This document shows, in pieces, positions 1 through 64,000 of a stretch of 64,000 bases of DNA. Source of the stretch: Proteiniphilum acetatigenes DSM 18083 (GTDB taxonomy: Bacteria > Bacteroidota > Bacteroidia > Bacteroidales > Dysgonomonadaceae). The translations under genes were made by a program, and so were the position numbers. The notes under the pieces were generated by a model. The model was not told the DNA's origin, made no database searches, and saw nothing but the letters and a program-made list of their open reading frames with translations. Position 1 is the first letter of the stretch, and each line of letters starts with the position of its first letter. Location of the stretch: assembly GCF_000380985.1 (NCBI RefSeq), contig NZ_KB905698.1, positions 1-64,000 of the forward strand, in the 5' to 3' direction.

Positions 1-146
1 TAACCACTTGAGTTAAACTGTTGTACATAGCTGTTAACGGTATTACGAGATATACCAAGTGTAGCACCAATCTTGCGGTTACTAAAACCGTCTTTGATTA
101 AGACTAAAATTTGTTTTATATCCATAGGATCAAGTTTATTTGCCAT
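1..146 (-). CDS. istA: IS21-family transposase IstA, N-terminal fragment (runs off the window)
   Basis: The 48 visible residues start MANKLDPMDIKQIL and continue with a helix-turn-helix (FSNRKIGATLGISRNTVNSY), which is the DNA-binding head of IS21-family IstA transposases. The reading frame is open to the left edge of the window, so the catalytic DDE core lies outside. The start at 146 is chosen because it is the first ATG after the non-coding terminal repeats at 191-280 and gives the expected N-terminus. Family assignment rests on the HTH sequence plus the multiple terminal repeats typical of IS21; the partner istB cannot be seen. Intactness of the element is unknown. Confidence 0.75.
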   Translation of the reverse strand, partial: MANKLDPMDIKQILVLIKDGFSNRKIGATLGISRNTVNSYVQQFNSSG

Positions 147-190
147 ACCGCATCCCTTTTTTAGGGACAAGATAACTTGATCTTTTCAAA

Positions 191-280
191 GTGGCACAAA
201 TCGAACCGTAAAAAGTGGCACGGTTTGAACCGAAAAAGGTGGCACACATAGACCGAAATCACTGGCACAAATCAAACCGT
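191..280. repeat. Terminal repeat array of the IS21-family element
   Basis: Four related copies of a motif close to GTGGCACAAATCGAACCG begin at about 191, 215, 239 and 262, a period of 23-24 bp. They lie between the transposase start and the flanking DNA, as expected for the multiple transposase-binding repeats at IS21 ends. The outermost copy (CTGGCACAAATCA, 262-274) probably contains the tip of the element; the exact last base cannot be fixed without the right end or the target duplication. Confidence 0.7.
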
Positions 281-336
281 TTTATCCAAAAAGCGCAAGA
301 AACTGAGAATGGAGTGTTTTCGAGAACAAAAAAAAT

Positions 337-470
337 TCAATGTTCAGCAATAAATTTATCGCACTCTTTTTCACTCATTACCTTAGAGGTTATCGCTTGA
401 TATAAAAAGTCCATCGTAGTAAAATTAGGTGATTTTATTTTCTTCACAATTTTTGCCAAGCCTGTAGCAG
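337..470 (-). pseudogene. Unrecognised coding remnant beside the IS end
   Basis: An open stretch on the minus strand reads AKIVKKIKSPNFTTMDFLYQ and ends about 25 residues later (…KECDKFIAEH, stop at 337-339). It has a protein-like amino acid mix but no usable start. It lies in another frame directly after the PIN-like remnant, so it may be the tail of a deleted third gene. I do not recognise the family. It could also be chance open sequence. Confidence 0.25.
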
Positions 471-518
471 TAGCAGTATATTGGCATCCAAACAATATTT
501 GGGTGCAGTGGTACTCAT
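444..518 (-). pseudogene. PIN-like (DUF4411-type) protein, N-terminal remnant
   Basis: The start codon overlaps the stop of the upstream ImmA/IrrE remnant (ATGA). The 24 residues include KYCLDANILL and QAW, matching the first strand and catalytic aspartate (LDAN) of PIN-like DUF4411 proteins. The frame then hits a stop at 444-446, where a family member would continue for over 100 residues. ImmA/IrrE (COG2856) genes are commonly followed by DUF4411 genes in toxin-antitoxin-like pairs, and the preserved ATGA overlap supports this reading. Clearly non-functional as it stands. Confidence 0.5.
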
Positions 519-1005
519 CTATATAATTGGGCTTCTAATTTATGAAATTTGTTGACCTGAACATTTAAAAGGTTACTCGCCACAGAGGGTTTAATAAAAC
601 CACCACGATAAGAATCGAATACGGTTTGAGTGAAGAGTCTGCCGTTTCGATTTAACTGAAGTAAAAAATAATTAGGATACCCTTCCTTTTCTTTTTGCTT
701 AGCCTTTTTTCTTACTCTTTCTTCAAGAATTCCAGAAAGCCATGGCCAATCTGTTTCTTTAATTACTGATATCTTGTGATCGAAATAAGATTCAGATTCA
801 AAGCTCTGACTAACAATGCAAATAAACTCACGCCAAGTTGTCTAGCGGCCTGAAAAACACTTTTTGAACTTTTGAATGAAGAAAGATCAATACCCAACAC
901 TATCTCTTCCGTCATTAAAGCATTCGCGGCAACCTCGTTGCAAAACAATTCTACTGGATGAAATTTATCCTTATCCTTGATTCCTAGTTGTAGTCGACCG
1001 ATTAC
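515..1005 (-). pseudogene. ImmA/IrrE-family metallopeptidase, truncated and frameshifted
   Basis: Minus-strand sequence from about 1005 reads HPVELFCNEVAANALMTEE, the segment that follows the HExxH zinc site in ImmA/IrrE (COG2856) proteins. After VFQAARQLGV the frame shifts (near 835). The other frame carries the rest of the protein (DWPWLSGILEERV, YPNYFLLQLNRNGRLF, SYRGGFIKPSVASNLL) down to the stop at 515. The N-terminal HTH and the HExxH motif are missing, cut off exactly at the stop codon of the capsule glycosyltransferase at 1006. This is a dead remnant of an immunity or toxin-antitoxin-type module. Confidence 0.65.
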
Positions 1006-2127
1006 CTACAATGTTCTGTAAATATCCAAGTGTTTCCGTATAACCTCATTCACATCAAATTCCGCCTCAGCTTTTTTCCTTCCGGCTTTTCCCATCTCTT
1101 CCATTAGTTGCCTGTTATTGATTAATGTCTCCAAGGACTTCGCTAATGCAATACTATCCCGGACAGGCACTTTAAACCCATTTACACCTTCATCGACACA
1201 GTCTCTACAACCAATCGCATCGGTGGTAACAATAGGTCTTCCAACAGCACAAGCCTCAATCAAGGTTTTGGGCAAACCTTCCCGATAGGATGGCAGAACA
1301 ACAATGTGGCACGCATGGTAATAATCTAATACATTGGGGTGATAACCTTCCCAAACGACATAATCATCCTCTTCCCATTCCTTCAAATAGGATTCCGGGA
1401 CACTTGCCTTATTCTCTTTATCAACCATTCCCAATAAAACAAATTGTATTTTTCCCTTATACTTTTCTTTTAAAAGATCAGACGCCTCTTTTAATTCCCT
1501 GACACCTTTATCCCACAACATCCTACATGGCAACAGTATGTTTATCTTGCCGCCTTCAGGCAGAGGAGAAAAAGGGAACCAGTCTAATTCAATACCCGAA
1601 CCTTTAATTAAAAACGTCTTTAGTTTCTCATTTAAAACATTATTTTTAATCAACTCATTTTTGTCGTCGTTATTTTGGATGATTAAAGACACACTGGGAC
1701 TATCGAACCCGAACTTCATCAAACGTAGGATTATCTTCTGTACTAATCCCGACCTTTTATTGGTAAACACATACCCCATACCACTAATAGCATTGACTAC
1801 TTTCGGGATTCTCAATTGCTTCGCGGCGATACTTCCATATACAACAGGTTTTAGCGTAATCAGATGAACGACATCGGGGCGAATGCTTTTATAAAGCTTT
1901 TCAAATTGCTTAAACGACATATATTCACTGAATACATTTGTGCCTGATCGCGAAAAAGAAAACGGGATAAATGTAATTCCATTTACAGCAATCTCATCTC
2001 CCCTTCCTGTATCCTCACAAGCAACATACACATTCCATCCGGCATTAACCGCAGCTTTTGCTATTACAAGCCGATGGGATATCAAAAACCAATCCGTTGT
2101 GGTAATCATCAAAAGTTTCCGACTCAT
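1006..2127 (-). CDS. Glycosyltransferase family 4
   Basis: A 373-residue GT-B fold glycosyltransferase. The N-terminal half carries the acceptor domain (LLMITTTDWFLISHR, later PDVVHLITLKP). The C-terminal half has the nucleotide-sugar site, with the GT4 E-x7-E region visible as SYREGLPKTLIEACAVGRP around residues 280-300. It is cytoplasmic or membrane-associated and would add one sugar to the lipid-linked repeat unit. Last gene of the capsule operon, with about 100 bp separating it from the CapK-like gene. The next gene downstream is a pseudogene whose fragment begins right after its stop, so this end of the operon was rearranged. Donor and acceptor cannot be told from sequence. Confidence 0.85.
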   Translation of the reverse strand: MSRKLLMITTTDWFLISHRLVIAKAAVNAGWNVYVACEDTGRGDEIAVNGITFIPFSFSRSGTNVFSEYMSFKQFEKLYKSIRPDVVHLITLKPVVYGSIAAKQLRIPKVVNAISGMGYVFTNKRSGLVQKIILRLMKFGFDSPSVSLIIQNNDDKNELIKNNVLNEKLKTFLIKGSGIELDWFPFSPLPEGGKINILLPCRMLWDKGVRELKEASDLLKEKYKGKIQFVLLGMVDKENKASVPESYLKEWEEDDYVVWEGYHPNVLDYYHACHIVVLPSYREGLPKTLIEACAVGRPIVTTDAIGCRDCVDEGVNGFKVPVRDSIALAKSLETLINNRQLMEEMGKAGRKKAEAEFDVNEVIRKHLDIYRTL

Positions 2128-2231
2128 GACACTTTTTCAATTATAGAATCATTTAAATTTTAGCCCCCAAGTCCAATGAAGGATTATGGAACATATAGCG
2201 AATAGCGGTTACTATTCTGTTTGGCGGTTAG

Positions 2232-3617
2232 TCAAACGGGTATCAGATGCTTAATGTTATTCTTCACAATGCGGTATTTTCCACTTTTTTCCACGGGGAT
2301 TTCCTGAACGTAATTTATGTTCAGTGTCATCGTACTCCCAATTCGGTCTCTCCAATTTTGAATAAAAATATTTTCCACGGATCGATTATACATTTTATCA
2401 TCTATGACAATGAATATATCGATCGTATCCAATTTGTTTTGTATTACCTGGAAACGAATAATTCCTCGTGTTCCCTTTAATGTATTGGACACATTTCCTA
2501 AATTGATTTTTCCGTTTTCCGGAGAATAAATATAGTCGTCTATCCGTCCGAGTATTTCTTTTACGAGAGGATTCTTATTTCCACAATTACATGTTACATT
2601 CTCATCCTCCAAGGTTATCCGATCACCAATATCATAGCGGATCAACGGCGTTCCTTCCGTTGTGAAGCTGGTCACGACTGATCTTCCTGAATTGGTCGGT
2701 TGATCATTCTCATCCAATACTTCAAATACGCCACTCTGTAATTCCAAATGCAGTTTCCCATTTTCGCACTCAAATATAAACGGCGCACCTTCAGAGGATG
2801 CATATTGATTGTACATCCCCGTTTGGAAAAAAGATTCGATTGCTTCTCTCATTTCCGGCGTAATAGTTTCGGCGGTCGGGAATATTGCTTTCGTGACACC
2901 TTTAGGATAGGTGTATCCATTTTTCAACCCAAATTTAGCAATCTCTAAAATAGTGGAAGGGAACCCGACAAAGTATTCGGGTTGATATTTTATTAAATCT
3001 TCCACGTAATATTTTAAATATTCTTCTTTGATATGGAAAGTCGAATAGTAACGCACATGGTGTATAAAATCTGTTTTCCAGAAGCGATTTTTTTTAATAT
3101 CTCTCTGCGTTAAAATATTTTTTCCTGAAAACCACGCTGTCTTCCGTCCCAATTCATAACCAAAACGAGAACGAAAATTATCAAGTATTGCATAACGCTC
3201 CTGCATATTTTCCGGAGTAAACAACACTTCCAATGATTTTCCAGTTGTCCCACCGGTTTTCATGTGGATAGCATTTTTATCTTGTGTTGTTACAATGTTA
3301 CCTATATTTTGACGTAAGATTTCTTTATTGATTATGGGGAACTGTCGTATATTTTCAATATTCGTAGCATTAGAAATATCACCTAACGTCTCTTTATAAT
3401 AGGGAGAGTACTCTATGGTAAATGCAATAAATTTTTTGAACCTCTCTGCCTGATAAGCTCTCAATTCTCCTTGTGATAGGGTACTGTTATTTTGATTTTC
3501 TCGCCTATATCTCTTGTATTTACCACCATATCGTGTTTTGTATGCCAGTACATTATACATGACAATCATGCAGTTTTGAAGGAAATGGGGCAAAATACTA
3601 TATATTTTTTCTTTCAT
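2232..3617 (-). CDS. CapK/PaaK-like adenylate-forming enzyme
   Basis: 461 residues related to phenylacetate-CoA ligase and the CapK proteins of capsule loci. The ATP/AMP motif is MKTGGTTGKSLEV and the later adenylation motif is LIRYDIGDRI. The start at 3617 (MKEKIYSI) is preferred over an upstream one at 3674 because an AGGAG sequence lies five bases before it; it overlaps the upstream glycosyltransferase by 20 bp. Family knowledge suggests activation of a carboxylic acid as an adenylate, in capsule loci perhaps for acyl or amino-acyl decoration of the polymer. No partner carrier protein or acyltransferase is visible nearby, so the substrate is open. Confidence 0.8.
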   Translation of the reverse strand: MKEKIYSILPHFLQNCMIVMYNVLAYKTRYGGKYKRYRRENQNNSTLSQGELRAYQAERFKKFIAFTIEYSPYYKETLGDISNATNIENIRQFPIINKEILRQNIGNIVTTQDKNAIHMKTGGTTGKSLEVLFTPENMQERYAILDNFRSRFGYELGRKTAWFSGKNILTQRDIKKNRFWKTDFIHHVRYYSTFHIKEEYLKYYVEDLIKYQPEYFVGFPSTILEIAKFGLKNGYTYPKGVTKAIFPTAETITPEMREAIESFFQTGMYNQYASSEGAPFIFECENGKLHLELQSGVFEVLDENDQPTNSGRSVVTSFTTEGTPLIRYDIGDRITLEDENVTCNCGNKNPLVKEILGRIDDYIYSPENGKINLGNVSNTLKGTRGIIRFQVIQNKLDTIDIFIVIDDKMYNRSVENIFIQNWRDRIGSTMTLNINYVQEIPVEKSGKYRIVKNNIKHLIPV

Positions 3618-4770
3618 TATTCTCCTTATTAATTTGTCCAAGGTAAAAATTTTGAAGCCTACGGGCATTCTCAATTATATCGTAACCTTTGGCTCTGATA
3701 ATCTCGCAATTATTCTTTCGCACATATGGCATAGCAGCCAATACTTTTTCAGCCCAATAATCCGGTGATTGTTTGATCGATAAAAACTCAATATTGTCAG
3801 TCAGAGCGACTTCACGGGTAATAGTATTGGATGCAAAAACTTTTAGTCCTGCGGCTTGCGCTTCTACCAAAGTAACAGGTAAGCCTTCAAAAAATGAGGG
3901 AAACACAAATACATCCATCATTTGCAATAACCGATACACGTCACTCCGCACCCCCAAAAAAACAATATCGTCAATTATATTTAAATCTTTCGCTTTCTGT
4001 CCTATTTTATTTTTCAATATGCCGTCACCTAGCAACATCAGTTTACAGTTTGGCTTCTTCTTTTTGATAGAATGAAAGATTTCAAGTAAAAAAAAATGAT
4101 TTTTTTCTTCAGAAAATCTTCCTGCATGACCTAAAATAAAAACATCTTGCAGGTTTAATTTTTTTCTTAATTCATTTGAAATGTCTTCATCATATTGATA
4201 TAAGTGAAGGTCTATTGCATTGTTCATAACAACAAACTCATTATCATTGAATAACCATTTTCCTGCCTTTATACCGCATGAAAACAAATGTGTAGCATAG
4301 GTGGACACCGTTTTTTTAAGTAACAATTTTATAATTTTCTTTACTTCTTCTGTTTTTTCGAATTTCGGAGTGAAAATGTTTTTCAATTTAACAGGTTCTA
4401 AGGCTGTATGAGCATGTGCTATCCTACAGGGAATGCCGTTTAATTTGGCTACTTTCAAAGGAAAAGAGCTAAACGTATTTATATGAGAATGCACTATTTT
4501 GTAATTATGAGCCTTAAAAAAATCATTAAGTTGTTTATAATAAAAGAAGGGATTTAATGGATTGATTTCCGGCATACGATAGATATTGCCTCCAAGTTTT
4601 TCTATTTCATCTTCAAATACACCCCGCTCTTCTCTGTGAACTAAAAAATCAAATTGTATTTTACTTCGATCTATTTGCCGGTAATAGTTCATTATCATGG
4701 ATTCGGCCCCACCTCTATTCAAAATGGTAAAGACCTGCAAAACTCTCGGAATTTCATTATTCATCTTCAT
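3598..4770 (-). CDS. Glycosyltransferase family 4
   Basis: 390 residues with the GT4 layout: N-terminal VLQVFTILNRGGAESMIMNY (glycine-rich donor loop) and C-terminal FVFPSFFEGLPVTLVEAQAA with the E-x7-E signature near residue 300. The middle segment ILGHAGRFSEEKN is the usual linker into the donor domain. It resembles EpsF/CapM-type transferases of exopolysaccharide loci. Its start overlaps the stop of the polymerase gene by four bases (ATGA), indicating translational coupling. It is expected to act on the cytoplasmic face of the membrane on an undecaprenyl-linked acceptor. Sugar specificity is not predictable. Confidence 0.87.
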   Translation of the reverse strand: MKMNNEIPRVLQVFTILNRGGAESMIMNYYRQIDRSKIQFDFLVHREERGVFEDEIEKLGGNIYRMPEINPLNPFFYYKQLNDFFKAHNYKIVHSHINTFSSFPLKVAKLNGIPCRIAHAHTALEPVKLKNIFTPKFEKTEEVKKIIKLLLKKTVSTYATHLFSCGIKAGKWLFNDNEFVVMNNAIDLHLYQYDEDISNELRKKLNLQDVFILGHAGRFSEEKNHFFLLEIFHSIKKKKPNCKLMLLGDGILKNKIGQKAKDLNIIDDIVFLGVRSDVYRLLQMMDVFVFPSFFEGLPVTLVEAQAAGLKVFASNTITREVALTDNIEFLSIKQSPDYWAEKVLAAMPYVRKNNCEIIRAKGYDIIENARRLQNFYLGQINKENNERKNI

Positions 4771-6083
4771 TTTTCTTTTTGAGATACTTTTCGAGTTTTT
4801 ATTTCTCCATTCAATTGCACCGTTTTATATTTTTCATTCATCATTAGTGCAAGCATAACCATAAATACCGGTATAATTTTTTGTCTGTGCCGCATAGCGG
4901 TTCCGGCATTACTTACCCCGATTCCGAATATGAATGCAACTATTAAAATGATAATAAGAAGCGCGATAATAAGTTTCTTGTTATCAACAAACCATTTTCG
5001 GTTCTTAAAGAAATAATAAACAACATAAAAGTAAAACAGAGAATCCATGAAGAATGAAAAAATATCCACTCCTCCCCGCCAATCCATGGGTAAGGGAGAA
5101 AATAAAAAGTAAAAAGCCCGAATTGGAGAAAAAAGGGTTAGCTGCATGGGGCTGTTAATGGCCATTCCTTCCAGATAAGCGGAGCCTCCCATCGCAGATG
5201 TTACATTCTCATATATGTCTGAAGGATTTTGTAAATTCCTGAATTTAAAAAAAATAGCGTCTCCAAATTGTGTAGCGAAAAGGAATATAAGAACCACTAC
5301 TGGTAAGAACTTCAATACATTTTGAACGTTGATTTCAAACTTTTGAGTACTCTGGTTGAGAAACAGAAACATGAATAAATAACCCACGGCTACACCTATA
5401 ACCCCCGAATGAAACATACTGCCAATCCCGAGTAGCAGAAGAGATGATACAAAACTGACGATTGATTGATTCTTATACCATCCCACAAAATACAATAAAG
5501 ATATGGCAATAAGATAAGTAGGAAAAATCTCTCTTAGTAAAACGCCTGACATGATTAACGAATAAGGAAAAAAAGAGGCTATCGTTATTACAATATAGGC
5601 AACTCGACTATTTATTTTTAATTCATCAAGAACTTGATAAATCGTTATTACCGTCATCAAACCTATAAGCACATTCATATATTGAGCTAAAATCCTCATT
5701 GGTCCCACTAGAGCAAAGAGTATCCCCAATATTTTAGCGTACACTCCTCCCCTTATACCTGAGAACACCAAGTTCAAGTCTTCAGAAATCTTTATGGCTG
5801 TTTGATAATAAAATTCAGTATCGAACCCACTACTCGGCAATACAAATACGGATTTTCCATAGATATCCCAAAGCATCACTAAAAAACGCAATAGAAAAGC
5901 GGTTACAATCAGTCCGGAAAAACGGTCGGATGATCCGAACAAAAGAAAAACTGTGACTAGTACATGTAATCCGACAACTCCAAAACCGACTGTAGCATAA
6001 TCCGTAATAATATTTTTAAAGAATGAAAGAATTAATATTTCTACTAATAAAATCAACCACGATATTCCTAAATTATTCGTCAT
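4767..6083 (-). CDS. Polytopic membrane protein, probable Wzy/EpsG-type polysaccharide polymerase
   Basis: 438 residues, almost entirely hydrophobic, with about ten to twelve predicted membrane segments and a basic C-terminal tail (GEIKTRKVSQKEK). A larger loop in the second half (residues about 270-330, FFKFRNLQNPSDIY onward) would face the periplasm. Size and topology fit O-antigen/EPS polymerases, which have little sequence conservation. It is the only unassigned polytopic protein in an operon that otherwise has flippase, exporter and kinase, so polymerase is the missing role. Assigned by context and topology rather than by motif. Confidence 0.65.
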   Translation of the reverse strand: MTNNLGISWLILLVEILILSFFKNIITDYATVGFGVVGLHVLVTVFLLFGSSDRFSGLIVTAFLLRFLVMLWDIYGKSVFVLPSSGFDTEFYYQTAIKISEDLNLVFSGIRGGVYAKILGILFALVGPMRILAQYMNVLIGLMTVITIYQVLDELKINSRVAYIVITIASFFPYSLIMSGVLLREIFPTYLIAISLLYFVGWYKNQSIVSFVSSLLLLGIGSMFHSGVIGVAVGYLFMFLFLNQSTQKFEINVQNVLKFLPVVVLIFLFATQFGDAIFFKFRNLQNPSDIYENVTSAMGGSAYLEGMAINSPMQLTLFSPIRAFYFLFSPLPMDWRGGVDIFSFFMDSLFYFYVVYYFFKNRKWFVDNKKLIIALLIIILIVAFIFGIGVSNAGTAMRHRQKIIPVFMVMLALMMNEKYKTVQLNGEIKTRKVSQKEK

Positions 6084-6098
6084 GCTAAAAAGTACATT

Positions 6099-7187
6099 TT
6101 AATTTTTATTCATTTTTAATGAATTTATCAGAAACGACTTCGATTCGTCAATCCTTCGATTAATTAAATTATTTACCAATTCATACTCTGCATTATTAAT
6201 AGGTAATATTTCTTTATTGAAATCAGATAATATTCTACTAGATAAGCCGATTTGATTAAGCAAATCATTTATCCTAGCAATGTCAGATGAATAAAAATTT
6301 TTATTATACAATATAGAGAATATCGTTCCGTGATAGGAACTCGTAAATATAAATTCAGCATTTTTGATCCAACCTATAAATTCTAAAGGACCTGCTGAAT
6401 ATATCTTTTTCCATTTAGAAGGTGAAAAATCAGAAACTTCTATTTCTATTATTCTTAATTTATTCTTTTTAGATAAATGAATTGCTCTCTCCATAATTAA
6501 TGGGTCCTTATTCAAATCATAAATAAGTATATACCTATCGGAAATCTTTGGTTTTATTTCTAATAAATCCCATTCTTTTTTTGATAGTAAAAAAACAGGA
6601 TCTAGTACCAATTTCACATCCCTCCCCGTTAACTTTTGACAAATTAATTTCGTCTTTATTTCTCTTACAGAGATAATATCCAAATTATTTAATAGATTTT
6701 TAAATTCTATTTGTTCTTTTTCATCAAAGAAATCATGCTCTCCTATACTAGCTGCATAAGATATATTTTGGGGGGATTTTGGAAAATATCCAAAATATTC
6801 TTTTCTTAAACCCTTTGTATGCCGAGGATTCCAAATCTGATCACTTCCACAAACTATTGCATCCCAAATTATATTATCAGCAATTGAGGCTAATTCTAAA
6901 TACGATTTTTGAAAAGAAATAAATTTTCTCCTTCGTAAATACTTAAAAGGTATTTCAATTATTGTTTTAAAAATCCTATATATGAAATGAAATGGAGATT
7001 TTTTTAGCCCCCTTAAATAAATGTTCGGTTTTTTCCATAAATTATAATATTCATCGATTGATTTCACTCTATAATTAATGATACTTGCTTCAAATTTCAA
7101 ACTTTTAAGAATATGTAATAAAGCATAACTTTGTAATATGGCTCCATAATTATGAGCATTATGAAATGTCAAAATACCTACTTTCAT
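6099..7187 (-). CDS. Polysaccharide pyruvyl transferase family protein
   Basis: 362 residues. The N-terminus MKVGILTFHNAHNYGAILQS and the internal WDAIVCGSDQIWNP are hallmark segments of the polysaccharide pyruvyl transferase family (CsaB/WcaK/ExoV type). A C-terminal FTSSYHGTIFSILYNK matches the conserved SxR/YHG region. Members transfer the enolpyruvyl group of PEP to a sugar to form a pyruvate ketal, giving the polymer negative charge. It sits between a GT2 gene and the polymerase, 15 bp from the latter. Strongly AT-rich, like its neighbours. The modified sugar is unknown. Confidence 0.85.
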   Translation of the reverse strand: MKVGILTFHNAHNYGAILQSYALLHILKSLKFEASIINYRVKSIDEYYNLWKKPNIYLRGLKKSPFHFIYRIFKTIIEIPFKYLRRRKFISFQKSYLELASIADNIIWDAIVCGSDQIWNPRHTKGLRKEYFGYFPKSPQNISYAASIGEHDFFDEKEQIEFKNLLNNLDIISVREIKTKLICQKLTGRDVKLVLDPVFLLSKKEWDLLEIKPKISDRYILIYDLNKDPLIMERAIHLSKKNKLRIIEIEVSDFSPSKWKKIYSAGPLEFIGWIKNAEFIFTSSYHGTIFSILYNKNFYSSDIARINDLLNQIGLSSRILSDFNKEILPINNAEYELVNNLINRRIDESKSFLINSLKMNKN

Positions 7188-7198
7188 TTTGAGAATTT

Positions 7199-8284
7199 CT
7201 ATGATGTTTTTTTGCTTACTTTAAGAGATAAGCTCTGACTTATAAATCTCTGCAATATCACAATTACTAATATTAGATTTGCCTTCCTTTTTTTTACAAG
7301 TATCGAGAAAATTTTATTTCTATAATCAACCGGCCTAAAAGTCCGGATACAATTATTTAAATCTTGATTATTCAATATTGATTTAACAATATCTCTTTTA
7401 TTCTTAAATGATAAAAAACACTCTTTATTGAACATGCTATTAATATAAACGCTTACATTTTTGACATATTCATTTTCTACTTGATTAATATACAAAGGAT
7501 TCCACCGTTCTATAATAGCCAAGGATTTTTTATATGCCAGATGGGCGGAGTTGATTCTACTAATATCGAATTTCGTAGTAATACTCCCATAACGATGGGA
7601 CACATAATGATACAATATTGCTGACGAAATATGAATATAAGAAACCTTTTCATATACCTGCAAATTAAAGATATAATCTTCGGACATATTGACTTTTTCA
7701 GGGAAAAGAATATTGTTATTTCTAATTAATTCAACTTTATACATTTTATTCCACACAGGATGGGTGAAATTAATCGCGTCCAAAGAAAAAAAATTATTCT
7801 TAAACTCAATATTTGAAATATAAGTCATATTATCAGCACTCCTACTATCGCTCGTTAAGTATTTATTATCCAATAATGTATCACAGAAGTAACCATAAAA
7901 AACAAGTTCATATTTTTCATTTGATAGAATTACACTTAGCCTCTCTATAGCAGTTTGTTCTAAAAAATCGTCGCTATCCATAAAAATACAATAGTCGCCT
8001 GTTAACTTCTCAATACCTACATTTCTTGCATTAGCGGATCCTGCATTTTCTATATGTATTGTTCGGATACGTTTGTCTGATTTTGAATATTCATCGCATA
8101 TTTTCCCGCTATTATCTGTTGAACCATCATTTACTAAAATTAGCTCCCAGTTATTATTACTCTGATCTATAACACTTTTTACACTTTTTCCCAAGAGCTT
8201 CTCACTATTATATACCGGAATAACAATTGAAATAGTGAATATTTCTTTTATTTCCGCAATATGGAATCTATTATTTTGCCCCAT
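7199..8284 (-). CDS. Glycosyltransferase family 2
   Basis: 361 residues. A GT-A domain occupies the first half: SIVIPVYNSEKLLGKSVKSV, then LILVNDGSTDNSGKICDEY, then the DxD-type YCIFMDSDDFLEQ near residue 100. The second half is less conserved, with a basic C-terminus that may be membrane-associated. The start at 8284 overlaps the preceding glycosyltransferase by 37 bp and has AGAAGA just upstream; a shorter start close to the family's TISIVIPVYN is possible only with a non-ATG codon. Capsule repeat-unit assembly; donor unknown. Confidence 0.87.
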   Translation of the reverse strand: MGQNNRFHIAEIKEIFTISIVIPVYNSEKLLGKSVKSVIDQSNNNWELILVNDGSTDNSGKICDEYSKSDKRIRTIHIENAGSANARNVGIEKLTGDYCIFMDSDDFLEQTAIERLSVILSNEKYELVFYGYFCDTLLDNKYLTSDSRSADNMTYISNIEFKNNFFSLDAINFTHPVWNKMYKVELIRNNNILFPEKVNMSEDYIFNLQVYEKVSYIHISSAILYHYVSHRYGSITTKFDISRINSAHLAYKKSLAIIERWNPLYINQVENEYVKNVSVYINSMFNKECFLSFKNKRDIVKSILNNQDLNNCIRTFRPVDYRNKIFSILVKKRKANLILVIVILQRFISQSLSLKVSKKTS

Positions 8285-9345
8285 TCTTCTATGACTGTAT
8301 TTATTGAAAATCTTTCTGTCTCAAATAATGCGCATTTAGAAAACTCTAATCGTAGATCCTTTGATTCAATTAAAGTCATTATTCTATTTGCCATTTTTTC
8401 CATATTAAAACATTCTACAAGAAACCCGTTTACACCATCCTCTATTATTTCAGAAGGACCTGCTTTACATGCAAAACTTACACAGGGGAGTTTAAATGAT
8501 TTCGCTTCCGTTAATACGAGCCCAAATCCCTCATATCTGGAGGTTAGCACAAAAATCGATGCTTGGTTATAGAACTCATTTATGTTTTTTACATTCCCTT
8601 TCAATATCACGTGATTTTGCAAACCAGAATTATTAATCTTATCTTCAATCTGTTGTCGATCTTTTCCTTCTCCCAAAATAATCCATTTCCAATCAAAATA
8701 TTTCTTAAGCACAATTTCTGCTATATCAACTAATAAATCAAATCCTTTTTGATAAGTTAGCCGTCCGGCACTTAAAATTATTTTACTTTCGACGGAATAT
8801 GGGTTTGACCTTTCTTGAATGTCGATCGGATTATAAATTTGATAAATAGGACACTTCGGATTTAATTCTTTTTTTAAATATTGTTTATCCTCTTTGGTTA
8901 TTGTAACTATGGCATCTGCAAACCTTGCAGAAAGTTTTCTTCCCCAGTCTCTGTATTTTACTCCTAGATTTTCATAATAATTAAAATGTTCCCACGCAAT
9001 TAATTTTGTTTTTGTATATCTTGTAGCGGGTACACTAAAGACATCTAATATTGTATCGATATCTATCAAAACATCAATCTTTCTACTCTTAATGTAATGC
9101 CTCAATTTAACTATTGTCCTTATAGGATTCTTAGAAAAGTTATTTCCCTTCTTATATAGGCTTTCCAGCCGAACTTCCTTATTGATAAAGAAAAAAGGTT
9201 CATTATTTACCATCTCAAGACTTAATATGCTGATGGTGTACCGTTCTAATTTGTATAAATTATTTATTATAACCGAAGTAACACGTTCAGTTCCTCCACT
9301 ACGTGTGATGTCTCCTGAAAAAAAACATATATTTCCGTGTAGCAT
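8248..9345 (-). CDS. Glycosyltransferase family 4
   Basis: 365 residues. The N-terminal GDITRSGGTERVTSVIINNL is the glycine-rich loop of a GT-B acceptor domain. C-terminal features are ILSAGRLTYQKGFDLLVD and the E-x7-E region VLTSRYEGFGLVLTEAKSF around residues 270-290, typical of GT4 retaining transferases. It heads the stretch of tightly packed glycosyltransferase genes and is preceded by a 231-bp gap. Very AT-rich. Function in the capsule pathway is from context; the sugar it transfers cannot be inferred. Confidence 0.87.
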   Translation of the reverse strand: MLHGNICFFSGDITRSGGTERVTSVIINNLYKLERYTISILSLEMVNNEPFFFINKEVRLESLYKKGNNFSKNPIRTIVKLRHYIKSRKIDVLIDIDTILDVFSVPATRYTKTKLIAWEHFNYYENLGVKYRDWGRKLSARFADAIVTITKEDKQYLKKELNPKCPIYQIYNPIDIQERSNPYSVESKIILSAGRLTYQKGFDLLVDIAEIVLKKYFDWKWIILGEGKDRQQIEDKINNSGLQNHVILKGNVKNINEFYNQASIFVLTSRYEGFGLVLTEAKSFKLPCVSFACKAGPSEIIEDGVNGFLVECFNMEKMANRIMTLIESKDLRLEFSKCALFETERFSINTVIEEWGKIIDSILRK

Positions 9346-9576
9346 ATTTGACAGTTAAAATTAACATGAGCTCTAACCTATTAAGAGACATACTCTACTT
9401 TCATGTATTCGTTTTACGATTTATTTCAACTTTTACAAGCTTATCAGTTTGTTTGCGAAAGGTCTTTGAATTTTAAGTGTTTTGTAATATTTCATATTTT
9501 TCAGAGCATAACTTTTCAATCAATGATTATGTGTTATATAACAAAATTATACAAATCAGATATCAGTTTATTGAAA
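9346..9576. other. AT-rich gap inside the capsule operon
   Basis: This 231-bp gap is the largest break among the minus-strand capsule genes. Only very short open frames occur in it, and I see no hairpin with a T-run, no TAnnTTTG box in the right orientation and no recognisable gene remnant. It may mark a past gene loss or cassette junction, but the sequence gives no direct evidence. Confidence 0.4.
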
Positions 9577-11319
9577 TTATCTCTTAACCATTCTTTTTAC
9601 AATACTGACCCCCTTTTTACCTAATAATTGTTTGGCAAATTGTTTGGCTTGAATACCAGTGGTAACTTCCAAACTTGTGATTATTTCCAGCGCTTTGCTT
9701 TCTTCTTCACTTTCTGTAAAAATTTCAAATAACATCGGTTTATCTGTGATTTCAGGAGTTAAAAATCTCTCATACACTTGTTCGAACTCGCTTTTGTTGG
9801 AAGCACACATATATTCAAAACCTAAGTTTTGAGAATAATTTTTCACTAATTCCGGAGATTTATTCCCAAAATGTCCTGCAGCTGCGATAAACTCATCAGC
9901 ATCTTGACCAAATTGAGCCGCTTTGTGATTAAATTGACGAAATTCCGTACCTTTCCCATTATTAACTAATAAAATACGCAGATTATTCCCTACATGGCGA
10001 TTGCCAATGGCGTTCATATCATAAAAAAACGCCAAATCGCCAATTACCCCGAAGAATAATCTATTTCTGTTTGCAAAAGATGCACCTAACAAGGAAGATA
10101 CATCACCGTCAATTCCAAATCCGCCTACATTAGAAGCGGATGTAACGGAGGCTGGAAGATCGAAAAAGTTCCACGACCGTAAGCTGTTTAAGATACCGAA
10201 GTGAATTGTAGAATCTTTGGGAATCAAATGCGCCATTTTTGATGCCAACCATAGATTGGAAAATGGTAATTCCGGAATTTTCGCCCTTGTGTCATTCAAT
10301 TGAGATGTACAAAATTGCAAATAACTATCGTTGCCATTATTATTTTCCCGTGCATAATACTCAAAAAAAACAGCCTCTGGCACCTCGAACACATATTCTA
10401 ATTTTCTGAATGTATCCCTTATTTCACCATCTTCATTTACACGCCATACTTCTTCACCCCCAATTCCTAAAGAAGAATAGTCTCCTGAAATTTCTCCTAT
10501 ATGAATTAATAAATCAGGGAATGATTCAGTCTTATCAAATAATCTCTGCCCGGCCACCAAAGAATATAAGATCCTGTATTTGCCATGATAGTTGCTTGTA
10601 TGGTCACAAAAAGCGACGGCATTGTTTGCAGCACAGAATCGGTCAATAGCATTGGACAAACGATAACTCATTATTTTATGCGAACCAATGAAAATGGCAA
10701 TTTTACCATCCGGAAGTTCTGGATATTTTTGAGATTGAGTAATTCGATGGATGGTTCTATATTTTGGCAATTCTTTTACTTCATAATTTGTGCTATACCC
10801 GGTGGCAAGATTGATATGGACAGGGCCACCTCCACGTCTTGCCAATTCCAATAAAGCTTTGTTTACTTTTACTTCACAGTCCCATAAATCCTCCTCATCT
10901 TTCACCAAAGGCAAATAAACACTATAATTTACAATATCTTTAGGCAAAGAACTTCGGTCTATTACTTGTGCAATATGCTGTCCGACTTTTGAAATAGTCT
11001 GCGTTGAGGTAATTGCAAGTACAGGCAATTTTCTATAATAAGCTTCGGTTAAACCGGGGGAATAATTTCTAGATGCTGTAGCTCCTGTGCAACTTAATAC
11101 GACTGGTTCTCCTGACTCTGCGGATAATCCACATGCTATATATGCAGCTGAGCGTTCGTCTACAGAAGAATATATTTCAAAATATGAGTCTTGTTGAATA
11201 CTGGCAACAAAAGCCATATTAGTTGTTCCAGGTGAAGCAATTACTTTCTTTATACCATGTTGCTTGAGTAATGAAATTACTATTTGTGCATTTTTTTCAT
11301 TTGTATAGTAGTTTGCCAT
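9577..11319 (-). CDS. Thiamine diphosphate-dependent enzyme, MenD/acetolactate-synthase-like
   Basis: 580 residues with the three-domain layout of ThDP enzymes. The N-terminal Pyr domain has VIASPGTTNMAFVAS and the conserved glutamate in SVDERSAAYIACGLS (about residue 55), followed by GEPVVLSCTGATASRNY. The C-terminal PP domain has the cofactor motif GDLAFFYDMN followed by NN about 25 residues later (near residues 425-450). The closest general likeness is to MenD, but no menaquinone genes are present. It sits 10 bp from an SDR gene within the capsule operon, which suggests a joint role in making an unusual (for example branched or two-carbon-extended) sugar. A phosphonopyruvate-decarboxylase role is less likely because no PEP mutase gene is present. 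Confidence 0.8.
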   Translation of the reverse strand: MANYYTNEKNAQIVISLLKQHGIKKVIASPGTTNMAFVASIQQDSYFEIYSSVDERSAAYIACGLSAESGEPVVLSCTGATASRNYSPGLTEAYYRKLPVLAITSTQTISKVGQHIAQVIDRSSLPKDIVNYSVYLPLVKDEEDLWDCEVKVNKALLELARRGGGPVHINLATGYSTNYEVKELPKYRTIHRITQSQKYPELPDGKIAIFIGSHKIMSYRLSNAIDRFCAANNAVAFCDHTSNYHGKYRILYSLVAGQRLFDKTESFPDLLIHIGEISGDYSSLGIGGEEVWRVNEDGEIRDTFRKLEYVFEVPEAVFFEYYARENNNGNDSYLQFCTSQLNDTRAKIPELPFSNLWLASKMAHLIPKDSTIHFGILNSLRSWNFFDLPASVTSASNVGGFGIDGDVSSLLGASFANRNRLFFGVIGDLAFFYDMNAIGNRHVGNNLRILLVNNGKGTEFRQFNHKAAQFGQDADEFIAAAGHFGNKSPELVKNYSQNLGFEYMCASNKSEFEQVYERFLTPEITDKPMLFEIFTESEEESKALEIITSLEVTTGIQAKQFAKQLLGKKGVSIVKRMVKR

Positions 11320-11328
11320 AAAACATGC

Positions 11329-12390
11329 TTATTTTTTGATGAATAACCTATAAAGTAAATATTTAAGTTTCTGTTTAGCTCCCCGAATTTCACTTAGTTC
11401 CGTAAACTCATTTGTCCTACGGTCTTTCAGAGCTTCTGCACGCCAATTAATGTGTTTGAATGATGGATGTTTTAGGAACTCTTCTAAACACTTTTTTAGT
11501 CCTTCTCGAGTTGAAATGAAATCATGCGTATCTACATATTCGGATATTTTCGAGTTATCGAACTTACGATTAAAAAGCCTGTCATATTTTATCTGATATG
11601 TGGCCGGGTGGTAAGAATGAAAATTGTCCATACTATCAAGCATTACTTTCGGAATATATCCAAGATGTTTTTCCAAAACATCTAAATATATTTCTAAAAT
11701 TTCATTCCAATGATAAGACGGTTGAGAGGTGATATGAAATGTCTCGCCTAATGCTTTCGGTTTGCCGAGTAAGGAGATTATACCTTTTGCAACATCCAAT
11801 CCATAGGTCATCGTAGTTAATCTGGAATTTATATCTTCAGAAAAGACAATGGTTCTCCCATTCAATGCTCTGTACAACCAATCTTCCTTTTCTAAAATGC
11901 CCAATTGAAGCCTTTGATTACTATAAGTTATATAGGGTCTGATGATTGTCCAATTATTTTTCTCCGAGTTTCTTAATATATTTTCTTGCCTGGCCTTGGC
12001 TAAAGAATATTCATCTGTAGATAAAAATTCACCATCTTTCGAGACATCAAGTAGCCTTGACGACGTTTCTCTGATTGGTTCTTTCGAATCGGCATATACC
12101 CGTGCAGAACTTAAAAAAAGATATTGAGAGGTAGATCCTAAAAGACTATATACTCTATTATTGAAGTCTGTGGTGGAATATACCATGAAATCAATGATTA
12201 CATCCCAACTTTCTTGCAATATTCTATTGAGAAAAGTATCATTTTTAGCATTTCCATGTAGGTAGCTTACATTTTGAGAAGACTTTCGGATTGCACGAGA
12301 TGTTATTATAACCTCGTTATCTGTATCTTCTAGTAAATTCACTAAATGGCTTCCCATTGCACCTGTACCACCAAGCATCAAAATTTTCAT
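11329..12390 (-). CDS. NAD(P)-dependent epimerase/dehydratase family (extended SDR)
   Basis: 353 residues. The Rossmann motif GGTGAMGSHLV is at the N-terminus, and an active-site YSLAK (YxxxK) lies near residue 137 with a preceding serine in YLFLSSARVY. Substrate-domain features follow (FHITSQPSYHWNEIL). Start placed at ATG 12390; the codon before it is GTG. It is paired with the ThDP enzyme (10-bp gap), and both lie between the flippase and the glycosyltransferases. It probably reduces, epimerises or dehydrates a nucleotide sugar or the product of the ThDP enzyme. The C-terminal tail is longer and more basic than in usual GalE-type proteins. Substrate unknown. Confidence 0.8.
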   Translation of the reverse strand: MKILMLGGTGAMGSHLVNLLEDTDNEVIITSRAIRKSSQNVSYLHGNAKNDTFLNRILQESWDVIIDFMVYSTTDFNNRVYSLLGSTSQYLFLSSARVYADSKEPIRETSSRLLDVSKDGEFLSTDEYSLAKARQENILRNSEKNNWTIIRPYITYSNQRLQLGILEKEDWLYRALNGRTIVFSEDINSRLTTMTYGLDVAKGIISLLGKPKALGETFHITSQPSYHWNEILEIYLDVLEKHLGYIPKVMLDSMDNFHSYHPATYQIKYDRLFNRKFDNSKISEYVDTHDFISTREGLKKCLEEFLKHPSFKHINWRAEALKDRRTNEFTELSEIRGAKQKLKYLLYRLFIKK

Positions 12391-12401
12391 CACAACCCGA
12401 T

Positions 12402-13955
12402 TTAAAAAATTCTCCTAACCTTCATACCGGCATAATTGCGAATTTTTTTTCGCCAATTATTATCCAGACCTATATAATACATAGTAATTGTACAAATTAT
12501 TGCGCTGGATATAATCACAATAATAGAATACATTATTCCTTCGGACAATGATTTTTGAAGGAGATGGGTAAGTATTGTCGATAAAAAGACAATACTTATT
12601 ACAGGAACTACGACTTTCATTATAAAAAGCCTTTTTGATAAAGCGATTAAATTACTTACTATGCCCAAGCGGACAAAAAACATTACAAAATTAGCTGCTA
12701 TGGCTACTACAAATACCGAGTAGGCTGGATATCCCATTTTTATTACTATCCAAGATACAAAGAAAATAGATAATTGAATGATACCTAATGTTAATTCGTA
12801 AGTCTTCATTTTACCCGGTGCACGTGCTGCCGTCGTGAGTGGCAAACTAAGAGAAAGAATTAAAGATTCGATGATTGATAATCGTGTAAACAGAACTGCA
12901 TCTGGCGGGACATCTTTTAACCAGATACTTAAAATCATTTCTAATTCAGACAGTAAAGGCAAAGCAATTATCCACATCAAAAAAAAAGTAAGTTTCGATC
13001 CGTTGAAAATAAGCGAAAACATTTCTTCTTTATTATTACTCGAATATGATTTTATGATAGGGGGATAAAGGCTTATATTAAAGTTGTTGGAAAAAACTCC
13101 AATATGACCACTGACACTCAATGAAATCGCTCTTGATGCCACTATCACAGGGTTAAAGATCTGGTTGACAAGAATTGTTACAGCTTGATTCCTAAAAACT
13201 GTAGTAATTTGACCAAAAAGGGTCCAGCCTGTGAATCCTATTATTTCTTGAATTAAACATTTATCCCAATAAAACTTCTTAAACTGACACTCTTCATATT
13301 TACGTAATGCTATTGAAATATAAATTAATGCATTGATTAATGAAACAATAAAAAGAAGAACCCCGTATAATTCCAGTTTATCTGTATCAATACACATCAA
13401 CAAAAAAACGATCCCCAATTTTAAAATGGCTTCTATGATTGATACATACGCGTAAATTTGCATATCTTCATGTGCAATAATAATAGCCATGAATGGTGAT
13501 GTAAGAATAGAGGCAGTAAACGTAAATACCGCGAAATGATAGATAAAACGAACGGCCCCAAATCTATCAGGCGGGACTTCCAGTTTCTCATTTACAAACC
13601 ATAAACCAATCGTTTCCAATAATATTATGGCTATTATTGCAATTCCAATATAGATAACGATATTTACAGAAAATATTTTTCTTAATTGCTCAGTATCATT
13701 TTTACCTAAAGCAAAAGAGAAAAATCGTTGCGTGGCCGATGCCATTGTACCATTCAAAAATGAGAAAAGCGTAACAATACCCGCAACCACATTGTAAATT
13801 CCATAATCCTCAACGCCCAGTACGTCAAGTACGACCCGAACTGTATATAGACTGACTAATAAAATTAGTATCTGCCTAAAATACAGCATCAACGTATTTT
13901 TAACAATACGCTTACTTTTTTGCGATGAATTTGGTTTTGGCGTAGTTTCTTCCAA
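12402..13955 (-). CDS. wzx: Polysaccharide flippase (Wzx, MATE/MOP superfamily)
   Basis: 517 residues with about 12-14 membrane segments. The N-terminal region KSKRIVKNTLMLYFR followed by SLYTVRVVLDVLGVEDYGIY and LNGTMASATQRFFSFALG is characteristic of the Bacteroidetes Wzx subfamily. It would flip undecaprenyl-linked repeat units to the periplasm for polymerisation. The start is a TTG at 13955 with no clear ribosome-binding site. The first ATG, at residue 23, would remove conserved family residues, so the TTG or a nearby alternative is preferred. Nine bases separate its stop from the SDR gene. Confidence 0.85.
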   Translation of the reverse strand: MEETTPKPNSSQKSKRIVKNTLMLYFRQILILLVSLYTVRVVLDVLGVEDYGIYNVVAGIVTLFSFLNGTMASATQRFFSFALGKNDTEQLRKIFSVNIVIYIGIAIIAIILLETIGLWFVNEKLEVPPDRFGAVRFIYHFAVFTFTASILTSPFMAIIIAHEDMQIYAYVSIIEAILKLGIVFLLMCIDTDKLELYGVLLFIVSLINALIYISIALRKYEECQFKKFYWDKCLIQEIIGFTGWTLFGQITTVFRNQAVTILVNQIFNPVIVASRAISLSVSGHIGVFSNNFNISLYPPIIKSYSSNNKEEMFSLIFNGSKLTFFLMWIIALPLLSELEMILSIWLKDVPPDAVLFTRLSIIESLILSLSLPLTTAARAPGKMKTYELTLGIIQLSIFFVSWIVIKMGYPAYSVFVVAIAANFVMFFVRLGIVSNLIALSKRLFIMKVVVPVISIVFLSTILTHLLQKSLSEGIMYSIIVIISSAIICTITMYYIGLDNNWRKKIRNYAGMKVRRIF

Positions 13956-14046
13956 TTTTTAAGACTTTATGATGCCAAGTAATTGTTTTCCTCTGTGTTT
14001 GTTTCCGTCATGCTGTTAGCCAATGGTCAATCATTGCTCATGGTTT

Positions 14047-15345
14047 TTACAACCTCCCGCTCATCCCTCCTTTTAAAACTCCTTTCACATCATATATTAT
14101 TCCATCCGGTTTCAGGTATTGAAACCAATCCGTATCGAGGAAATCCTTATGCGCTACTGCCAGAACAATCGCATCGTATCGGTTGCTTGCTACGGCAGGC
14201 AATTCTTTTAACGATTCAATACCGTACTCATGTGCAACTTCGACGGGATTGGCCCAGGGATCGTGAACGGTAACGGTCGTACCGTATTCTTCCAAGCAGC
14301 GAACCACATCTACTGCTTTGGTATTGCGCACATCGGGACAGTTTTCCTTGAAAGTAATCCCCAATACAAGGATATCGGCTCCTTTAATACAAATCCCTTT
14401 TTTTATCATACACTTCACTACCTGCGAAGCAACGTACTCTCCCATGGTATCGTTCATCCGGCGGCCGGCAAGGATGATCTCGGGATGATAGCCGTACTCC
14501 TGCGCTTTTTGCGCCAGGTAATAAGGATCCACGCCGATACAATGCCCGCCCACTAATCCCGGCTTGAACGGTAGAAAATTCCACTTGGTGCCGGCGGCTT
14601 CCAATACATCGTGGGTATCGATACCCATACGGTTAAAGATTTTTGCCAATTCGTTCACAAAAGCGATATTGATATCGCGCTGTGAATTCTCGATCACCTT
14701 GGCAGCTTCGGCCACCTTAATAGAGGGGGCCAAATGGGTGCCGGCGGTTATTACGGAGCGATAGAGATCATTTACTTTATTTCCTATTTCAGGGGTGGAG
14801 CCGGAAGTGACCTTCTTGATTTTTTCGACCGTATGTTCCTTGTCTCCGGGATTGATACGTTCCGGCGAATAGCCTGCAAAGAAATCCCGGTTAAAAACCA
14901 GACCTGAAGTTCTCTCTACGACAGGAATACAATCTCCCTCCGTAGCACCCGGATAAACGGTGGACTCGTAAATCACGATATCGCCTTTACCAATTACGTT
15001 ACCCACCGTTTCACTGGCTTTTACCAGCAGTGTCAGGTCGGGACGATTGTTTTTATCTACGGGAGTAGGAACCGTTACAATATAGATATTGGCCTCCCGG
15101 ATATCATTGAGGTCGGAAGAGCAGTAAAGGCCATTGTTACGGCTGCTAAAAGGATTTTCCCTTACCAAAGCAGATTGAAGGACTTCATCTTCTACCTCTA
15201 AAGTTTGATCATGCCCCGCCATCAATCCATCCACTCTCTTACTATTGATATCGAAACCTACTACGGGATATTTCGTGGCAAACAGGCGGGCCAAGGGCAA
15301 TCCTACATAACCCAAACCGAGTACGGCTATTCTTATTCCTTGCAT
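14047..15345 (-). CDS. tviB: Nucleotide sugar dehydrogenase, TviB/WbpO-like (UDP-HexNAc 6-dehydrogenase)
   Basis: 432 residues. The NAD-binding motif is [17 protein letters not shown]. The catalytic region is [20 protein letters not shown] (active-site cysteine near residue 267), and the C-terminal UDP-binding domain contains [33 protein letters not shown] and [14 protein letters not shown] agree closely with TviB-type enzymes that oxidise UDP-GlcNAc (or UDP-GalNAc) to the uronic acid using two NAD+. It lies 23 bp downstream of the TviC-like epimerase gene, so the pair is predicted to supply UDP-N-acetylgalactosaminuronate. Base composition is much less AT-rich than the glycosyltransferase genes that follow. 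Confidence 0.9.
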
Positions 15346-15367
15346 ATATGCATACGTTTATTTCAAA

Positions 15368-16342
15368 TCAAAGGTTGTTCCAGTACCATTTTACAGCTTC
15401 TCTCAGTCCGTCGCGTACACTGTATGGCGGATCGTAACCTAACAACCGTTTTGCTTTATCGATATTGGCCAAAGAATGCGGAATATCTCCTGCCCGGTTA
15501 GAACCGTGGATGATTTCTATTTTCCGAATTTCGGGGTCGAACTCACCAAGATATTCTTTCAAGTAGGCCGCTAATTGGTTGAGGGTGGTTCTTTCGCCGT
15601 AAGCAGTATTATATACCTGGTTGATCGCTTCGGGGTTGGTTGTTTCCATCGCCAGCAGGTTCATCCTGATCACATTGTCAATATAAGTAAAGTCGCGGCT
15701 GTACTCCCCATCACCGTTAATGACAGGCGACTCATGCTGCATCAGTTTTTTTACAAAAAGAGGGATCACGGCGGCATATGCCCCATTGGGATCCTGTCTG
15801 CGGCCAAATACGTTGAAATAGCGTAAGCCGATACATTCCATTCCATAGGTTCTGGAAAAGACATCTGCATACAATTCATTCACATATTTGGTGACGGCGT
15901 AGGGCGACAACGGCCGCCCTATCTTCTCCTCTGTCTTGGGCAGCATTTCACTGTCGCCATACGTGGAGGAACTGGCGGCATAAATAAAGCGCCTCACCCC
16001 GGCATCGCGGGCGGCAACCAACATATTCAGAAAACCCCACACATTGACCTCGTTGGTAGTGACCGGGTCTTTGATGGAGCGGGGAACGGATCCCAAGGCC
16101 GCCTGATGGAGCACATAATCGACTTGCTCTACTGCCTTACGACAATCATCCATGTTCCGGATATCCCCTTCCATCAACCTAAAATGAGGATCGTCCAAAT
16201 AGGATTGGATATTCTCCCGTTTTCCCGTGGAAAAGTTATCGAAACAGATCACTTTATTTCCTGAAACCAGTAATTCTTCCACCAGATTGGATCCGATAAA
16301 ACCGCCGCCGCCGGTTACCAGGATAGTTTTATCACTTATCAT
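15368..16342 (-). CDS. tviC: UDP-HexNAc(A) 4-epimerase, TviC/WbpP-like SDR
   Basis: 324 residues. The N-terminal TGGGGFIGSNLVEELL binds NAD. The active site has the serine in AASSSTYG and the YxxxK in SPYAVTKYVNELYADVF (tyrosine near residue 150). LRYFNVFGRRQDPNGAYAAV and GDGEYSRDFTYIDN match the WbpP/TviC group of C4 epimerases acting on N-acetylated sugars or their uronic acids. Its partner is the TviB-like dehydrogenase downstream. Together they account for one acidic HexNAcA residue in the capsule. Whether epimerisation precedes oxidation (Wbp order) or follows it (Tvi order) cannot be decided from sequence. Confidence 0.9.
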   Translation of the reverse strand: MISDKTILVTGGGGFIGSNLVEELLVSGNKVICFDNFSTGKRENIQSYLDDPHFRLMEGDIRNMDDCRKAVEQVDYVLHQAALGSVPRSIKDPVTTNEVNVWGFLNMLVAARDAGVRRFIYAASSSTYGDSEMLPKTEEKIGRPLSPYAVTKYVNELYADVFSRTYGMECIGLRYFNVFGRRQDPNGAYAAVIPLFVKKLMQHESPVINGDGEYSRDFTYIDNVIRMNLLAMETTNPEAINQVYNTAYGERTTLNQLAAYLKEYLGEFDPEIRKIEIIHGSNRAGDIPHSLANIDKAKRLLGYDPPYSVRDGLREAVKWYWNNL

Positions 16343-16387
16343 GTTTACCCTTTTCTCTATTATTGTGCCGCATCTTCGTTCAACACA

Positions 16388-18751
16388 CTACTCTTCATCG
16401 ATGTACCCTGATCCGTAGCCGTAAGCATAGCCGTAGCCATAACGGGCGCTCTCCCGGTCGGTCCCGTTCAGGATCAGCGCCATGTTTTTGTACTTATGTG
16501 AAGTATAAAAGTTTTCAATTTCAGGCAACAGGGCGCGGTCGAGCAATCCGGCACGGACAATAAAGAGCGTCATGTCCACCTGTTTATTGATGATAGAAGC
16601 ATCGGCCACGATCTCTACCGGCGGGCAGTCGATGAAAATATAGTCGTATTCGTCCCTTAACTGCCTGATCAATTGCCCCCACCGTTCGTCGAACAGCAAT
16701 TCGGTGGGATTGGGAGGAATGGTGCCCACAGGGAGCACGTCCAGATTCTCACGGTTTCCGCTGTTTACAATAATGGATTGCCAGTCGCCCACCTGATGCC
16801 CCAGATAATCGGCAATGCCGGGTTTGGGCGACCGGACATACTTGCTGAGCAACGCCTTGCGCATGTCGAGATCGATGGCAAGTACTCTTTTCCCTTTCAC
16901 GGCGAAACTGGCGGCCAGGTTCATGGTCATGAACGTTTTTCCGCTATAGGGATTCATCGAAGTGAGCATGATCACTTTAGCGCCGTTGTCCTTTACCGAC
17001 ATAAATTCAAGGTTGGTGCGCACCACCCGGTATGCTTCGTTGATGATATTACGGCTTCTCTCCCTGACCATGATCGCTGGCGGATCTTCTTTTTTCCGTG
17101 AGACCTTATTACTCTTCTTCCCTTTGCGGTACATCGGTATTTCACCCACAAACGGGATGGTCATCCCTTCCAGGTCTTTGCGCCCCCGTACCGTGGTATT
17201 GGTCCTCTCCTTCACCACAAAGAAGATCAACGGCAGCAATGTCCCGGCCAGCAACGCGACTAACAGGAGGAAGGGCCGCCGGGGTTCCGTGGAGTTGAGC
17301 GGTCCGTGCGGAGGCATGATGATACGGGTATTGTATGCCGTAAAAGCCTGCGAAAGTTCGTTCTCTTCCCGCTTCTGCAACAGGTATAGATACAAAGCTT
17401 CCTTCACTTTCTGCTGGCGTTCCACTGAAAGCAGGTACCTTGCCTGGTTGGGATTGGAAGCGATCTGTCCTGTCACACGCGCTTCCTGCTTCTTTACATT
17501 GTCGATCTGGGTATGCAACGACGCGACCAGGTTGTCCACGGAACGGATCACCGCCTGCCTCATATCGGCCAATGACTGGGTCATATCGATGACCAGCGGG
17601 TTTCTCTCGCTACTATTGGATAACAAGCTGTTGCGCCGCAATAACAGGGCATTGTATTCGCCAATCTGCCCTTCCAGGTTGGCATTATCGATACCCGAAT
17701 TGGCGGGCAACAATCGGTCGCCGGACTCATCGCCCAAATTCCCACGGATCTGTTCCGCAATGGAGAGCCGGTTATTAAGCTCTAAAAGTTCTCTCCCGCT
17801 CTCGGCATATTGTGACAGGTACATACCCGATACCGCATTTACATCAGGGAGTATATGCTCGCTTTTATAACTCGAAATATCCTGGTCCACGTCTCCCAGT
17901 TCATGCTCGATCACATTGAGCCTTTCGTTGATAAACCGCGAGGTGCTGATGGCGATCCGGTTCTTGTCGTTCATCCAGTCCTCATTGTACACGGCGATCA
18001 GGGTGTTGAGGATATCTTCCGCCCGCCGGGTGGACTGGTCCTTGATACTCAGATCGATCACGGTGGCGTCTTTACTTCCCAGTACGGCCTGCAACGCATT
18101 CGAATATCCGTTTACTACACTTTGAAGGGCTCTTTTAACAAAACGTACATCAGCATTATTCCCCTCCTCGTTGTAATTTGGCGTAGGGGTGACCATCACC
18201 ACACCCACGGGGGTAACAATGGTATCGGACAAGGCACCTTCAATCTCTCCAGAGAGAGGTTTTCCTGAACGGGCAAAGTTGGACAATTCCACTTTTTTCC
18301 CGGGCTGGAAAACTATATCGAATTGAAGGGATTGTGAGCCTGGGTCTTTCAAAGTCACCAGTACAGGTGATTCTTTATAGAGATCGACTTTCCTTAAACC
18401 GCGTTGGACGATATATCTCTTATCAAGATCGAGCCGGAGAACCACTTCCTTCATCAGGGAAGGAGATTTCAAGGTAATCAACTCGTTATTGACGTTGGTG
18501 TTGGACCTGAAAATACCCAGGTCTTCGAACTCCGCAACACTTCCGGCAGATGTCCCGCCCTTGGAGTCGTCCTTGACAAGTATGGAAGCGGTACGGGTGT
18601 ATATGGGCGGCGTAACCAGCAGATAAAGCGCCACCACCACCAGGGCGGCCAATACACTTGCGGCAAACCAATACCATTTGGAGATAAATAGGTGGAACAA
18701 GTCCTGGATCCGGATAAAATCGTCGGCCTGCTTTTGTTTTTCGAAACCCAT
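16388..18751 (-). CDS. wzc: Polysaccharide co-polymerase and tyrosine autokinase (Wzc)
   Basis: 787 residues. A Wzz domain with a first membrane segment (FAASVLAALVVVALYLLV, about 34-51) is followed by a long periplasmic coiled-coil region with a GNVR-like motif. A second membrane segment lies at about 500-520 (LLLVALLAGTLLPLIFFVV), and a cytoplasmic BY-kinase domain ends the protein. The kinase has Walker A SMNPYSGKTF (about 602), Walker A' VLAIDLDMRKALL (about 627) and Walker B YIFIDCPPV (about 705). The C-terminus is a tyrosine cluster (seven Tyr in RYGYGYAYGYGSGYIDEE), the autophosphorylation tail. It controls chain length and export together with Wza. It directly follows the wza gene. 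Confidence 0.93.
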   Translation of the reverse strand: MGFEKQKQADDFIRIQDLFHLFISKWYWFAASVLAALVVVALYLLVTPPIYTRTASILVKDDSKGGTSAGSVAEFEDLGIFRSNTNVNNELITLKSPSLMKEVVLRLDLDKRYIVQRGLRKVDLYKESPVLVTLKDPGSQSLQFDIVFQPGKKVELSNFARSGKPLSGEIEGALSDTIVTPVGVVMVTPTPNYNEEGNNADVRFVKRALQSVVNGYSNALQAVLGSKDATVIDLSIKDQSTRRAEDILNTLIAVYNEDWMNDKNRIAISTSRFINERLNVIEHELGDVDQDISSYKSEHILPDVNAVSGMYLSQYAESGRELLELNNRLSIAEQIRGNLGDESGDRLLPANSGIDNANLEGQIGEYNALLLRRNSLLSNSSERNPLVIDMTQSLADMRQAVIRSVDNLVASLHTQIDNVKKQEARVTGQIASNPNQARYLLSVERQQKVKEALYLYLLQKREENELSQAFTAYNTRIIMPPHGPLNSTEPRRPFLLLVALLAGTLLPLIFFVVKERTNTTVRGRKDLEGMTIPFVGEIPMYRKGKKSNKVSRKKEDPPAIMVRERSRNIINEAYRVVRTNLEFMSVKDNGAKVIMLTSMNPYSGKTFMTMNLAASFAVKGKRVLAIDLDMRKALLSKYVRSPKPGIADYLGHQVGDWQSIIVNSGNRENLDVLPVGTIPPNPTELLFDERWGQLIRQLRDEYDYIFIDCPPVEIVADASIINKQVDMTLFIVRAGLLDRALLPEIENFYTSHKYKNMALILNGTDRESARYGYGYAYGYGSGYIDEE

Positions 18752-18781
18752 ACAATTAAATGAAAAATGAAAAGTGAAAAA

Positions 18782-19600
18782 TTATTTGACCCTGACAACC
18801 AGCACAGCGATGGAGGTAAGGAGAGATGCCAGCGAGATCCAGAAGGAGGTGGAACGCACGTTATTGCCGTTAACCGTGGATTGGCGCGCCCGCACAGTAT
18901 TGGGCTCTACATATACCACGTCGTTCTGCTGCAGATAGTACACCGGGGAACTATAGAATTGCCCGGCGGAGGTGAGGTCTACCCGGTAGGGCACCTGCAC
19001 ACCCTGCTCCTCACGCAGCACATACACGGTTTCACGTTTTCCGTAGATGGTGAGGTCGCCCGCCATGCCGATCGCATCGAGCAGGGTCATCCTGTCGCGG
19101 TCAATGGCAAACCTCCCGGGCCTGTTCACCTCGCCCAGCACCGAAAAACTCAGGTTCATAAATTCAACGGTCACTACCGGATCTTTAACCAGGTCTCCGG
19201 TGATAAGCGTGTGTTTGATATGCGCGGCGATCTCCGTGCGTGTCAATCCCTCCACATGAACCTTTCCTACGACCGGAAAGTCGATATCGCCCTGCTCATC
19301 GACCGTATAACCAGATATTTGCTGGGAACCGGAACTTTGAGACACTCCGGAAGACATACCGATCCGGTGTGACACAATGGGAAGGTTGAAGAGGTTGGAC
19401 AACTCCGCATCCTTGCTATTCACCACGATGGATATCTTGTCATTGGGACGTACCTTTATTTCCAGTGGGACGGCTATTTGTTCCGCCACACCGGGTTCCA
19501 GATCCTGGAAATAGCTGATTTTCCCTACGGACATACATGAGCTAAAACATGCCACTGCTATGATCAGCACCAAAACATAGTAAGTCTTTATTCGTTTCAT
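18782..19600 (-). CDS. wza: Outer-membrane polysaccharide export lipoprotein (Wza family)
   Basis: 272 residues with a lipoprotein signal (hydrophobic stretch, then lipobox ACFSSC with the acylated Cys near residue 22). A Poly_export domain follows (KVRPNDKISIVVNSKD, GYTVDEQGDIDFPVVGKVHV), then an SLBB domain (SVLGEVNRPGRFAID, DLTIYGKRETVYVLR). A C-terminal hydrophobic helix (ISLASLLTSIAVLVV) probably crosses the outer membrane. The start at ATG 19600 is preferred over the in-frame TTG two codons upstream. It forms the export channel with Wzc; 30 bp separate the two genes. Confidence 0.92.
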   Translation of the reverse strand: MKRIKTYYVLVLIIAVACFSSCMSVGKISYFQDLEPGVAEQIAVPLEIKVRPNDKISIVVNSKDAELSNLFNLPIVSHRIGMSSGVSQSSGSQQISGYTVDEQGDIDFPVVGKVHVEGLTRTEIAAHIKHTLITGDLVKDPVVTVEFMNLSFSVLGEVNRPGRFAIDRDRMTLLDAIGMAGDLTIYGKRETVYVLREEQGVQVPYRVDLTSAGQFYSSPVYYLQQNDVVYVEPNTVRARQSTVNGNNVRSTSFWISLASLLTSIAVLVVRVK

Positions 19601-19735
19601 TTGCAAGATCGATATTCAAATTGATTCCGTAAATACAGATGTCTTCAAATCTTATCGAAAACATTCAATAATTATTCAAATTTACTTTATAAATGCAGAT
19701 ATTTGAATTTTATTCCATTATTTTAAATGCCTTAT

Positions 19736-20902
19736 TTAAAATAGTTGGTCGCTTTTTATTTGACCGACCTGTTCCACCGTTATTTTATTTTGAAGAGAAG
19801 CTGCACGAGCAGCCCGCTTCACTCCCCGCCTTAAAAAGAAATCGAGAAAAATCCATAGCAGGATAATACCTCCCAACAGCAGGTTGATGTCAAGGAAGGA
19901 TACGAGAAGGACGGTAATGCCTCCAAAGAAGATCACATTCGTCAGCATGATCAAAGTAGCGACCCTATGGGAGAATCCCAAGTCCAGCAATTGATGATGC
20001 ATATGGCTTCTATCGGGCTTAAAAGGATTTCTACGCTTAAACAGCCTGAATAATACAACCCTCAGTCCATCAAACAATGGCACAATCAATACAGAGAAAC
20101 CCAAAACCAATGCTTGGGGCGATTGATCAGAACCGACTGAAACAAAGTGATATACTTTCACGGCAAACACCGAGAGGAGCATGCCAATGGTTAACGATCC
20201 GCAATCGCCCATGAATATCTTACTGTGGTTGCTCGCCTTACCAAATATATTATAATAAAAGAATGGAACCAACATACCCAAGGCGGCAAAAGCTAATATA
20301 CTATAAATATATAGCTGAAGATAAAGGAAAGTAAACCCGAAAAAAAGAAAGGCAAGCATGGCTATGCCTGCCGCCAATCCATCGATACCATCGATAAAGT
20401 TAAAAGCATTGATAATGGAAACGATAATAAAGAGGGTAAGGGGAATACCTAATATCGGACTGATTTCATACATTCCAAAAAGGCCGTGCAGATTGTTGAC
20501 CCATACACCCGATGCTATAAATAACACTGCGGCTATTACCTGGATCAATAGCTTGCTCCGGTAACGGACATCGATCAAATCATCGGCAATACCCGTCAGA
20601 TACAGGAAAATAATAGCGGACAATACCAGAGTCCACTCCACTAAGGATGATTGGTGAATAGATGAAATTATGGATGTATGCAAAAGAATGTTGACACTCA
20701 CCACCAAAAGAAAGGAGAGTATCATGGCCGGGAAAAAACCGACACCACCTAACCGTGGAACGATCCCATCATGCACTTTTCTGTCATCATGCGAATCAAA
20801 CAGGTTTTTTTCAAAACAAATACGTTGAATTTCGGGAAGAAAAAACCATGAAAAAAGCCCGCTGCCAATCAAAGCAGCAATAAGACTGATGTATAGTTCC
20901 AT
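19736..20902 (-). CDS. wecA: Undecaprenyl-phosphate sugar-1-phosphate transferase, WecA/TagO family
   Basis: 388 residues with about ten membrane helices and all signature motifs of the MraY/WecA superfamily: GIADDLIDVRYRSKL (Mg-binding DD), NAFNFIDGIDGLAAG, FMGDCGSLTIG and the C-terminal RSHMHHQLLD histidine cluster. It transfers HexNAc-1-phosphate (probably GlcNAc-1-P) from UDP to undecaprenyl phosphate and so starts the repeat unit. Second gene of the capsule operon, 65 bp after upxY. No PglC/WbaP-type initiator is present elsewhere in the operon, so this is the likely initiating enzyme. It is followed by a 135-bp AT-rich gap before wza. Confidence 0.92.
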   Translation of the reverse strand: MELYISLIAALIGSGLFSWFFLPEIQRICFEKNLFDSHDDRKVHDGIVPRLGGVGFFPAMILSFLLVVSVNILLHTSIISSIHQSSLVEWTLVLSAIIFLYLTGIADDLIDVRYRSKLLIQVIAAVLFIASGVWVNNLHGLFGMYEISPILGIPLTLFIIVSIINAFNFIDGIDGLAAGIAMLAFLFFGFTFLYLQLYIYSILAFAALGMLVPFFYYNIFGKASNHSKIFMGDCGSLTIGMLLSVFAVKVYHFVSVGSDQSPQALVLGFSVLIVPLFDGLRVVLFRLFKRRNPFKPDRSHMHHQLLDLGFSHRVATLIMLTNVIFFGGITVLLVSFLDINLLLGGIILLWIFLDFFLRRGVKRAARAASLQNKITVEQVGQIKSDQLF

Positions 20903-20967
20903 TTTGATGAAATTTTGGTGTAGCGGTTTTCTTTTTCCAAGAATAACCAGACTCGATCGTTGAAACT

Positions 20968-21495
20968 TTATGACTCTATATTTTCCAGCAAGGAAGGATG
21001 TATATAATGTGTAGCTACCATTAGGAATCCTCTGATCTGTACTACGACCCGTTTATTGTTCCTCACCCTGACCAATGTCCCTTCCACTCCTTTGAATGGA
21101 CCACCCGTGATACGCACCCTGGCACCGACCTTGAATTTTAATTTATCGGGACTCAGATACACGATTTCCTCATCATAATTACCGGCCACCGCCATAAAAT
21201 GAAACATCTCTTCTTCACGGATAGTAATAGGCTCACCAGTACCCTGATCCATAATGTAACGTAATGGGAATTTCAACTTTAACTCATTAATGAGCAGCTG
21301 GTTGGATTTTATAAAAATGAGATTATGAATTACTGGCTCTAACTTCTTGACTTTAACACCATTTTTCTCACTAATTTTGTATGTCATAGGCACAAAATTA
21401 ATGATGTGATTGGCATCGCAGTACTGCTTTACGATCATTTCCCGGCTATAGGTAACCCGTAATGCATACCAATATGACTCATCATACGATGTCAT
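20968..21495 (-). CDS. upxY: UpxY-type NusG-like transcription antiterminator
   Basis: 175 residues. The N-terminal NGN domain has YWYALRVTYSREMIVKQYC and FVPMTYKISEKNG. The C-terminal KOW domain has FKVGARVRITGGPFKGVEGT. UpxY proteins are encoded first in Bacteroides capsule operons and allow RNA polymerase to read through the leader of their own operon. The start at ATG 21495 is chosen; upstream in-frame extension would rely on TTG at 21513. A minus-strand promoter box lies at 21667-21674, giving a leader of about 165 bases. No UpxZ-type gene follows it, unlike the B. fragilis arrangement. Confidence 0.9.
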   Translation of the reverse strand: MTSYDESYWYALRVTYSREMIVKQYCDANHIINFVPMTYKISEKNGVKVKKLEPVIHNLIFIKSNQLLINELKLKFPLRYIMDQGTGEPITIREEEMFHFMAVAGNYDEEIVYLSPDKLKFKVGARVRITGGPFKGVEGTLVRVRNNKRVVVQIRGFLMVATHYIHPSLLENIES

Positions 21496-21666
21496 ATTTT
21501 TGGCTTCACACAAATTAATGAAGGTTCATGACAAACTTCGATTAAAGACATTCCTTGGGGACACCAGAATTACCAAAAAATGCTGGTTTTTTAAATATTA
21601 TACAAAAAAATAAATAAATTACAAATTCCTATCTCTGCCCCAGAAACAGATCGTTATAATTTACCA

Positions 21667-21674
21667 CAAAGGTA
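21667..21674 (-). promoter_or_regulatory. Candidate -7 box for the capsule operon
   Basis: The minus strand reads TACCTTTG here, matching the Bacteroidetes -7 consensus TAnnTTTG. The -33 element is weak (no clear TTTG about 20 bases upstream). Transcription would start near 21660 and run through a leader of about 165 bases into upxY, a suitable distance for UpxY-dependent processive antitermination. No inverted repeats that would make this promoter invertible were seen. Confidence 0.45.
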
Positions 21675-21814
21675 GATAAAGTAGTTTGATTTAACCTTAC
21701 ATAAATTTACATTTAACAAAAATTTCATGCAAATTCCCCCTTATTTTCAGAAAGTTGCACAAAAAATATCTCAAAAAAGACAATACTGTTAAACCAATTT
21801 AAATGAATAATTTC

Positions 21815-21822
21815 TATATTTG
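21815..21822 (+). promoter_or_regulatory. Candidate -7 box reading away from the capsule operon
   Basis: TATATTTG on the plus strand fits TAnnTTTG exactly. The -33 region is AT-rich without a clean TTTG. No protein gene lies downstream on this strand before infC, which is on the other strand, so this box is assigned to the candidate small RNA ending at the terminator near 22110. Confidence 0.4.
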
Positions 21823-21829
21823 CATATCT

Positions 21830-22110
21830 TGCTCATTGAAAAATATTTACTATAAACAGATACGATACAATTATGTTATTTCTTATCGGGTGTATTTATA
21901 TTCTGTATGAAGGGATTTTTGGTAATATCTGGACAAATTATCAGTAGCTTCAAGGCAATAGAAAGTCATGTGGGATAAACTGGCTTATACCCCACGTAAA
22001 ATTGATCCGAATCTGAATTTAAAACAGGTTATCGGAAAATAAATACTAAAAATTACCGGAGAGATTTGGCAAGAGAAGGAGGAAGAACCAACTATTCTTC
22101 CTCTTTTTTA
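21830..22110 (+). ncRNA. Candidate small RNA between upxY and infC
   Basis: A plus-strand unit is bounded by a TAnnTTTG box (21815-21822) and a strong hairpin-plus-T-run (22076-22112). It lies in a 578-bp gap with no other gene. Inside it, GTGGGATAA (21970-21978) can pair with TTATACCCCAC (21985-21995), with one bulged base and a short loop. The same stretch also reads as a 24-codon open frame (21968-22042, MWDKLAYTPRKIDPNLNLKQ), so a short peptide is the alternative. I do not recognise it as a known RNA family. The existence of the transcript is inference. Confidence 0.35.
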
Positions 22111-22112
22111 TT
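22076..22112 (+). terminator. Rho-independent terminator, plus strand
   Basis: GAGGAAGAA (22079-22087) and TTCTTCCTC (22095-22103) form a perfect 9-bp stem with a 7-base loop, followed directly by a run of six T. The right arm lies over the end of infC, which is on the opposite strand. The T-run is only on the plus-strand side, so it would stop transcripts coming from the upxY-infC gap and protect infC from antisense reading. Confidence 0.6.
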
Positions 22113-22652
22113 TTCTTTTTTTGCTCCAGGTGTTACCTTTTTCGGGGAGAGCATGATCGACATACGCTTACCTTCCATGATGGGCATATATTCTACTTTA
22201 GCATACTCTTCCAGATCGTTGGCAAAACGCAGTAACAATACTTCGCCCTGCTCTTTGAACAGGATGGAGCGTCCTTTGAAAAATACAAATGCCTTCACTT
22301 TCGAACCTTCGCTCAGGAAGTTCATGGCGTGTTTCAGTTTAAAGTTATAGTCGTGATCGTCGGTCTGGGGGCCGAAACGGATCTCTTTTACTGTCACCTT
22401 TACCGATTTCGCCTTCTGTTCTTTTAACTTTTTCTTTTGTTGGTATACAAATTTCTGGTAGTCGATTACCCTACAGACAGGTGGTTTTGCCGTAGGAGCA
22501 ATTTCCACAAGGTCTAACTCCTGCTGCTCGGCAATTTTCAAAGCTTCCCTCGTGGGATAGATGCCTTCCTGCACATTGTCTCCTACTAACCGGACTTCCG
22601 GTACCCGGATACGCTCATTGATCCGATGTTGCTCTTTTGAGTCTTTTCTCAT
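22092..22652 (-). CDS. infC: Translation initiation factor IF-3
   Basis: 186 residues. The N-terminal domain has [16 protein letters not shown] and [21 protein letters not shown] lysine-rich linker follows, and the C-terminal domain has [17 protein letters not shown] and [19 protein letters not shown] charged tail (KKENKKEEE) is common in Bacteroidetes IF-3. It binds the 30S subunit and checks initiator tRNA. It follows thrS by 65 bp, as in most bacteria. The expected rpmI and rplT genes do not follow; the capsule operon starts instead. Confidence 0.97.
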
Positions 22653-22717
22653 TCAAAAACTTTTAATGTTCTCTCTTTTACTGATGATCTCTAAATTAGT
22701 TCTTTTTATATCAATAT

Positions 22718-24673
22718 TTATAATCCTGATTTCCCGGGATTCATCATTTCTTCTACTTCACGGGAAATTTCTTCGGCAAATGTAAGCAATTTTACCGAAC
22801 CTTTGTCTTCCCCTCCCTGTTTTCTTACCGAAACCTCTTCATTTTCCACCTCTTTCTCGCCTACGATCAGTAAATAAGGAATGCGTTTCAATTCATTATC
22901 ACGGATCTTACGCCCTACTTTTTCATTGCGGTCGTCCACCTCGGCACGGATATCGAATTTCTTCAATTCTTTCACTACATCGAAGGCATAACCGTTGAAT
23001 TTTTCGCTGACCGGAAGTACCACCACCTGTGTAGGAGTAAGCCATAGCGGGAACTTGCCGGCAGTATGCTCGATCAATACCGCCACAAAACGCTCCATCG
23101 ATCCGAACGGTGCACGGTGGATCATCACGGGACGATGTTTCTGGTTATCTGCTCCGGTATATTCCAGTTCGAACCGTTCGGGCAGGTTATAATCCACCTG
23201 GATGGTACCTAGCTGCCAGCGGCGTCCCAATGCATCTTTTACCATAAAATCGAGTTTGGGACCATAAAATGCAGCCTCACCCAATTCCACTCTTGCTTTC
23301 AGTCCTTTTTCCTCACAAGCCTCCACGATAGCACGTTCGGCTTTTTCCCAATTTTCATCGGAACCTATATATTTTTCCTTATCATTGGGATCACGGAGGG
23401 ATATCTGCGCTTCAAAATTTTCGAAATTCAATGCATTGAAGATGATGAAGATGATATCCATCACTTTCAGGAATTCATTTTTCACCTGGTCGGGAGTACA
23501 GAAGATATGTGCATCGTCCTGTGTGAAGCCGCGCACGCGGGTCAGCCCGTGCAATTCACCGCTCTGCTCGTAACGGTACACCGTCCCGAATTCCGCCAAC
23601 CGTAACGGCAGGTCTTTATAGGAACGGGGAAAAGCTTTGTATATCTCGCAGTGATGCGGGCAGTTCATTGGCTTCAGCAGGAACTCCTCTCCCTCTTCGG
23701 GAGTTTTGATGGGTTGGAATGAATCTTTACCATATTTGGCATAGTGGCCTGATGTCACATAGAGTTGCTTATGACCGATATGCGGTGTGATCACCTGCTC
23801 GTAATCGAACTCACGTTGTATCTTCTTCAGGAAATCCTCCAGGCGGAGACGCAATTGGGTACCTTTAGGCAACCACAAAGGAAGCCCTGATCCCACAGTC
23901 TGAGAGAAATGAAAGAGTTGCAGTTCTTTACCTATCTTGCGATGATCCCGTTTTTTTGCCTCTTCGAGCATCACTAAATATTCATCCAGCATCTTCTTCT
24001 TGGGAAAAGTGATCCCGTAAAGTCTTGTCAACTGGGGACGCTTTTCGTCACCGCGCCAGTAAGCACCGGCGGAAGACAATATCTTTACTGCCTTAATATA
24101 GGATGTATTGGGAAGATGAGGCCCTCGGCATAGGTCGGTAAAACTTCCCTGGGTATAGGTGGTGATGGTCCCATCTTCCAATTCGTTGATCAGCTCTACC
24201 TTATAGTTTTCATTCCGGCCGGAAAACATACTGATAGCATCGGGTTTGGATATACTCTGGCGTACTATATCTTCTTTGGCCGCGATCAGTTCCATCATTT
24301 TCTTTTCGATGGCGGGGAAATCTGTCTCTTTGATGGTCACACCTTCACCCGGATCCACATCGTAATAGAATCCGTTCTCAATGGCCGGACCTATACCGAA
24401 TTTTATACCCGGATAGAGTATCTGCAGCGCTTCGGCCATCAGGTGGGCCGACGAGTGCCAATAGGCATGCCTACCCTCTTCATCGTCCCATTTCAGCAAC
24501 CGGACAGAGGCGTCATGGTCTATGGGCCTTGTCAGGTCCCACGTCTCACCATCCACACTCGCGGCAAGCACCTCCTGTGCCAGCCGTGGACTGATACTGT
24601 TTGCGACCTCTATTCCTGTTACTCCTTTTTCATATTCCCTGACAGATCCGTCGGGAAATGTAATTTTTATCAT
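22718..24673 (-). CDS. thrS: Threonine-tRNA ligase
   Basis: 651 residues from the family-typical start [14 protein letters not shown] (24673); an ATG four codons upstream (24685) is also possible. Domains in order are TGS, the editing domain ([12 protein letters not shown], with HxxxH-type residues), the class II core with [12 protein letters not shown] (motif 2) and [14 protein letters not shown] (motif 3), and the C-terminal anticodon-binding domain ([14 protein letters not shown]). [15 protein letters not shown] holds the zinc-site cysteine. It charges tRNA-Thr. First gene of thrS-infC, with a promoter box at 24864-24871 and a leader of about 180 bases that can fold in two ways. Confidence 0.97.
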
Positions 24674-24688
24674 ATTTGTATCCATTAA

Positions 24689-24783
24689 AATGAAACTATC
24701 TACCTCATACTTTGTGAAATTGGTTCCAGGCAAGCCTGTTCTCTGCCTGTTCAGTTTATCGAAATAGTTTCATTCACTATTTC
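24689..24783 (-). promoter_or_regulatory. thrS leader with two competing pairings
   Basis: Segment 24764-24774 (plus strand ATAGTTTCATT) is the exact complement of 24689-24699 (AATGAAACTAT), which lies just before the thrS start codons. The 11-bp pairing would hide the initiation region. The same upstream segment can instead form a local hairpin, GAAATAGT (24761-24768) with ACTATTTC (24776-24783), leaving the start free. A further palindrome, AACGAGTAAACTCGTT, lies at about 24817-24832. This is the layout of a translational or attenuation switch. The sensed signal (perhaps ThrRS itself or tRNA-Thr) is unknown. Confidence 0.4.
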
Positions 24784-24863
24784 AATTTACATTAGACTAT
24801 TCCTGCGTTCGGCAAAACGAGTAAACTCGTTCTGCTCTCTCTTATCGGAACAGTTTAAGAATG

Positions 24864-24871
24864 CAAAAATA
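24864..24871 (-). promoter_or_regulatory. Candidate thrS promoter, -7 box
   Basis: The minus strand reads TATTTTTG, a full match to TAnnTTTG. A TTTC/TTTA stretch lies about 20 bases upstream as a possible -33 element. It is the only good box in the gap upstream of thrS and would give a leader of roughly 180 bases. Confidence 0.5.
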
Positions 24872-24932
24872 GTGATTTTGTGCTATGTAAAGAAAAAAAG
24901 ATCGTTTTTTCTATAAAGAAACGGTAGATGAA

Positions 24933-25262
24933 TTATTTCTTCTTTACCGGTTGTTCTATGGGTTTTGCTTCGACCACTTCTAACTTCACCTTCTCAAACG
25001 CCAACTGCAATTTTTCCGGATCGGTACGGTCGGCACGATACCTGATCTGCACGGTGCTTCCGTCTTTGCCGTACGTAATACCGGTCACGCCTTTTTCGAA
25101 TGCAATGTTGTTATCGATCTTCCTTTTGCAATTCTGACAGATCTCTTCATTGAGTGTGAACTCGATCACTTCCTGTTTTTTCTCTTTCTTTTGTTGTTTC
25201 TGGGCGAAACCAATGCCTGTGGATAAGGCAATCACTGCAAATAATGCAATTATCTTCTTCAT
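24933..25262 (-). CDS. Exported heavy-metal-associated (HMA-like) protein
   Basis: 109 residues. A signal peptide (MKKIIALFAVIALSTGIGFA) is followed by a lysine-rich spacer and an HMA-like ferredoxin fold, with a CQNCKRKI motif in the position of the usual CxxC metal site and GVTGITYGKDGSTVQIRY afterward. It is likely to bind copper or another soft metal in the periplasm. It ends the operon HYC_CC_PP-like protein - TonB receptor - HMA, which supports a metal role. The last residues (PIEQPVKKK) are unstructured. Confidence 0.75.
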   Translation of the reverse strand: MKKIIALFAVIALSTGIGFAQKQQKKEKKQEVIEFTLNEEICQNCKRKIDNNIAFEKGVTGITYGKDGSTVQIRYRADRTDPEKLQLAFEKVKLEVVEAKPIEQPVKKK

Positions 25263-25315
25263 TTTTTTGTTTTAATAGTTTGTACTTGTCAATTATCATC
25301 ACATCAGCAAATCGA

Positions 25316-27526
25316 TTAATATCTCGGTATATTATACCGCAGTCCGGCGTAGATCTTCCTTCCGTGTACAGGCCCCCACACCATGGTAGCATCAAAATTC
25401 CCGCTGCGCGGATTGGCTGCATCGATGATCGGGTTCTCCTGACGGAAATCGAACAGGTTTTCCACTCCCAAATATACAGAGAAATTCCGAAAGAATTTGG
25501 TTATTTGTCCGTTTACAATGGTGAAAGGATCAAAACGTTCGTCCCACAACGGGTTGTCCCTATCGGGTAAAGGCATACGCCCGCCACCGTTGAACTGACC
25601 GGTCAGGTCGAACTGCCATTTTCTCAGCGGCGTCTGGTACGAAGCGGTGATCAACCCTTTATAATCGTTCATCAATGGTTTGGAGAGAAAACGGATCTCT
25701 CCAGTGAGCCAATCCCTGTAGTCCGACATAGACTGTGTGTAACGGTAGGCTGCTGTGAATGTAAAGCCGGTAAAGAAAGGATAGCTTGCCTCTATCTGCG
25801 CACTATTGGAATAGGATCTCCCGCCATTCAGGTTGTAAAAGCTGATGGCATGCGGATCGCTATCCACATCCACTACCACCTGTTTATTGAAACGGGTATG
25901 GTAATATTCTCCCGTCAAAGTTAACTCTTTGTCCCCTACAGGAATATATAACGTGGCGTTTACCCCGGCATTCCAGGCCTCTTCCTGATGGAGATTATCG
26001 GCGATATTGATTTCCCGCGAACTGGCTAGCAGGTAATTATTTTCGGCAAGGATATTGGCTGTACGGAATCCCTTGCCGATGGAGGCACGAAGGTGTATCC
26101 ATTCCACAGGGTTATACTTCAGGTGCAGGCGTGGAGTTACAAAGAAGCCGTAGAGACTGCTGTAATCGGCACGGATACCTCCTAAAGCAATGAACTTGTT
26201 GTTGAAGTTGAATGTGTATTGGGCATAAGCGCCAGTGACAGTCTCTTCCCTGTCGGAGGGTGTTGTGTCCAGCATTTCGTCAAACCCATCGTAATTAAGG
26301 CTTAATCCTGTACTGAGATTGTGCATGGCAGAGAAATCCTTTTCGTACAGCAGGCTCATATAAAGGTTCTTCTGATTCACGTCATACACTGTCTTATCGT
26401 ACAGCGACTTTTGGTCATGTACCGATCCTGATGCAATCAGCGCTACGCTCTCCGCCAGTTCGTCGGCCCTGAAAACATAGGCCTGTTTGGTGTAAAACTC
26501 CCCGCGGTTCGTATTCAATGTGATCCGGTACGGATCGTCGAATGAATGGTGCGACAGGTCTTGTCCGCCCTCACGGTCCTCTTTAATATACTTGAATCCG
26601 TATTGGGCCACATATTTTCCGGCTTCGTGGTTCCAGCGATTCATTAAATTGAATTGCCGCGTTTTGGGGTAATCCAGAAAACCATCCTCGTTACGGTCAT
26701 GAGGATGCCGGTCATTCGAATAGTGTGCAAAAAGAGCGGTCGTAAGATTATCATTGAAGTGAACGCTTGCATCCGCATTAGCTTCCATTCTCAGGGCGTC
26801 ACTTCCGAAAAGGTTCAGCGAAAACTTATCCATCGTCTGCGGCTTCTTGTACTCCACGTTTATTTGTCCGGCAAGCGCTTCGTAACCGTTCTTCACTGAT
26901 GAAGTGCCTTTGGAGACATAAATACCTTCCATCCATGCACCGGGAATATAATCCATGCCGAATGGCGAGGCTACGCCGCGGAAATTGGGGTAATTCTCCG
27001 TAAGCATCTGCACGTATGTGCCGGCCAAGCCGAGTAGCTTTATCTGTTTGGCGCCGGTAGCGGCATCGCTATAAGCCACATCCACCGAGGGATTAGTCTC
27101 GAAGCTCTCTCCTAAGTTACAGCATGCCGCACGGTGGATCTCTCCCAGTGTGATTTTCTGCGTTTGCGCAACGGCCGACCGTTGCGATACCGTTCCGGGT
27201 GTTCGCCTGCTGACAACCAGTTCGTCAAGCAGTTGCGTATCCTCTTTCAGATACACTTTCAATTCATTATTGGCATCGTGGATATGCAGGCTTTGCGGTT
27301 CATATCCGGTATATGTGATAATGAGATGCTCGTGATCACCAGGCGCATCAATCTCAAAGTATCCGTTGATGTCCGAGGTAACTCCTTTGTTTGATTTTTC
27401 CCAATAGATATTCGCACCGATCACAGGTTCATTCTGCTCATCAAATATATAGCCGCGTATTTTATCGGCTGCCGTCAGGGGAAATGTGAGGACAGATATG
27501 AATAAGTATAATATAATCTTTTGCAT
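25316..27526 (-). CDS. TonB-dependent receptor, probably for a metal or metal chelate
   Basis: 736 residues. A signal peptide (MQKIILYLFISVLTFPLTAA) is followed by a carboxypeptidase-like beta-sandwich (IRGYIFDEQNEPVIGANIYW), a plug domain (LLDELVVSRRTPGTVSQ, DYIPGAWMEGIYVSKGTSSV) and a 22-strand barrel ending in an aromatic residue pattern (GRKIYAGLRYNIPRY). The size and short N-terminus are those of siderophore/metal receptors rather than the long SusC type. Its neighbours are a Cys/His-rich exported protein upstream and an HMA protein downstream, so copper or a similar metal is the best guess. The substrate is not proven by sequence. Confidence 0.85.
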   Translation of the reverse strand: MQKIILYLFISVLTFPLTAADKIRGYIFDEQNEPVIGANIYWEKSNKGVTSDINGYFEIDAPGDHEHLIITYTGYEPQSLHIHDANNELKVYLKEDTQLLDELVVSRRTPGTVSQRSAVAQTQKITLGEIHRAACCNLGESFETNPSVDVAYSDAATGAKQIKLLGLAGTYVQMLTENYPNFRGVASPFGMDYIPGAWMEGIYVSKGTSSVKNGYEALAGQINVEYKKPQTMDKFSLNLFGSDALRMEANADASVHFNDNLTTALFAHYSNDRHPHDRNEDGFLDYPKTRQFNLMNRWNHEAGKYVAQYGFKYIKEDREGGQDLSHHSFDDPYRITLNTNRGEFYTKQAYVFRADELAESVALIASGSVHDQKSLYDKTVYDVNQKNLYMSLLYEKDFSAMHNLSTGLSLNYDGFDEMLDTTPSDREETVTGAYAQYTFNFNNKFIALGGIRADYSSLYGFFVTPRLHLKYNPVEWIHLRASIGKGFRTANILAENNYLLASSREINIADNLHQEEAWNAGVNATLYIPVGDKELTLTGEYYHTRFNKQVVVDVDSDPHAISFYNLNGGRSYSNSAQIEASYPFFTGFTFTAAYRYTQSMSDYRDWLTGEIRFLSKPLMNDYKGLITASYQTPLRKWQFDLTGQFNGGGRMPLPDRDNPLWDERFDPFTIVNGQITKFFRNFSVYLGVENLFDFRQENPIIDAANPRSGNFDATMVWGPVHGRKIYAGLRYNIPRY

Positions 27527-27625
27527 TTGTAATATAATTTAGTGAAACATGAAAGATCTGCATGCACTAAAGCATGCAATTTCCATACTTTCCCTTTGTA
27601 GAGAGGCCGGAGAAAAAGCTATTCA

Positions 27626-28087
27626 CTAAATTATAAGGGTAGTGAGCAAAGAAAAGTAATCCTGTTTGCTAAGGTCAGGTGGTTTTTGTGTTTGTCTGTT
27701 CCCCCAGGATGCCGGGGAGAGGAGCTCCACAATGGCAGTATCCCGTGCAGTACAGGAAAAGAGGGTATTATTCAGATCAATAACCGCCGGCTGTAGCTGT
27801 ATCTGGTTCCCCTGGGATGACTGCCAGTCGAATTTGATCCTGTCTACGCCGCATTCACTGTGAGATTCACTGACGAATCGGCTACACTCATGACCTGTAC
27901 CAGGAGTAACGATGCGACCGTCATGGTGATGGTGGTGTATTTCGCAACATTTGTGTTCCATAACGGCGCTCGGCCCTTCCACACGACAATCGCCGCAGCA
28001 GTAGAAATAAGCGTTCACTCCCGATCCGCCGTAAACAATGAGGGCGGAAAGGAATATACCCAGAAATATGGAAACACTCCGTTGCAT
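27626..28087 (-). CDS. Small exported Cys/His-rich protein (HYC_CC_PP-like)
   Basis: 153 residues. A signal peptide is followed by a cluster of cysteines (YFYCCGDCRVEG, then HKCCEIHHHHHDG), further His/Cys (HECSRF, SHSECGV) and a C-terminal PP motif (KPPDLSKQDY). The order Y/H-C, CC and PP matches the HYC_CC_PP family of Bacteroidetes, which occurs next to TonB receptors and HMA proteins as here. Metal binding is a reasonable inference from the Cys/His content. The start is ATG 28087, only seven bases after a -7 promoter box, so the mRNA may be almost leaderless. Confidence 0.7.
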   Translation of the reverse strand: MQRSVSIFLGIFLSALIVYGGSGVNAYFYCCGDCRVEGPSAVMEHKCCEIHHHHHDGRIVTPGTGHECSRFVSESHSECGVDRIKFDWQSSQGNQIQLQPAVIDLNNTLFSCTARDTAIVELLSPASWGNRQTQKPPDLSKQDYFSLLTTLII

Positions 28088-28094
28088 CACTTCG

Positions 28095-28102
28095 CAAAGA
28101 TA
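28095..28102 (-). promoter_or_regulatory. Candidate promoter of the metal operon, -7 box
   Basis: The minus strand reads TATCTTTG, a full TAnnTTTG match with T-rich sequence upstream. It ends seven bases before the ATG at 28087, so transcription would begin at or within a base or two of the start codon. Confidence 0.45.
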
Positions 28103-28135
28103 GGAAACTTTTTCGTTTTTTAATGAATTTATATA

Positions 28136-30202
28136 CTACTGCATCCGTTTAATGATACTGTACGACTGTACGATACCCAATTCACCCGCTTTACGAAGAT
28201 CGTCAAGCCCTTCCCGTGTCTCACCGATAGACAAGCGCGATATTCCCCGGTTAAAGTAAGCTTCGGCAAATTGTGGTTCTAACTCGATAGCTTTCGTATA
28301 GTCGGCAATGGCTGCACGGTAATCTTTTTCAAGACTGAAAATCTCTGCCCGGTTGTAATAAGCATACATAAAATTGGGATTCAGACGGATAATTGTTTCA
28401 TATTCCCTCAGTATCTCCTCATATTCAATCGATTTGGTAGAGATCTCCGGTAATCTGGGCTTACCGGCTATCCCATTCCCGGCAGATCCGGGAAGATCAA
28501 TTCCCATATTCCTGTCCATCATAAGTGGCTCGCTTTGCAGGCGGTCATACTCAATCTGCTTGGAACGGATCACAGCCCATGCAAAATGAGCCACCAACAG
28601 GTCCGGATTCAACTCGATAGCCCGGCGCATGTCCTTTAATGCATTTTCGTAATCCTGCACCAGCATAAAATCCATTCCTCGTCCGAAATAATGCGAAGCG
28701 TCGCCCGGCTCCCTGTCGATCCTGGCAGAATAGTTATCGATTGAGCGGAAATGGGTCTGTACCTGAAGTTCATTCAGCGGCGCATCCCGGTTTGTCATCT
28801 TCAGCAACCAGGTGAGGCCAAGCTCTCTATTCGCCTGATCCATCGTTTCGGAATAATATACCGGACGGCGCACTTCATAATCACGCTCGTAATAAGTCAG
28901 CACGAATCGTGGCTCCAGTTCAATCGGAGCACTAATATTTTGCACGCGCCCCCTGCTTTGGCGCTGGTATTTTGTATTTTCCGACTCTCCCCTGTCGGCT
29001 ACTACTAAGAGGTTGAATTTCTCAATATCCCGGTCGGTCTGTTCACGGGTATCTTTGCTCTCCGATCTTTCTCTCACCTGCTTGAAAGGCTCAGGGTTTG
29101 CTGTCGCCACCTTACGGGCTTTAGACTCTTCAGCCCGCGCAAGCATATAATCCTGCTCGGCTCCACGCAAGTCATTGAGTTCACGCTTCAACTGCGAACG
29201 CATATAATAACCGGTAAAGAAATCGGGATGTTCTTCCAGTACAACATTAAGGTCGTTCAAGGCACTGGCTTTGTCTCCTATCTCGTTGTGCAGCATCGCC
29301 CGGTTCAGGTAGGCGATAGTATTTTCAGGATCCAGTTCAATCACCCTGTCAAAATCGCGTACTGCTCTGTTATTATCGGCAACCTGCGCACGCAACAGAC
29401 CTCTGTTAAAACGGGCAATAAGGTTGTTTTCATCCATTTCTATCACCCTGTCGTAATCAGCCATCGCTCCACGCAGATCATTCAGATGATACTTCACCAA
29501 TCCCCGGTTGATATAATTTCCTTCAAAATAGGGATCTAACCTGATCGCTTCATCCAGATCGGCAAGAGAACTATTATAGTCTCCCTGTTGAAAATGAAGC
29601 AATCCACGGGCTGCAAAGGTCTGTGCAGTATATGGATCCTTCTCTATCGCTGTATTCAGGTCGGCCATCGCCTTCGTGGTATCCTCCATCTGGATATACA
29701 TGTGTGAACGGGCAAGGTATCCTGGGGTATAATCCGGGAAACGTCGTAAAAGCACATCAAAAAACTTCTCTGCAATATCATATTGCTTCAGTTCAATATT
29801 AACGATACCCATATTGACCAGTGTAAGCCTGTCTTCCGGATAGAATTCGAGACTTCTCTGGTAATCTACTGCAGCCTCCTCATATTTCTCCTGATTCTGT
29901 CGGGCAGCACCACGAAGCTGATATGCAGCGGTATAGTAGGGATTACGCACCAGACAGTTACTGGCATCTTCTTCAGCTCCCTGGAAGTCGTCGAGCATAA
30001 ACTTAGCTACCGCCCTGAAATAGTAAGGGTCAGCCAGATAAGGCTTGGCCGTTATCACCTGGTTAAAATACTGTATTGCCAGCACGTAATCTTCAAAATA
30101 TAACGCATTCTTCCCGATCATCATCACGCGGTCGGTATTGACCTGCGCAGATGTAGTGAGTGATGTAAGTAAAATAAAGGCAGCAATGATCGTTTTCTTC
30201 AT
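28136..30202 (-). CDS. Exported tetratricopeptide-repeat protein
   Basis: 688 residues. A signal peptide (MKKTIIAAFILLTSLTTSAQ) is followed by about ten TPR units in the first half (for example ALYFEDYVLAIQYFNQVITA, DLRGAMADYDRVIEMD), a charged linker (about 370-400) and more TPRs at the C-terminus (YRAAIADYTKAIELEPQFAE). TPR arrays are scaffolds for protein contacts; here it would work in the periplasm or at the outer membrane. The start at 30202 is chosen because it begins the signal peptide; an in-frame ATG at 30244 would put a basic extension in front. It lies downstream of tsaE. Specific partners are unknown. Confidence 0.85.
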   Translation of the reverse strand: MKKTIIAAFILLTSLTTSAQVNTDRVMMIGKNALYFEDYVLAIQYFNQVITAKPYLADPYYFRAVAKFMLDDFQGAEEDASNCLVRNPYYTAAYQLRGAARQNQEKYEEAAVDYQRSLEFYPEDRLTLVNMGIVNIELKQYDIAEKFFDVLLRRFPDYTPGYLARSHMYIQMEDTTKAMADLNTAIEKDPYTAQTFAARGLLHFQQGDYNSSLADLDEAIRLDPYFEGNYINRGLVKYHLNDLRGAMADYDRVIEMDENNLIARFNRGLLRAQVADNNRAVRDFDRVIELDPENTIAYLNRAMLHNEIGDKASALNDLNVVLEEHPDFFTGYYMRSQLKRELNDLRGAEQDYMLARAEESKARKVATANPEPFKQVRERSESKDTREQTDRDIEKFNLLVVADRGESENTKYQRQSRGRVQNISAPIELEPRFVLTYYERDYEVRRPVYYSETMDQANRELGLTWLLKMTNRDAPLNELQVQTHFRSIDNYSARIDREPGDASHYFGRGMDFMLVQDYENALKDMRRAIELNPDLLVAHFAWAVIRSKQIEYDRLQSEPLMMDRNMGIDLPGSAGNGIAGKPRLPEISTKSIEYEEILREYETIIRLNPNFMYAYYNRAEIFSLEKDYRAAIADYTKAIELEPQFAEAYFNRGISRLSIGETREGLDDLRKAGELGIVQSYSIIKRMQ

Positions 30203-30332
30203 CTTTAGTCTTTTCAATGTGCGAATATATAGATTTTTCCGCATTTTTTGTCCCGATTCGCCTATTTGAGTGTTTCTTTTTCAATTCGTTTAATAGAACT
30301 TATCCCATTTTGCATAACGAATGCTGTCTGTC

Positions 30333-30749
30333 TTACGATATACACTCTATAATCCTGCTTCCACTATCCGTTTCCCGTATGGATAGCTTGACGGTATTCT
30401 CCGGTAATATTTGCTCCACCAGTTCCGGCCATTCGATAAAGCAGGTATGCCCGCTGTAGAGATAATCTTCATAACCGAAATCAAACACCTCCTCGAGTTT
30501 GTGGATACGATAAAAGTCAAAATGGTAGATCGGCTCTCCGTTCTCCCCCTTGTATTCATTGATAATGGCAAACGTAGGACTGGCAACAGTTTCCGTTACT
30601 CCAAGTTCTTTGCAGACTGCCTTGATAAAAGTAGTTTTTCCAGCCCCCATGCCTCCGTAAAAGGCGAAAACAGTGCGATCGCTCATTTGATCGATGAATT
30701 CCCGTGCTGCCGGTTGAAGTGTCTCTAAATTCTTTATTTCGATTTGCAT
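30333..30749 (-). CDS. tsaE: tRNA threonylcarbamoyladenosine biosynthesis ATPase TsaE
   Basis: 138 residues. A P-loop, FYGGMGAGKTTFIKAVCKEL, lies near residue 32. VASPTFAIINEYKG and YHFDFYRIHKLEEVFDFG (switch/HxDxYR motif), and the late CFIEWPE, are diagnostic of TsaE. With TsaB, TsaC and TsaD it makes the t6A37 modification of ANN-decoding tRNAs. It sits 57 bp after porX; that gap carries a repeated 14-bp sequence. The length is normal for the family. Confidence 0.95.
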   Translation of the reverse strand: MQIEIKNLETLQPAAREFIDQMSDRTVFAFYGGMGAGKTTFIKAVCKELGVTETVASPTFAIINEYKGENGEPIYHFDFYRIHKLEEVFDFGYEDYLYSGHTCFIEWPELVEQILPENTVKLSIRETDSGSRIIECIS

Positions 30750-30756
30750 GATAATT

Positions 30757-30830
30757 GATGTACTGATTTGATGATGTGATGATGTACTGATTTGCCAATA
30801 CGAATATTAGTAATTAGTAATTGGTAATTT
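30757..30830. repeat. Short intergenic direct repeats between porX and tsaE
   Basis: GATGTACTGATTTG occurs at 30757-30770 and again at 30781-30794, a 24-bp period. It is followed by an 8-bp-like iteration TAATTAGTAATTGGTAATTT that runs into the end of porX. A related AATTACTAATTA stretch occurs in the gap downstream of coaD (about 59607-59625). No coding or hairpin function is visible. Confidence 0.55.
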
Positions 30831-32378
30831 CGAATCTAACGTGACAACCGGAATCATCATCTCCTCCATAGAAATACCCCCATGCTGAAAACTATTTTCA
30901 TAATAGGACTGATAATGATTATAGTTATTGGGATAGACAAAAAAATCATCATTCACTGCAAAGATATAACGAGTGCTCATATTTGGGGATGGCAATCCGG
31001 TATTTTCGGGACGAATAATATCAAATAGCACCTTGGGATCATATCCCAGATTCTTTCCTAATTTATAACGGAGGTTTACTCCGGTCTCCTTGTCTCCGAC
31101 CACCTTCACCCCTTTTTTCACCCTTATAGAGCCATGATCGGTAGTGAGCACCACTTTATAGCCTCTCTCTGCTATTTTTCCCAGCAGAGCCGATAAAGGA
31201 GAATGCAGGAACCAGGACCTGGTAAGTGACCGGTAAGCCGATTCATCGGCTGCAAGTTCCCTGATCATCCTCGACTCTGTACGAGCATGAGAAAGCAGGT
31301 CGATGAAATTGAATACCAATAGGTTCAGGTCATATTTCTCCAGCTCCGGGAATCGGGCGACCAACTTTTCACCTTCCAGATTCCTGTTGACCTTATGATA
31401 GGAGAAGTGGCAACTTCTCCCCTGTCGCTCCAGATGTGTCTTAACAAATAATTCTTCATGAAGATTCTTCCCTTCATCCTCCGATTCATTTACCCAAAAA
31501 TCGGGAAACATTTCCGACAACTGTCTCGGCATTAATCCCGAAAAAACAGCATTTCTTGCATAAGGCGTGGCTGTAGGTAGAATAGAAAAATAGATATCCT
31601 CCCTACAGGTAAAAAACTCGCCTGCAATATCTTTCACAGCTTGCCATTGATCGAATCGGAAATTATCGATCAGTATAAAAAAGAGCTTCTCTCCCTTATC
31701 TATAGTGGGGAATACAAACCGCTCAAACAGGTCGGGGCTCATCACAGGACGGTCAGGATGATCACGGCCGTCTATAATCCACCTTTCGTAGCTTCTCCGG
31801 ATAAATTTTGCAAATAGACGATTTGCCTCTGCTTTCTGTGCTGCCAGCATCTCACGCATCGGGCTCTGTGTCTGATCCAGCTTCAATTCCCAAAACACCA
31901 GTTTTTTATACACAGATATCCAATCGTTCGCCGTCCTGCAATCCTCTATTTCGGCAATCAGAAGGTTAAACAGATCCCGGTATTCCTGTGTAACCACTTC
32001 CGTCATACGTTCACCCTGTTCAAGTATTTTCTTTATACTCATCAGCACCTGACTGGGATTGACCGGTTTGATGAGGTAATCAGTGATCTTTTTTCCGATA
32101 GCGCGATTCATTATACCTTCATCCTCGCTTTTGGTAACCATCACCACCGGCATTTCAGGATAGGATGAATGAAGTTCCGCGAGGGTTTCCAGTCCTGACA
32201 AGCCAGGCATCTGTTCATCCAGGAAAACAATATCAAACCGTTGTGAACGGCATAGTTCAATCGCATCACGGCCGTTATTGACACACTGCATCCCATATCC
32301 CTTCTCTTCCAGAAAAAGAATATATGGTTTCAGGAGATCTACCTCATCATCTACCCAGAGCAATCGTGCTTTGACCAT
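30807..32378 (-). CDS. porX: PorX-type response regulator with PglZ (phosphatase-like) domain
   Basis: 523 residues. The receiver domain is at the N-terminus (ARLLWVDDEVDLLKPYI, phosphoacceptor Asp in IVFLDEQMPGLSG about residue 55, Lys in TDYLIKPVNPS). An alpha-helical middle is followed by a PglZ/alkaline-phosphatase-fold domain (FFILIDNFRFDQWQ, VVLTTDHGSIRVKKG). This architecture is that of PorX, which works with the PorY kinase in type IX secretion control in Porphyromonas. The start at 32378 is chosen because a promoter box at 32420-32427 lies inside the longer in-frame extension. No other T9SS genes are in the window. Confidence 0.9.
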   Translation of the reverse strand: MVKARLLWVDDEVDLLKPYILFLEEKGYGMQCVNNGRDAIELCRSQRFDIVFLDEQMPGLSGLETLAELHSSYPEMPVVMVTKSEDEGIMNRAIGKKITDYLIKPVNPSQVLMSIKKILEQGERMTEVVTQEYRDLFNLLIAEIEDCRTANDWISVYKKLVFWELKLDQTQSPMREMLAAQKAEANRLFAKFIRRSYERWIIDGRDHPDRPVMSPDLFERFVFPTIDKGEKLFFILIDNFRFDQWQAVKDIAGEFFTCREDIYFSILPTATPYARNAVFSGLMPRQLSEMFPDFWVNESEDEGKNLHEELFVKTHLERQGRSCHFSYHKVNRNLEGEKLVARFPELEKYDLNLLVFNFIDLLSHARTESRMIRELAADESAYRSLTRSWFLHSPLSALLGKIAERGYKVVLTTDHGSIRVKKGVKVVGDKETGVNLRYKLGKNLGYDPKVLFDIIRPENTGLPSPNMSTRYIFAVNDDFFVYPNNYNHYQSYYENSFQHGGISMEEMMIPVVTLDSKLPITNY

Positions 32379-32419
32379 CCGTTTGAGTCCTCTTAATCTA
32401 CTTGTTATCGAAGATTGAA

Positions 32420-32427
32420 CAAATGTA
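32420..32427 (-). promoter_or_regulatory. Candidate porX promoter, -7 box
   Basis: The minus strand reads TACATTTG, a full TAnnTTTG match, with TTGT 19 bases upstream as a possible -33 element. Transcription would start near 32413, about 35 bases before ATG 32378. It argues against the longer start at 32438. Confidence 0.5.
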
Positions 32428-32530
32428 TCTATTTCCACGGTAACTCACAATTTTTTTACTTTTTTTGGGACTCCATCCTGACTATACGGAATTTTATAGA
32501 TCATCATTCTATTTATCGTATGAAAAAGCT

Positions 32531-32538
32531 TATATTTG
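32531..32538 (+). promoter_or_regulatory. Candidate promoter of the DUF1080-rocD-ctlX group, -7 box
   Basis: TATATTTG on the plus strand matches TAnnTTTG. The start codon of the DUF1080 gene follows 94 bases later. Together with the minus-strand box at 32420-32427 it makes this 250-bp gap a divergent promoter region. Confidence 0.5.
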
Positions 32539-32631
32539 TAGCTATTGAACTATTAGAGCAGAAATAAGACTTGCTTTGGTTTACCGAACGCAGATGAGGA
32601 TCAATTTTAATAAACTATATAATTTAAATTT

Positions 32632-33276
32632 ATGCAGATGCAAACAACAAGACTATCAATTGTTATCCTACTGGCCTTTTTGGCAGTAAGTTGCGGACAA
32701 CAGTCCGGTGAGATTTTCAATGGTAAAGACCTGTCGAACTGGAATTTTGTCGTCGAAAACAATGCGATACCGGGAGACCAGGTATACACGGTGAAAGAAG
32801 GAGTGATCTCGATAAAAGGCGAGCCGCTCGGTTATATGTATACAAAAGAGAAGTACCGCAATTTCACGCTCGAGTTGGAATACCGTTGGGCGGGAGAAGC
32901 AAGCAACAGCGGAGTTTTTATTCTGATTGAAGATCCTGCGAATCCATTCCCCAGGGGGATAGAATGCCAGTTGATGGCCGGAAAGGCTGGTGATTTCGTA
33001 TTACTGAATGGCTCCGACCTGAACGAGTACACGCTACCCGAAGGAGTAACGGAGCGACCAAAATTTCCTGTGATCGAGAAACTACATCCTTCGAGCGAAA
33101 AACCTGACGGAGAGTGGAACAAAGTACAGGTTACAGTAATAGACGGTGCCATCTCGGTCTATATCAACGATGTATTACAAAACGAAGCGACCAGCAAGGT
33201 GAAAGAGGGACACATAGGTCTCCAGAGCGAAGGTAAAGAGGTACAATTTCGTAATCTGGTGCTCAGGGAAGCATAA
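32632..33276 (+). CDS. 3-keto-disaccharide hydrolase family (DUF1080) lipoprotein
   Basis: 214 residues. A lipoprotein signal ends in FLAVSCGQQSG (acylated Cys about 23). A DUF1080 jelly-roll domain follows, with EIFNGKDLSNWNF, LELEYRWAGEASNSGVFI and HIGLQSEGKEVQFRNL, the standard conserved blocks. The family includes 3-keto-glucoside hydrolases and other glycan-related lectin-like proteins; the substrate is not clear here. It is a single short domain, exported to the outer membrane or periplasm. A tandem 8-bp repeat follows its stop codon. Confidence 0.85.
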   Translation: MQMQTTRLSIVILLAFLAVSCGQQSGEIFNGKDLSNWNFVVENNAIPGDQVYTVKEGVISIKGEPLGYMYTKEKYRNFTLELEYRWAGEASNSGVFILIEDPANPFPRGIECQLMAGKAGDFVLLNGSDLNEYTLPEGVTERPKFPVIEKLHPSSEKPDGEWNKVQVTVIDGAISVYINDVLQNEATSKVKEGHIGLQSEGKEVQFRNLVLREA

Positions 33277-33280
33277 GAGA

Positions 33281-33320
33281 GTGAAAAGGTGAAAAGGTGA
33301 AAAGGTGGAAAGGTGGAAAA
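33281..33320. repeat. Tandem 8-bp repeat after the DUF1080 gene
   Basis: Five units of GTGAAAAG/GTGGAAAG follow one another. The variant AGGTGGAAAGGTGG (33303-33316) recurs as its exact reverse complement at 59647-59660, in the gap downstream of coaD. It is purine-rich and non-coding. Confidence 0.6.
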
Positions 33321-33382
33321 GAAGTGAAGAAGAAAAAAGACAGAATAGAATAAGAATAAAAAATAATTAACCACTTATAATC

Positions 33383-34612
33383 ATGAATTTATCAGCTGCA
33401 ACAAGACAGTATATTGACCTGGAAGAGAAGTACGGGGCACACAATTATCATCCTCTGCCGGTAGTACTATCCCGTGGGAAAGGGTGTTATGTCTGGGATG
33501 TGGATGGAAAGAGATATTTCGATTTTCTATCGGCTTATTCCGCGGTAAATCAGGGACACTGTCACCCTAAGATTGTAAGGGCCCTGAAGGAGCAGGCAGA
33601 GAAACTTTGCCTTACTTCCCGCGCCTTTTACAACGATACACTGGGGCCATACGAAAAGTTTATTCATGATTATTTCGGTTATGATAAGGTATTACCGATG
33701 AATAGTGGCGCCGAAGCGGTGGAAACGGCATTGAAACTGGCCAGGAAATGGGGTTATCTTAAAAAGGGAATTCCTGAAACGGAAGCAGTCATTATAGCAT
33801 GTGAGGGCAATTTTCACGGTAGGACTATCTCTATTGTCTCTGTCTCCACCGATCCCGACGCCCGTGCCGATTATGGACCTTATACTCCTGGATTCGAGGT
33901 CATTCCTTACAACGATCCGAAGGCCCTAGCCTCTGCTTTAAAGGAGAAAGCAGATTCTATTGCCGGATTCCTGGTGGAGCCTATCCAGGGGGAAGCAGGC
34001 GTGAATGTACCGGACGACGGTTATCTGAGGAGTTGTTACGAACTCTGTAAAAAGCATAATGTGCTCTTCATTGCCGATGAAGTGCAGACCGGTATTGCCC
34101 GAACCGGTCGGAAACTCTGTTGCGATCATGAAGGGATCCGCCCCGATATAGTAATCCTGGGAAAAGCCGTCTCTGGTGGCGTACTACCCGTCTCAGCAGT
34201 GTTGGCCGACGACGAAATCATGCTTACCATCCAACCCGGCCAGCATGGCTCCACTTTCGGAGGGTTCCCTCTGGCCTGCAAAGTAGCAACCGCCGCCTTG
34301 GAAGTGATAGAAGAGGAAAAACTGGCTGAAAAGGCCGAATATTTGGGACAGATCTTCCGTGAAGAGATGAAAAAGATAGAAAGTCCTTTCATCAGGCTGA
34401 TCAGGGGGAAAGGATTACTCAATGCCATTGTGATCGAACCGTATAACGATAAGCATGCGTGGGATGTCTGCCTGAAGATGGCTGAAAACGGGCTGCTGGC
34501 GAAGCCGACCCATGATCATATTATCCGCTTTGCTCCACCATTAGTGATCACTGAAGAGGAACTGAAGGAAGCAATCGGTATCATCAGAGAATCAATTAAA
34601 TCATTGGAATAA
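33383..34612 (+). CDS. rocD: Ornithine-oxo-acid aminotransferase
   Basis: 409 residues, class III PLP aminotransferase. Visible features are [21 protein letters not shown] at the N-terminus, [19 protein letters not shown] (cofactor phosphate), [29 protein letters not shown] and the PLP lysine in [15 protein letters not shown] (about residue 259). It converts ornithine and 2-oxoglutarate to glutamate-semialdehyde and glutamate. Four bases separate its stop from the next gene, a CtlX-type hydrolase, so the two form an arginine/citrulline/ornithine breakdown pair. The length is normal. Confidence 0.95.
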
Positions 34613-34616
34613 ATTT

Positions 34617-35519
34617 ATGCAGACAACATCCAAAATACTGATGGTTCGTCCCTTCAGGTTTGCCTTTAACGAAGAGACAGCACAGAACAACTACTTCCAA
34701 CAGGCGGGGGAGTCCGGTTCTGTAGCCGTTAAAGCGCTTGAAGAATTTGATGCTTTCGTGAGCCAGCTCCGTGGCAAAGATGTAGATGTGACGGTTGTAC
34801 AGGACACACCCGAGCCGTGGACTCCCGATTCGATTTTCCCAAATAACTGGTTTTCGTCGCATATCTCGGGGGAGTTGGTGCTCTACCCCATGTTCGCCGA
34901 GAACCGCAGGCAGGAAAGAAAACGGGAGGTGTTGGACTTACTGACCCGAAAAATGAATCACCGCAAAGTGATTGATTTGACACACTGGGAAAAGGAGGGC
35001 GAATTTCTGGAAGGTACAGGAAGTATGGTATTCGACCGGGACAAACGGATTGCATATTGTTGCCGTTCACCACGCACTTCGGAGAAAGTGTTGGCGGACT
35101 TTTGCGCACGATTGAATTATGACGCCGTAGTATTCAATGCAACCGACAAAAACGGGAACCATATTTATCATACCAACGTGATGATGGCAGTGGGCAACCA
35201 GGTGGCGATTGTCTGTCTCGAGTCGATCAAAGATGATAATGAACGACAGAAAGTGGTTTCCAGACTGATCTCTGGGGGAAAGATCATTGTCGATATCTCT
35301 TTGGATCAGGTAGTCCGGTTCGCGGGAAATATGCTTGAAGTAAAAAGCCGAAACGGCCAACCAATTATGGTGATGTCGACTTCTGCCCGCAGTGCCCTGA
35401 CGGCAGCACAAGAAACTGTCATATCAACCTATAATACCATTTTGTCCGCACCATTATCTACCATCGAGACAAATGGAGGAGGATCGGCACGGTGCATGCT
35501 GGCGGAGATTTTTTATTAA
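34617..35519 (+). CDS. ctlX: Citrulline utilization hydrolase CtlX-type (arginine deiminase superfamily)
   Basis: 300 residues of the guanidine-modifying enzyme fold. Features are ILMVRPFRFAFNEETAQNNY at the N-terminus, PDSIFPNNWFSSH, LEGTGSMVFDRDKRIAYC (catalytic Glu/Asp), IYHTNVMMAVGN (catalytic His) and the C-terminal GGGSARCMLAEIFY (catalytic Cys about residue 292). CtlX-type proteins hydrolyse citrulline to ornithine, and the immediate upstream rocD consumes ornithine, which fits well. Arginine deiminase or dimethylarginine hydrolase activity is less likely given the context and size. Confidence 0.88.
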   Translation: MQTTSKILMVRPFRFAFNEETAQNNYFQQAGESGSVAVKALEEFDAFVSQLRGKDVDVTVVQDTPEPWTPDSIFPNNWFSSHISGELVLYPMFAENRRQERKREVLDLLTRKMNHRKVIDLTHWEKEGEFLEGTGSMVFDRDKRIAYCCRSPRTSEKVLADFCARLNYDAVVFNATDKNGNHIYHTNVMMAVGNQVAIVCLESIKDDNERQKVVSRLISGGKIIVDISLDQVVRFAGNMLEVKSRNGQPIMVMSTSARSALTAAQETVISTYNTILSAPLSTIETNGGGSARCMLAEIFY

Positions 35520-35671
35520 AACAGGGCTTTTTACACTTTTTTTATTTACTTTGCAGAATGAATAATTTCGTCAAGCATATACAAATGCCATTCGCCAGTT
35601 AGCGGATGACGATGTCAGGCTTGTAAACGAGTTTATAATCCAGCATTTTTCAACCCAATTAATCAAAAACT

Positions 35672-36088
35672 ATGTCATTCAGATCAGAACTAAAAGAATT
35701 CTTAATGCGCGGCAGCGTGGTGGACATGGCCGTGGGTATCGTGATTGGCGGCGCTTTCGGGAAGATCGTTACATCTTTCGTGAACGACATCCTTATGCCA
35801 CCACTCGCATTGATCTCAAACCAGGGACAATTCGTAGACCTTAAACTTGTTTTAAGACAGGCAGTAATGGACGGAGCAGAAGTGGTTACACCTGCCGTTA
35901 CCTGGAATTACGGTGCTTTCATTCAGACAATCGTCGACTTCCTGATCATCGGTACGGCCATTTTCATGGTGATCAAAGCAATGAATTCTCTGAAGCGAAA
36001 GAAAGAGGAAGTCCCTGCACCTCCTCCCGAACCGACCAAGGAAGAGACATTATTGACGGAAATCCGTGACTTGTTAAAGAACAAGTAG
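35672..36088 (+). CDS. mscL: Large-conductance mechanosensitive channel
   Basis: 138 residues. The N-terminal amphipathic helix and first membrane helix read [20 protein letters not shown] and continue into [11 protein letters not shown] periplasmic loop and a second membrane helix ([19 protein letters not shown]) follow, then a charged cytoplasmic helix (SLKRKKEE … [10 protein letters not shown]). It releases solutes on hypo-osmotic shock. A 152-bp leader separates it from ctlX and carries only an imperfect promoter box (TTACTTTG near 35546), so it may have its own promoter. Confidence 0.96.
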
Positions 36089-36193
36089 TTAAAAAGCATA
36101 CCATGTTATCCGGAGCGAAGCGGGCCAATAAATTTACCAAAACTGAAAATCCGCAACGCCCCGGGACAGGGTAGCTGATAATCCGCAAAAGAA

Positions 36194-36961
36194 TTACTGG
36201 ATCTCCGGAAGGTATTTCCAGTAACGTTTTGGCATGTGCTGCCGTTGCAGTTTAAGATTGATACGCTCCTTAATTGTGATACTCTGAAAATATTCTTTCC
36301 ACATTTTTTGAAAAAAAGCCTCTTCGTCAGAGAGCTTCTCATTGTCGAGTTTGCCTGATTTTAGTTCCACAAGGTCTTTTTGAGAGAAGGTTATCTCCTG
36401 CACTGTATGCGTATCATAGTATAGGCCTGTATTTCGCACGGTATCGTAAATAATCCAGGGTTGGCCGGCATAGCGCGATTTAAAATGCGGCACGATCAAT
36501 GAAAGCACATTATAACGTGGAGAAACAGGGGCAAACCAGATGCCGTCGGCCGTCTCCTGAAAACGTACGAACTGGATCAGTTTCCGGGCATCGGTACCCA
36601 CCTTCTGTGCTATATCCTTGATACGAAGTACATCATCATCTCCGAAATTCATTTCAATCCCCTGAGGATGATCGATATTTTTACGGATATACCGGAATAA
36701 CAACATCGCTGTCTCCGGTAGTTCCGATAACCAAACGCTCAGCAACATATTTTGTGCGAATTTCGATATTTTTTTCTCCAGTCCTTTCCAGACCCGCTTC
36801 GATTTCTCTTTTTCGGTATCTACATAGTACTGCTCATCTATAAACAGAGGCTTCTGGTCGGATTCGGAGAGGATCAGATCGGGAAATTTCTTCTGCTCAT
36901 ACGCGAAAAACACGCACGAAAGCAATCCGTCGAAAGTATTATCGTATGTAAAAACAATCAT
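36194..36961 (-). CDS. TIGR03915-family putative DNA metabolism protein (DUF4130)
   Basis: 255 residues, starting MIVFTYDNTFDGLLSCVFFA, the diagnostic N-terminus of the TIGR03915/DUF4130 family. Later blocks are RIKDIAQKVGTDARKLIQFV, RYNVLSLIVPHFKSRYA and a C-terminal RQHMPKRYWKYLPEI. The family is normally encoded next to a TIGR03916 radical SAM protein and is thought to act in DNA modification or repair; the activity is not established. Its start codon overlaps the stop of the GH2 gene (TAATG), so its translation is coupled to a galactan enzyme. Its expected partner is 16.6 kb upstream at 53537-54799. No uracil-DNA glycosylase domain is fused here. Confidence 0.85.
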   Translation of the reverse strand: MIVFTYDNTFDGLLSCVFFAYEQKKFPDLILSESDQKPLFIDEQYYVDTEKEKSKRVWKGLEKKISKFAQNMLLSVWLSELPETAMLLFRYIRKNIDHPQGIEMNFGDDDVLRIKDIAQKVGTDARKLIQFVRFQETADGIWFAPVSPRYNVLSLIVPHFKSRYAGQPWIIYDTVRNTGLYYDTHTVQEITFSQKDLVELKSGKLDNEKLSDEEAFFQKMWKEYFQSITIKERINLKLQRQHMPKRYWKYLPEIQ

Positions 36962-39414
36962 TATTCCACCCTTATAGAGATTTTTGACGATTGAACTCCT
37001 TTTGCCTTTGCTTCCAGGGTAAGCGTTCCACCAGTTTTTCCAGCCTGCACAATGGTGGTGAGTTGCCCGTTGAAAAGCGGCATCTGTGGAAGATGGAACA
37101 TGTCCAGACATGTGGGGTTTCCATTGGCAGAAGCACGGTACTCCCCAGCTCCGGTTACCGTGAAACGGATCACGCGGTCGTCCAGCGGACATAAATTACC
37201 CTCTTTATCTACTACACGCACATTCACGTAAGCCAGGTCTTTTCCGTCAGCCGATAATATATGCCGGTCGGGGATCAGCTCAATTCTATGGGGTTCACCT
37301 GCTGTACGAACCATTTTCTCCTCTGTTTTATTTCCGTTTTCATCGTAAGCAACGACCTTCACTTCCCCTGGTTCATAACACACATCCATCCACATCAGAC
37401 GATATCTTTCCGTTAAGGAATTATTATTTTTTGTACGCTTTCCCTGGCTTTTCCCATTAATAAAAAGTTCGGCGGAGGGATAACTCGTATACACAAACAC
37501 CGGGGTTACTTCTCCTTCGCGTCCTTTCCAGTTCCAGTGCGGGAGAATATGTAGCGTAGCTTCGTCCCTGTTCCAGATACTTTTGTACAGGTAATAGCGG
37601 TCTTTAGGAATACTTGCAAGGTCTATAATTCCAAACATGGAGCTGTGATTAGGCCATGCATCGGTGTCATAGGGCGAAGGCTCTCCCAGGTAATCAAAAC
37701 CTGTCCAGACAAATTGCCCCAGTGTCCAGTGATAATCGTCGGCCAGCGCAAAATCTTCATCGGGGATATTCGACCAAAAGCAATATTCGAGATCATAGGA
37801 AGAGGACTGGTGATCGTCATAAAGCGCATCGGCTTTTTTCTCCACGGGGAACTTGTATACGCCACGGGAACTGACGGTGGAAGCGGTTTCAGAACCCAAC
37901 ACCAGATTTTGCGGAAGTCTTTCATATGCCTCCACATAACGGTGGGTTCGATAATTGAATCCGGGAATTTCAACCACCGCTGCAAACCCGTTGTCCAGCA
38001 CACAACTGACCTGGTCCATCCCGGAAGTGACGGGACGGGTAGGATCTTCCCGGTGGCAAATATCCTGGAGGAAACGAGCCACCTTATAACCGTCGCTGCT
38101 GCATTGTGTCGGTACTTCATTACCGATACTCCACATGACTACGGAAGGGTTATTCCGGAAATGGCGCAACATATTCACCATATCTTTTTCCGCCCATTCG
38201 TCGAAGAACCGGTGGTAACCATTTTTGCATTTGGCAACATCCCATTCGTCAAAATTCTCCACGATCATCATAAAACCCATTTCATCGCAAAGTTTGACCA
38301 ATTCCGGCGCAGGCATATTATGGGAAGTTCGTATAGCATCGCATCCCATCTCTTTGAGGAGTGTCAGCTGGCGACGTAGAGCAGCTTCATTGATAGCCGC
38401 GCCCAAAGGGCCGAGGTCATGGTGGTTGCAAACTCCCTGAAATTTCCGCTGCTCACCGTTCAGGAAAAATCCCTTGTCGGCGATAAACCGGATATCCCGG
38501 ATACCGAAACGGGTCGTATATTCGTCACTCTTTGTATCGTCAACAAATAGGGTGGACATAGCCGTATAGAGGTAAGGCGTTTCGGGCGACCATAACCTGG
38601 GATTCTCCACGATAAAGTTCTGCTCAAACGGGCGTCCGTGGTCGAGTTGCTGTGTATTATCCTTCGTTGCCACCACCTTGTTATCCATATCCCTGATCTC
38701 CGTAACAATCCGTATGTTTGCATGATCGCCCGCTATTTCCGTCCGCAGGCGTACAGAGGCATATTCTTCTGACACGAAAGGCGTCGTGATATACGTTCCC
38801 CAGACAGGGATATGAGCCTTATTGGTTTGTATCACATGCACATTGCGGTAAAGTCCGGCCCCCGGATACCAACGAGAAGACTCCGGTTTATTCTCAAGCC
38901 GTACGGCAAGCAGGTTATTCTTACCGTCGACATGCAGCACTTCAGTGACATCGCAATGGAAAGCATTATACCCGTAAGGCCAGAAGCAGACCTCTTTCCC
39001 GTTTACATATACCCTTGCTTCGCTCATCGCACCGTCGAACTTCAGGGTAACGATTTGTTTTTCGGACTGGAAGTTTTCCACATCAAAAAAAGTACGGTAC
39101 CAGCCAGTTCCCATATAGGGAAGGCCACCCGTGCGGCCGGTCTTTACCGTCGGCACCCTCTCCCCGTTCTGTATAATAGCTACTTCCTGAAGATCATGCT
39201 TCCGGTCGAATGGTCCGTAGATTGCCCAATCGTGAGGGATCCTTACCTCCTCCCAGTTTTTGTCATTAAAATCGTCGCTTATCGCTTGGGGGAAATCTCC
39301 TTTACTGAATCTCCAGTTCTTTTCCAACAGGAATTCGGTACGTTGTTGAGCATAAAGAGAAACTGTCAGAAAAAAGAAAATGATAAAAAATACAGACAAT
39401 ACGGCTCGTTTCAT
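36961..39414 (-). CDS. GH2 beta-galactosidase with DUF4982-type C-terminus
   Basis: 817 residues. A signal peptide ending in SLYAQ lacks a lipobox, so the protein is probably periplasmic. The order is sugar-binding domain (WEEVRIPHDWAIYGPF), immunoglobulin-like domain, then the TIM barrel with acid/base Glu in MWSIGNEVPTQ (about 434) and nucleophile Glu in LVLGSETAST (about 507). The C-terminal DUF4982 and Ig-like domains follow (YPSAELFINGKSQGKR). It would cut galactose from galacto-oligosaccharides released by the GH53 enzyme. It is the last PUL gene, and its stop overlaps the start of the TIGR03915-type gene. Confidence 0.92.
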   Translation of the reverse strand: MKRAVLSVFFIIFFFLTVSLYAQQRTEFLLEKNWRFSKGDFPQAISDDFNDKNWEEVRIPHDWAIYGPFDRKHDLQEVAIIQNGERVPTVKTGRTGGLPYMGTGWYRTFFDVENFQSEKQIVTLKFDGAMSEARVYVNGKEVCFWPYGYNAFHCDVTEVLHVDGKNNLLAVRLENKPESSRWYPGAGLYRNVHVIQTNKAHIPVWGTYITTPFVSEEYASVRLRTEIAGDHANIRIVTEIRDMDNKVVATKDNTQQLDHGRPFEQNFIVENPRLWSPETPYLYTAMSTLFVDDTKSDEYTTRFGIRDIRFIADKGFFLNGEQRKFQGVCNHHDLGPLGAAINEAALRRQLTLLKEMGCDAIRTSHNMPAPELVKLCDEMGFMMIVENFDEWDVAKCKNGYHRFFDEWAEKDMVNMLRHFRNNPSVVMWSIGNEVPTQCSSDGYKVARFLQDICHREDPTRPVTSGMDQVSCVLDNGFAAVVEIPGFNYRTHRYVEAYERLPQNLVLGSETASTVSSRGVYKFPVEKKADALYDDHQSSSYDLEYCFWSNIPDEDFALADDYHWTLGQFVWTGFDYLGEPSPYDTDAWPNHSSMFGIIDLASIPKDRYYLYKSIWNRDEATLHILPHWNWKGREGEVTPVFVYTSYPSAELFINGKSQGKRTKNNNSLTERYRLMWMDVCYEPGEVKVVAYDENGNKTEEKMVRTAGEPHRIELIPDRHILSADGKDLAYVNVRVVDKEGNLCPLDDRVIRFTVTGAGEYRASANGNPTCLDMFHLPQMPLFNGQLTTIVQAGKTGGTLTLEAKAKGVQSSKISIRVE

Positions 39415-39501
39415 ACGATTATTTTATTTTCTATATTTCGGTATATGGAACCTTTGATGACTGAAATAATCATGTCAGTCTCATACAATAATAATTTCAA
39501 T

Positions 39502-40539
39502 TCAAAGCTTGAATGCGTCCAATGCTACGGTAGGGCGTCCGTTTTCATCGAAAGCGCCGAGGGTATATCCCTTCCAACCTCCGTACGACTGGGGTTCCCA
39601 GTAGAAGACACCTAAACAGCGATCATCTTCTATGGCTTTCGCCTTGGTGATCAGGTCTGCCAGGAAATCATGGCAGACCTCCGCCTCATCCCATGGCATA
39701 CCGACTTCGCAGATCATCACTTCCGAGTCGTAACGGCTGATCATATCCCGTATGTTGGCAATACAATCAGCGTTCGTCTGTTGCCACGAGTCCGCTGCAG
39801 GATAGAGTGACATGCCGATCACATCCCATTTTCCGCCGTTATTCTTCAGTCCGTCGAATAGCCAGCGATAAAGGTCGTTATCATGCCCCCCATGCAAATG
39901 TACAATAACTTTCGCATCGGGAAACACCTCTTTTACGGCATCGTATCCGGCATTATTCAAGTCAGCATAATTTTCCATATTTACGGAAGCTTTTCCCTCT
40001 TCCCAAAGCATCCCGTTACCTGTCTCATTGCCTACCTGAATCCATTCGGGAGTGATATCATGCGCTTTCAGTTCGTTGAGTATCTCTCTTGTATGGTCGC
40101 CCACAGCTTCCTGCAACTCGTCCATATCCATATCCGTCCAGGCAGCAGGTTTTGTCTGCTGTCCGGGATCCGCCCACGTATCGCTGTAATGAAAATCTAT
40201 CATCAGGCGCATGCCGAGGTTATTCGCACGGAACGCTTTTACCAGCAGGTCGCTCTTGTTGCACCATCCATCGACGGGATCGACCCATACCCGTAACCGG
40301 ATAGAATTCATACCCAATTCACGGAGTAAAGCCATACATTCTTTTTCACGATCATTACCGTCATAAAATTTAATACTGCTTCGTTCCATTTCGGTGAGCC
40401 AACTGACATCCGCCCCCTTGGCAAATCCACTCATATCGTATAGAGGAGGCTCCGGATATACCGGCTTATCGTCGCTGCTGCAGGCGGTAAGGGCGATCAA
40501 CGCCCATACCGTACCCAGGAATATATTTTTTATGTTCAT
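39502..40539 (-). CDS. GH53 endo-beta-1,4-galactanase, lipoprotein
   Basis: 345 residues. A lipoprotein signal ends in ALTACSSDDK; the acidic residues after the Cys suggest surface exposure. The GH53 barrel begins FAKGADVSWLTEMERS. It contains MNSIRLRVWVDP, MIDFHYSDTWADPGQQTKPA, the acid/base Glu in WIQVGNETGNGMLW (about 170) and the nucleophile Glu in MICEVGMPWDE (about 277). GH53 enzymes act only on beta-1,4-galactan, so this gene gives the best clue to the PUL substrate. It follows the SusE-like gene by 21 bp. Confidence 0.95.
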   Translation of the reverse strand: MNIKNIFLGTVWALIALTACSSDDKPVYPEPPLYDMSGFAKGADVSWLTEMERSSIKFYDGNDREKECMALLRELGMNSIRLRVWVDPVDGWCNKSDLLVKAFRANNLGMRLMIDFHYSDTWADPGQQTKPAAWTDMDMDELQEAVGDHTREILNELKAHDITPEWIQVGNETGNGMLWEEGKASVNMENYADLNNAGYDAVKEVFPDAKVIVHLHGGHDNDLYRWLFDGLKNNGGKWDVIGMSLYPAADSWQQTNADCIANIRDMISRYDSEVMICEVGMPWDEAEVCHDFLADLITKAKAIEDDRCLGVFYWEPQSYGGWKGYTLGAFDENGRPTVALDAFKL

Positions 40540-40560
40540 CTCTGTTCTATTTTAATATGG

Positions 40561-42267
40561 TTACTGGATGGCGTATGTCCGGTTGACAAGGTCTACCGTA
40601 ATAGTGTAAGTCCCTGCCGACCAGCTGTTACTGTCGGGAATATCGTTACCACCATACTGTAATTTCCCGTCGCTGCCGCCAAAGAGAATATCCCAGTTAT
40701 TCCGGATAAGGTAAATTTTAAATCCGTAGGTCGAAGCGCCGCTCACGGTAATACTTCCGGAATAGACACCCGGGACGGAGGTCGCCGCAAGTGTCTGATC
40801 GAACTCCCATTTATCGTCCAATCCGTTCACATATACATGGTCGCCTGCCTCAGTCAGTGCATAGGCGAGGTTTTTCAACGACAGGTCGAAGAAATAAACA
40901 CCCGGTACAGGAGCGGCAATATTGTTCTGGCCCTGGAATTCCAGCGTTCCGGAATAGGCATCGCCTCCGGCTTGCGTGTACACGTCACCCCAATTGTCTT
41001 TCTCTATTCCAACCTGGTATCCCCATAGTGAATGTACATTCAGCACGCCGGCATAAGCCAGATTGTCCTCATCATAAAGATACAACTTATTATCGAAATT
41101 CCAGCTTCCTCCTGTGATACCGTCATCTATACCGATCATATAAACCTCCTGGCTGACGGGATCAGGCTCTTCCGAACCGCTCGTCACTTCACACGTCCAG
41201 TTTTTCGGATCGCTCAGGTCCAGGATCAACGTACATTCCCCTGCTGCGGGGATCTGTACGGAAACAGCACCTGCCACTCCGGCCAATACAAGTTTCCCGT
41301 TTTCCTGTGCAAAAGCGATGGTCACTTTATCGGTAGCGGGAGCGCTGTCACCTGTCTCGTAATTATACTCATCTCCCTGTCCGCTCAACCGGATCGTTGC
41401 CGTACCGGCAGAAGCGGCATTGAAAACATAGTACCATCTCGTATTGGGGCGATCAAACGTCATCTCGCCGGTGATATCCCCACTCACCTCCAATACCGGC
41501 AGATAAATAGCCGACCAGCGTTTACGCACAGTATTGACCTCTGTATAATAACAGCCGCCCGGCTCGGGATACCAGAAGTTCCAGCTACCTTCTTCGGAAG
41601 AAGCCAGGAAAGTAGACCCGTCTGCCGCAAGATTTCCCCATACCTTTCCGTCACCCTCTTCCATAAAGAAGTTGTACCACGAAGTAGCGCCGATAAATCC
41701 AGCATATACCCCATTCGCATCTGGAGAAGCCAGTGTAAGACCTGTTTGTTTTTTGTCCTTATCCAATATAAACCCGATCGTCATATCGATCAGATAGGGC
41801 GTGATATTGACTTTCTTTATTTCGCTGTATACCGATTCGATGTTGGGGGCTATGCTTCCGCGCAGACGGAAGTAGACAGGAGTCGCCACATCGGGCGTAA
41901 GTCCCAGGTTCTTGGCGATGGCATTCAACTCTGCACCGGTATAAGCTTTCGATTCGCCGGTACCTTCGGTTTCAATCACGTCCGACGAAAAATCTTCCTT
42001 CGTCGATAGCTGCAGGTATGCCGTAAACAGATCGGGAGCTCCCATATTCGGGTTACTCACTACCAGCGTACTGTTTTTCCATGCGGCGGAGAGCACGATC
42101 TTCGAAGCATTTTCCTTACTTAGAAGGATATCCGTTTCGGTAAGAACAAACTGGCTCTCTTCCAGCCCCGAAAGATATATTTTATCTCCGTCTTCTTCGC
42201 AGGCGATCAAAAGCAGAAGCAGTAGAACGACGGCCGGATATTTTTTCAGTACATGTAATATATTCAT
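40561..42267 (-). CDS. SusE/SusF-like surface glycan-binding lipoprotein
   Basis: 568 residues. The lipoprotein signal is LLLLLIACEEDGDK. A SusE N-terminal domain follows (FVLTETDILLSKENASKIVL with PNMGAPDLFTAYLQLS), then tandem carbohydrate-binding-like beta domains with repeated GVYFFDLSLKNLAYAL and GTYTITVDLVNRTYAI endings. Such repeats are typical of SusE/SusF and SGBP proteins that hold glycan at the cell surface. It is located right after susD, as in canonical PULs. The glycan, by context, is a beta-1,4-galactan. Confidence 0.88.
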   Translation of the reverse strand: MNILHVLKKYPAVVLLLLLLIACEEDGDKIYLSGLEESQFVLTETDILLSKENASKIVLSAAWKNSTLVVSNPNMGAPDLFTAYLQLSTKEDFSSDVIETEGTGESKAYTGAELNAIAKNLGLTPDVATPVYFRLRGSIAPNIESVYSEIKKVNITPYLIDMTIGFILDKDKKQTGLTLASPDANGVYAGFIGATSWYNFFMEEGDGKVWGNLAADGSTFLASSEEGSWNFWYPEPGGCYYTEVNTVRKRWSAIYLPVLEVSGDITGEMTFDRPNTRWYYVFNAASAGTATIRLSGQGDEYNYETGDSAPATDKVTIAFAQENGKLVLAGVAGAVSVQIPAAGECTLILDLSDPKNWTCEVTSGSEEPDPVSQEVYMIGIDDGITGGSWNFDNKLYLYDEDNLAYAGVLNVHSLWGYQVGIEKDNWGDVYTQAGGDAYSGTLEFQGQNNIAAPVPGVYFFDLSLKNLAYALTEAGDHVYVNGLDDKWEFDQTLAATSVPGVYSGSITVSGASTYGFKIYLIRNNWDILFGGSDGKLQYGGNDIPDSNSWSAGTYTITVDLVNRTYAIQ

Positions 42268-42288
42268 AATCTGATAAATGATTTTAGA

Positions 42289-43866
42289 TTAGTAATTATC
42301 GTTACGCAGGTTCGGATTGGCAGTCAGGTCTGTGGTGGGGATGGGGTAAATATTGTATTTTCCATCTACTGCTCTTCCCTCTTTCACTCCCCCTTTCCAC
42401 TGCCATAAGTAATCGGCCGTGGTAAACCTGCCATAGCGTATCAGATCGGTCCGACGCGTACATTCCCAATAGAGCTCACGCGCACGCTCATCAAGAAAGA
42501 AATCAACCGTCAGATCATTGGCGGTCAGCTTCCCATAGGTTTCATAATCATTGCCGAAAGCACGTTGCCGCAACCCGTTCACATAAGCCAATGCTTCTGT
42601 AACAGTGGCTCCCGTACCGCCGCGGATGACAGCTTCGGCGAGCATCAGATAGACATCCGCCAGACGAAATACCGGAAAGTCCGTATTCACTCCGCCGTCC
42701 ACTGTGTTAGACGCCATTTCACCTTCATCAGTCAGGTTTGTCCATTTGTCCACAAAATAACCGTTGCTTTGGTTATCTATTATATCGAGATATTGGGTTT
42801 GCCCTTCGGTAAAGAAAAGGGCCCTGCCATCTTTCTCGTCAAACAACGCCGGTATTTCGCCGCGTACGCGGAACATTCCCCATCCGCTGGTCACCCCGTA
42901 ATCCGCAGGTTTCTGATAATCGGACGTGTTGCTTACCGCTCCACAAATAATATAGGTGGTAGCGCCCCAGGAGACAGTATGCGTTGCATCCACCGGAAAA
43001 GAAAATATAATTTCGTTCGTCCGTTTATGATTGTCGGCGTTAAACAGTTTCTTGTATTCCGGTTCAAGAGTATACCCCTGTTGTATAACCCTCTTACAGT
43101 AGTCAATACAGTCAATATATCGTTCCGTTCCCGTATATATGTTCGCATTCAGGTACATTTTAGCCAACAGGGCATAAGCCGCCGCTTTCGATGCCCGTCC
43201 GTACTCGCATTCTTCTTTGTCGGGCAGGTTACCATCGATAGCCTGCAATTCCGATTCAATAAATTCAAATACTGCTTTCGCCTCATAGCGTGGTGGGATA
43301 AACGTTCCTACCGGATCATTCTCGGTAACAAACGGAATATTGCGGAAAAGATCGAGCGCATGATAATACGCCAGCGCACGGAGAAAACGTGCCTCGGCAC
43401 GATAACCGCGAATATCGGCTTGTTCGCTTTCAGTGAAACGGGCTATTTGCTCGTCACCTGCATTACGAAGAAATTCATTGCAAAGGGCGATGTTATAAAA
43501 TATACGATAGTACATATCAGCTACCCACGGATCGTTAGCGTCCCATGACAAAAAAGTCAGGTCACCCACTTTATCGCCTTCCAACCAGGTAGATGCCAGT
43601 TCGTCGGTTCCGCATTCCTGCAGATTGAAGAAGCTACGCATATAATCCTGCCCGTTATTGCTGGACAGGTCGGAGTTTCCTCCCCCTTTTTCTTGTCCGT
43701 TGATCACAAAAGCAACATAGAGTTTACCCAATACAGCCTTATAATTGGACGCGTCCTTGTATACATCCGAACTGGTAGTTTCAATGTTCGGATATTGGTC
43801 AAGATCGTCCAGACAGCCTGTCAATAAAAATAAACTAGAGAATAGTATATATATGATCTTTTTCAT
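42289..43866 (-). CDS. susD: RagB/SusD-family nutrient-binding outer-membrane lipoprotein
   Basis: 525 residues. A signal with lipobox (LLTGCLDDLDQYP) is followed by the helical SusD fold: EARFLRALAYYHALDLFRNIPFV, YGRASKAAAYALLAKMYLNANIYTG (TPR-like helices) and the C-terminal LAEAVIRGGTGATVTEALAYVN … FLDERARELYWECTRR … NPNLRNDNY. It caps the SusC barrel and binds oligosaccharide. Its start lies 17 bp after the susC stop, the normal arrangement. Confidence 0.95.
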   Translation of the reverse strand: MKKIIYILFSSLFLLTGCLDDLDQYPNIETTSSDVYKDASNYKAVLGKLYVAFVINGQEKGGGNSDLSSNNGQDYMRSFFNLQECGTDELASTWLEGDKVGDLTFLSWDANDPWVADMYYRIFYNIALCNEFLRNAGDEQIARFTESEQADIRGYRAEARFLRALAYYHALDLFRNIPFVTENDPVGTFIPPRYEAKAVFEFIESELQAIDGNLPDKEECEYGRASKAAAYALLAKMYLNANIYTGTERYIDCIDYCKRVIQQGYTLEPEYKKLFNADNHKRTNEIIFSFPVDATHTVSWGATTYIICGAVSNTSDYQKPADYGVTSGWGMFRVRGEIPALFDEKDGRALFFTEGQTQYLDIIDNQSNGYFVDKWTNLTDEGEMASNTVDGGVNTDFPVFRLADVYLMLAEAVIRGGTGATVTEALAYVNGLRQRAFGNDYETYGKLTANDLTVDFFLDERARELYWECTRRTDLIRYGRFTTADYLWQWKGGVKEGRAVDGKYNIYPIPTTDLTANPNLRNDNY

Positions 43867-43883
43867 TGTAATATTTTTTAACG

Positions 43884-46865
43884 TTAAAATTCAAGACCGA
43901 CATTCAGTGAGAAAGTCCGCGGCCGCGGATAAAATGACAAATCCATACCGTTCGGCACTTCGGGATCTACACCATCATATCCGGTTATGCAGAATACATT
44001 CTGCACCATAGCGCTCACATTAAGGGCACACCATTTGTTCACACGTCCGAAATTATACCCCAGTGTGATATTGTCCATCTTCAGGAAAGAAGCATTTCTC
44101 ACATAGTAATCCGACAGGTACTGGCGGTTATTGAATCCGGTTTCCAGGTAACTTGCCGACAGGTTATTGATCTGAAAAGAATTATAGCTTACCGTACTCC
44201 ATGCTCCTGTATTCATTGCCATCCCGTTGTATACATAATTACCCACGTTGGCACGGAAACTCATACCGAGTGTCCATCTGTCATACCGGAGCGATGTACT
44301 GAGCCCGAAAATAAAATCGGGAGCCGGCGATTTGTAACGGTATAAATCATTGGAATTGATCACTCCGTTGCCGTCGAGATCGGCATACGCACCTTCGATG
44401 GGTTTTCCCGTTTCTTCGTCGTATAATTGGTGATACACATAAAACATATAGGGTTCATAACCTTCGGAAAGCACCTGAAACTGGTAGCTGTCGATCGTCG
44501 GACCTACCAGCGTATTCATCGTGGCACTCCCTTCCACCAGCGACAGATTTTTCACCTTCATCTTCTGCCAGGTCATATTGTAACTTACATCCCATGTAAG
44601 ATCCCTGGTATTTACCAGTGTGGCGTTCAATGTGAATTCAACTCCGCGGCTGTCGACATTTCCCACATTGGTAAGAATATTTTTGTCGAAATTGCTTCCT
44701 GCAGGCGAAGGTACGGTTGCCAGCAGGTCTTTGGTCTGACGGGTATAATAATCGAGACTTCCGGTAATACGGTCTTTCAGGAATCCGAAATCGAATCCCG
44801 TATTCCAGGACGAAGTGGTTTCCCATTTCAGGTTCTGCACATAGGCTTCGGGACGATAGGTATGCAGCCACTGGTCGCCGAATTGTACTTCCGCTCCTTC
44901 CTGACTATAGGTATATACCGGCAGGTAATTGTAGTTCCCGATACCTTCCTGTTGTCCCGTCACTCCGTAGCTTGCCCGTAATTTCAGGGTACTGATCAGA
45001 GGATTGTCCCTTAGGAAGGCCTCTTCACTTATACGCCACGCCAGCGCTACGGAAGGGAAAGTACCCCAGCGGTGATCCCTGTGGAAGCGTGAGGTTCCGT
45101 CACGGCGGACCGTTGCCGTAAGCATATAGCGATTATCGAATGTATAGTTCAGACGGGCATAATAGGAAATAAGTGCATGGCGTTGATCGCCGGCTGCCGA
45201 CGTAGTCTGCACCTCTCCTATCGTATTCAACTCGCTGTATGGTGCTGTAATGCTCTTCCAGAACTGGTAATCATAACCCATCGTCGCATCGATACTGCTC
45301 TTTACGGAAGTAAGGTACTTATTGTAATTCAGGTAAGCCGTAAGCAATCGGTTTGTATTTTTTTGAGGCCCATACCCGTAGTCACGCCCTTTTGTGGTAT
45401 AATATTGCGCCGCTTCGGACGGCACATAGATCTCACCCTTGCCTTCGGCATGGTCATATCCCAGGGTGGTATGGAGTTTCAACTCGGGCAGGAAGTGCAT
45501 CTTGTAATCGATATCGGCATTACCGATAAAGCGGCTCACCCTACTCGCGGAATAGTACTGTTCAACCAGTCCCAATGGGTTACGCACACCGCCATTCACA
45601 GGGTTACCACTGTTATCGATCGCTTCATCATATCCGCCGAAATTACTGTTCCCTGAATAGACCGGCAGTGTGGGATTAAATGTGGAAGCAGCCCAGATGG
45701 CTTCGTTATTCGTAAAACGGTTATTGTTCACAGCACCTTTTCCATTGAGTGTAACCCTGAGATGATCAGCGAAGAAAGAGGGTGAGAATGAAAAGCTACC
45801 GGTAAAACGCTCGGCATTGTCACTCTTCATCAATCCGTTCTGGTTGTAATATCCAAACGCTACTCTCACCGGCCATTGCGAAGCGATACGCCCGGCGATG
45901 CTCAGGTTATTATCGGTACCGGATGCCGCACGGAAGATCTGATCATTCCAATCGGTCGAGGTTGTGCCAAGTAGCGCTTTCTGTTCAACTGTTCCCCTCC
46001 CATTGATGATATCGGCGAACTGATCACGGCTCAGCATATCCGCCATCTTTGTACGTGTCTGCACCGAATTGGTAGTGTTGAACGTTACCCGCAGACGGTC
46101 ATCCGTCCCTCTTTTCGTGGTGATGATGATCACCCCGTTGGATGCACGTGAACCGTAGATTGCAGTGGAAGAGGCATCTTTCAGTATGGTCATGCTTTCG
46201 ATATCCGAAGGATTAATCAGGCTCAGGAAATTCCCGGAGTTACCGCTGATTCCCCCGTTCTCCAGGGGTACTCCGTCGAGGACTATCAACGGGTCGTTAC
46301 TGGCGTTGAGTGATGCACCTCCACGGATACGGATGGTGCTTCCGGAGGTGGGCGATCCGCTGTTCGACATGATCTGCACACCGGAGACCTTACCATTGAT
46401 CAGTTGTTCGGGCGATCCGATCAATCCTACGTTAAAATCTTTGCTGCTTACGTTGCTGACCGATCCGGTCAGGTCGCTTTTACGCTGCGTACCGTAGCCG
46501 ATGACAACAAGATTATCCAATGTATAAGACTCCGGTTGCAATTGAATATTCACCGGTCCTGCGTCAACTACCGGCACGACCTGTGTCTCATAGCCGATAA
46601 AGGAGACCTGTATTTCGGTTTTTCCGGCAGGAAGCGTCAGGCTATACTCGCCGTTTATACCGGCGGTTGTTCCGATGGTAGTCCCCGTCACCAGGATTGT
46701 TGCCCCGACCAAAGGTTCATTATTCTCATCGGTAATAACCCCTGTAATCCGTCGTCCGCCTTCCTGCTGTGCGAGCAGGGGGGAAGTACTTCCGGGAAGG
46801 ATCAGGTACAGTATGGCTATAGCGAATACTGTAATAATAGGGTGAAGTGATCTTCGTTCATTCAT
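43884..46865 (-). CDS. susC: SusC/RagA-family TonB-linked outer-membrane transporter
   Basis: 993 residues. A signal peptide is followed by a carboxypeptidase-D-like domain (RITGVITDENNEPLVGATIL), the SusC-specific plug signature (VVIGYGTQRKSDLTGSVSNV, IRIRGGASLNASNDPLIVLDG, ILKDASSTAIYGSRASNGVI) and a long barrel ending in FYPRPRTFSLNVGLEF. It imports glycan fragments with SusD, using TonB energy. It follows the large glycosidase by only 51 bp with no promoter box in the gap, so it is probably co-transcribed from the promoter at 49503-49510. Confidence 0.96.
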   Translation of the reverse strand: MNERRSLHPIITVFAIAILYLILPGSTSPLLAQQEGGRRITGVITDENNEPLVGATILVTGTTIGTTAGINGEYSLTLPAGKTEIQVSFIGYETQVVPVVDAGPVNIQLQPESYTLDNLVVIGYGTQRKSDLTGSVSNVSSKDFNVGLIGSPEQLINGKVSGVQIMSNSGSPTSGSTIRIRGGASLNASNDPLIVLDGVPLENGGISGNSGNFLSLINPSDIESMTILKDASSTAIYGSRASNGVIIITTKRGTDDRLRVTFNTTNSVQTRTKMADMLSRDQFADIINGRGTVEQKALLGTTSTDWNDQIFRAASGTDNNLSIAGRIASQWPVRVAFGYYNQNGLMKSDNAERFTGSFSFSPSFFADHLRVTLNGKGAVNNNRFTNNEAIWAASTFNPTLPVYSGNSNFGGYDEAIDNSGNPVNGGVRNPLGLVEQYYSASRVSRFIGNADIDYKMHFLPELKLHTTLGYDHAEGKGEIYVPSEAAQYYTTKGRDYGYGPQKNTNRLLTAYLNYNKYLTSVKSSIDATMGYDYQFWKSITAPYSELNTIGEVQTTSAAGDQRHALISYYARLNYTFDNRYMLTATVRRDGTSRFHRDHRWGTFPSVALAWRISEEAFLRDNPLISTLKLRASYGVTGQQEGIGNYNYLPVYTYSQEGAEVQFGDQWLHTYRPEAYVQNLKWETTSSWNTGFDFGFLKDRITGSLDYYTRQTKDLLATVPSPAGSNFDKNILTNVGNVDSRGVEFTLNATLVNTRDLTWDVSYNMTWQKMKVKNLSLVEGSATMNTLVGPTIDSYQFQVLSEGYEPYMFYVYHQLYDEETGKPIEGAYADLDGNGVINSNDLYRYKSPAPDFIFGLSTSLRYDRWTLGMSFRANVGNYVYNGMAMNTGAWSTVSYNSFQINNLSASYLETGFNNRQYLSDYYVRNASFLKMDNITLGYNFGRVNKWCALNVSAMVQNVFCITGYDGVDPEVPNGMDLSFYPRPRTFSLNVGLEF

Positions 46866-46916
46866 AATTACGTTACATTTTTATGGTATAATGATATTTT
46901 AATAGTGGATATTGCG

Positions 46917-49472
46917 TTATTCGAGCCATACATCGGCGATCTCAATAACAGCCTGCTCATTCTTCCGGCCATCGAACGCGATCTCCAGTTGTTCAATATC
47001 CTCAGGCCGGAAAGGGATAGGCACGACGGGGTCGAAATATTTTTTCAGGAATACCGGATAAGGATGCGGCAACAATGCCGTGGCTGTCTGTTGCAGATCC
47101 GACAGGGGAATGCGGTATAAGGATTTACCCTTTACGGCAATTTTGGCAGCATAGGTGTAACCGGCATTTGTAACGAAACCGATGCTGACGCTGTCGGGGC
47201 CATTCTGTAGCGTCAGGCAAAGGGTCTTACTATCTCTCAGGCGCTTTGTCCGCAACCCGATCTCCTCCTTTATATAGCTCCGGAGAAAGAAACGGGGATC
47301 CTCATCATCCGATTCGAATACAAAACGTTGCATTGGTCTACTCTCCGGACAGGTATCGATCAGCTCCCTTTGTACACGGCTCCATTCGGGCATGGTATAC
47401 GTCTCTATCCGGTTGTACTCATGCGTCGCACTATAAAGGTGTATCGCACTTGTTTCGTCAACGATCCTGGTTTCCCAATATATCGGAGAGGCATAGTCCC
47501 AATCGAGCGGATTCCCGGATATTCCTGCAGGAAAAGTGGTAGGCTTGCCGTCCCGTGAAACAATGATAGTATACCTGAACTTACCCTGTGTGACAACTTC
47601 TGCGGGGATGGTAGCCCGGTAAGTATAGCCGTGTACCCTTTCCATGGGATAACGGGGATTGTTATCGCTCCAGAATGAGATACGGTCGGTATATATCCAT
47701 ACCGAGTCGGGAAATGCCGGCCCGGCGATCTGTGCTTCGATCACCAGGGGTTTACCGCTTTCGCTCACCGCTGCGGACTGATGCGATACACTGTATGTTT
47801 GCGCGCGGGGTTGCGGTGCCACATATTCACCTAACCGGATAGTGTTCCACGGGGTATCGGCATCCCACTGTACCGGGGAGACATACCCTTTGCGTTGCAG
47901 GATATACACACCCGGGCCGAGAGCAGGAATAACACCGCCCACAGCCTGGGTGCTGTACCTGTTTCCTTCATTGATCCCCCTGATTTCAAAATCATCCTGC
48001 AATGCAGGCAGGCGGAGCGTCATATCCCAACTGTTCCATGCAATGGTCACCACGTCCTTGCGAAGTGATGGCTTGGCGAACGGATCGCTTACCACCACGG
48101 CATCGGGCATTACCTCGAGTCGCCACACACCCTCTTCCAACCGGTCGATAAAATAAGCGCCTGTTCCTTCGTACTGTACGATGGGCGAATTGCCGTATCC
48201 GGCTATCGATTCCAATGCAATGGCATCAACAGGCGGGATGGCGGTATGGTTGGAATAAAAGTATTTCTCTTTCGTATTCATCATACTCAGATCCTGTGTA
48301 TAGCTTACTGTAAAATCCGCGAAGAGTGTATCGGCAGGGTACACACCGTAGGATTGTCCGCGTGGAACGGAATAAGTCACTTCGGCGGCAATTTTCATGC
48401 TGACGGCTTTCTGCGGGGTATAAGCCAGGTTAAGGAAATGCGTCTGATACTCGGTATTGGCCCATGCCATATCCATCGGATCATAGGCGAACTGTGTGAT
48501 CCATTGGAACCCGGCTGTGCGGAATGTCCGGGCCATAGCAGGATGCATATAGGAATACATGATATCGGCCGGATCATATTCGTATACCAACCGGGTTTTG
48601 TTCTCAAATCCTTTTATATGACTGAAGGGGATATGAAAATCATCGACATACGGCAGGAAGTTCCCTTTCCGGGTATATCCCGACACCAGTCCGATGGGAT
48701 ACCACTGGTAAGTGGTTCCCTGTATGCCGGTGGCATAATAGGCTTCCACCTGCTCCATATTATGACTCACGTTGTAAAACACGGGTTTACGATTTCCCGC
48801 TTTACGCAGGGCAGCAAGCATGCGGTGGATGTAATCACGGGTTTGTTGTTGTGTACCTGTATGGCAGGGCTCGTTATTGATCTCAAAGCCGACTACCGAA
48901 GGGTCGTCCTTGTATGCCTTTCCGGTATACGGATTGACATGCATGGCCAGGGAAGCGATATAGCGTTCCTGTGCACGGATGGCTTCGGGATTAGCATGGA
49001 TCTCACACTTATCATACGCATACGAAAAACCTCCGGTCGGTTGGTTCCTTTCCGGGTATCCGTTGCCGAAATTGGTCATGGCCGTAAGTACAATATGGAT
49101 ATCCCGCTCCTTGAGTTTATAGATCAGCCAGTCCAACAAGTCGAGATGATCGTTCTCTATCAGGTTCCCTTCGATATCGGATATCTCCACATCCCAGATA
49201 TGGATACGGTAAGCATTGAATCCCAGCCGGGCAAAATGATAGACATCCCTGTCGATCGCCGCTTTACGGTCAATATCTAGGTATCCCATTGCCCGGTAGG
49301 CATGGGCAAACGGAAGGGTGTAGTTTACTCCGAAAAAAGAGGCTTCCCCGCGGGTATCTTCCCAGCGCATCACACCGTTTTTGTCGATGTATATAGCCGG
49401 TATTTCTTTTGCTTGCGTTGCAGGAAAAAAAATCAGGAAACAGAAAATAAGGGTCAAAATTCGTCTTTGCAT
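46917..49472 (-). CDS. Large exported clan GH-A glycosidase (GH147-like candidate)
   Basis: 851 residues. A signal peptide (FFPATQAKE) lacks a lipobox. The TIM barrel includes FFGVNYTLPFAHAYRAMGYL, NAYRIHIWDVEISDIEGNL and VVGFEINNEPCHTGT (acid/base Glu about 200). TRLVYEYDPADIM (about 298) is a possible nucleophile region. C-terminal beta-rich domains follow, one with TYRATIPAEVVTQGKFRYTI. The NEP motif places it in clan GH-A, near GH5/GH147. In Bacteroides, GH147 enzymes are galactan-active, which suits a GH53/GH2 locus. The exact family is not certain. First gene after the HTCS, with its own promoter and operator-like repeats. Confidence 0.75.
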   Translation of the reverse strand: MQRRILTLIFCFLIFFPATQAKEIPAIYIDKNGVMRWEDTRGEASFFGVNYTLPFAHAYRAMGYLDIDRKAAIDRDVYHFARLGFNAYRIHIWDVEISDIEGNLIENDHLDLLDWLIYKLKERDIHIVLTAMTNFGNGYPERNQPTGGFSYAYDKCEIHANPEAIRAQERYIASLAMHVNPYTGKAYKDDPSVVGFEINNEPCHTGTQQQTRDYIHRMLAALRKAGNRKPVFYNVSHNMEQVEAYYATGIQGTTYQWYPIGLVSGYTRKGNFLPYVDDFHIPFSHIKGFENKTRLVYEYDPADIMYSYMHPAMARTFRTAGFQWITQFAYDPMDMAWANTEYQTHFLNLAYTPQKAVSMKIAAEVTYSVPRGQSYGVYPADTLFADFTVSYTQDLSMMNTKEKYFYSNHTAIPPVDAIALESIAGYGNSPIVQYEGTGAYFIDRLEEGVWRLEVMPDAVVVSDPFAKPSLRKDVVTIAWNSWDMTLRLPALQDDFEIRGINEGNRYSTQAVGGVIPALGPGVYILQRKGYVSPVQWDADTPWNTIRLGEYVAPQPRAQTYSVSHQSAAVSESGKPLVIEAQIAGPAFPDSVWIYTDRISFWSDNNPRYPMERVHGYTYRATIPAEVVTQGKFRYTIIVSRDGKPTTFPAGISGNPLDWDYASPIYWETRIVDETSAIHLYSATHEYNRIETYTMPEWSRVQRELIDTCPESRPMQRFVFESDDEDPRFFLRSYIKEEIGLRTKRLRDSKTLCLTLQNGPDSVSIGFVTNAGYTYAAKIAVKGKSLYRIPLSDLQQTATALLPHPYPVFLKKYFDPVVPIPFRPEDIEQLEIAFDGRKNEQAVIEIADVWLE

Positions 49473-49502
49473 ACGTATTGCCTTTTAGTAACAATGATGC
49501 AG

Positions 49503-49510
49503 CAAAGATA
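49503..49510 (-). promoter_or_regulatory. PUL promoter, -7 box
   Basis: The minus strand reads TATCTTTG, a full TAnnTTTG match, about 30 bases before the glycosidase start at 49472. The direct repeats at 49538-49569 lie just upstream, where an activator would touch the -33 region. Confidence 0.55.
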
Positions 49511-49537
49511 GGCATGTGTAAAGGAGATTAAAAGCAC

Positions 49538-49569
49538 ATCCCGGACATAAATGGATAGATTTCGGACAT
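49538..49569 (-). promoter_or_regulatory. Candidate HTCS operator: two 11-bp direct repeats, 21 bp apart
   Basis: On the plus strand ATCCCGGACAT (49538-49548) and ATTTCGGACAT (49559-49569) match at 9 of 11 positions and start 21 bp apart, two helical turns. AraC-type DNA-binding domains, such as the one at the C-terminus of the HTCS, bind direct repeats of this kind. The pair lies between the HTCS gene and the first glycosidase gene, 28 bp upstream of the -7 box. Confidence 0.5.
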
Positions 49570-49588
49570 GACCCTTTATCCTGTCCGG

Positions 49589-52500
49589 TCAGTTGTCAGC
49601 GTGTTCTTCCATAAACTGCCGCGGCGTCCTTCTGAACTCCGCCTGGAAGCATTTCGAGAAATAAGAGTGGTTGGAATATCCCACCATATACATCACTTCC
49701 GCCACCGTGAATTTTTTCTGACGGAGCAGCATGGCCGCTTTTTTCATCCTGATGGATTTGATATATTCCACAGGTGACATGCCGGTGAGTTGTTTCGTTT
49801 TGCGATAGATCTGTTTATTGTTTATCCCTGACAGCTCACTGAGTGCATTTACATTCAGCTCCGAATCGGAAACATGGTCTTCGATAATCCGCGTGAGTTT
49901 CGACAGGAATTTTTCGTCATACGATACCGCTTCGATGGCCCTGGGCTCCGAAATAATTTCCATACGCGCTTTGGCTTCCATCTGCTGTTTACGGAGAAGT
50001 AGTTGCTCCACCCGCGAAAGTAGTATCTCCGGCTCGAAAGGCTTTCCTATAAAAGCGTCGATATGGAGATGAATGCTTTCGAGCTCGGTTTCCTTATCGT
50101 TTTTGGCGGTGAGCAGGATAATCGGAATGGTCGATGTGGGAATATGTTTCTTGATCCGCTGACACATTTCCAGGCCGTTCATTACAGGCATCATCACATC
50201 CGCAATAATGAGATCAGGTTGGAATTCGAAACAAAGTTCTACCCCTGCCTTACCATTCTCGGCCACTTTACAACGGTACCGGGGTTGTAATGTTTCACAG
50301 ATAAATCCGGTAATATCAGCATTATCGTCCACTACAAGGATCAACGGTTTATCTCCTGAAATAATCTGATCCTCTTCCTTATGAAGTACCTCTGGCAATG
50401 TTTGCCGGAACGGTAACGGAAGGATTAACGTGATTGATGTACCCCGGCCTTCCTCCGAAACCACACGGATCTTTCCTCCGTGTAACTCGGTATAACTCTT
50501 TACCAGATAAAGCCCGATACCGGTACCTTCTCTCTTTCCCAATGTATTGGAAGACTGGAAAAAGCGTTGGAATATGTATGGAAGATCTTTTTCGGGAATC
50601 CCTATTCCGTTATCGGATACTGTAATTTCCAATTCTCCAGTAGTATCAGAAGCATGTATCGAGAGATTTATTTCACCCCCTTCGGAAGTATACTTGAAAG
50701 CGTTTGACAACAAATTCCCGAGGATCGACTCGAATTTAAGCACATCAATATCCAGATAAAGTTCCGGGAGATTACTTTCGAAAAGAAGAGCGATTTGTTT
50801 CTCTTTGATTATCTCCTCCTCATACACGCCCAAAAGACTTCTGGCAAAAGAGATAAACTCTACTTTCGAGAGGATCAGGACAGATCCGGCGTTATCGTCT
50901 ATCCGGTTAAAATCCAGTACCTGGTGTATCAGCGAGTTCAGTTTCCGGGCATTACGCTGCACTATCTCCAGTTGCTTCTTCTCCGACGGGTTCTTCACTT
51001 CGAGGAGCAGTTTGCTGACCGGAGCGACAATCATACTCAAAGGTGTTTTAAAGTCGTGGGATATATGTGTGAAGAAATCTATCTTCGACTGTGACTGTTC
51101 CAGTATTTTCTCTTTCTCAAGACGTTCAAATTTCAGGCGGTTTCTTACCCTGAAAAAATTGATTATCCAGAAAATAAAGGTCAGCGTCAAAAGTATATAA
51201 ACCGCTTTAGCCCATGCCGTATAGTACCAGGGAGGATTGATCCGGATATCGATTGTATAAGGTTGATCCGACGGTTTTCCATACGGGTCAGGTTCACTGA
51301 TCAAAAGCTGATAGCTCCCATATTTCAGGTTATGATAAGTGATCCTGTTGGTATTTTGTTTCAACAGATTCCAATCCTGATCTATCGACGTCAACTTATA
51401 CATAAATTTGGTTTTTTCTTCCAGCGAATAGGACAAGTCGGATATTTCGAATGAAAGGTTATTCTGTGTATGACCGAATATAAATTTCCGGGCATAACGG
51501 ATACCCTCCTCACTGATTCCGTCTTCAGGGGTTACCAGACGATTATTGACATACAGGGCTGTAATCGTTACCGGACGTTCCACCCTGTGCATTCTGGCAA
51601 TTTCGGGAGAGGTAATCACCAATCCGTCAACACCACCCATATAGATTAACCGGTCCCCGGGGTTATAATACAAACTTGTAAAAGCCTTATCCATGACATG
51701 GAAGCGTCGCACATCCATCGTCTCTTTTTGGATAATCCACGAACCGTCAGTGGTAGATACCCATATATCCTGTTCCACTTCGATCATTGATAATATTTCA
51801 TTTTGTCCGAAACTTTCCAGTAAAACGATATCCGGTTTTACACTCCCCGGCATAAAACGCATCGCTCCACGACGAAATCCGGCCCAGATAACACCCTCAC
51901 CATCACACAGGATATAATTCAGGCTCTCACTGTCCGGGATATCGTCGATCGGGATACGGGTAATTTCACGAGTCCGGATATTGATTTTTGTCATTCCTTT
52001 GTTGTAGAGTAACATCCAGATATTTCCTTCGTGATCGGGAATCAGTTGGTTGACAAACATGCCCGGCAAACCATTGTCCGTAGAATAGTGATAGTCGGCG
52101 ACATAGCTCCCCTCAGGGGCTTTCATCAATCTTTCCTTATCAACGATAAACACCCCGCCAAGAAAACTGGCGATCCACAGATAGCCGTCATTATCCTCAA
52201 ACAAATAATAGGCCCAGTTGCAATTATACATTCCGGTACTGTCTACTATATTATAATGGATAAATTGTTCCGTCGTATAATCGTATCGATTAATACTTCC
52301 GTCCGTAGCAATCCAGAGGTTACGGTCTTTATCCTCATAAATATTCCGCACACGATTATGAGACAGCGGGGCGCTTCTGTTTCCCATTTTATACCAGATT
52401 GCCCGGGTATCTTGTCCGGAAACAGACCGGGAACGGATCAACCCGTTAGTACCTCCGAACCAGTAATATCCGTGGGAATCTTTAAAAAGCGAATAAAAGT

Positions 52501-53521
52501 GATTACCCTCTCCCGTACCGGTGATCTGTGAAATCGGCACATACCGGAAACCATTATTGAAACGGGAGAGCGAAATACCGTAATCTGTCCCTAACCAACT
52601 ATTTTTTTCCTTATCAGTAAAAATGGTCCATACGATATTATTGGATAACGAAGAACTGTTACGGGAATCGTGGACCACATGCTGCAACTCTCCTTCCGCC
52701 TGATAGATATAAAGTCCGTTATCCGTTCCTGCCAATAAATTCTGTTGTTGATCCAACGCCAATGTTTTGACCGAATTTTCATGGAAGAACGTTAATTGCT
52801 CCACTTTCTTCGATGCAGGATCATACCTGAACAGATTCCCTTCCGTACCGATCCAGATACAACTCCTTACGGTATCTTCCAACAATGAGTTTACGAACAG
52901 ATTACTTTTATTGACGGCACCGGGAAGAGGAATGGATTCGAAAGTATCCTTTTCCGGCAGATAACAGGATAATCCGTCGTAGGTTCCGATGTATATACGA
53001 TCGTCCGTCGAATGGATAAGAGAGTAAATCGTTTCATGCGTTAAGCCTTTGTGTGTAGTTCTATCGATCCTCTCCAACCGTTCCGATTCGAAATCATAGG
53101 TATACAATCCGTTAAGCGTCCCGATCCATAACACCTTATCACGGCATACCATTGTACGGATATCCGTAGGGAAGGCGATGCCAGGATCTTCATATCTGTC
53201 GGTATGATAGTTATAGACCAGTAATCCGTTATCCGATCCCAGATACAAATAGTTTTCCCCAATGGTTATACCACAATAGATCCGGCTATTGCTCCGCTCC
53301 CCGTAAGAAAAATGAGGTTGTACTGAATACCCGTCGTAACTGAACAACCCTTTATCCGTACCTATCCACATCATTCCCTGCCGGTCCTGAATAAAACTGT
53401 TCACGACAGACGCCTCGGGCCCTAAATGGATATTCTCGAAAATCTGATAATTGATGTTCTGACCGAAAGCCGGCACATAGAAACATATCGTAAGAAAAAG
53501 ATATATAGATCGTAGTAACAT
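49589..53521 (-). CDS. Hybrid two-component system regulator (HTCS) of the galactan PUL
   Basis: 1310 residues. In order: signal peptide, about 14 Reg_prop beta-propeller repeats (for example QDRQGMMWIGTDKGLFSYDG) and a Y_Y_Y domain to about 765; a membrane helix at about 773-793 (VYILLTLTFIFWIINFF); a HisKA domain with the phospho-His in FFTHISHDFKTPLS (about 825); and a HATPase (NLLSNAFKYTSEGG, GTGIGLYLVKSYTELHGG). A receiver domain has Asp in LIIADVMMPVMNG (about 1107), and an AraC-type HTH runs from about 1207 to the end (GYSNHSYFSKCFQAEFRRTP). It senses an oligosaccharide in the periplasm and switches on the PUL. It starts 15 bp after the radical SAM gene, with AGAAGG as ribosome-binding site. 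Confidence 0.95.
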   Translation of the reverse strand: MLLRSIYLFLTICFYVPAFGQNINYQIFENIHLGPEASVVNSFIQDRQGMMWIGTDKGLFSYDGYSVQPHFSYGERSNSRIYCGITIGENYLYLGSDNGLLVYNYHTDRYEDPGIAFPTDIRTMVCRDKVLWIGTLNGLYTYDFESERLERIDRTTHKGLTHETIYSLIHSTDDRIYIGTYDGLSCYLPEKDTFESIPLPGAVNKSNLFVNSLLEDTVRSCIWIGTEGNLFRYDPASKKVEQLTFFHENSVKTLALDQQQNLLAGTDNGLYIYQAEGELQHVVHDSRNSSSLSNNIVWTIFTDKEKNSWLGTDYGISLSRFNNGFRYVPISQITGTGEGNHFYSLFKDSHGYYWFGGTNGLIRSRSVSGQDTRAIWYKMGNRSAPLSHNRVRNIYEDKDRNLWIATDGSINRYDYTTEQFIHYNIVDSTGMYNCNWAYYLFEDNDGYLWIASFLGGVFIVDKERLMKAPEGSYVADYHYSTDNGLPGMFVNQLIPDHEGNIWMLLYNKGMTKINIRTREITRIPIDDIPDSESLNYILCDGEGVIWAGFRRGAMRFMPGSVKPDIVLLESFGQNEILSMIEVEQDIWVSTTDGSWIIQKETMDVRRFHVMDKAFTSLYYNPGDRLIYMGGVDGLVITSPEIARMHRVERPVTITALYVNNRLVTPEDGISEEGIRYARKFIFGHTQNNLSFEISDLSYSLEEKTKFMYKLTSIDQDWNLLKQNTNRITYHNLKYGSYQLLISEPDPYGKPSDQPYTIDIRINPPWYYTAWAKAVYILLTLTFIFWIINFFRVRNRLKFERLEKEKILEQSQSKIDFFTHISHDFKTPLSMIVAPVSKLLLEVKNPSEKKQLEIVQRNARKLNSLIHQVLDFNRIDDNAGSVLILSKVEFISFARSLLGVYEEEIIKEKQIALLFESNLPELYLDIDVLKFESILGNLLSNAFKYTSEGGEINLSIHASDTTGELEITVSDNGIGIPEKDLPYIFQRFFQSSNTLGKREGTGIGLYLVKSYTELHGGKIRVVSEEGRGTSITLILPLPFRQTLPEVLHKEEDQIISGDKPLILVVDDNADITGFICETLQPRYRCKVAENGKAGVELCFEFQPDLIIADVMMPVMNGLEMCQRIKKHIPTSTIPIILLTAKNDKETELESIHLHIDAFIGKPFEPEILLSRVEQLLLRKQQMEAKARMEIISEPRAIEAVSYDEKFLSKLTRIIEDHVSDSELNVNALSELSGINNKQIYRKTKQLTGMSPVEYIKSIRMKKAAMLLRQKKFTVAEVMYMVGYSNHSYFSKCFQAEFRRTPRQFMEEHADN

Positions 53522-53536
53522 ATGTTTTAATACCTT

Positions 53537-54799
53537 CTATTCACCCCAATCGATTGAATATTGCAACAACTCCGCTGCGGCCTTCTTCTGCTTTTGCGAC
53601 ACCTGACGGCGTACATACTGCGGCGTAAGTTCGTTGACGGTCTGCATCGGTAGTTCACGACACACTATAAAATAGCGGGCTCGTTTCATTACTACACCGA
53701 TTTTCTTCAGTTGCTCTGAAGTCAGCCGGCCATACCGGCGCGAGGTGACGATCAGTTTAGCCGACTTGACACCGATGCCCGGCACGCGAAGGATCACCTC
53801 ATAAGGAGCTGTGTTCACATCAATCGGGAAAAATTCGGGATGACGTAACGCCCAACCCATTTTGGGATCCACATCCAGATCCAGATCGGGATGGGTATCA
53901 TCCACCAGTTCCGCAGCCTTGAACTCATAGAACCGCATCAGCCAATCGGCCTGATACAATCGGTTCTCACGTACCAGCGGGGGTTTGGCCAGCGCAGGCA
54001 GGCGACTATCCCCGGAATTCACAGGAATATAACCCGAATAATAGACCCGTTTGAAAGAAGGACGTTTGTAGAGAGCTGAAGCCAATGTGAGTATCTGTTT
54101 ATCATTGTCGGGCGTAGCGCCGATGATCACCTGGGTACTCTGTCCTGCCGGCACGAACTTAGGTGCCGAACGGAATTTTTTGCGGTCTTCGGCACTTTCC
54201 AACATCCCCTGCTGGATAAACCGCATGGGAGCGAAAACACTTGGATAATCCTTTTCGGGTGCAAGCAATTTCAGATTCTGTTCCGACGGGATCTCAAGAT
54301 TCACACTCATACGGTCGACAAGTACCCCGGCCTGGGCGACCAGCTCGCTACTTGCCCCGGGAATGGTTTTCATATGGATATACCCGTTGAAACGATGTAC
54401 TTCACGCAGGAGTTTCACCACACGCACCATCCGCTCCATCGTATAATCGGGATTGCGCATCACACCGGAACTGAGGAAAAGTCCTTCGATATAATTCCTA
54501 CGATAAAATTCAATAGTCAATCCTGCCAATTCTTCTGCTGTAAAAGCCGCACGTTTCACATCGTTGCTCCGTCGATTGCCGCAATAGGCACAGTCGTATA
54601 TACAATGATTGGTAAGCAGTATCTTAAATAACGATATACAACGCCCATCAGGAGTGAAGCTGTGGCAGATGCCCCATCCTGCTGCCGTACCGATCCCTCC
54701 CTTCACATTGTTACGCGAGGTGCCGCTGGATGCGCAAGATACGTCATACTTGGCGGCATCGGCAAGGATCTTCAGTTTTTCGAGCGTCTTTTCGTTCAT
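53537..54799 (-). CDS. TIGR03916-family putative DNA modification/repair radical SAM protein
   Basis: 420 residues. The start at 54799 (MNEKTLEKLKILADAAKYDV) matches the family; an upstream in-frame ATG at 54862 adds 21 non-conserved residues. A cysteine motif of the CX3CX2C type (NHCIYDCAYCGNRRSND, about residue 69) binds the 4Fe-4S cluster. Further blocks are GLFLSSGVMRNPDYTMERM, YIHMKTIPGASSELVAQAG and a C-terminal helix-hairpin-helix (VPGIGVKSAKLIVTSRRYG, about 340) that may contact DNA. Family members are normally adjacent to TIGR03915 proteins; here the partner is separated by the galactan PUL. The reaction is unknown. Confidence 0.88.
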   Translation of the reverse strand: MNEKTLEKLKILADAAKYDVSCASSGTSRNNVKGGIGTAAGWGICHSFTPDGRCISLFKILLTNHCIYDCAYCGNRRSNDVKRAAFTAEELAGLTIEFYRRNYIEGLFLSSGVMRNPDYTMERMVRVVKLLREVHRFNGYIHMKTIPGASSELVAQAGVLVDRMSVNLEIPSEQNLKLLAPEKDYPSVFAPMRFIQQGMLESAEDRKKFRSAPKFVPAGQSTQVIIGATPDNDKQILTLASALYKRPSFKRVYYSGYIPVNSGDSRLPALAKPPLVRENRLYQADWLMRFYEFKAAELVDDTHPDLDLDVDPKMGWALRHPEFFPIDVNTAPYEVILRVPGIGVKSAKLIVTSRRYGRLTSEQLKKIGVVMKRARYFIVCRELPMQTVNELTPQYVRRQVSQKQKKAAAELLQYSIDWGE

Positions 54800-55016
54800 T
54801 TTGTATACAACAGATTTTGGCACTTTTCTCAGAAAATGCTCTCCGGGATCGGGAATTGACAAAGTAAAACGGGTACCGCTACTTCTTACCCGATTGCAAA
54901 GAAAAGAAATAGAAATCAGATTGACGAATTTAAAATCTTAAAAAACATATCATTGTCAATAAGTTATTAACATATTGACTCCCAGGTAAAATAAGTATTT
55001 TGTAAAAATATTTTCC

Positions 55017-55024
55017 TATTTTTG
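55017..55024 (+). promoter_or_regulatory. Candidate promoter of the DUF6249-sigma-factor group, -7 box
   Basis: TATTTTTG matches TAnnTTTG. The first gene begins at 55096, about 70 bases after. The gap upstream, between the oppositely oriented radical SAM gene and this group, is AT-rich and has no other strong box on this strand. Confidence 0.45.
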
Positions 55025-55095
55025 TAACCGATCCATTAGAGTTGCAGTCCTATGAATGAAAGCAAATTATTATTCACTTTTAAAATGTAACAATT

Positions 55096-55491
55096 ATGTG
55101 GGCAGATTTAATACCGGCTCTTGCCATTACGTGCACTATAGGTCTTCCGGTTGTAGCCGGATGGGTATTAGGATTACAGTGGATCAAAAGCCGCAACGCC
55201 GAGCGAATGGGGCTTATTAACCAGGGAATTATTCCACCGGACAGTCCGAGAAAAAAATCGGATCCTAACCGGTTGGTATCACTAAGAAACGGGATTGTAC
55301 TAATCGCGCTTGGAATTGGGATCATGGTAGGATTTCTTTGTTCAGAATATCTCGTTATCGGTCGGGGCAATGAGTTTTGGATGACCGGAGCAAGTATTGT
55401 CTTCTTTCTCGGTATTGGCTATCTGGTCTATTTTCTGGTGGTACAAAAAATACCGGTCAGCCGGTTAAAGGAGGAAGCTGAACAGGAATAA
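55096..55491 (+). CDS. Small membrane protein, DUF6249-like
   Basis: 131 residues with a membrane segment at each end: a first one (LIPALAITCTIGLPVVAGWV), a charged cytoplasmic stretch (KSRNAERMGLINQGIIPPDS … PRKKSDPNR) and two more (NGIVLIALGIGIMVGFL, GASIVFFLGIGYLVYFLV). The pattern of a short loop with ERMGLINQGI fits the DUF6249 family that is often encoded next to ECF sigma factors in Bacteroidetes. The function is unknown. It is followed after nine bases by the sigma factor. Confidence 0.7.
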   Translation: MWADLIPALAITCTIGLPVVAGWVLGLQWIKSRNAERMGLINQGIIPPDSPRKKSDPNRLVSLRNGIVLIALGIGIMVGFLCSEYLVIGRGNEFWMTGASIVFFLGIGYLVYFLVVQKIPVSRLKEEAEQE

Positions 55492-55500
55492 CCGTTTACG

Positions 55501-56064
55501 ATGAACGAGAATCAACGTGTGCAACAAGTGCTCTCCGGCAACACTTCCGCATTCACATATTTTGTCGAGACTTATCAGGACATGGCGATTACCATCGCTC
55601 ACCGGATATGCGGCAATATGCAGGATGCGGAAGATGTCGTGCAGGAGAGTTATGTAAAGGCATACAAGAATCTTCATAGCTTCCGTTCGGAGAGTAAATT
55701 CTCTACATGGCTTTACCGCATTGTCTACAATACGGCAGTCACCCAGACAAAAACACAGATATGGACGGATAGCGGGGAGATGCAAGCGGAAAGTACCCTC
55801 TTTCCGGTTGACAACAGCCTGCAGGTCGATATGGAAGAAACGGAACGCAAGGAGATGGTAGCCAATATTCTGCAAAAAATGCCTAAAGGAGACGCACTAC
55901 TGCTTACGCTCTATTATATGGAAGAGAATCCTGTCAAAGAGATCGCCAAAATTACCGGGCTGAATGATTCCAATGTAAAAGTGAAATTGTTCAGGGCAAG
56001 GAAAATATTTAAGGAGTTATGGGTAAAACGCTATAAAGAAGCACTATTCATGGAGGAGACATGA
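55501..56064 (+). CDS. ECF-type RNA polymerase sigma factor
   Basis: 187 residues. Sigma-2 region: SAFTYFVETYQDMAITIAHR and NMQDAEDVVQESYVKAYKNL, then FSTWLYRIVYNTAVTQ. Sigma-4 region: MPKGDALLLTLYYMEENPVKEIAKITG and SNVKVKLFRARKIFKE. It would direct transcription of a small regulon, possibly including its own operon. Its last four bases overlap the start of the next gene, a small membrane protein that may be its anti-sigma partner. It is not of the SusC-linked FecI type by context, since no TonB receptor follows. Confidence 0.92.
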   Translation: MNENQRVQQVLSGNTSAFTYFVETYQDMAITIAHRICGNMQDAEDVVQESYVKAYKNLHSFRSESKFSTWLYRIVYNTAVTQTKTQIWTDSGEMQAESTLFPVDNSLQVDMEETERKEMVANILQKMPKGDALLLTLYYMEENPVKEIAKITGLNDSNVKVKLFRARKIFKELWVKRYKEALFMEET

Positions 56065-56444
56065 TGGAAGAAAAGAAACATACACAAAATGAGGAGCATC
56101 TTATCCGTGGGATGATGCAGGGTGCAAAACTAAAAGCATCCGATAATCTGAAATATCGGATCATGCAACAGATAGAGACCGAGCAGGCACTCACTCCATC
56201 GAAAATAAGCGACCGGAAAGAATCCGGCAATATACTGAAAGAATTCGGATCGATCTTCGGCACGATGTATGGCGTGTTGGCAGTGATGATTGCAGCAACA
56301 TACTTCCTCTTCGGCCAGGAATACCTGTTCAGTCCCCAATTCCTAGGTACAGTGATCCTGGTTGCGTCCGTTTTCAGCCTGTTATGGTTGATTTCACGCC
56401 TTGATTCACATCTACAGAGAAAGAAAAAAATAGAGAACAAGTAA
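56061..56444 (+). CDS. Small membrane protein, possible anti-sigma partner
   Basis: 127 residues. A polar N-terminal part (HTQNEEHLIRGMMQGAKLKASDNLKYRIMQQIE) is followed by two membrane segments (MYGVLAVMIAATYFLFG, LGTVILVASVFSLLWLI) and a basic tail (LQRKKKIENK). The overlap with the sigma factor gene and a soluble N-terminus before membrane helices fit an anti-sigma protein, but no zinc-binding ZAS motif (HxxxCxxC) is present. The role is inferred from position only. Confidence 0.6.
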   Translation: MMEEKKHTQNEEHLIRGMMQGAKLKASDNLKYRIMQQIETEQALTPSKISDRKESGNILKEFGSIFGTMYGVLAVMIAATYFLFGQEYLFSPQFLGTVILVASVFSLLWLISRLDSHLQRKKKIENK

Positions 56445-56491
56445 ATCGGCCTGCATTCAATCAACCGCACTTAAATAGCATACAGGTAAAA

Positions 56492-57364
56492 TTATTGCTT
56501 CATTAAAATTTCACGTGCTTTTTGCAGCATCTCGGGCGATTCTGCAGGCGGGTAACGCAGGTCGAGTGACCTGAACAGCTCAAGGATGATATCACCCACC
56601 GCCACACGTGCAAAGAATTTCTTATCGGCAGGAATCACATACCATGGTGCATAGGGCTTCGAGGTCTTCTCCAGCATCTCCTCAAATGCTTTTTCGTAAT
56701 CATCCCACTGCTCACGGGCCTGCAAATCGGCCGAACTGAACTTCCAGTTTTTGTCGGGTTCATCAATACGGGAAATAAAACGCTCTTTCTGCTCCTCTTT
56801 CGATACGTTTAAAAAGAATTTAAGGATACGCATACCGTTGCGGTAAAGGTGTCGCTCTATCGCATTAATATCTTCATAGCGGGCATTCCAAAACTGTTTA
56901 TCGATATTTTCTACCGAACCATACCCAGGGATACGTTCGTTAAGTATCCATTGCGGATTGACTTTTGTCGCCAGCACATTCTCATAATGCGAACGGTTGA
57001 AGATCTCTATCATCCCACGCTGGGGTAAAGCGATATAGTGACGCCAGAAATAGTCGTGTTCCAATTCGTTCTTGGTGGGTGTTTTAAAGCTGTGTACCCG
57101 ACACCCTTGCGGATTGATACCCGACATCACGTGACGGATCACTCCATCTTTCCCGGCAGCATCCCGCGCCTGAAGGATGATCAACAACGAATACCGGTCG
57201 TCGGCATAGAACATCTCCTGAAATTTCTTCAACTCTTTGATGTTCCGCTTAATCTCCTCTTTGGCGGTCTTCTTGGTATATCCTCCATCTTCGCAGGTAG
57301 GGAAATCTTTCAGGGTGACTTCATCTCCCTCCTGCACACGGAACTTACTGTAATCGAAATTCAT
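56492..57364 (-). CDS. ppk2: Polyphosphate kinase 2 family protein
   Basis: 290 residues. A Walker A-like loop, QARDAAGKDGVIRHVMSG, lies near residue 60, with HDYFWRHYIALPQRGMIEIFNRSHYE following and a lid region KFFLNVSKEEQKERFISRID near residue 180. The C-terminal half carries YAPWYVIPADKKFFARVAV. PPK2 enzymes transfer phosphate between polyphosphate and nucleotides; the subclass (AMP, ADP or both) cannot be settled by eye. It is monocistronic or follows the S41 protease gene, nine bases upstream. Confidence 0.93.
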   Translation of the reverse strand: MNFDYSKFRVQEGDEVTLKDFPTCEDGGYTKKTAKEEIKRNIKELKKFQEMFYADDRYSLLIILQARDAAGKDGVIRHVMSGINPQGCRVHSFKTPTKNELEHDYFWRHYIALPQRGMIEIFNRSHYENVLATKVNPQWILNERIPGYGSVENIDKQFWNARYEDINAIERHLYRNGMRILKFFLNVSKEEQKERFISRIDEPDKNWKFSSADLQAREQWDDYEKAFEEMLEKTSKPYAPWYVIPADKKFFARVAVGDIILELFRSLDLRYPPAESPEMLQKAREILMKQ

Positions 57365-57373
57365 ACCGCAATA

Positions 57374-58996
57374 TTATTTGTTTTGCCCCACGTTACCGCC
57401 TACCCCTTTCAGTAGTCCCTGATAACGGTTATCATCGGAGATAATCTTCAATCCTTCCATAAAGATATCGTTTTCTTCATTGATGATCCGAAAAAATGCC
57501 GACGAATCATACAGATCCCTGGCGATCAATGCTTTTAGTTGCGCAAATATCAACGGACGGGAAGAGGCGAATTCTTCTTCATCCCATTCTATCTTCTCGT
57601 CGGCGGCAAGTTTCTTTAATCTGGGAGTTATCGCCTCCGTTACCTGATAATCCGCGTTGAAGCTATTGATATCCGGATATTTTTGCAGCAATTCCTGGCG
57701 ATGATTATCCACCTCGGATATAGCCAACTTGTAGATCACATTCATACCGTTCAATCGGGCGTGCAGCATAGTTCCTCTCGTCGTGTCAATCGGCACAAAA
57801 TAATCCGGCATAATACCTCCGCCACCATACACCGTACGTTTGTTTACCAATGTAGTGTATTTAAGCGAATCAGGGAAATGAATACTGTCAGCCTGAAACA
57901 GTTCACCGTGATTGTAACGATTCACAAAATCCTGATTGTATGTATCCTGGTCCCCGTTCTCATACGGTTTCTGGATACTTCTGCCGGTAGGGGTATAATA
58001 CCTCGCCACGGTCAGACGGATCATGCTCCCGTCGGGAAGTGGTAACTGGCGTTGTACCAATCCTTTTCCAAACGTCCTTCTCCCGACTATCACACCTCTG
58101 TCCCAATCCTGAATGGCGCCGGCCAGGATCTCACTTGCGGATGCCGAGGCCTCATTGACCAATATCACCAGCTTTCCCCCTTTCAGTTCATCATCACCCG
58201 TGGCATTCATTGTATAGCGCGGCTGATTCTTTCCTTCGGTATAGACAATCAGTTTGCCGTCTCCCAAAAATTCATCCACTATATCATTGGCTGTCTGAAG
58301 TATCCCCCCTCCATTATCAGTCAGGTCAAGAATGAGGTGATCCATACCCTGCGACCTCAACTCCTGCTCCGCCTGCCGGAACTCATCACCCGAAGTGATA
58401 CCGAAGCGACTCAGACGGATATACCCTATATCATCGGCCACCATATAGGAAGCATCGATACTGGTGATAGGGATCCTATCCCGGACAATCCGGAAAGGCA
58501 TCAATTCCGGCACACCTCTGCGGAGCACTTTTACATTCACTTCAGTCCCTTTAGGGCCCCGAAGCATAGACACGACATCCTGGTTATTCTTCTTCACCCC
58601 GGCAATAAGCGTATCATTCACATAAATGATCTTATCTCCCGGCATAATACCGACCTTCTGCGACGGGCCACCGGAGATAACCTCCATTACATAGAGCGTA
58701 TCGGTCAGCATATTGAACGATATACCAATCCCATCAAAGTTCCCCTGTAAAGGCTCATTCATGGCCTTCACCTCCTCCTTATTGAGATAGGTGGAATGCG
58801 GATCCAGTTCTTTCAACATGCCGCGTATGGCCGCTTCGGTCAGCCCTGAGGCATCCACATCGTCCACATACAGCCCCTGAATAAGTTGGAGGGTTCTCTC
58901 TAACTTGACACCTTCGGGTGACGGTCTGAATTGGGCATAAACACATCCGGTTAAAAACAGTGTACCTAAAACAATCGGTATTATTCTTTTTAGCAT
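57374..58996 (-). CDS. ctpA: S41-family C-terminal processing peptidase
   Basis: 540 residues from the start at 58996, which begins a signal sequence (MLKRIIPIVLGTLFLTGCVY; its Cys could be acylated). A PDZ domain lies at about 80-160 (FDGIGISFNMLTDTLYVMEV, MPGDKIIYVNDTLI). The protease domain has LILDLTDNGGGILQ and the catalytic Ser in VNEASASASEILAGAIQDWD, with the Lys in RRTFGKGLVQRQ. It trims C-termini of exported proteins in the periplasm. An in-frame ATG 14 codons upstream is also possible. It lies 84 bp downstream of coaD. Confidence 0.93.
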   Translation of the reverse strand: MLKRIIPIVLGTLFLTGCVYAQFRPSPEGVKLERTLQLIQGLYVDDVDASGLTEAAIRGMLKELDPHSTYLNKEEVKAMNEPLQGNFDGIGISFNMLTDTLYVMEVISGGPSQKVGIMPGDKIIYVNDTLIAGVKKNNQDVVSMLRGPKGTEVNVKVLRRGVPELMPFRIVRDRIPITSIDASYMVADDIGYIRLSRFGITSGDEFRQAEQELRSQGMDHLILDLTDNGGGILQTANDIVDEFLGDGKLIVYTEGKNQPRYTMNATGDDELKGGKLVILVNEASASASEILAGAIQDWDRGVIVGRRTFGKGLVQRQLPLPDGSMIRLTVARYYTPTGRSIQKPYENGDQDTYNQDFVNRYNHGELFQADSIHFPDSLKYTTLVNKRTVYGGGGIMPDYFVPIDTTRGTMLHARLNGMNVIYKLAISEVDNHRQELLQKYPDINSFNADYQVTEAITPRLKKLAADEKIEWDEEEFASSRPLIFAQLKALIARDLYDSSAFFRIINEENDIFMEGLKIISDDNRYQGLLKGVGGNVGQNK

Positions 58997-59080
58997 TTTT
59001 ATTTTTTTGAGAGGTTTTATTCTTTTAATTCGATTCATCAGACAATCTCTATCCTTGTTTTCATTTAACGAAATAGTCCA

Positions 59081-59560
59081 TTAAAATAACTCCATCCCTT
59101 CCGGGATAAAGCCACTCACATCGTACCCGTAACGCAACAATTCCCTTACATGGGATGAACTGACATGGGTCAGGGCAGGTTCCGTAAATAGTACAAACGT
59201 CTCAATTCCCGAAATAGTTCGGTTCATGTCGGCTATCGTTTTTTCATATTCGAAATCTATTACCGACCTGATACCCCGTAAAATATATTGTGCACCCACC
59301 TTTTGTGCAAATTCTATGGTGAGGGAGTCGTAACTCTCCACCCTTACCCGCGGTTCGTTTTCGTATAATCCACGGATCATCCTGAGTCGTTGATCCAGGG
59401 GGAAAAATGACTTTTTCGCTTCATTAATCCCTATGGCGATCACAATTTCATCCACCAGCGATAATCCCCTTCTTACGAGCGACTCATGACCTATGGTGAA
59501 AGGGTCGAACGTACCGGGAAACAAGGCGATTCTATATTTAGCAACATCCATCTGAGACAT
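59081..59560 (-). CDS. coaD: Phosphopantetheine adenylyltransferase
   Basis: 159 residues. The nucleotidyltransferase signature [18 protein letters not shown] (TxGH) is near residue 14. The middle has [40 protein letters not shown] and [17 protein letters not shown]; the end has [21 protein letters not shown]. It makes dephospho-CoA in coenzyme A synthesis. Start at ATG 59560; a second ATG three codons in is equally plausible. It follows parE after a 103-bp gap full of short repeats. Confidence 0.96.
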
Positions 59561-59570
59561 ATTTATTGGG

Positions 59571-59661
59571 GATGTGAGATTTGAGATGTGGGATGTGGAA
59601 AATGATTAATTACAAATTACTAATTACAAATCAACCAATCACCTAACCACCTTTCCACCTT
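59571..59661. repeat. Low-complexity intergenic repeats between parE and coaD
   Basis: The gap holds a GATGTG-type iteration (59573-59598), an AATTAC/AATTACTAATTAC iteration (about 59607-59628) and CCACCTTTCCACCT (59647-59660). The last is the exact reverse complement of 33303-33316. The AATTACTAATTA core also appears, reverse-complemented, near 30810-30825. Confidence 0.5.
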
Positions 59662-59663
59662 AA

Positions 59664-61532
59664 TCAAGCGACCTCATCTTCTTCAACAACCAGATTTTCA
59701 ATAATAAAAGATTGGCGTTCAGGAGTATTTTTGCCCATATAGAATTCGAGCAATTCTTTCAGAAGGTCTTCTTTACGCATGGTCACCCTATCCAGTCGGA
59801 TATCCTCACCGATAAAGTTACGGAATTCGTCGGGCGATATTTCACCCAGCCCTTTGAATCGGGTTATTTCGGGGTTGGGTCCCAGCTCTTCAATAGCACT
59901 GAGGCGCTCTTCCTCCGTATAGCAATAAAGAGTTTTCTTTTTGTTACGCACCCTGAAAAGAGGTGTTTGCAGGATATAGACATGCCCCTTTTTGATCAGG
60001 TCGGGGAAGAACTGCAGGAAGAAGGTAAGCAGCAGCAGGCGGATATGCATCCCGTCGGTATCGGCATCGGTAGCAATGATCACTTTATTGTACCGCAAGC
60101 CGTCCATATTTTCCTCAATATTGAGTGCCGCTTGCAGGAGGTTGAATTCCTCATTCTCATACACGATCTTCTTTGTCAACCCGAAGCAGTTCAGGGGTTT
60201 TCCCCTTAGGCTGAATACCGCCTGCAGGTTGGGATCACGGCTTTTAGTGATGGAGCCGCTGGCTGAGTCCCCCTCAGTAATGAAGATGCAAGTCTTATCC
60301 CTGTCATCCCCTTTGGCATCGTTGTAATGGATACGGCAATCTCTCAGTTTCTTATTGTGCAGATTGGCTTTTTTCGCCCGCTCGCGAGCCAGTTTGGTCA
60401 CACCTGCTATGGCTTTACGCTCTTTCTCCGAATCAAGTATCTTTTTCTGTAGTACCTCTACAGTATCAGCATTCTTATGCAGATAATTATCCAGTTCTTT
60501 TTTGAGGAAGTCGTTAATATGTTTGCTCACTGAGATACCATTGGGTGTCATCTCCTTGGAGCCGAGTTTCGTCTTTGTCTGCGACTCGAACACCGGCTCT
60601 TCCACCTTGATACTGATGGCTGCCACCATACCGTTACGAATATCAGAGTACTCAAAGTTACGGTTGTAGAACTCTTTGATCACACGTGCAGTCGCCTCCC
60701 GGAAAGCAGCAAGATGGGTTCCCCCCTGAGTAGTATGCTGTCCGTTGACAAACGAATAATACTCTTCACCGTACTGGTTGGTATGGGTAATTGCCACCTC
60801 TATATCTTCACCGAAAAGATGGATAATAGGGTAAAGTTCTTCGGAGGTGAGGTTTTCGTTCAACAGGTCTTCCAATCCGTTTTTCGAACTGAATTTTTTA
60901 TCGTTGAAAACAATGGTCAGGCCGATATTCAAAAAGACATAATTCTTCAGTAACGGCTCAATATGTTCGTCGCGGTAATGATACTCTCCAAATATTTCCA
61001 CGTCAGGGGTAAAACTCACATAAGTTCCGTTTGGATTTGTGGTCGCCACAATCTCCCTGTCATTCGAGAGCACACCCTGCACAAACTCCACCGCCTTCAT
61101 TTGCCCCTCCCGGAAACATTCCATTGCAAAAGAAGAAGAGAGCGCATTCACAGCTTTAATACCCACACCATTCAATCCCACAGACTTTTTAAATGCCTTG
61201 GAATCATATTTGGCGCCGGTATTCATTTTGGAGCAGACATCCTTCACTTTACCGAGTGGTACACCACGCCCGTGGTCACGAACAGCCACACTTCCATTTT
61301 CAATAGTCACCTCGATGGTCTTACCGTATCCCATCATAAATTCATCAATGGCATTGTCCAACACCTCTTTCAGAAGGACATAGATACCATCGTCATACGA
61401 AGATCCGTCGCCCAGCTTCCCGATATACATTCCGGGCCGCCGGCGGATATGTTCTTGCCACTCTAAGGTGACAATATTCTCTTCCCTATAATTATTATCG
61501 GCTATTTGTATGTCTTTTTCCGTTTCGTTCAC
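59664..61532 (-). CDS. parE: DNA topoisomerase IV subunit B (GyrB/ParE family)
   Basis: 622 residues. The GHKL ATPase has [34 protein letters not shown] (ATP/Mg Asn), [13 protein letters not shown] and [14 protein letters not shown]. The TOPRIM domain has [18 protein letters not shown] and [16 protein letters not shown], and the C-terminus has [18 protein letters not shown]. The length is short, as for the second GyrB-like protein of Bacteroidetes (ParE). It decatenates sister chromosomes with ParC. The start is a GTG at 61532; the first in-frame ATG would cut into the conserved RRRPGMYIG region. parC is not in the window. Confidence 0.93.
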
Positions 61533-61621
61533 TATTCTATTTCATTAAAATCAGACTATTTTCCACCATGGTATAGCTCAAGCAAACTTGACTCTGCTCA
61601 TTTGGCTTATAAAATAGTCCT

Positions 61622-62752
61622 TTATAAATTTTTTATAAATGCTCTCCGCCTTTTGTGTTGCTTTGTTTCCAGGCTATTCCACATGGAATGCACTTTACTG
61701 TTTATTTCCAGTTCGGGGTTACTCTCGGCATATTCAAATCCCAATCGGTTGGCTGCCGGGATAAACTCGTTGAACATTAGCGCATTCAGCCCTTTACCCT
61801 GATATTCGGGATCTACCGCCACCATTAACAAGTCGAGCACGTTGGTATCTTTTCCTTTTAACGCTTTGTAGAGGTGATACCAGCCGGTAGGCACAAATCG
61901 GCCTCTGGCTTTTTGTAATGCCTTGGCAATACTGGGAAGGCCTATGCCCACCCCTACCAGTTTATTGTCTTCCTGGCGAATCACCAATGTGAGGAATTCC
62001 AAACGAAGCATCGGGATATACATATCGACGTAATAATCAATCTGCCGGTCGGTCAACTCCACATATCCATAAAGATCTTTATAGGCACGGTTGATCAACT
62101 TAAAGATATCCCTCGCGTAGGGCAAAACATCCTTCTTACTCTCGAGATGCTTCACATCAAGCCCGAAACGTTTTTTTACGATCTCCGAGGCGCGCAGGAA
62201 CCGCTCCGGCATCTCTTTGGGAATGGTGATAAGAAATTCAACCCAATCCTGATCCTTCACATACCCTATACGCTCCATATGACCTATATAGTAGGGATAA
62301 TTGTATATGGTAGAGAGGGTACTTATCTGGTCGAATCCCTCTACCAACATCCCTTCGTGGTCGAGATCTGTAAAGCCGAGCGGCCCGTGTATCTTGTCCA
62401 TCCCCCTCGACCGGGCCCAACTCTCAGCCGCACCGAAAAGGGCATCCACCACCTCACTATCATCAATAAAATCCACAAACCCGAATCGCGCATTCCGTTC
62501 GTTCCATCTCTCATTCGCCTTATGATTGATGATAACAGCAATTCGGCCTACGATCTTATCATCGCGATATGCAAGGAAATAGATCGCATCACAATGATCG
62601 AATGCCGGATTTTTACTCCAGTTGAGTGTGGCTCTCTCATCGTAGATCAACGGAGGGACAAAATACTCATTCCCTTCATAGAGATCGATACCGAATTGGA
62701 TGAATTTTTTCAAATCATCTTTCGTTCTGACTTTATTGATTATGACTGACAT
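61622..62752 (-). CDS. GNAT-superfamily-like protein of unknown substrate
   Basis: 376 residues. It has a first domain with YEGNEYFVPPLIYDERATLN and AYRDDKIVGRIAVIINHKAN (acetyl-CoA-fold strand), then FVDFIDDSEVVDALFGAAES and IHGPLGFTDLDHEGMLVEGF. A second half has KLVGVGIGLPSIAKALQ and VAVDPEYQGKGLNALMF, the latter a Q/RxxGxG-like acetyl-CoA loop. A double-GNAT architecture is likely. It is widespread in Bacteroidetes as a conserved hypothetical protein. A good promoter box lies at 62790-62797. The substrate is unknown. Confidence 0.65.
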   Translation of the reverse strand: MSVIINKVRTKDDLKKFIQFGIDLYEGNEYFVPPLIYDERATLNWSKNPAFDHCDAIYFLAYRDDKIVGRIAVIINHKANERWNERNARFGFVDFIDDSEVVDALFGAAESWARSRGMDKIHGPLGFTDLDHEGMLVEGFDQISTLSTIYNYPYYIGHMERIGYVKDQDWVEFLITIPKEMPERFLRASEIVKKRFGLDVKHLESKKDVLPYARDIFKLINRAYKDLYGYVELTDRQIDYYVDMYIPMLRLEFLTLVIRQEDNKLVGVGIGLPSIAKALQKARGRFVPTGWYHLYKALKGKDTNVLDLLMVAVDPEYQGKGLNALMFNEFIPAANRLGFEYAESNPELEINSKVHSMWNSLETKQHKRRRAFIKNL

Positions 62753-62789
62753 GTTTTATTTTCTGTAAATATGATTTTTACACCGATGG

Positions 62790-62797
62790 CAAAGATA
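62790..62797 (-). promoter_or_regulatory. Promoter of the GNAT-like gene, -7 box
   Basis: The minus strand reads TATCTTTG, a full TAnnTTTG match, with TTGA about 20 bases upstream as -33. The gene starts at 62752, about 38 bases downstream. Confidence 0.5.
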
Positions 62798-62829
62798 GTG
62801 ATTTTTTTATTGAATGATCAACAGGATTT

Positions 62830-64000
62830 TCATTCTTTCACCTTCTCCTTGTATATCTCCCATCTGTCTATCACATCGCGTACATATTTGATTGTTTCAT
62901 CTGCCCTGAAATAACCGTTCTTACAAACCGGATCGCTGTAATACTGCTCTAAACGTTTCAATTGCAGATAACGTTCCACATTCCCTTCCCAAACCTCTTT
63001 ATCACCACCGTATTTTTCGGTGAGTGCCAATGCATCGAATACATGGCCGAGGCCTCCGTTATAAGCAGCTAAAGCCATTTTTATTCTCTCATCAGGATTA
63101 TTTATAAAACGGAAAATGTGAAGCAGATTTTTCAGGTATTCCGTACCTGCACTTATGTTTTTCTCAGGATCAAAAAGTTGCCCTCCTTCTGCACCCAACG
63201 AAGCGGCAGTAGCCGGCATTAATCCCATCAGTCCTGTAGCACCCGCCCATGATTGTCCTTCCGTCTCGAATCTGGACTCCTGATAGGAAACCGAAGCAAG
63301 CAGCCGCCAGTCGATTCCCGACTCTTTCCCATATCGTTTGAAATAGGAATCAAAAGGGGAAATAACCCCATGGCCGGAAATCTCCCGGAAAGAGGGGCGG
63401 CCAATATTAGAGTACCCTTTTGTTTCTTCAAAATAGCGTTTAACGATCCGTAAGAAGGCCGATTCGGAAGAGCGGTTTTCAATCCAGCTATTCAGGGAAT
63501 CGGCAAGCAGGGGGGTGTCTTTTCTCACCACCCACGAAGAGCGTTGGTCGAAACTGACCGGGAGGTTTACATTCAGATTTCCAAAATAGGTATGATTGAC
63601 CAAAGCCAGGTCATCGTCGGCTACTGTATAGGCGATCTCCCCTCGCGAAACCATCCGGATCAGGTCTTCAACCACGATAGTGTCACTGTCAACCTTATCT
63701 ATCACGATGCCTCCACCCAACTCATTATTCAGATTGTTTATCCTGTCGAGATACTTCGACTTATCAATCACCGTCACCTGCTTACCGATTAAACCGGTCA
63801 CATCCGTCAACAGGGTATCTCCCTGTCCCGCACGTTGTACCAACACCTGATGTGAAATTTGCCGGAGCCCGCAATATAGTATTGAATCTTTCAAAGCATT
63901 GGTGACCGGTATACTGTAAGCAATTACATCAGCTTCCTTGTTTTGTAGCATCTCTACCATAGTTCCTGTATTCCCGGCCACAATAATCTCCGGGACTAAT
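62830..64000 (-). CDS. mltF: Membrane-bound lytic murein transglycosylase F-like protein, N-terminus cut by window edge
   Basis: About 389 residues are visible. The N-terminal part is a solute-binding (SBP_bac_3) domain (NTGTMVEMLQNKEADVIAYS, LTDVTGLIGKQVTVIDKSKY, VEDLIRMVSRGEIAYTVADD). The C-terminal half is an SLT domain with the catalytic Glu in VSYQESRFETEGQSW, then GATGLMGLMPATAASLG, NISAGTEYLKNLL and ALAAYNGGLGHV. This order is that of MltF, which cleaves the glycan strands of peptidoglycan to anhydro-muropeptides. The reading frame is open to the right edge, so the signal peptide is outside the window. Confidence 0.9.
   Translation of the reverse strand, partial: LVPEIIVAGNTGTMVEMLQNKEADVIAYSIPVTNALKDSILYCGLRQISHQVLVQRAGQGDTLLTDVTGLIGKQVTVIDKSKYLDRINNLNNELGGGIVIDKVDSDTIVVEDLIRMVSRGEIAYTVADDDLALVNHTYFGNLNVNLPVSFDQRSSWVVRKDTPLLADSLNSWIENRSSESAFLRIVKRYFEETKGYSNIGRPSFREISGHGVISPFDSYFKRYGKESGIDWRLLASVSYQESRFETEGQSWAGATGLMGLMPATAASLGAEGGQLFDPEKNISAGTEYLKNLLHIFRFINNPDERIKMALAAYNGGLGHVFDALALTEKYGGDKEVWEGNVERYLQLKRLEQYYSDPVCKNGYFRADETIKYVRDVIDRWEIYKEKVKE

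Follow-up and report, generated by a model that had tools for sequence, protein, structure and literature searches.

How did a complete galactan PUL come to lie between two putative DNA repair genes that are usually neighbors, and what would this position mean for the expression of both? The window analyzed here, a stretch of 64,000 nucleotides from Proteiniphilum acetatigenes (G000; genome size 4.78 Mb), carries an intact seven-gene galactan PUL between a TIGR03916 radical SAM gene (rSAM) and a TIGR03915 gene (DUF4130), with all genes on the minus strand (Table 1). Based on the analyses reported here, we consider it probable that the PUL was inserted into a repair operon, that the arrangement was passed on by cross-genus recombination and that the wiring of the old operon was split in the process. 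A preliminary description of the locus had given its coordinates, the 15-bp gap at one junction and the one-base stop/start overlap (TAATG) of GH2 and DUF4130 at the other, all of them correctly.

Table 1. Features of the rSAM-DUF4130 locus in the window.
Feature	Coordinates	Strand	Evidence
Putative rSAM promoter element, TTTTTAAGATTTT...TTTCTTTG	54895..54944	-	TTnCTTTG conservation upstream of rSAM
TIGR03916 radical SAM putative DNA modification/repair protein (rSAM)	53537..54799	-	656.6 bits, cut-off 343.5
15-bp spacer, rSAM stop to HTCS start	53522..53536	-	
Hybrid two-component sensor (HTCS), 1310 aa	49589..53521	-	Reg_prop, Y_Y_Y, HisKA, HATPase_c, Response_reg, HTH_18
TGTCC-N16-TGTCC direct repeat, candidate HTCS operator	49543..49568	-	Exact site in the window
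TATCTTTG, -7-type box of the galactan operon	49503..49510	-	Similar box in 17/17 PULs
GH5-like protein, 851 aa	46917..49472	-	PF00150 22.0 bits, below cut-off 23.5
SusC/RagA TonB-linked outer membrane protein	43884..46865	-	TIGR04056 777.7 bits
SusD-like lipoprotein	42289..43866	-	PF07980 over cut-off
SusE-like surface protein	40561..42267	-	SusE, DUF5111, DUF5114
GH53 endo-galactanase	39502..40539	-	PF07745 314.1 bits
GH2 beta-galactosidase	36961..39414	-	NF041463 GalB 898.8 bits, just below cut-off 900
TIGR03915/DUF4130 putative DNA repair protein; final cistron, downstream of the PUL	36194..36961	-	263.5 bits, cut-off 112.25

All seven PUL genes of the window have open reading frames. As expected of a pectic galactan PUL, GH53 and GH2 accompany a SusC/SusD pair, and the HTCS combines a Reg_prop/Y_Y_Y sensor with an AraC-type output; galactan specificity is a predicted function. 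The GH2 domains of the beta-galactosidase score over cut-off, and the GH5-like protein has partial phmmer matches to GH5 mannanases in the PDB (best E 5.5e-8). By description, the PUL is similar to BT4667-BT4673 of Bacteroides thetaiotaomicron, a pectic galactan PUL that encodes a GH53 endo-galactanase and is equipped with an HTCS; when this regulator is lost, growth on galactan is reported to fall to 21.6% of the wild-type level (PMC3243724, PMC5238430, PMC3878776). By contrast with BT4667-BT4673 as portrayed in these reports, the window PUL lies inside a repair operon and its HTCS is without the promoter box found in relatives. Both flanking proteins exceed the curated cut-offs of their families, and DUF4130 is the sole match to the TIGR03915 profile in the genome. 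The annotated start of rSAM is the ATG at 54799, with an in-frame TTG at 54862. We take COG4277 to correspond to TIGR03916. The two window genes then represent the COG1573-COG4277 pair, which is described as a two-gene operon predicted to be SOS-regulated in Bacteroidetes (PMC8565304), but with the partners 16.6 kb apart rather than adjacent; DUF4130 is described as a predicted mutagenesis-related enzyme (PMC3765255).

The same arrangement is present in two more genomes, Proteiniphilum saccharofermentans M3/6 (G015) and Petrimonas mucosa ING2-E5A (G115), and its presence in a second genus was missed in the preliminary description. In both, all seven PUL genes are open and the two junctions have the 15-bp gap and the one-base overlap. 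Because these two single-contig genomes share the seven genes, their place and both junctions with the window, misassembly is ruled out. A galactan PUL, PUL_39, is among the loci reported for P. mucosa ING2-E5A (PMC7768429), and a literature search returned no account of a galactan PUL inside a TIGR03916/TIGR03915 pair. A fourth genome, the MAG Bacteroidia bacterium 43-41 (G048), which belongs to the same genus as P. mucosa and Petrimonas sp. IBARAKI (G122), has remnants of the HTCS, GH5-like, GH53 and GH2 genes around unrelated genes; one copy of a 23-bp direct repeat follows its rSAM and the other lies at its DUF4130 start.

The position of the PUL has to be judged against the usual order of the two repair genes. 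We searched 101 genomes of the family with the TIGR03916 and TIGR03915 profiles, and an over-cut-off match to each was found in 58. The distance between the two profile matches could be taken in the 55 genomes with both on one contig; in G006 and G014 the genes are on different contigs, in G037 and G112 rSAM is present and the TIGR03915 profile search found no DUF4130, and G126 has DUF4130 without rSAM. The median distance is 53 bp. It is at least 300 bp in 10 of the 55 genomes and at least 5 kb in four, i.e. the three PUL carriers and the MAG with PUL remnants, while the other 51 have gaps of 30-1,636 bp, which are too short to hold the PUL. In the five order-level genomes with both genes, all gaps are below 150 bp. 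These counts bear out the earlier statement that the two genes are usually neighbors, and the order with the PUL is not the ancestral one shared by all relatives. Thus, the close pair is the rule, and gene order indicates that the PUL position inside it is derived. The proposal that the PUL was inserted with unusual precision is also supported, by the prevalence of the close pair and by junctions that coincide with the HTCS start on one side and with the GH2 stop/DUF4130 start on the other.

Sequence identity between the window and P. mucosa changes along the locus. The rpoB genes of the two are 80.1% identical at the DNA level with a dS of 2.06. Upstream of rSAM, identity is 69% over 825 bp; the match restarts at the rSAM start codon (54799) and runs at 89.5% through the GH5-like gene, drops to 75.7% across SusC-SusD-SusE-GH53 and is 86.4% over GH2 and DUF4130. 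High similarity extends as far as the DUF4130 stop (36194), past which identity is 74.8% and then 68.4%. Gene by gene, the HTCS (92.2%), GH5-like (89.0%), SusE (89.7%) and GH2 (86.2%) genes are most similar, with lower values for rSAM (83.1%), DUF4130 (83.7%), SusC (73.0%), SusD (66.2%) and GH53 (67.5%). In comparison with rpoB, dS is low for HTCS (0.30), GH5-like (0.43) and SusE (0.35). For SusC, SusD and GH53, the P. mucosa genes cluster with those of a PUL from another genus (G095), and the PUL is, therefore, a mosaic.

Because rSAM of P. mucosa is little more similar to that of the window than is rpoB, the case for its transfer is made by trees. In the rSAM tree, P. mucosa joins P. saccharofermentans and Proteiniphilum sp. 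X52 (G010) (98/99), and its DUF4130 branches as the sister of those from these two and the window genome (100/98). By contrast, rpoB and the flanking gene at 34617-35519 place P. mucosa in Petrimonas. AU tests against a Petrimonas-type origin gave p 0.007 for rSAM with the MAG 43-41 included and 0.003 without it; for DUF4130, p was 0.097 with the MAG, i.e. no rejection, and 0.034 without it. A first AU set lacked G041 and G047, whose sequences are nested within those of Petrimonas, and we do not use it for conclusions on P. mucosa. Thus, rSAM and DUF4130 of P. mucosa have a Proteiniphilum affinity, and their conflict with rpoB and the flank argues that the block crossed genera. For the MAG 43-41, a transfer of rSAM/DUF4130 was considered but is not supported: an rSAM history that involves no transfer has an AU p of 0.43, and DUF4130 already falls with the Petrimonas-type sequences. 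Recombination was not confined to the exchange between genera. The rSAM genes of the window and P. saccharofermentans have a dS of 1.08 compared to 0.26 for rpoB, which argues for recombination at the rSAM end within Proteiniphilum as well and implies that the block was not kept whole everywhere.

By which route did the block move? Profile searches for mobility families gave no match in the nine genes from rSAM to DUF4130, the window contains no tRNA, and the longest words shared by the junctions in the three carriers (10, 8 and 7 bp) are within the shuffled range; on these grounds we rejected a mobile element as the cause in the three intact carriers. Homologous recombination through the repair genes is the simplest account of the exchange, and the block probably crossed genera in this way. 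In P. mucosa, the flanking rSAM and DUF4130 genes resemble those of the donor, as in PUL exchange at node genes. Such exchange of PULs between core “genomic node” genes has been described for B. ovatus and B. xylanisolvens, with homologous recombination as the proposed mechanism (PMC8845570). As in that description, the PUL here lies precisely between core genes, mobile functions are lacking and the flanks carry a donor signature. In contrast to the cases described there, the exchange is between genera and the nodes are partners of one operon, with the insertion breaking up a functional unit and altering promoters. A closer donor PUL was not found: apart from P. saccharofermentans (91%) and P. 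mucosa (90%), matches to the GH5-like protein reach at most 61% aa identity in the 101 family genomes, and none exceeds 61% in 393 order-level genomes.

To evaluate promoters, we used as controls the 15 galactan PULs located elsewhere in the family, 12 of which have the HTCS in the examined sequence. A TAnnTTTG box, which we take to be the Bacteroidetes -7 element, lies 27-50 bp before the HTCS start in 12/12 controls, in ten of them at -31 or -32. At the rSAM-DUF4130 locus, the box is present in 0/3 carriers; the background is 0.09 per 200 bp; since the three carriers descend from one arrangement, this count represents a single event. The spacer (53522..53536) is too short for the HTCS promoter type of the relatives, and even the relaxed pattern T[AT]nnTTTG is absent in all three carriers from the 1300 bp before the HTCS, a stretch that spans rSAM. 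A missing consensus box does not prove a missing promoter. By contrast, the promoter of the galactan operon is conserved: 17/17 PULs examined have kept the box before the GH5-like gene, and 17/17 have a repeat of the TGTCC-N16-TGTCC type (background 0.012 per 220 bp). Before DUF4130, T[AT]nnTTTG is absent from the last 2.1 kb in the window and P. saccharofermentans, and P. mucosa has one copy at -790.

Upstream of rSAM, TTnCTTTG is present within 250 bp in 26 of the 27 genomes examined (background 0.07 per 250 bp). A longer version of this pattern has one match in the window's own genome at up to three mismatches, and the idea of a shared regulon was dropped for that reason. Of the published SOS motifs, the sole occurrence in 54600-55300 is one GGA-N5-TCC at 55225-55235, more than 400 bp upstream of rSAM. 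With no published motif close upstream and an element unshared in the genome, we do not claim SOS control of the HTCS. A search for dyads in the regions before rSAM of 27 genomes returned A/T words only; it used plain shuffles and was set aside. Sigma-70 and terminator scans gave counts near those of shuffles (41 versus 34.2 +/- 6.9 and 17 versus 18.1 +/- 4.9, respectively). The idea that a terminator after GH2 was lost was also abandoned, as 7/15 control PULs had a terminator-like hairpin in a simple test.

Three other explanations can be set against the one favored here. That the PUL was the ancestral neighbor and the close pair arose by repeated deletion is highly improbable: the occurrence of carriers in two genera is all that speaks for it, while the two repair genes are near each other in 51 of the 55 family genomes and in five genomes at the order level, and the galactan PULs of other genera lie elsewhere, with neither rSAM nor DUF4130 in the examined stretches. 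Rather unlikely, in our judgement, is that the PUL has long been at this place in Proteiniphilum and disappeared from Proteiniphilum sp. X52 and others, with only the Petrimonas copy being transferred. Two observations fit a loss in strain X52, which has no PUL: the rSAM tree nests it within the carrier group (a clade of the three carriers that excludes it has an AU p of 0.039), and the 15 bp after its rSAM are those of P. saccharofermentans. However, for DUF4130 the three carriers as a clade without X52 are not rejected (p 0.216); the 90 bp that follow these 15 bp have no copy besides X52 itself among the 101 family genomes; and G012, G007 and other members of the genus with the close pair have no PUL gene between rSAM and DUF4130. 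X52 may, thus, represent either PUL loss or the pre-insertion state.

A more serious possibility, to which we give appreciable weight without preferring it, is that the PUL is a bystander in a tolerant, gene-collecting spot, that the tight junctions have no role and that DUF4130 is expressed sufficiently by read-through or from a non-consensus promoter. In six other genomes, rSAM and DUF4130 are separated by unrelated inserts of 0.3-1.6 kb, examples being a Bro-N gene (G120) and a Pyr_redox_2 gene (G047), and the site, therefore, accepts inserts. DUF4130 has a dN/dS of 0.05-0.10 between the three carriers and 0.04-0.06 in two non-carrier pairs; purifying selection, thus, acts on it with or without the PUL, as this explanation would have it. 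What it does not account for is that the HTCS box is absent only at the rSAM-DUF4130 locus and that two identical junctions have been retained across two genera. As to tight junctions elsewhere, the Bro-N stop in G120 overlaps the DUF4130 start by four bases, and in 3/15 control PULs another same-strand gene starts 12 bp past GH2; a tight gene after GH2 is, therefore, not unique to this locus.

In the model that we favor, insertion followed by recombination, a complete galactan PUL would have entered the rSAM-DUF4130 operon, ORF joined to ORF, most likely in a Proteiniphilum-type genome. The arrangement would then have moved between species and into Petrimonas with the repair genes serving as homology arms, and genes within the PUL and the window's own rSAM would have been exchanged as well. 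In the resulting locus, the rSAM promoter would transcribe rSAM together with the HTCS. Galactan oligosaccharides would activate the HTCS, which would turn on the PUL operon from the promoter before the GH5-like gene, and DUF4130 would now be the last cistron of this operon. In other words, the sequence suggests that the old operon is now traversed by two transcripts, rSAM-HTCS and PUL-DUF4130. Glycan control of DUF4130 is plausible given the conserved box and repeat of the galactan operon, and galactan may induce it; translational coupling of GH2 to DUF4130 is suggested by a single feature, the one-base overlap. Because the HTCS is without the promoter box of its relatives, the coupling may run both ways, a point that the preliminary description missed. 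Only tentatively do we suggest reciprocal regulatory capture, in which the HTCS would be expressed from the repair-gene promoter and DUF4130 from the galactan-induced operon, with this wiring retained and transmitted from one genus to another.

That PULs are exchanged between core genes is already known; new here are the insertion inside one operon and the loss of the sensor's promoter box. With this finding, PUL exchange through homology of flanking genes, known from sister species, is extended to separate genera. Two described type strains, one from each genus, have the arrangement, and the 12 relatives that retain the sensor's promoter box provide a built-in control group. The locus would be a naturally occurring example of nutrient genes whose wiring is joined on either side to that of a repair operon, and sugar sensing and DNA repair may share transcripts in it. 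If reciprocal capture is true, DNA state and glycan supply would influence each other in these bacteria.

The junction between the rSAM gene (TIGR03916) and the DUF4130 gene (TIGR03915) is occupied by a further tightly joined insert in G120, another genome of the family. Here, the two genes are separated by a gene encoding a Bro-N domain protein, the last four bases of which are shared with the start of DUF4130. In the same genome, the last 45 codons of DUF4130 recur ~6 kb downstream from the complete gene; it looks as though a later insert had duplicated the 3' end. In the Petrimonas MAG G047, the insert encodes an FAD-oxidoreductase and has at its end, directly 5' of DUF4130, a TACCTTTG box, which may provide DUF4130 with its own promoter. 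In G029, rSAM and DUF4130 were found only as adjoining fragments, with the rSAM fragment interrupted by a stop; the pair is decaying in this genome.

Upstream of rSAM in the window lies a long and conserved putative promoter element (TTTTTAAGATTTT...TTTCTTTG), which has one match within its own genome. This genome also has a further GH53 gene outside the window, and its PF07745 score is higher than that of the GH53 gene in the window.

Coordinates of features at the rSAM/DUF4130 loci and of the further GH53 gene
Feature	Genome	Position
Putative promoter element upstream of rSAM	P. acetatigenes	window 54895-54944
Further GH53 gene	P. acetatigenes (G000)	G000:C3:164436-165296
Bro-N domain gene	G120	L106:4177-5082
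DUF4130	G120	L106:5079-5846
Repeated DUF4130 3' end	G120	L106:12211-12345
Insert end with TACCTTTG box	G047	L063:1767-1800
rSAM and DUF4130 fragments	G029	L071:4414-5135

The decayed PUL copy in the Petrimonas-genus MAG G048 (L062) is flanked by an exact direct repeat of 23 bp, with one copy following rSAM and the other at the start of DUF4130; shuffled sequences give repeats of at most 12 bp. This repeat could mark a second joining event. At the Petrimonas mucosa locus (L104/L105), SusC, SusD and GH53 cluster with their counterparts in G095, a genome of another genus, whereas HTCS, the GH5-like protein, SusE and GH2 cluster with those of the window. Genes have thus been exchanged within a single PUL.
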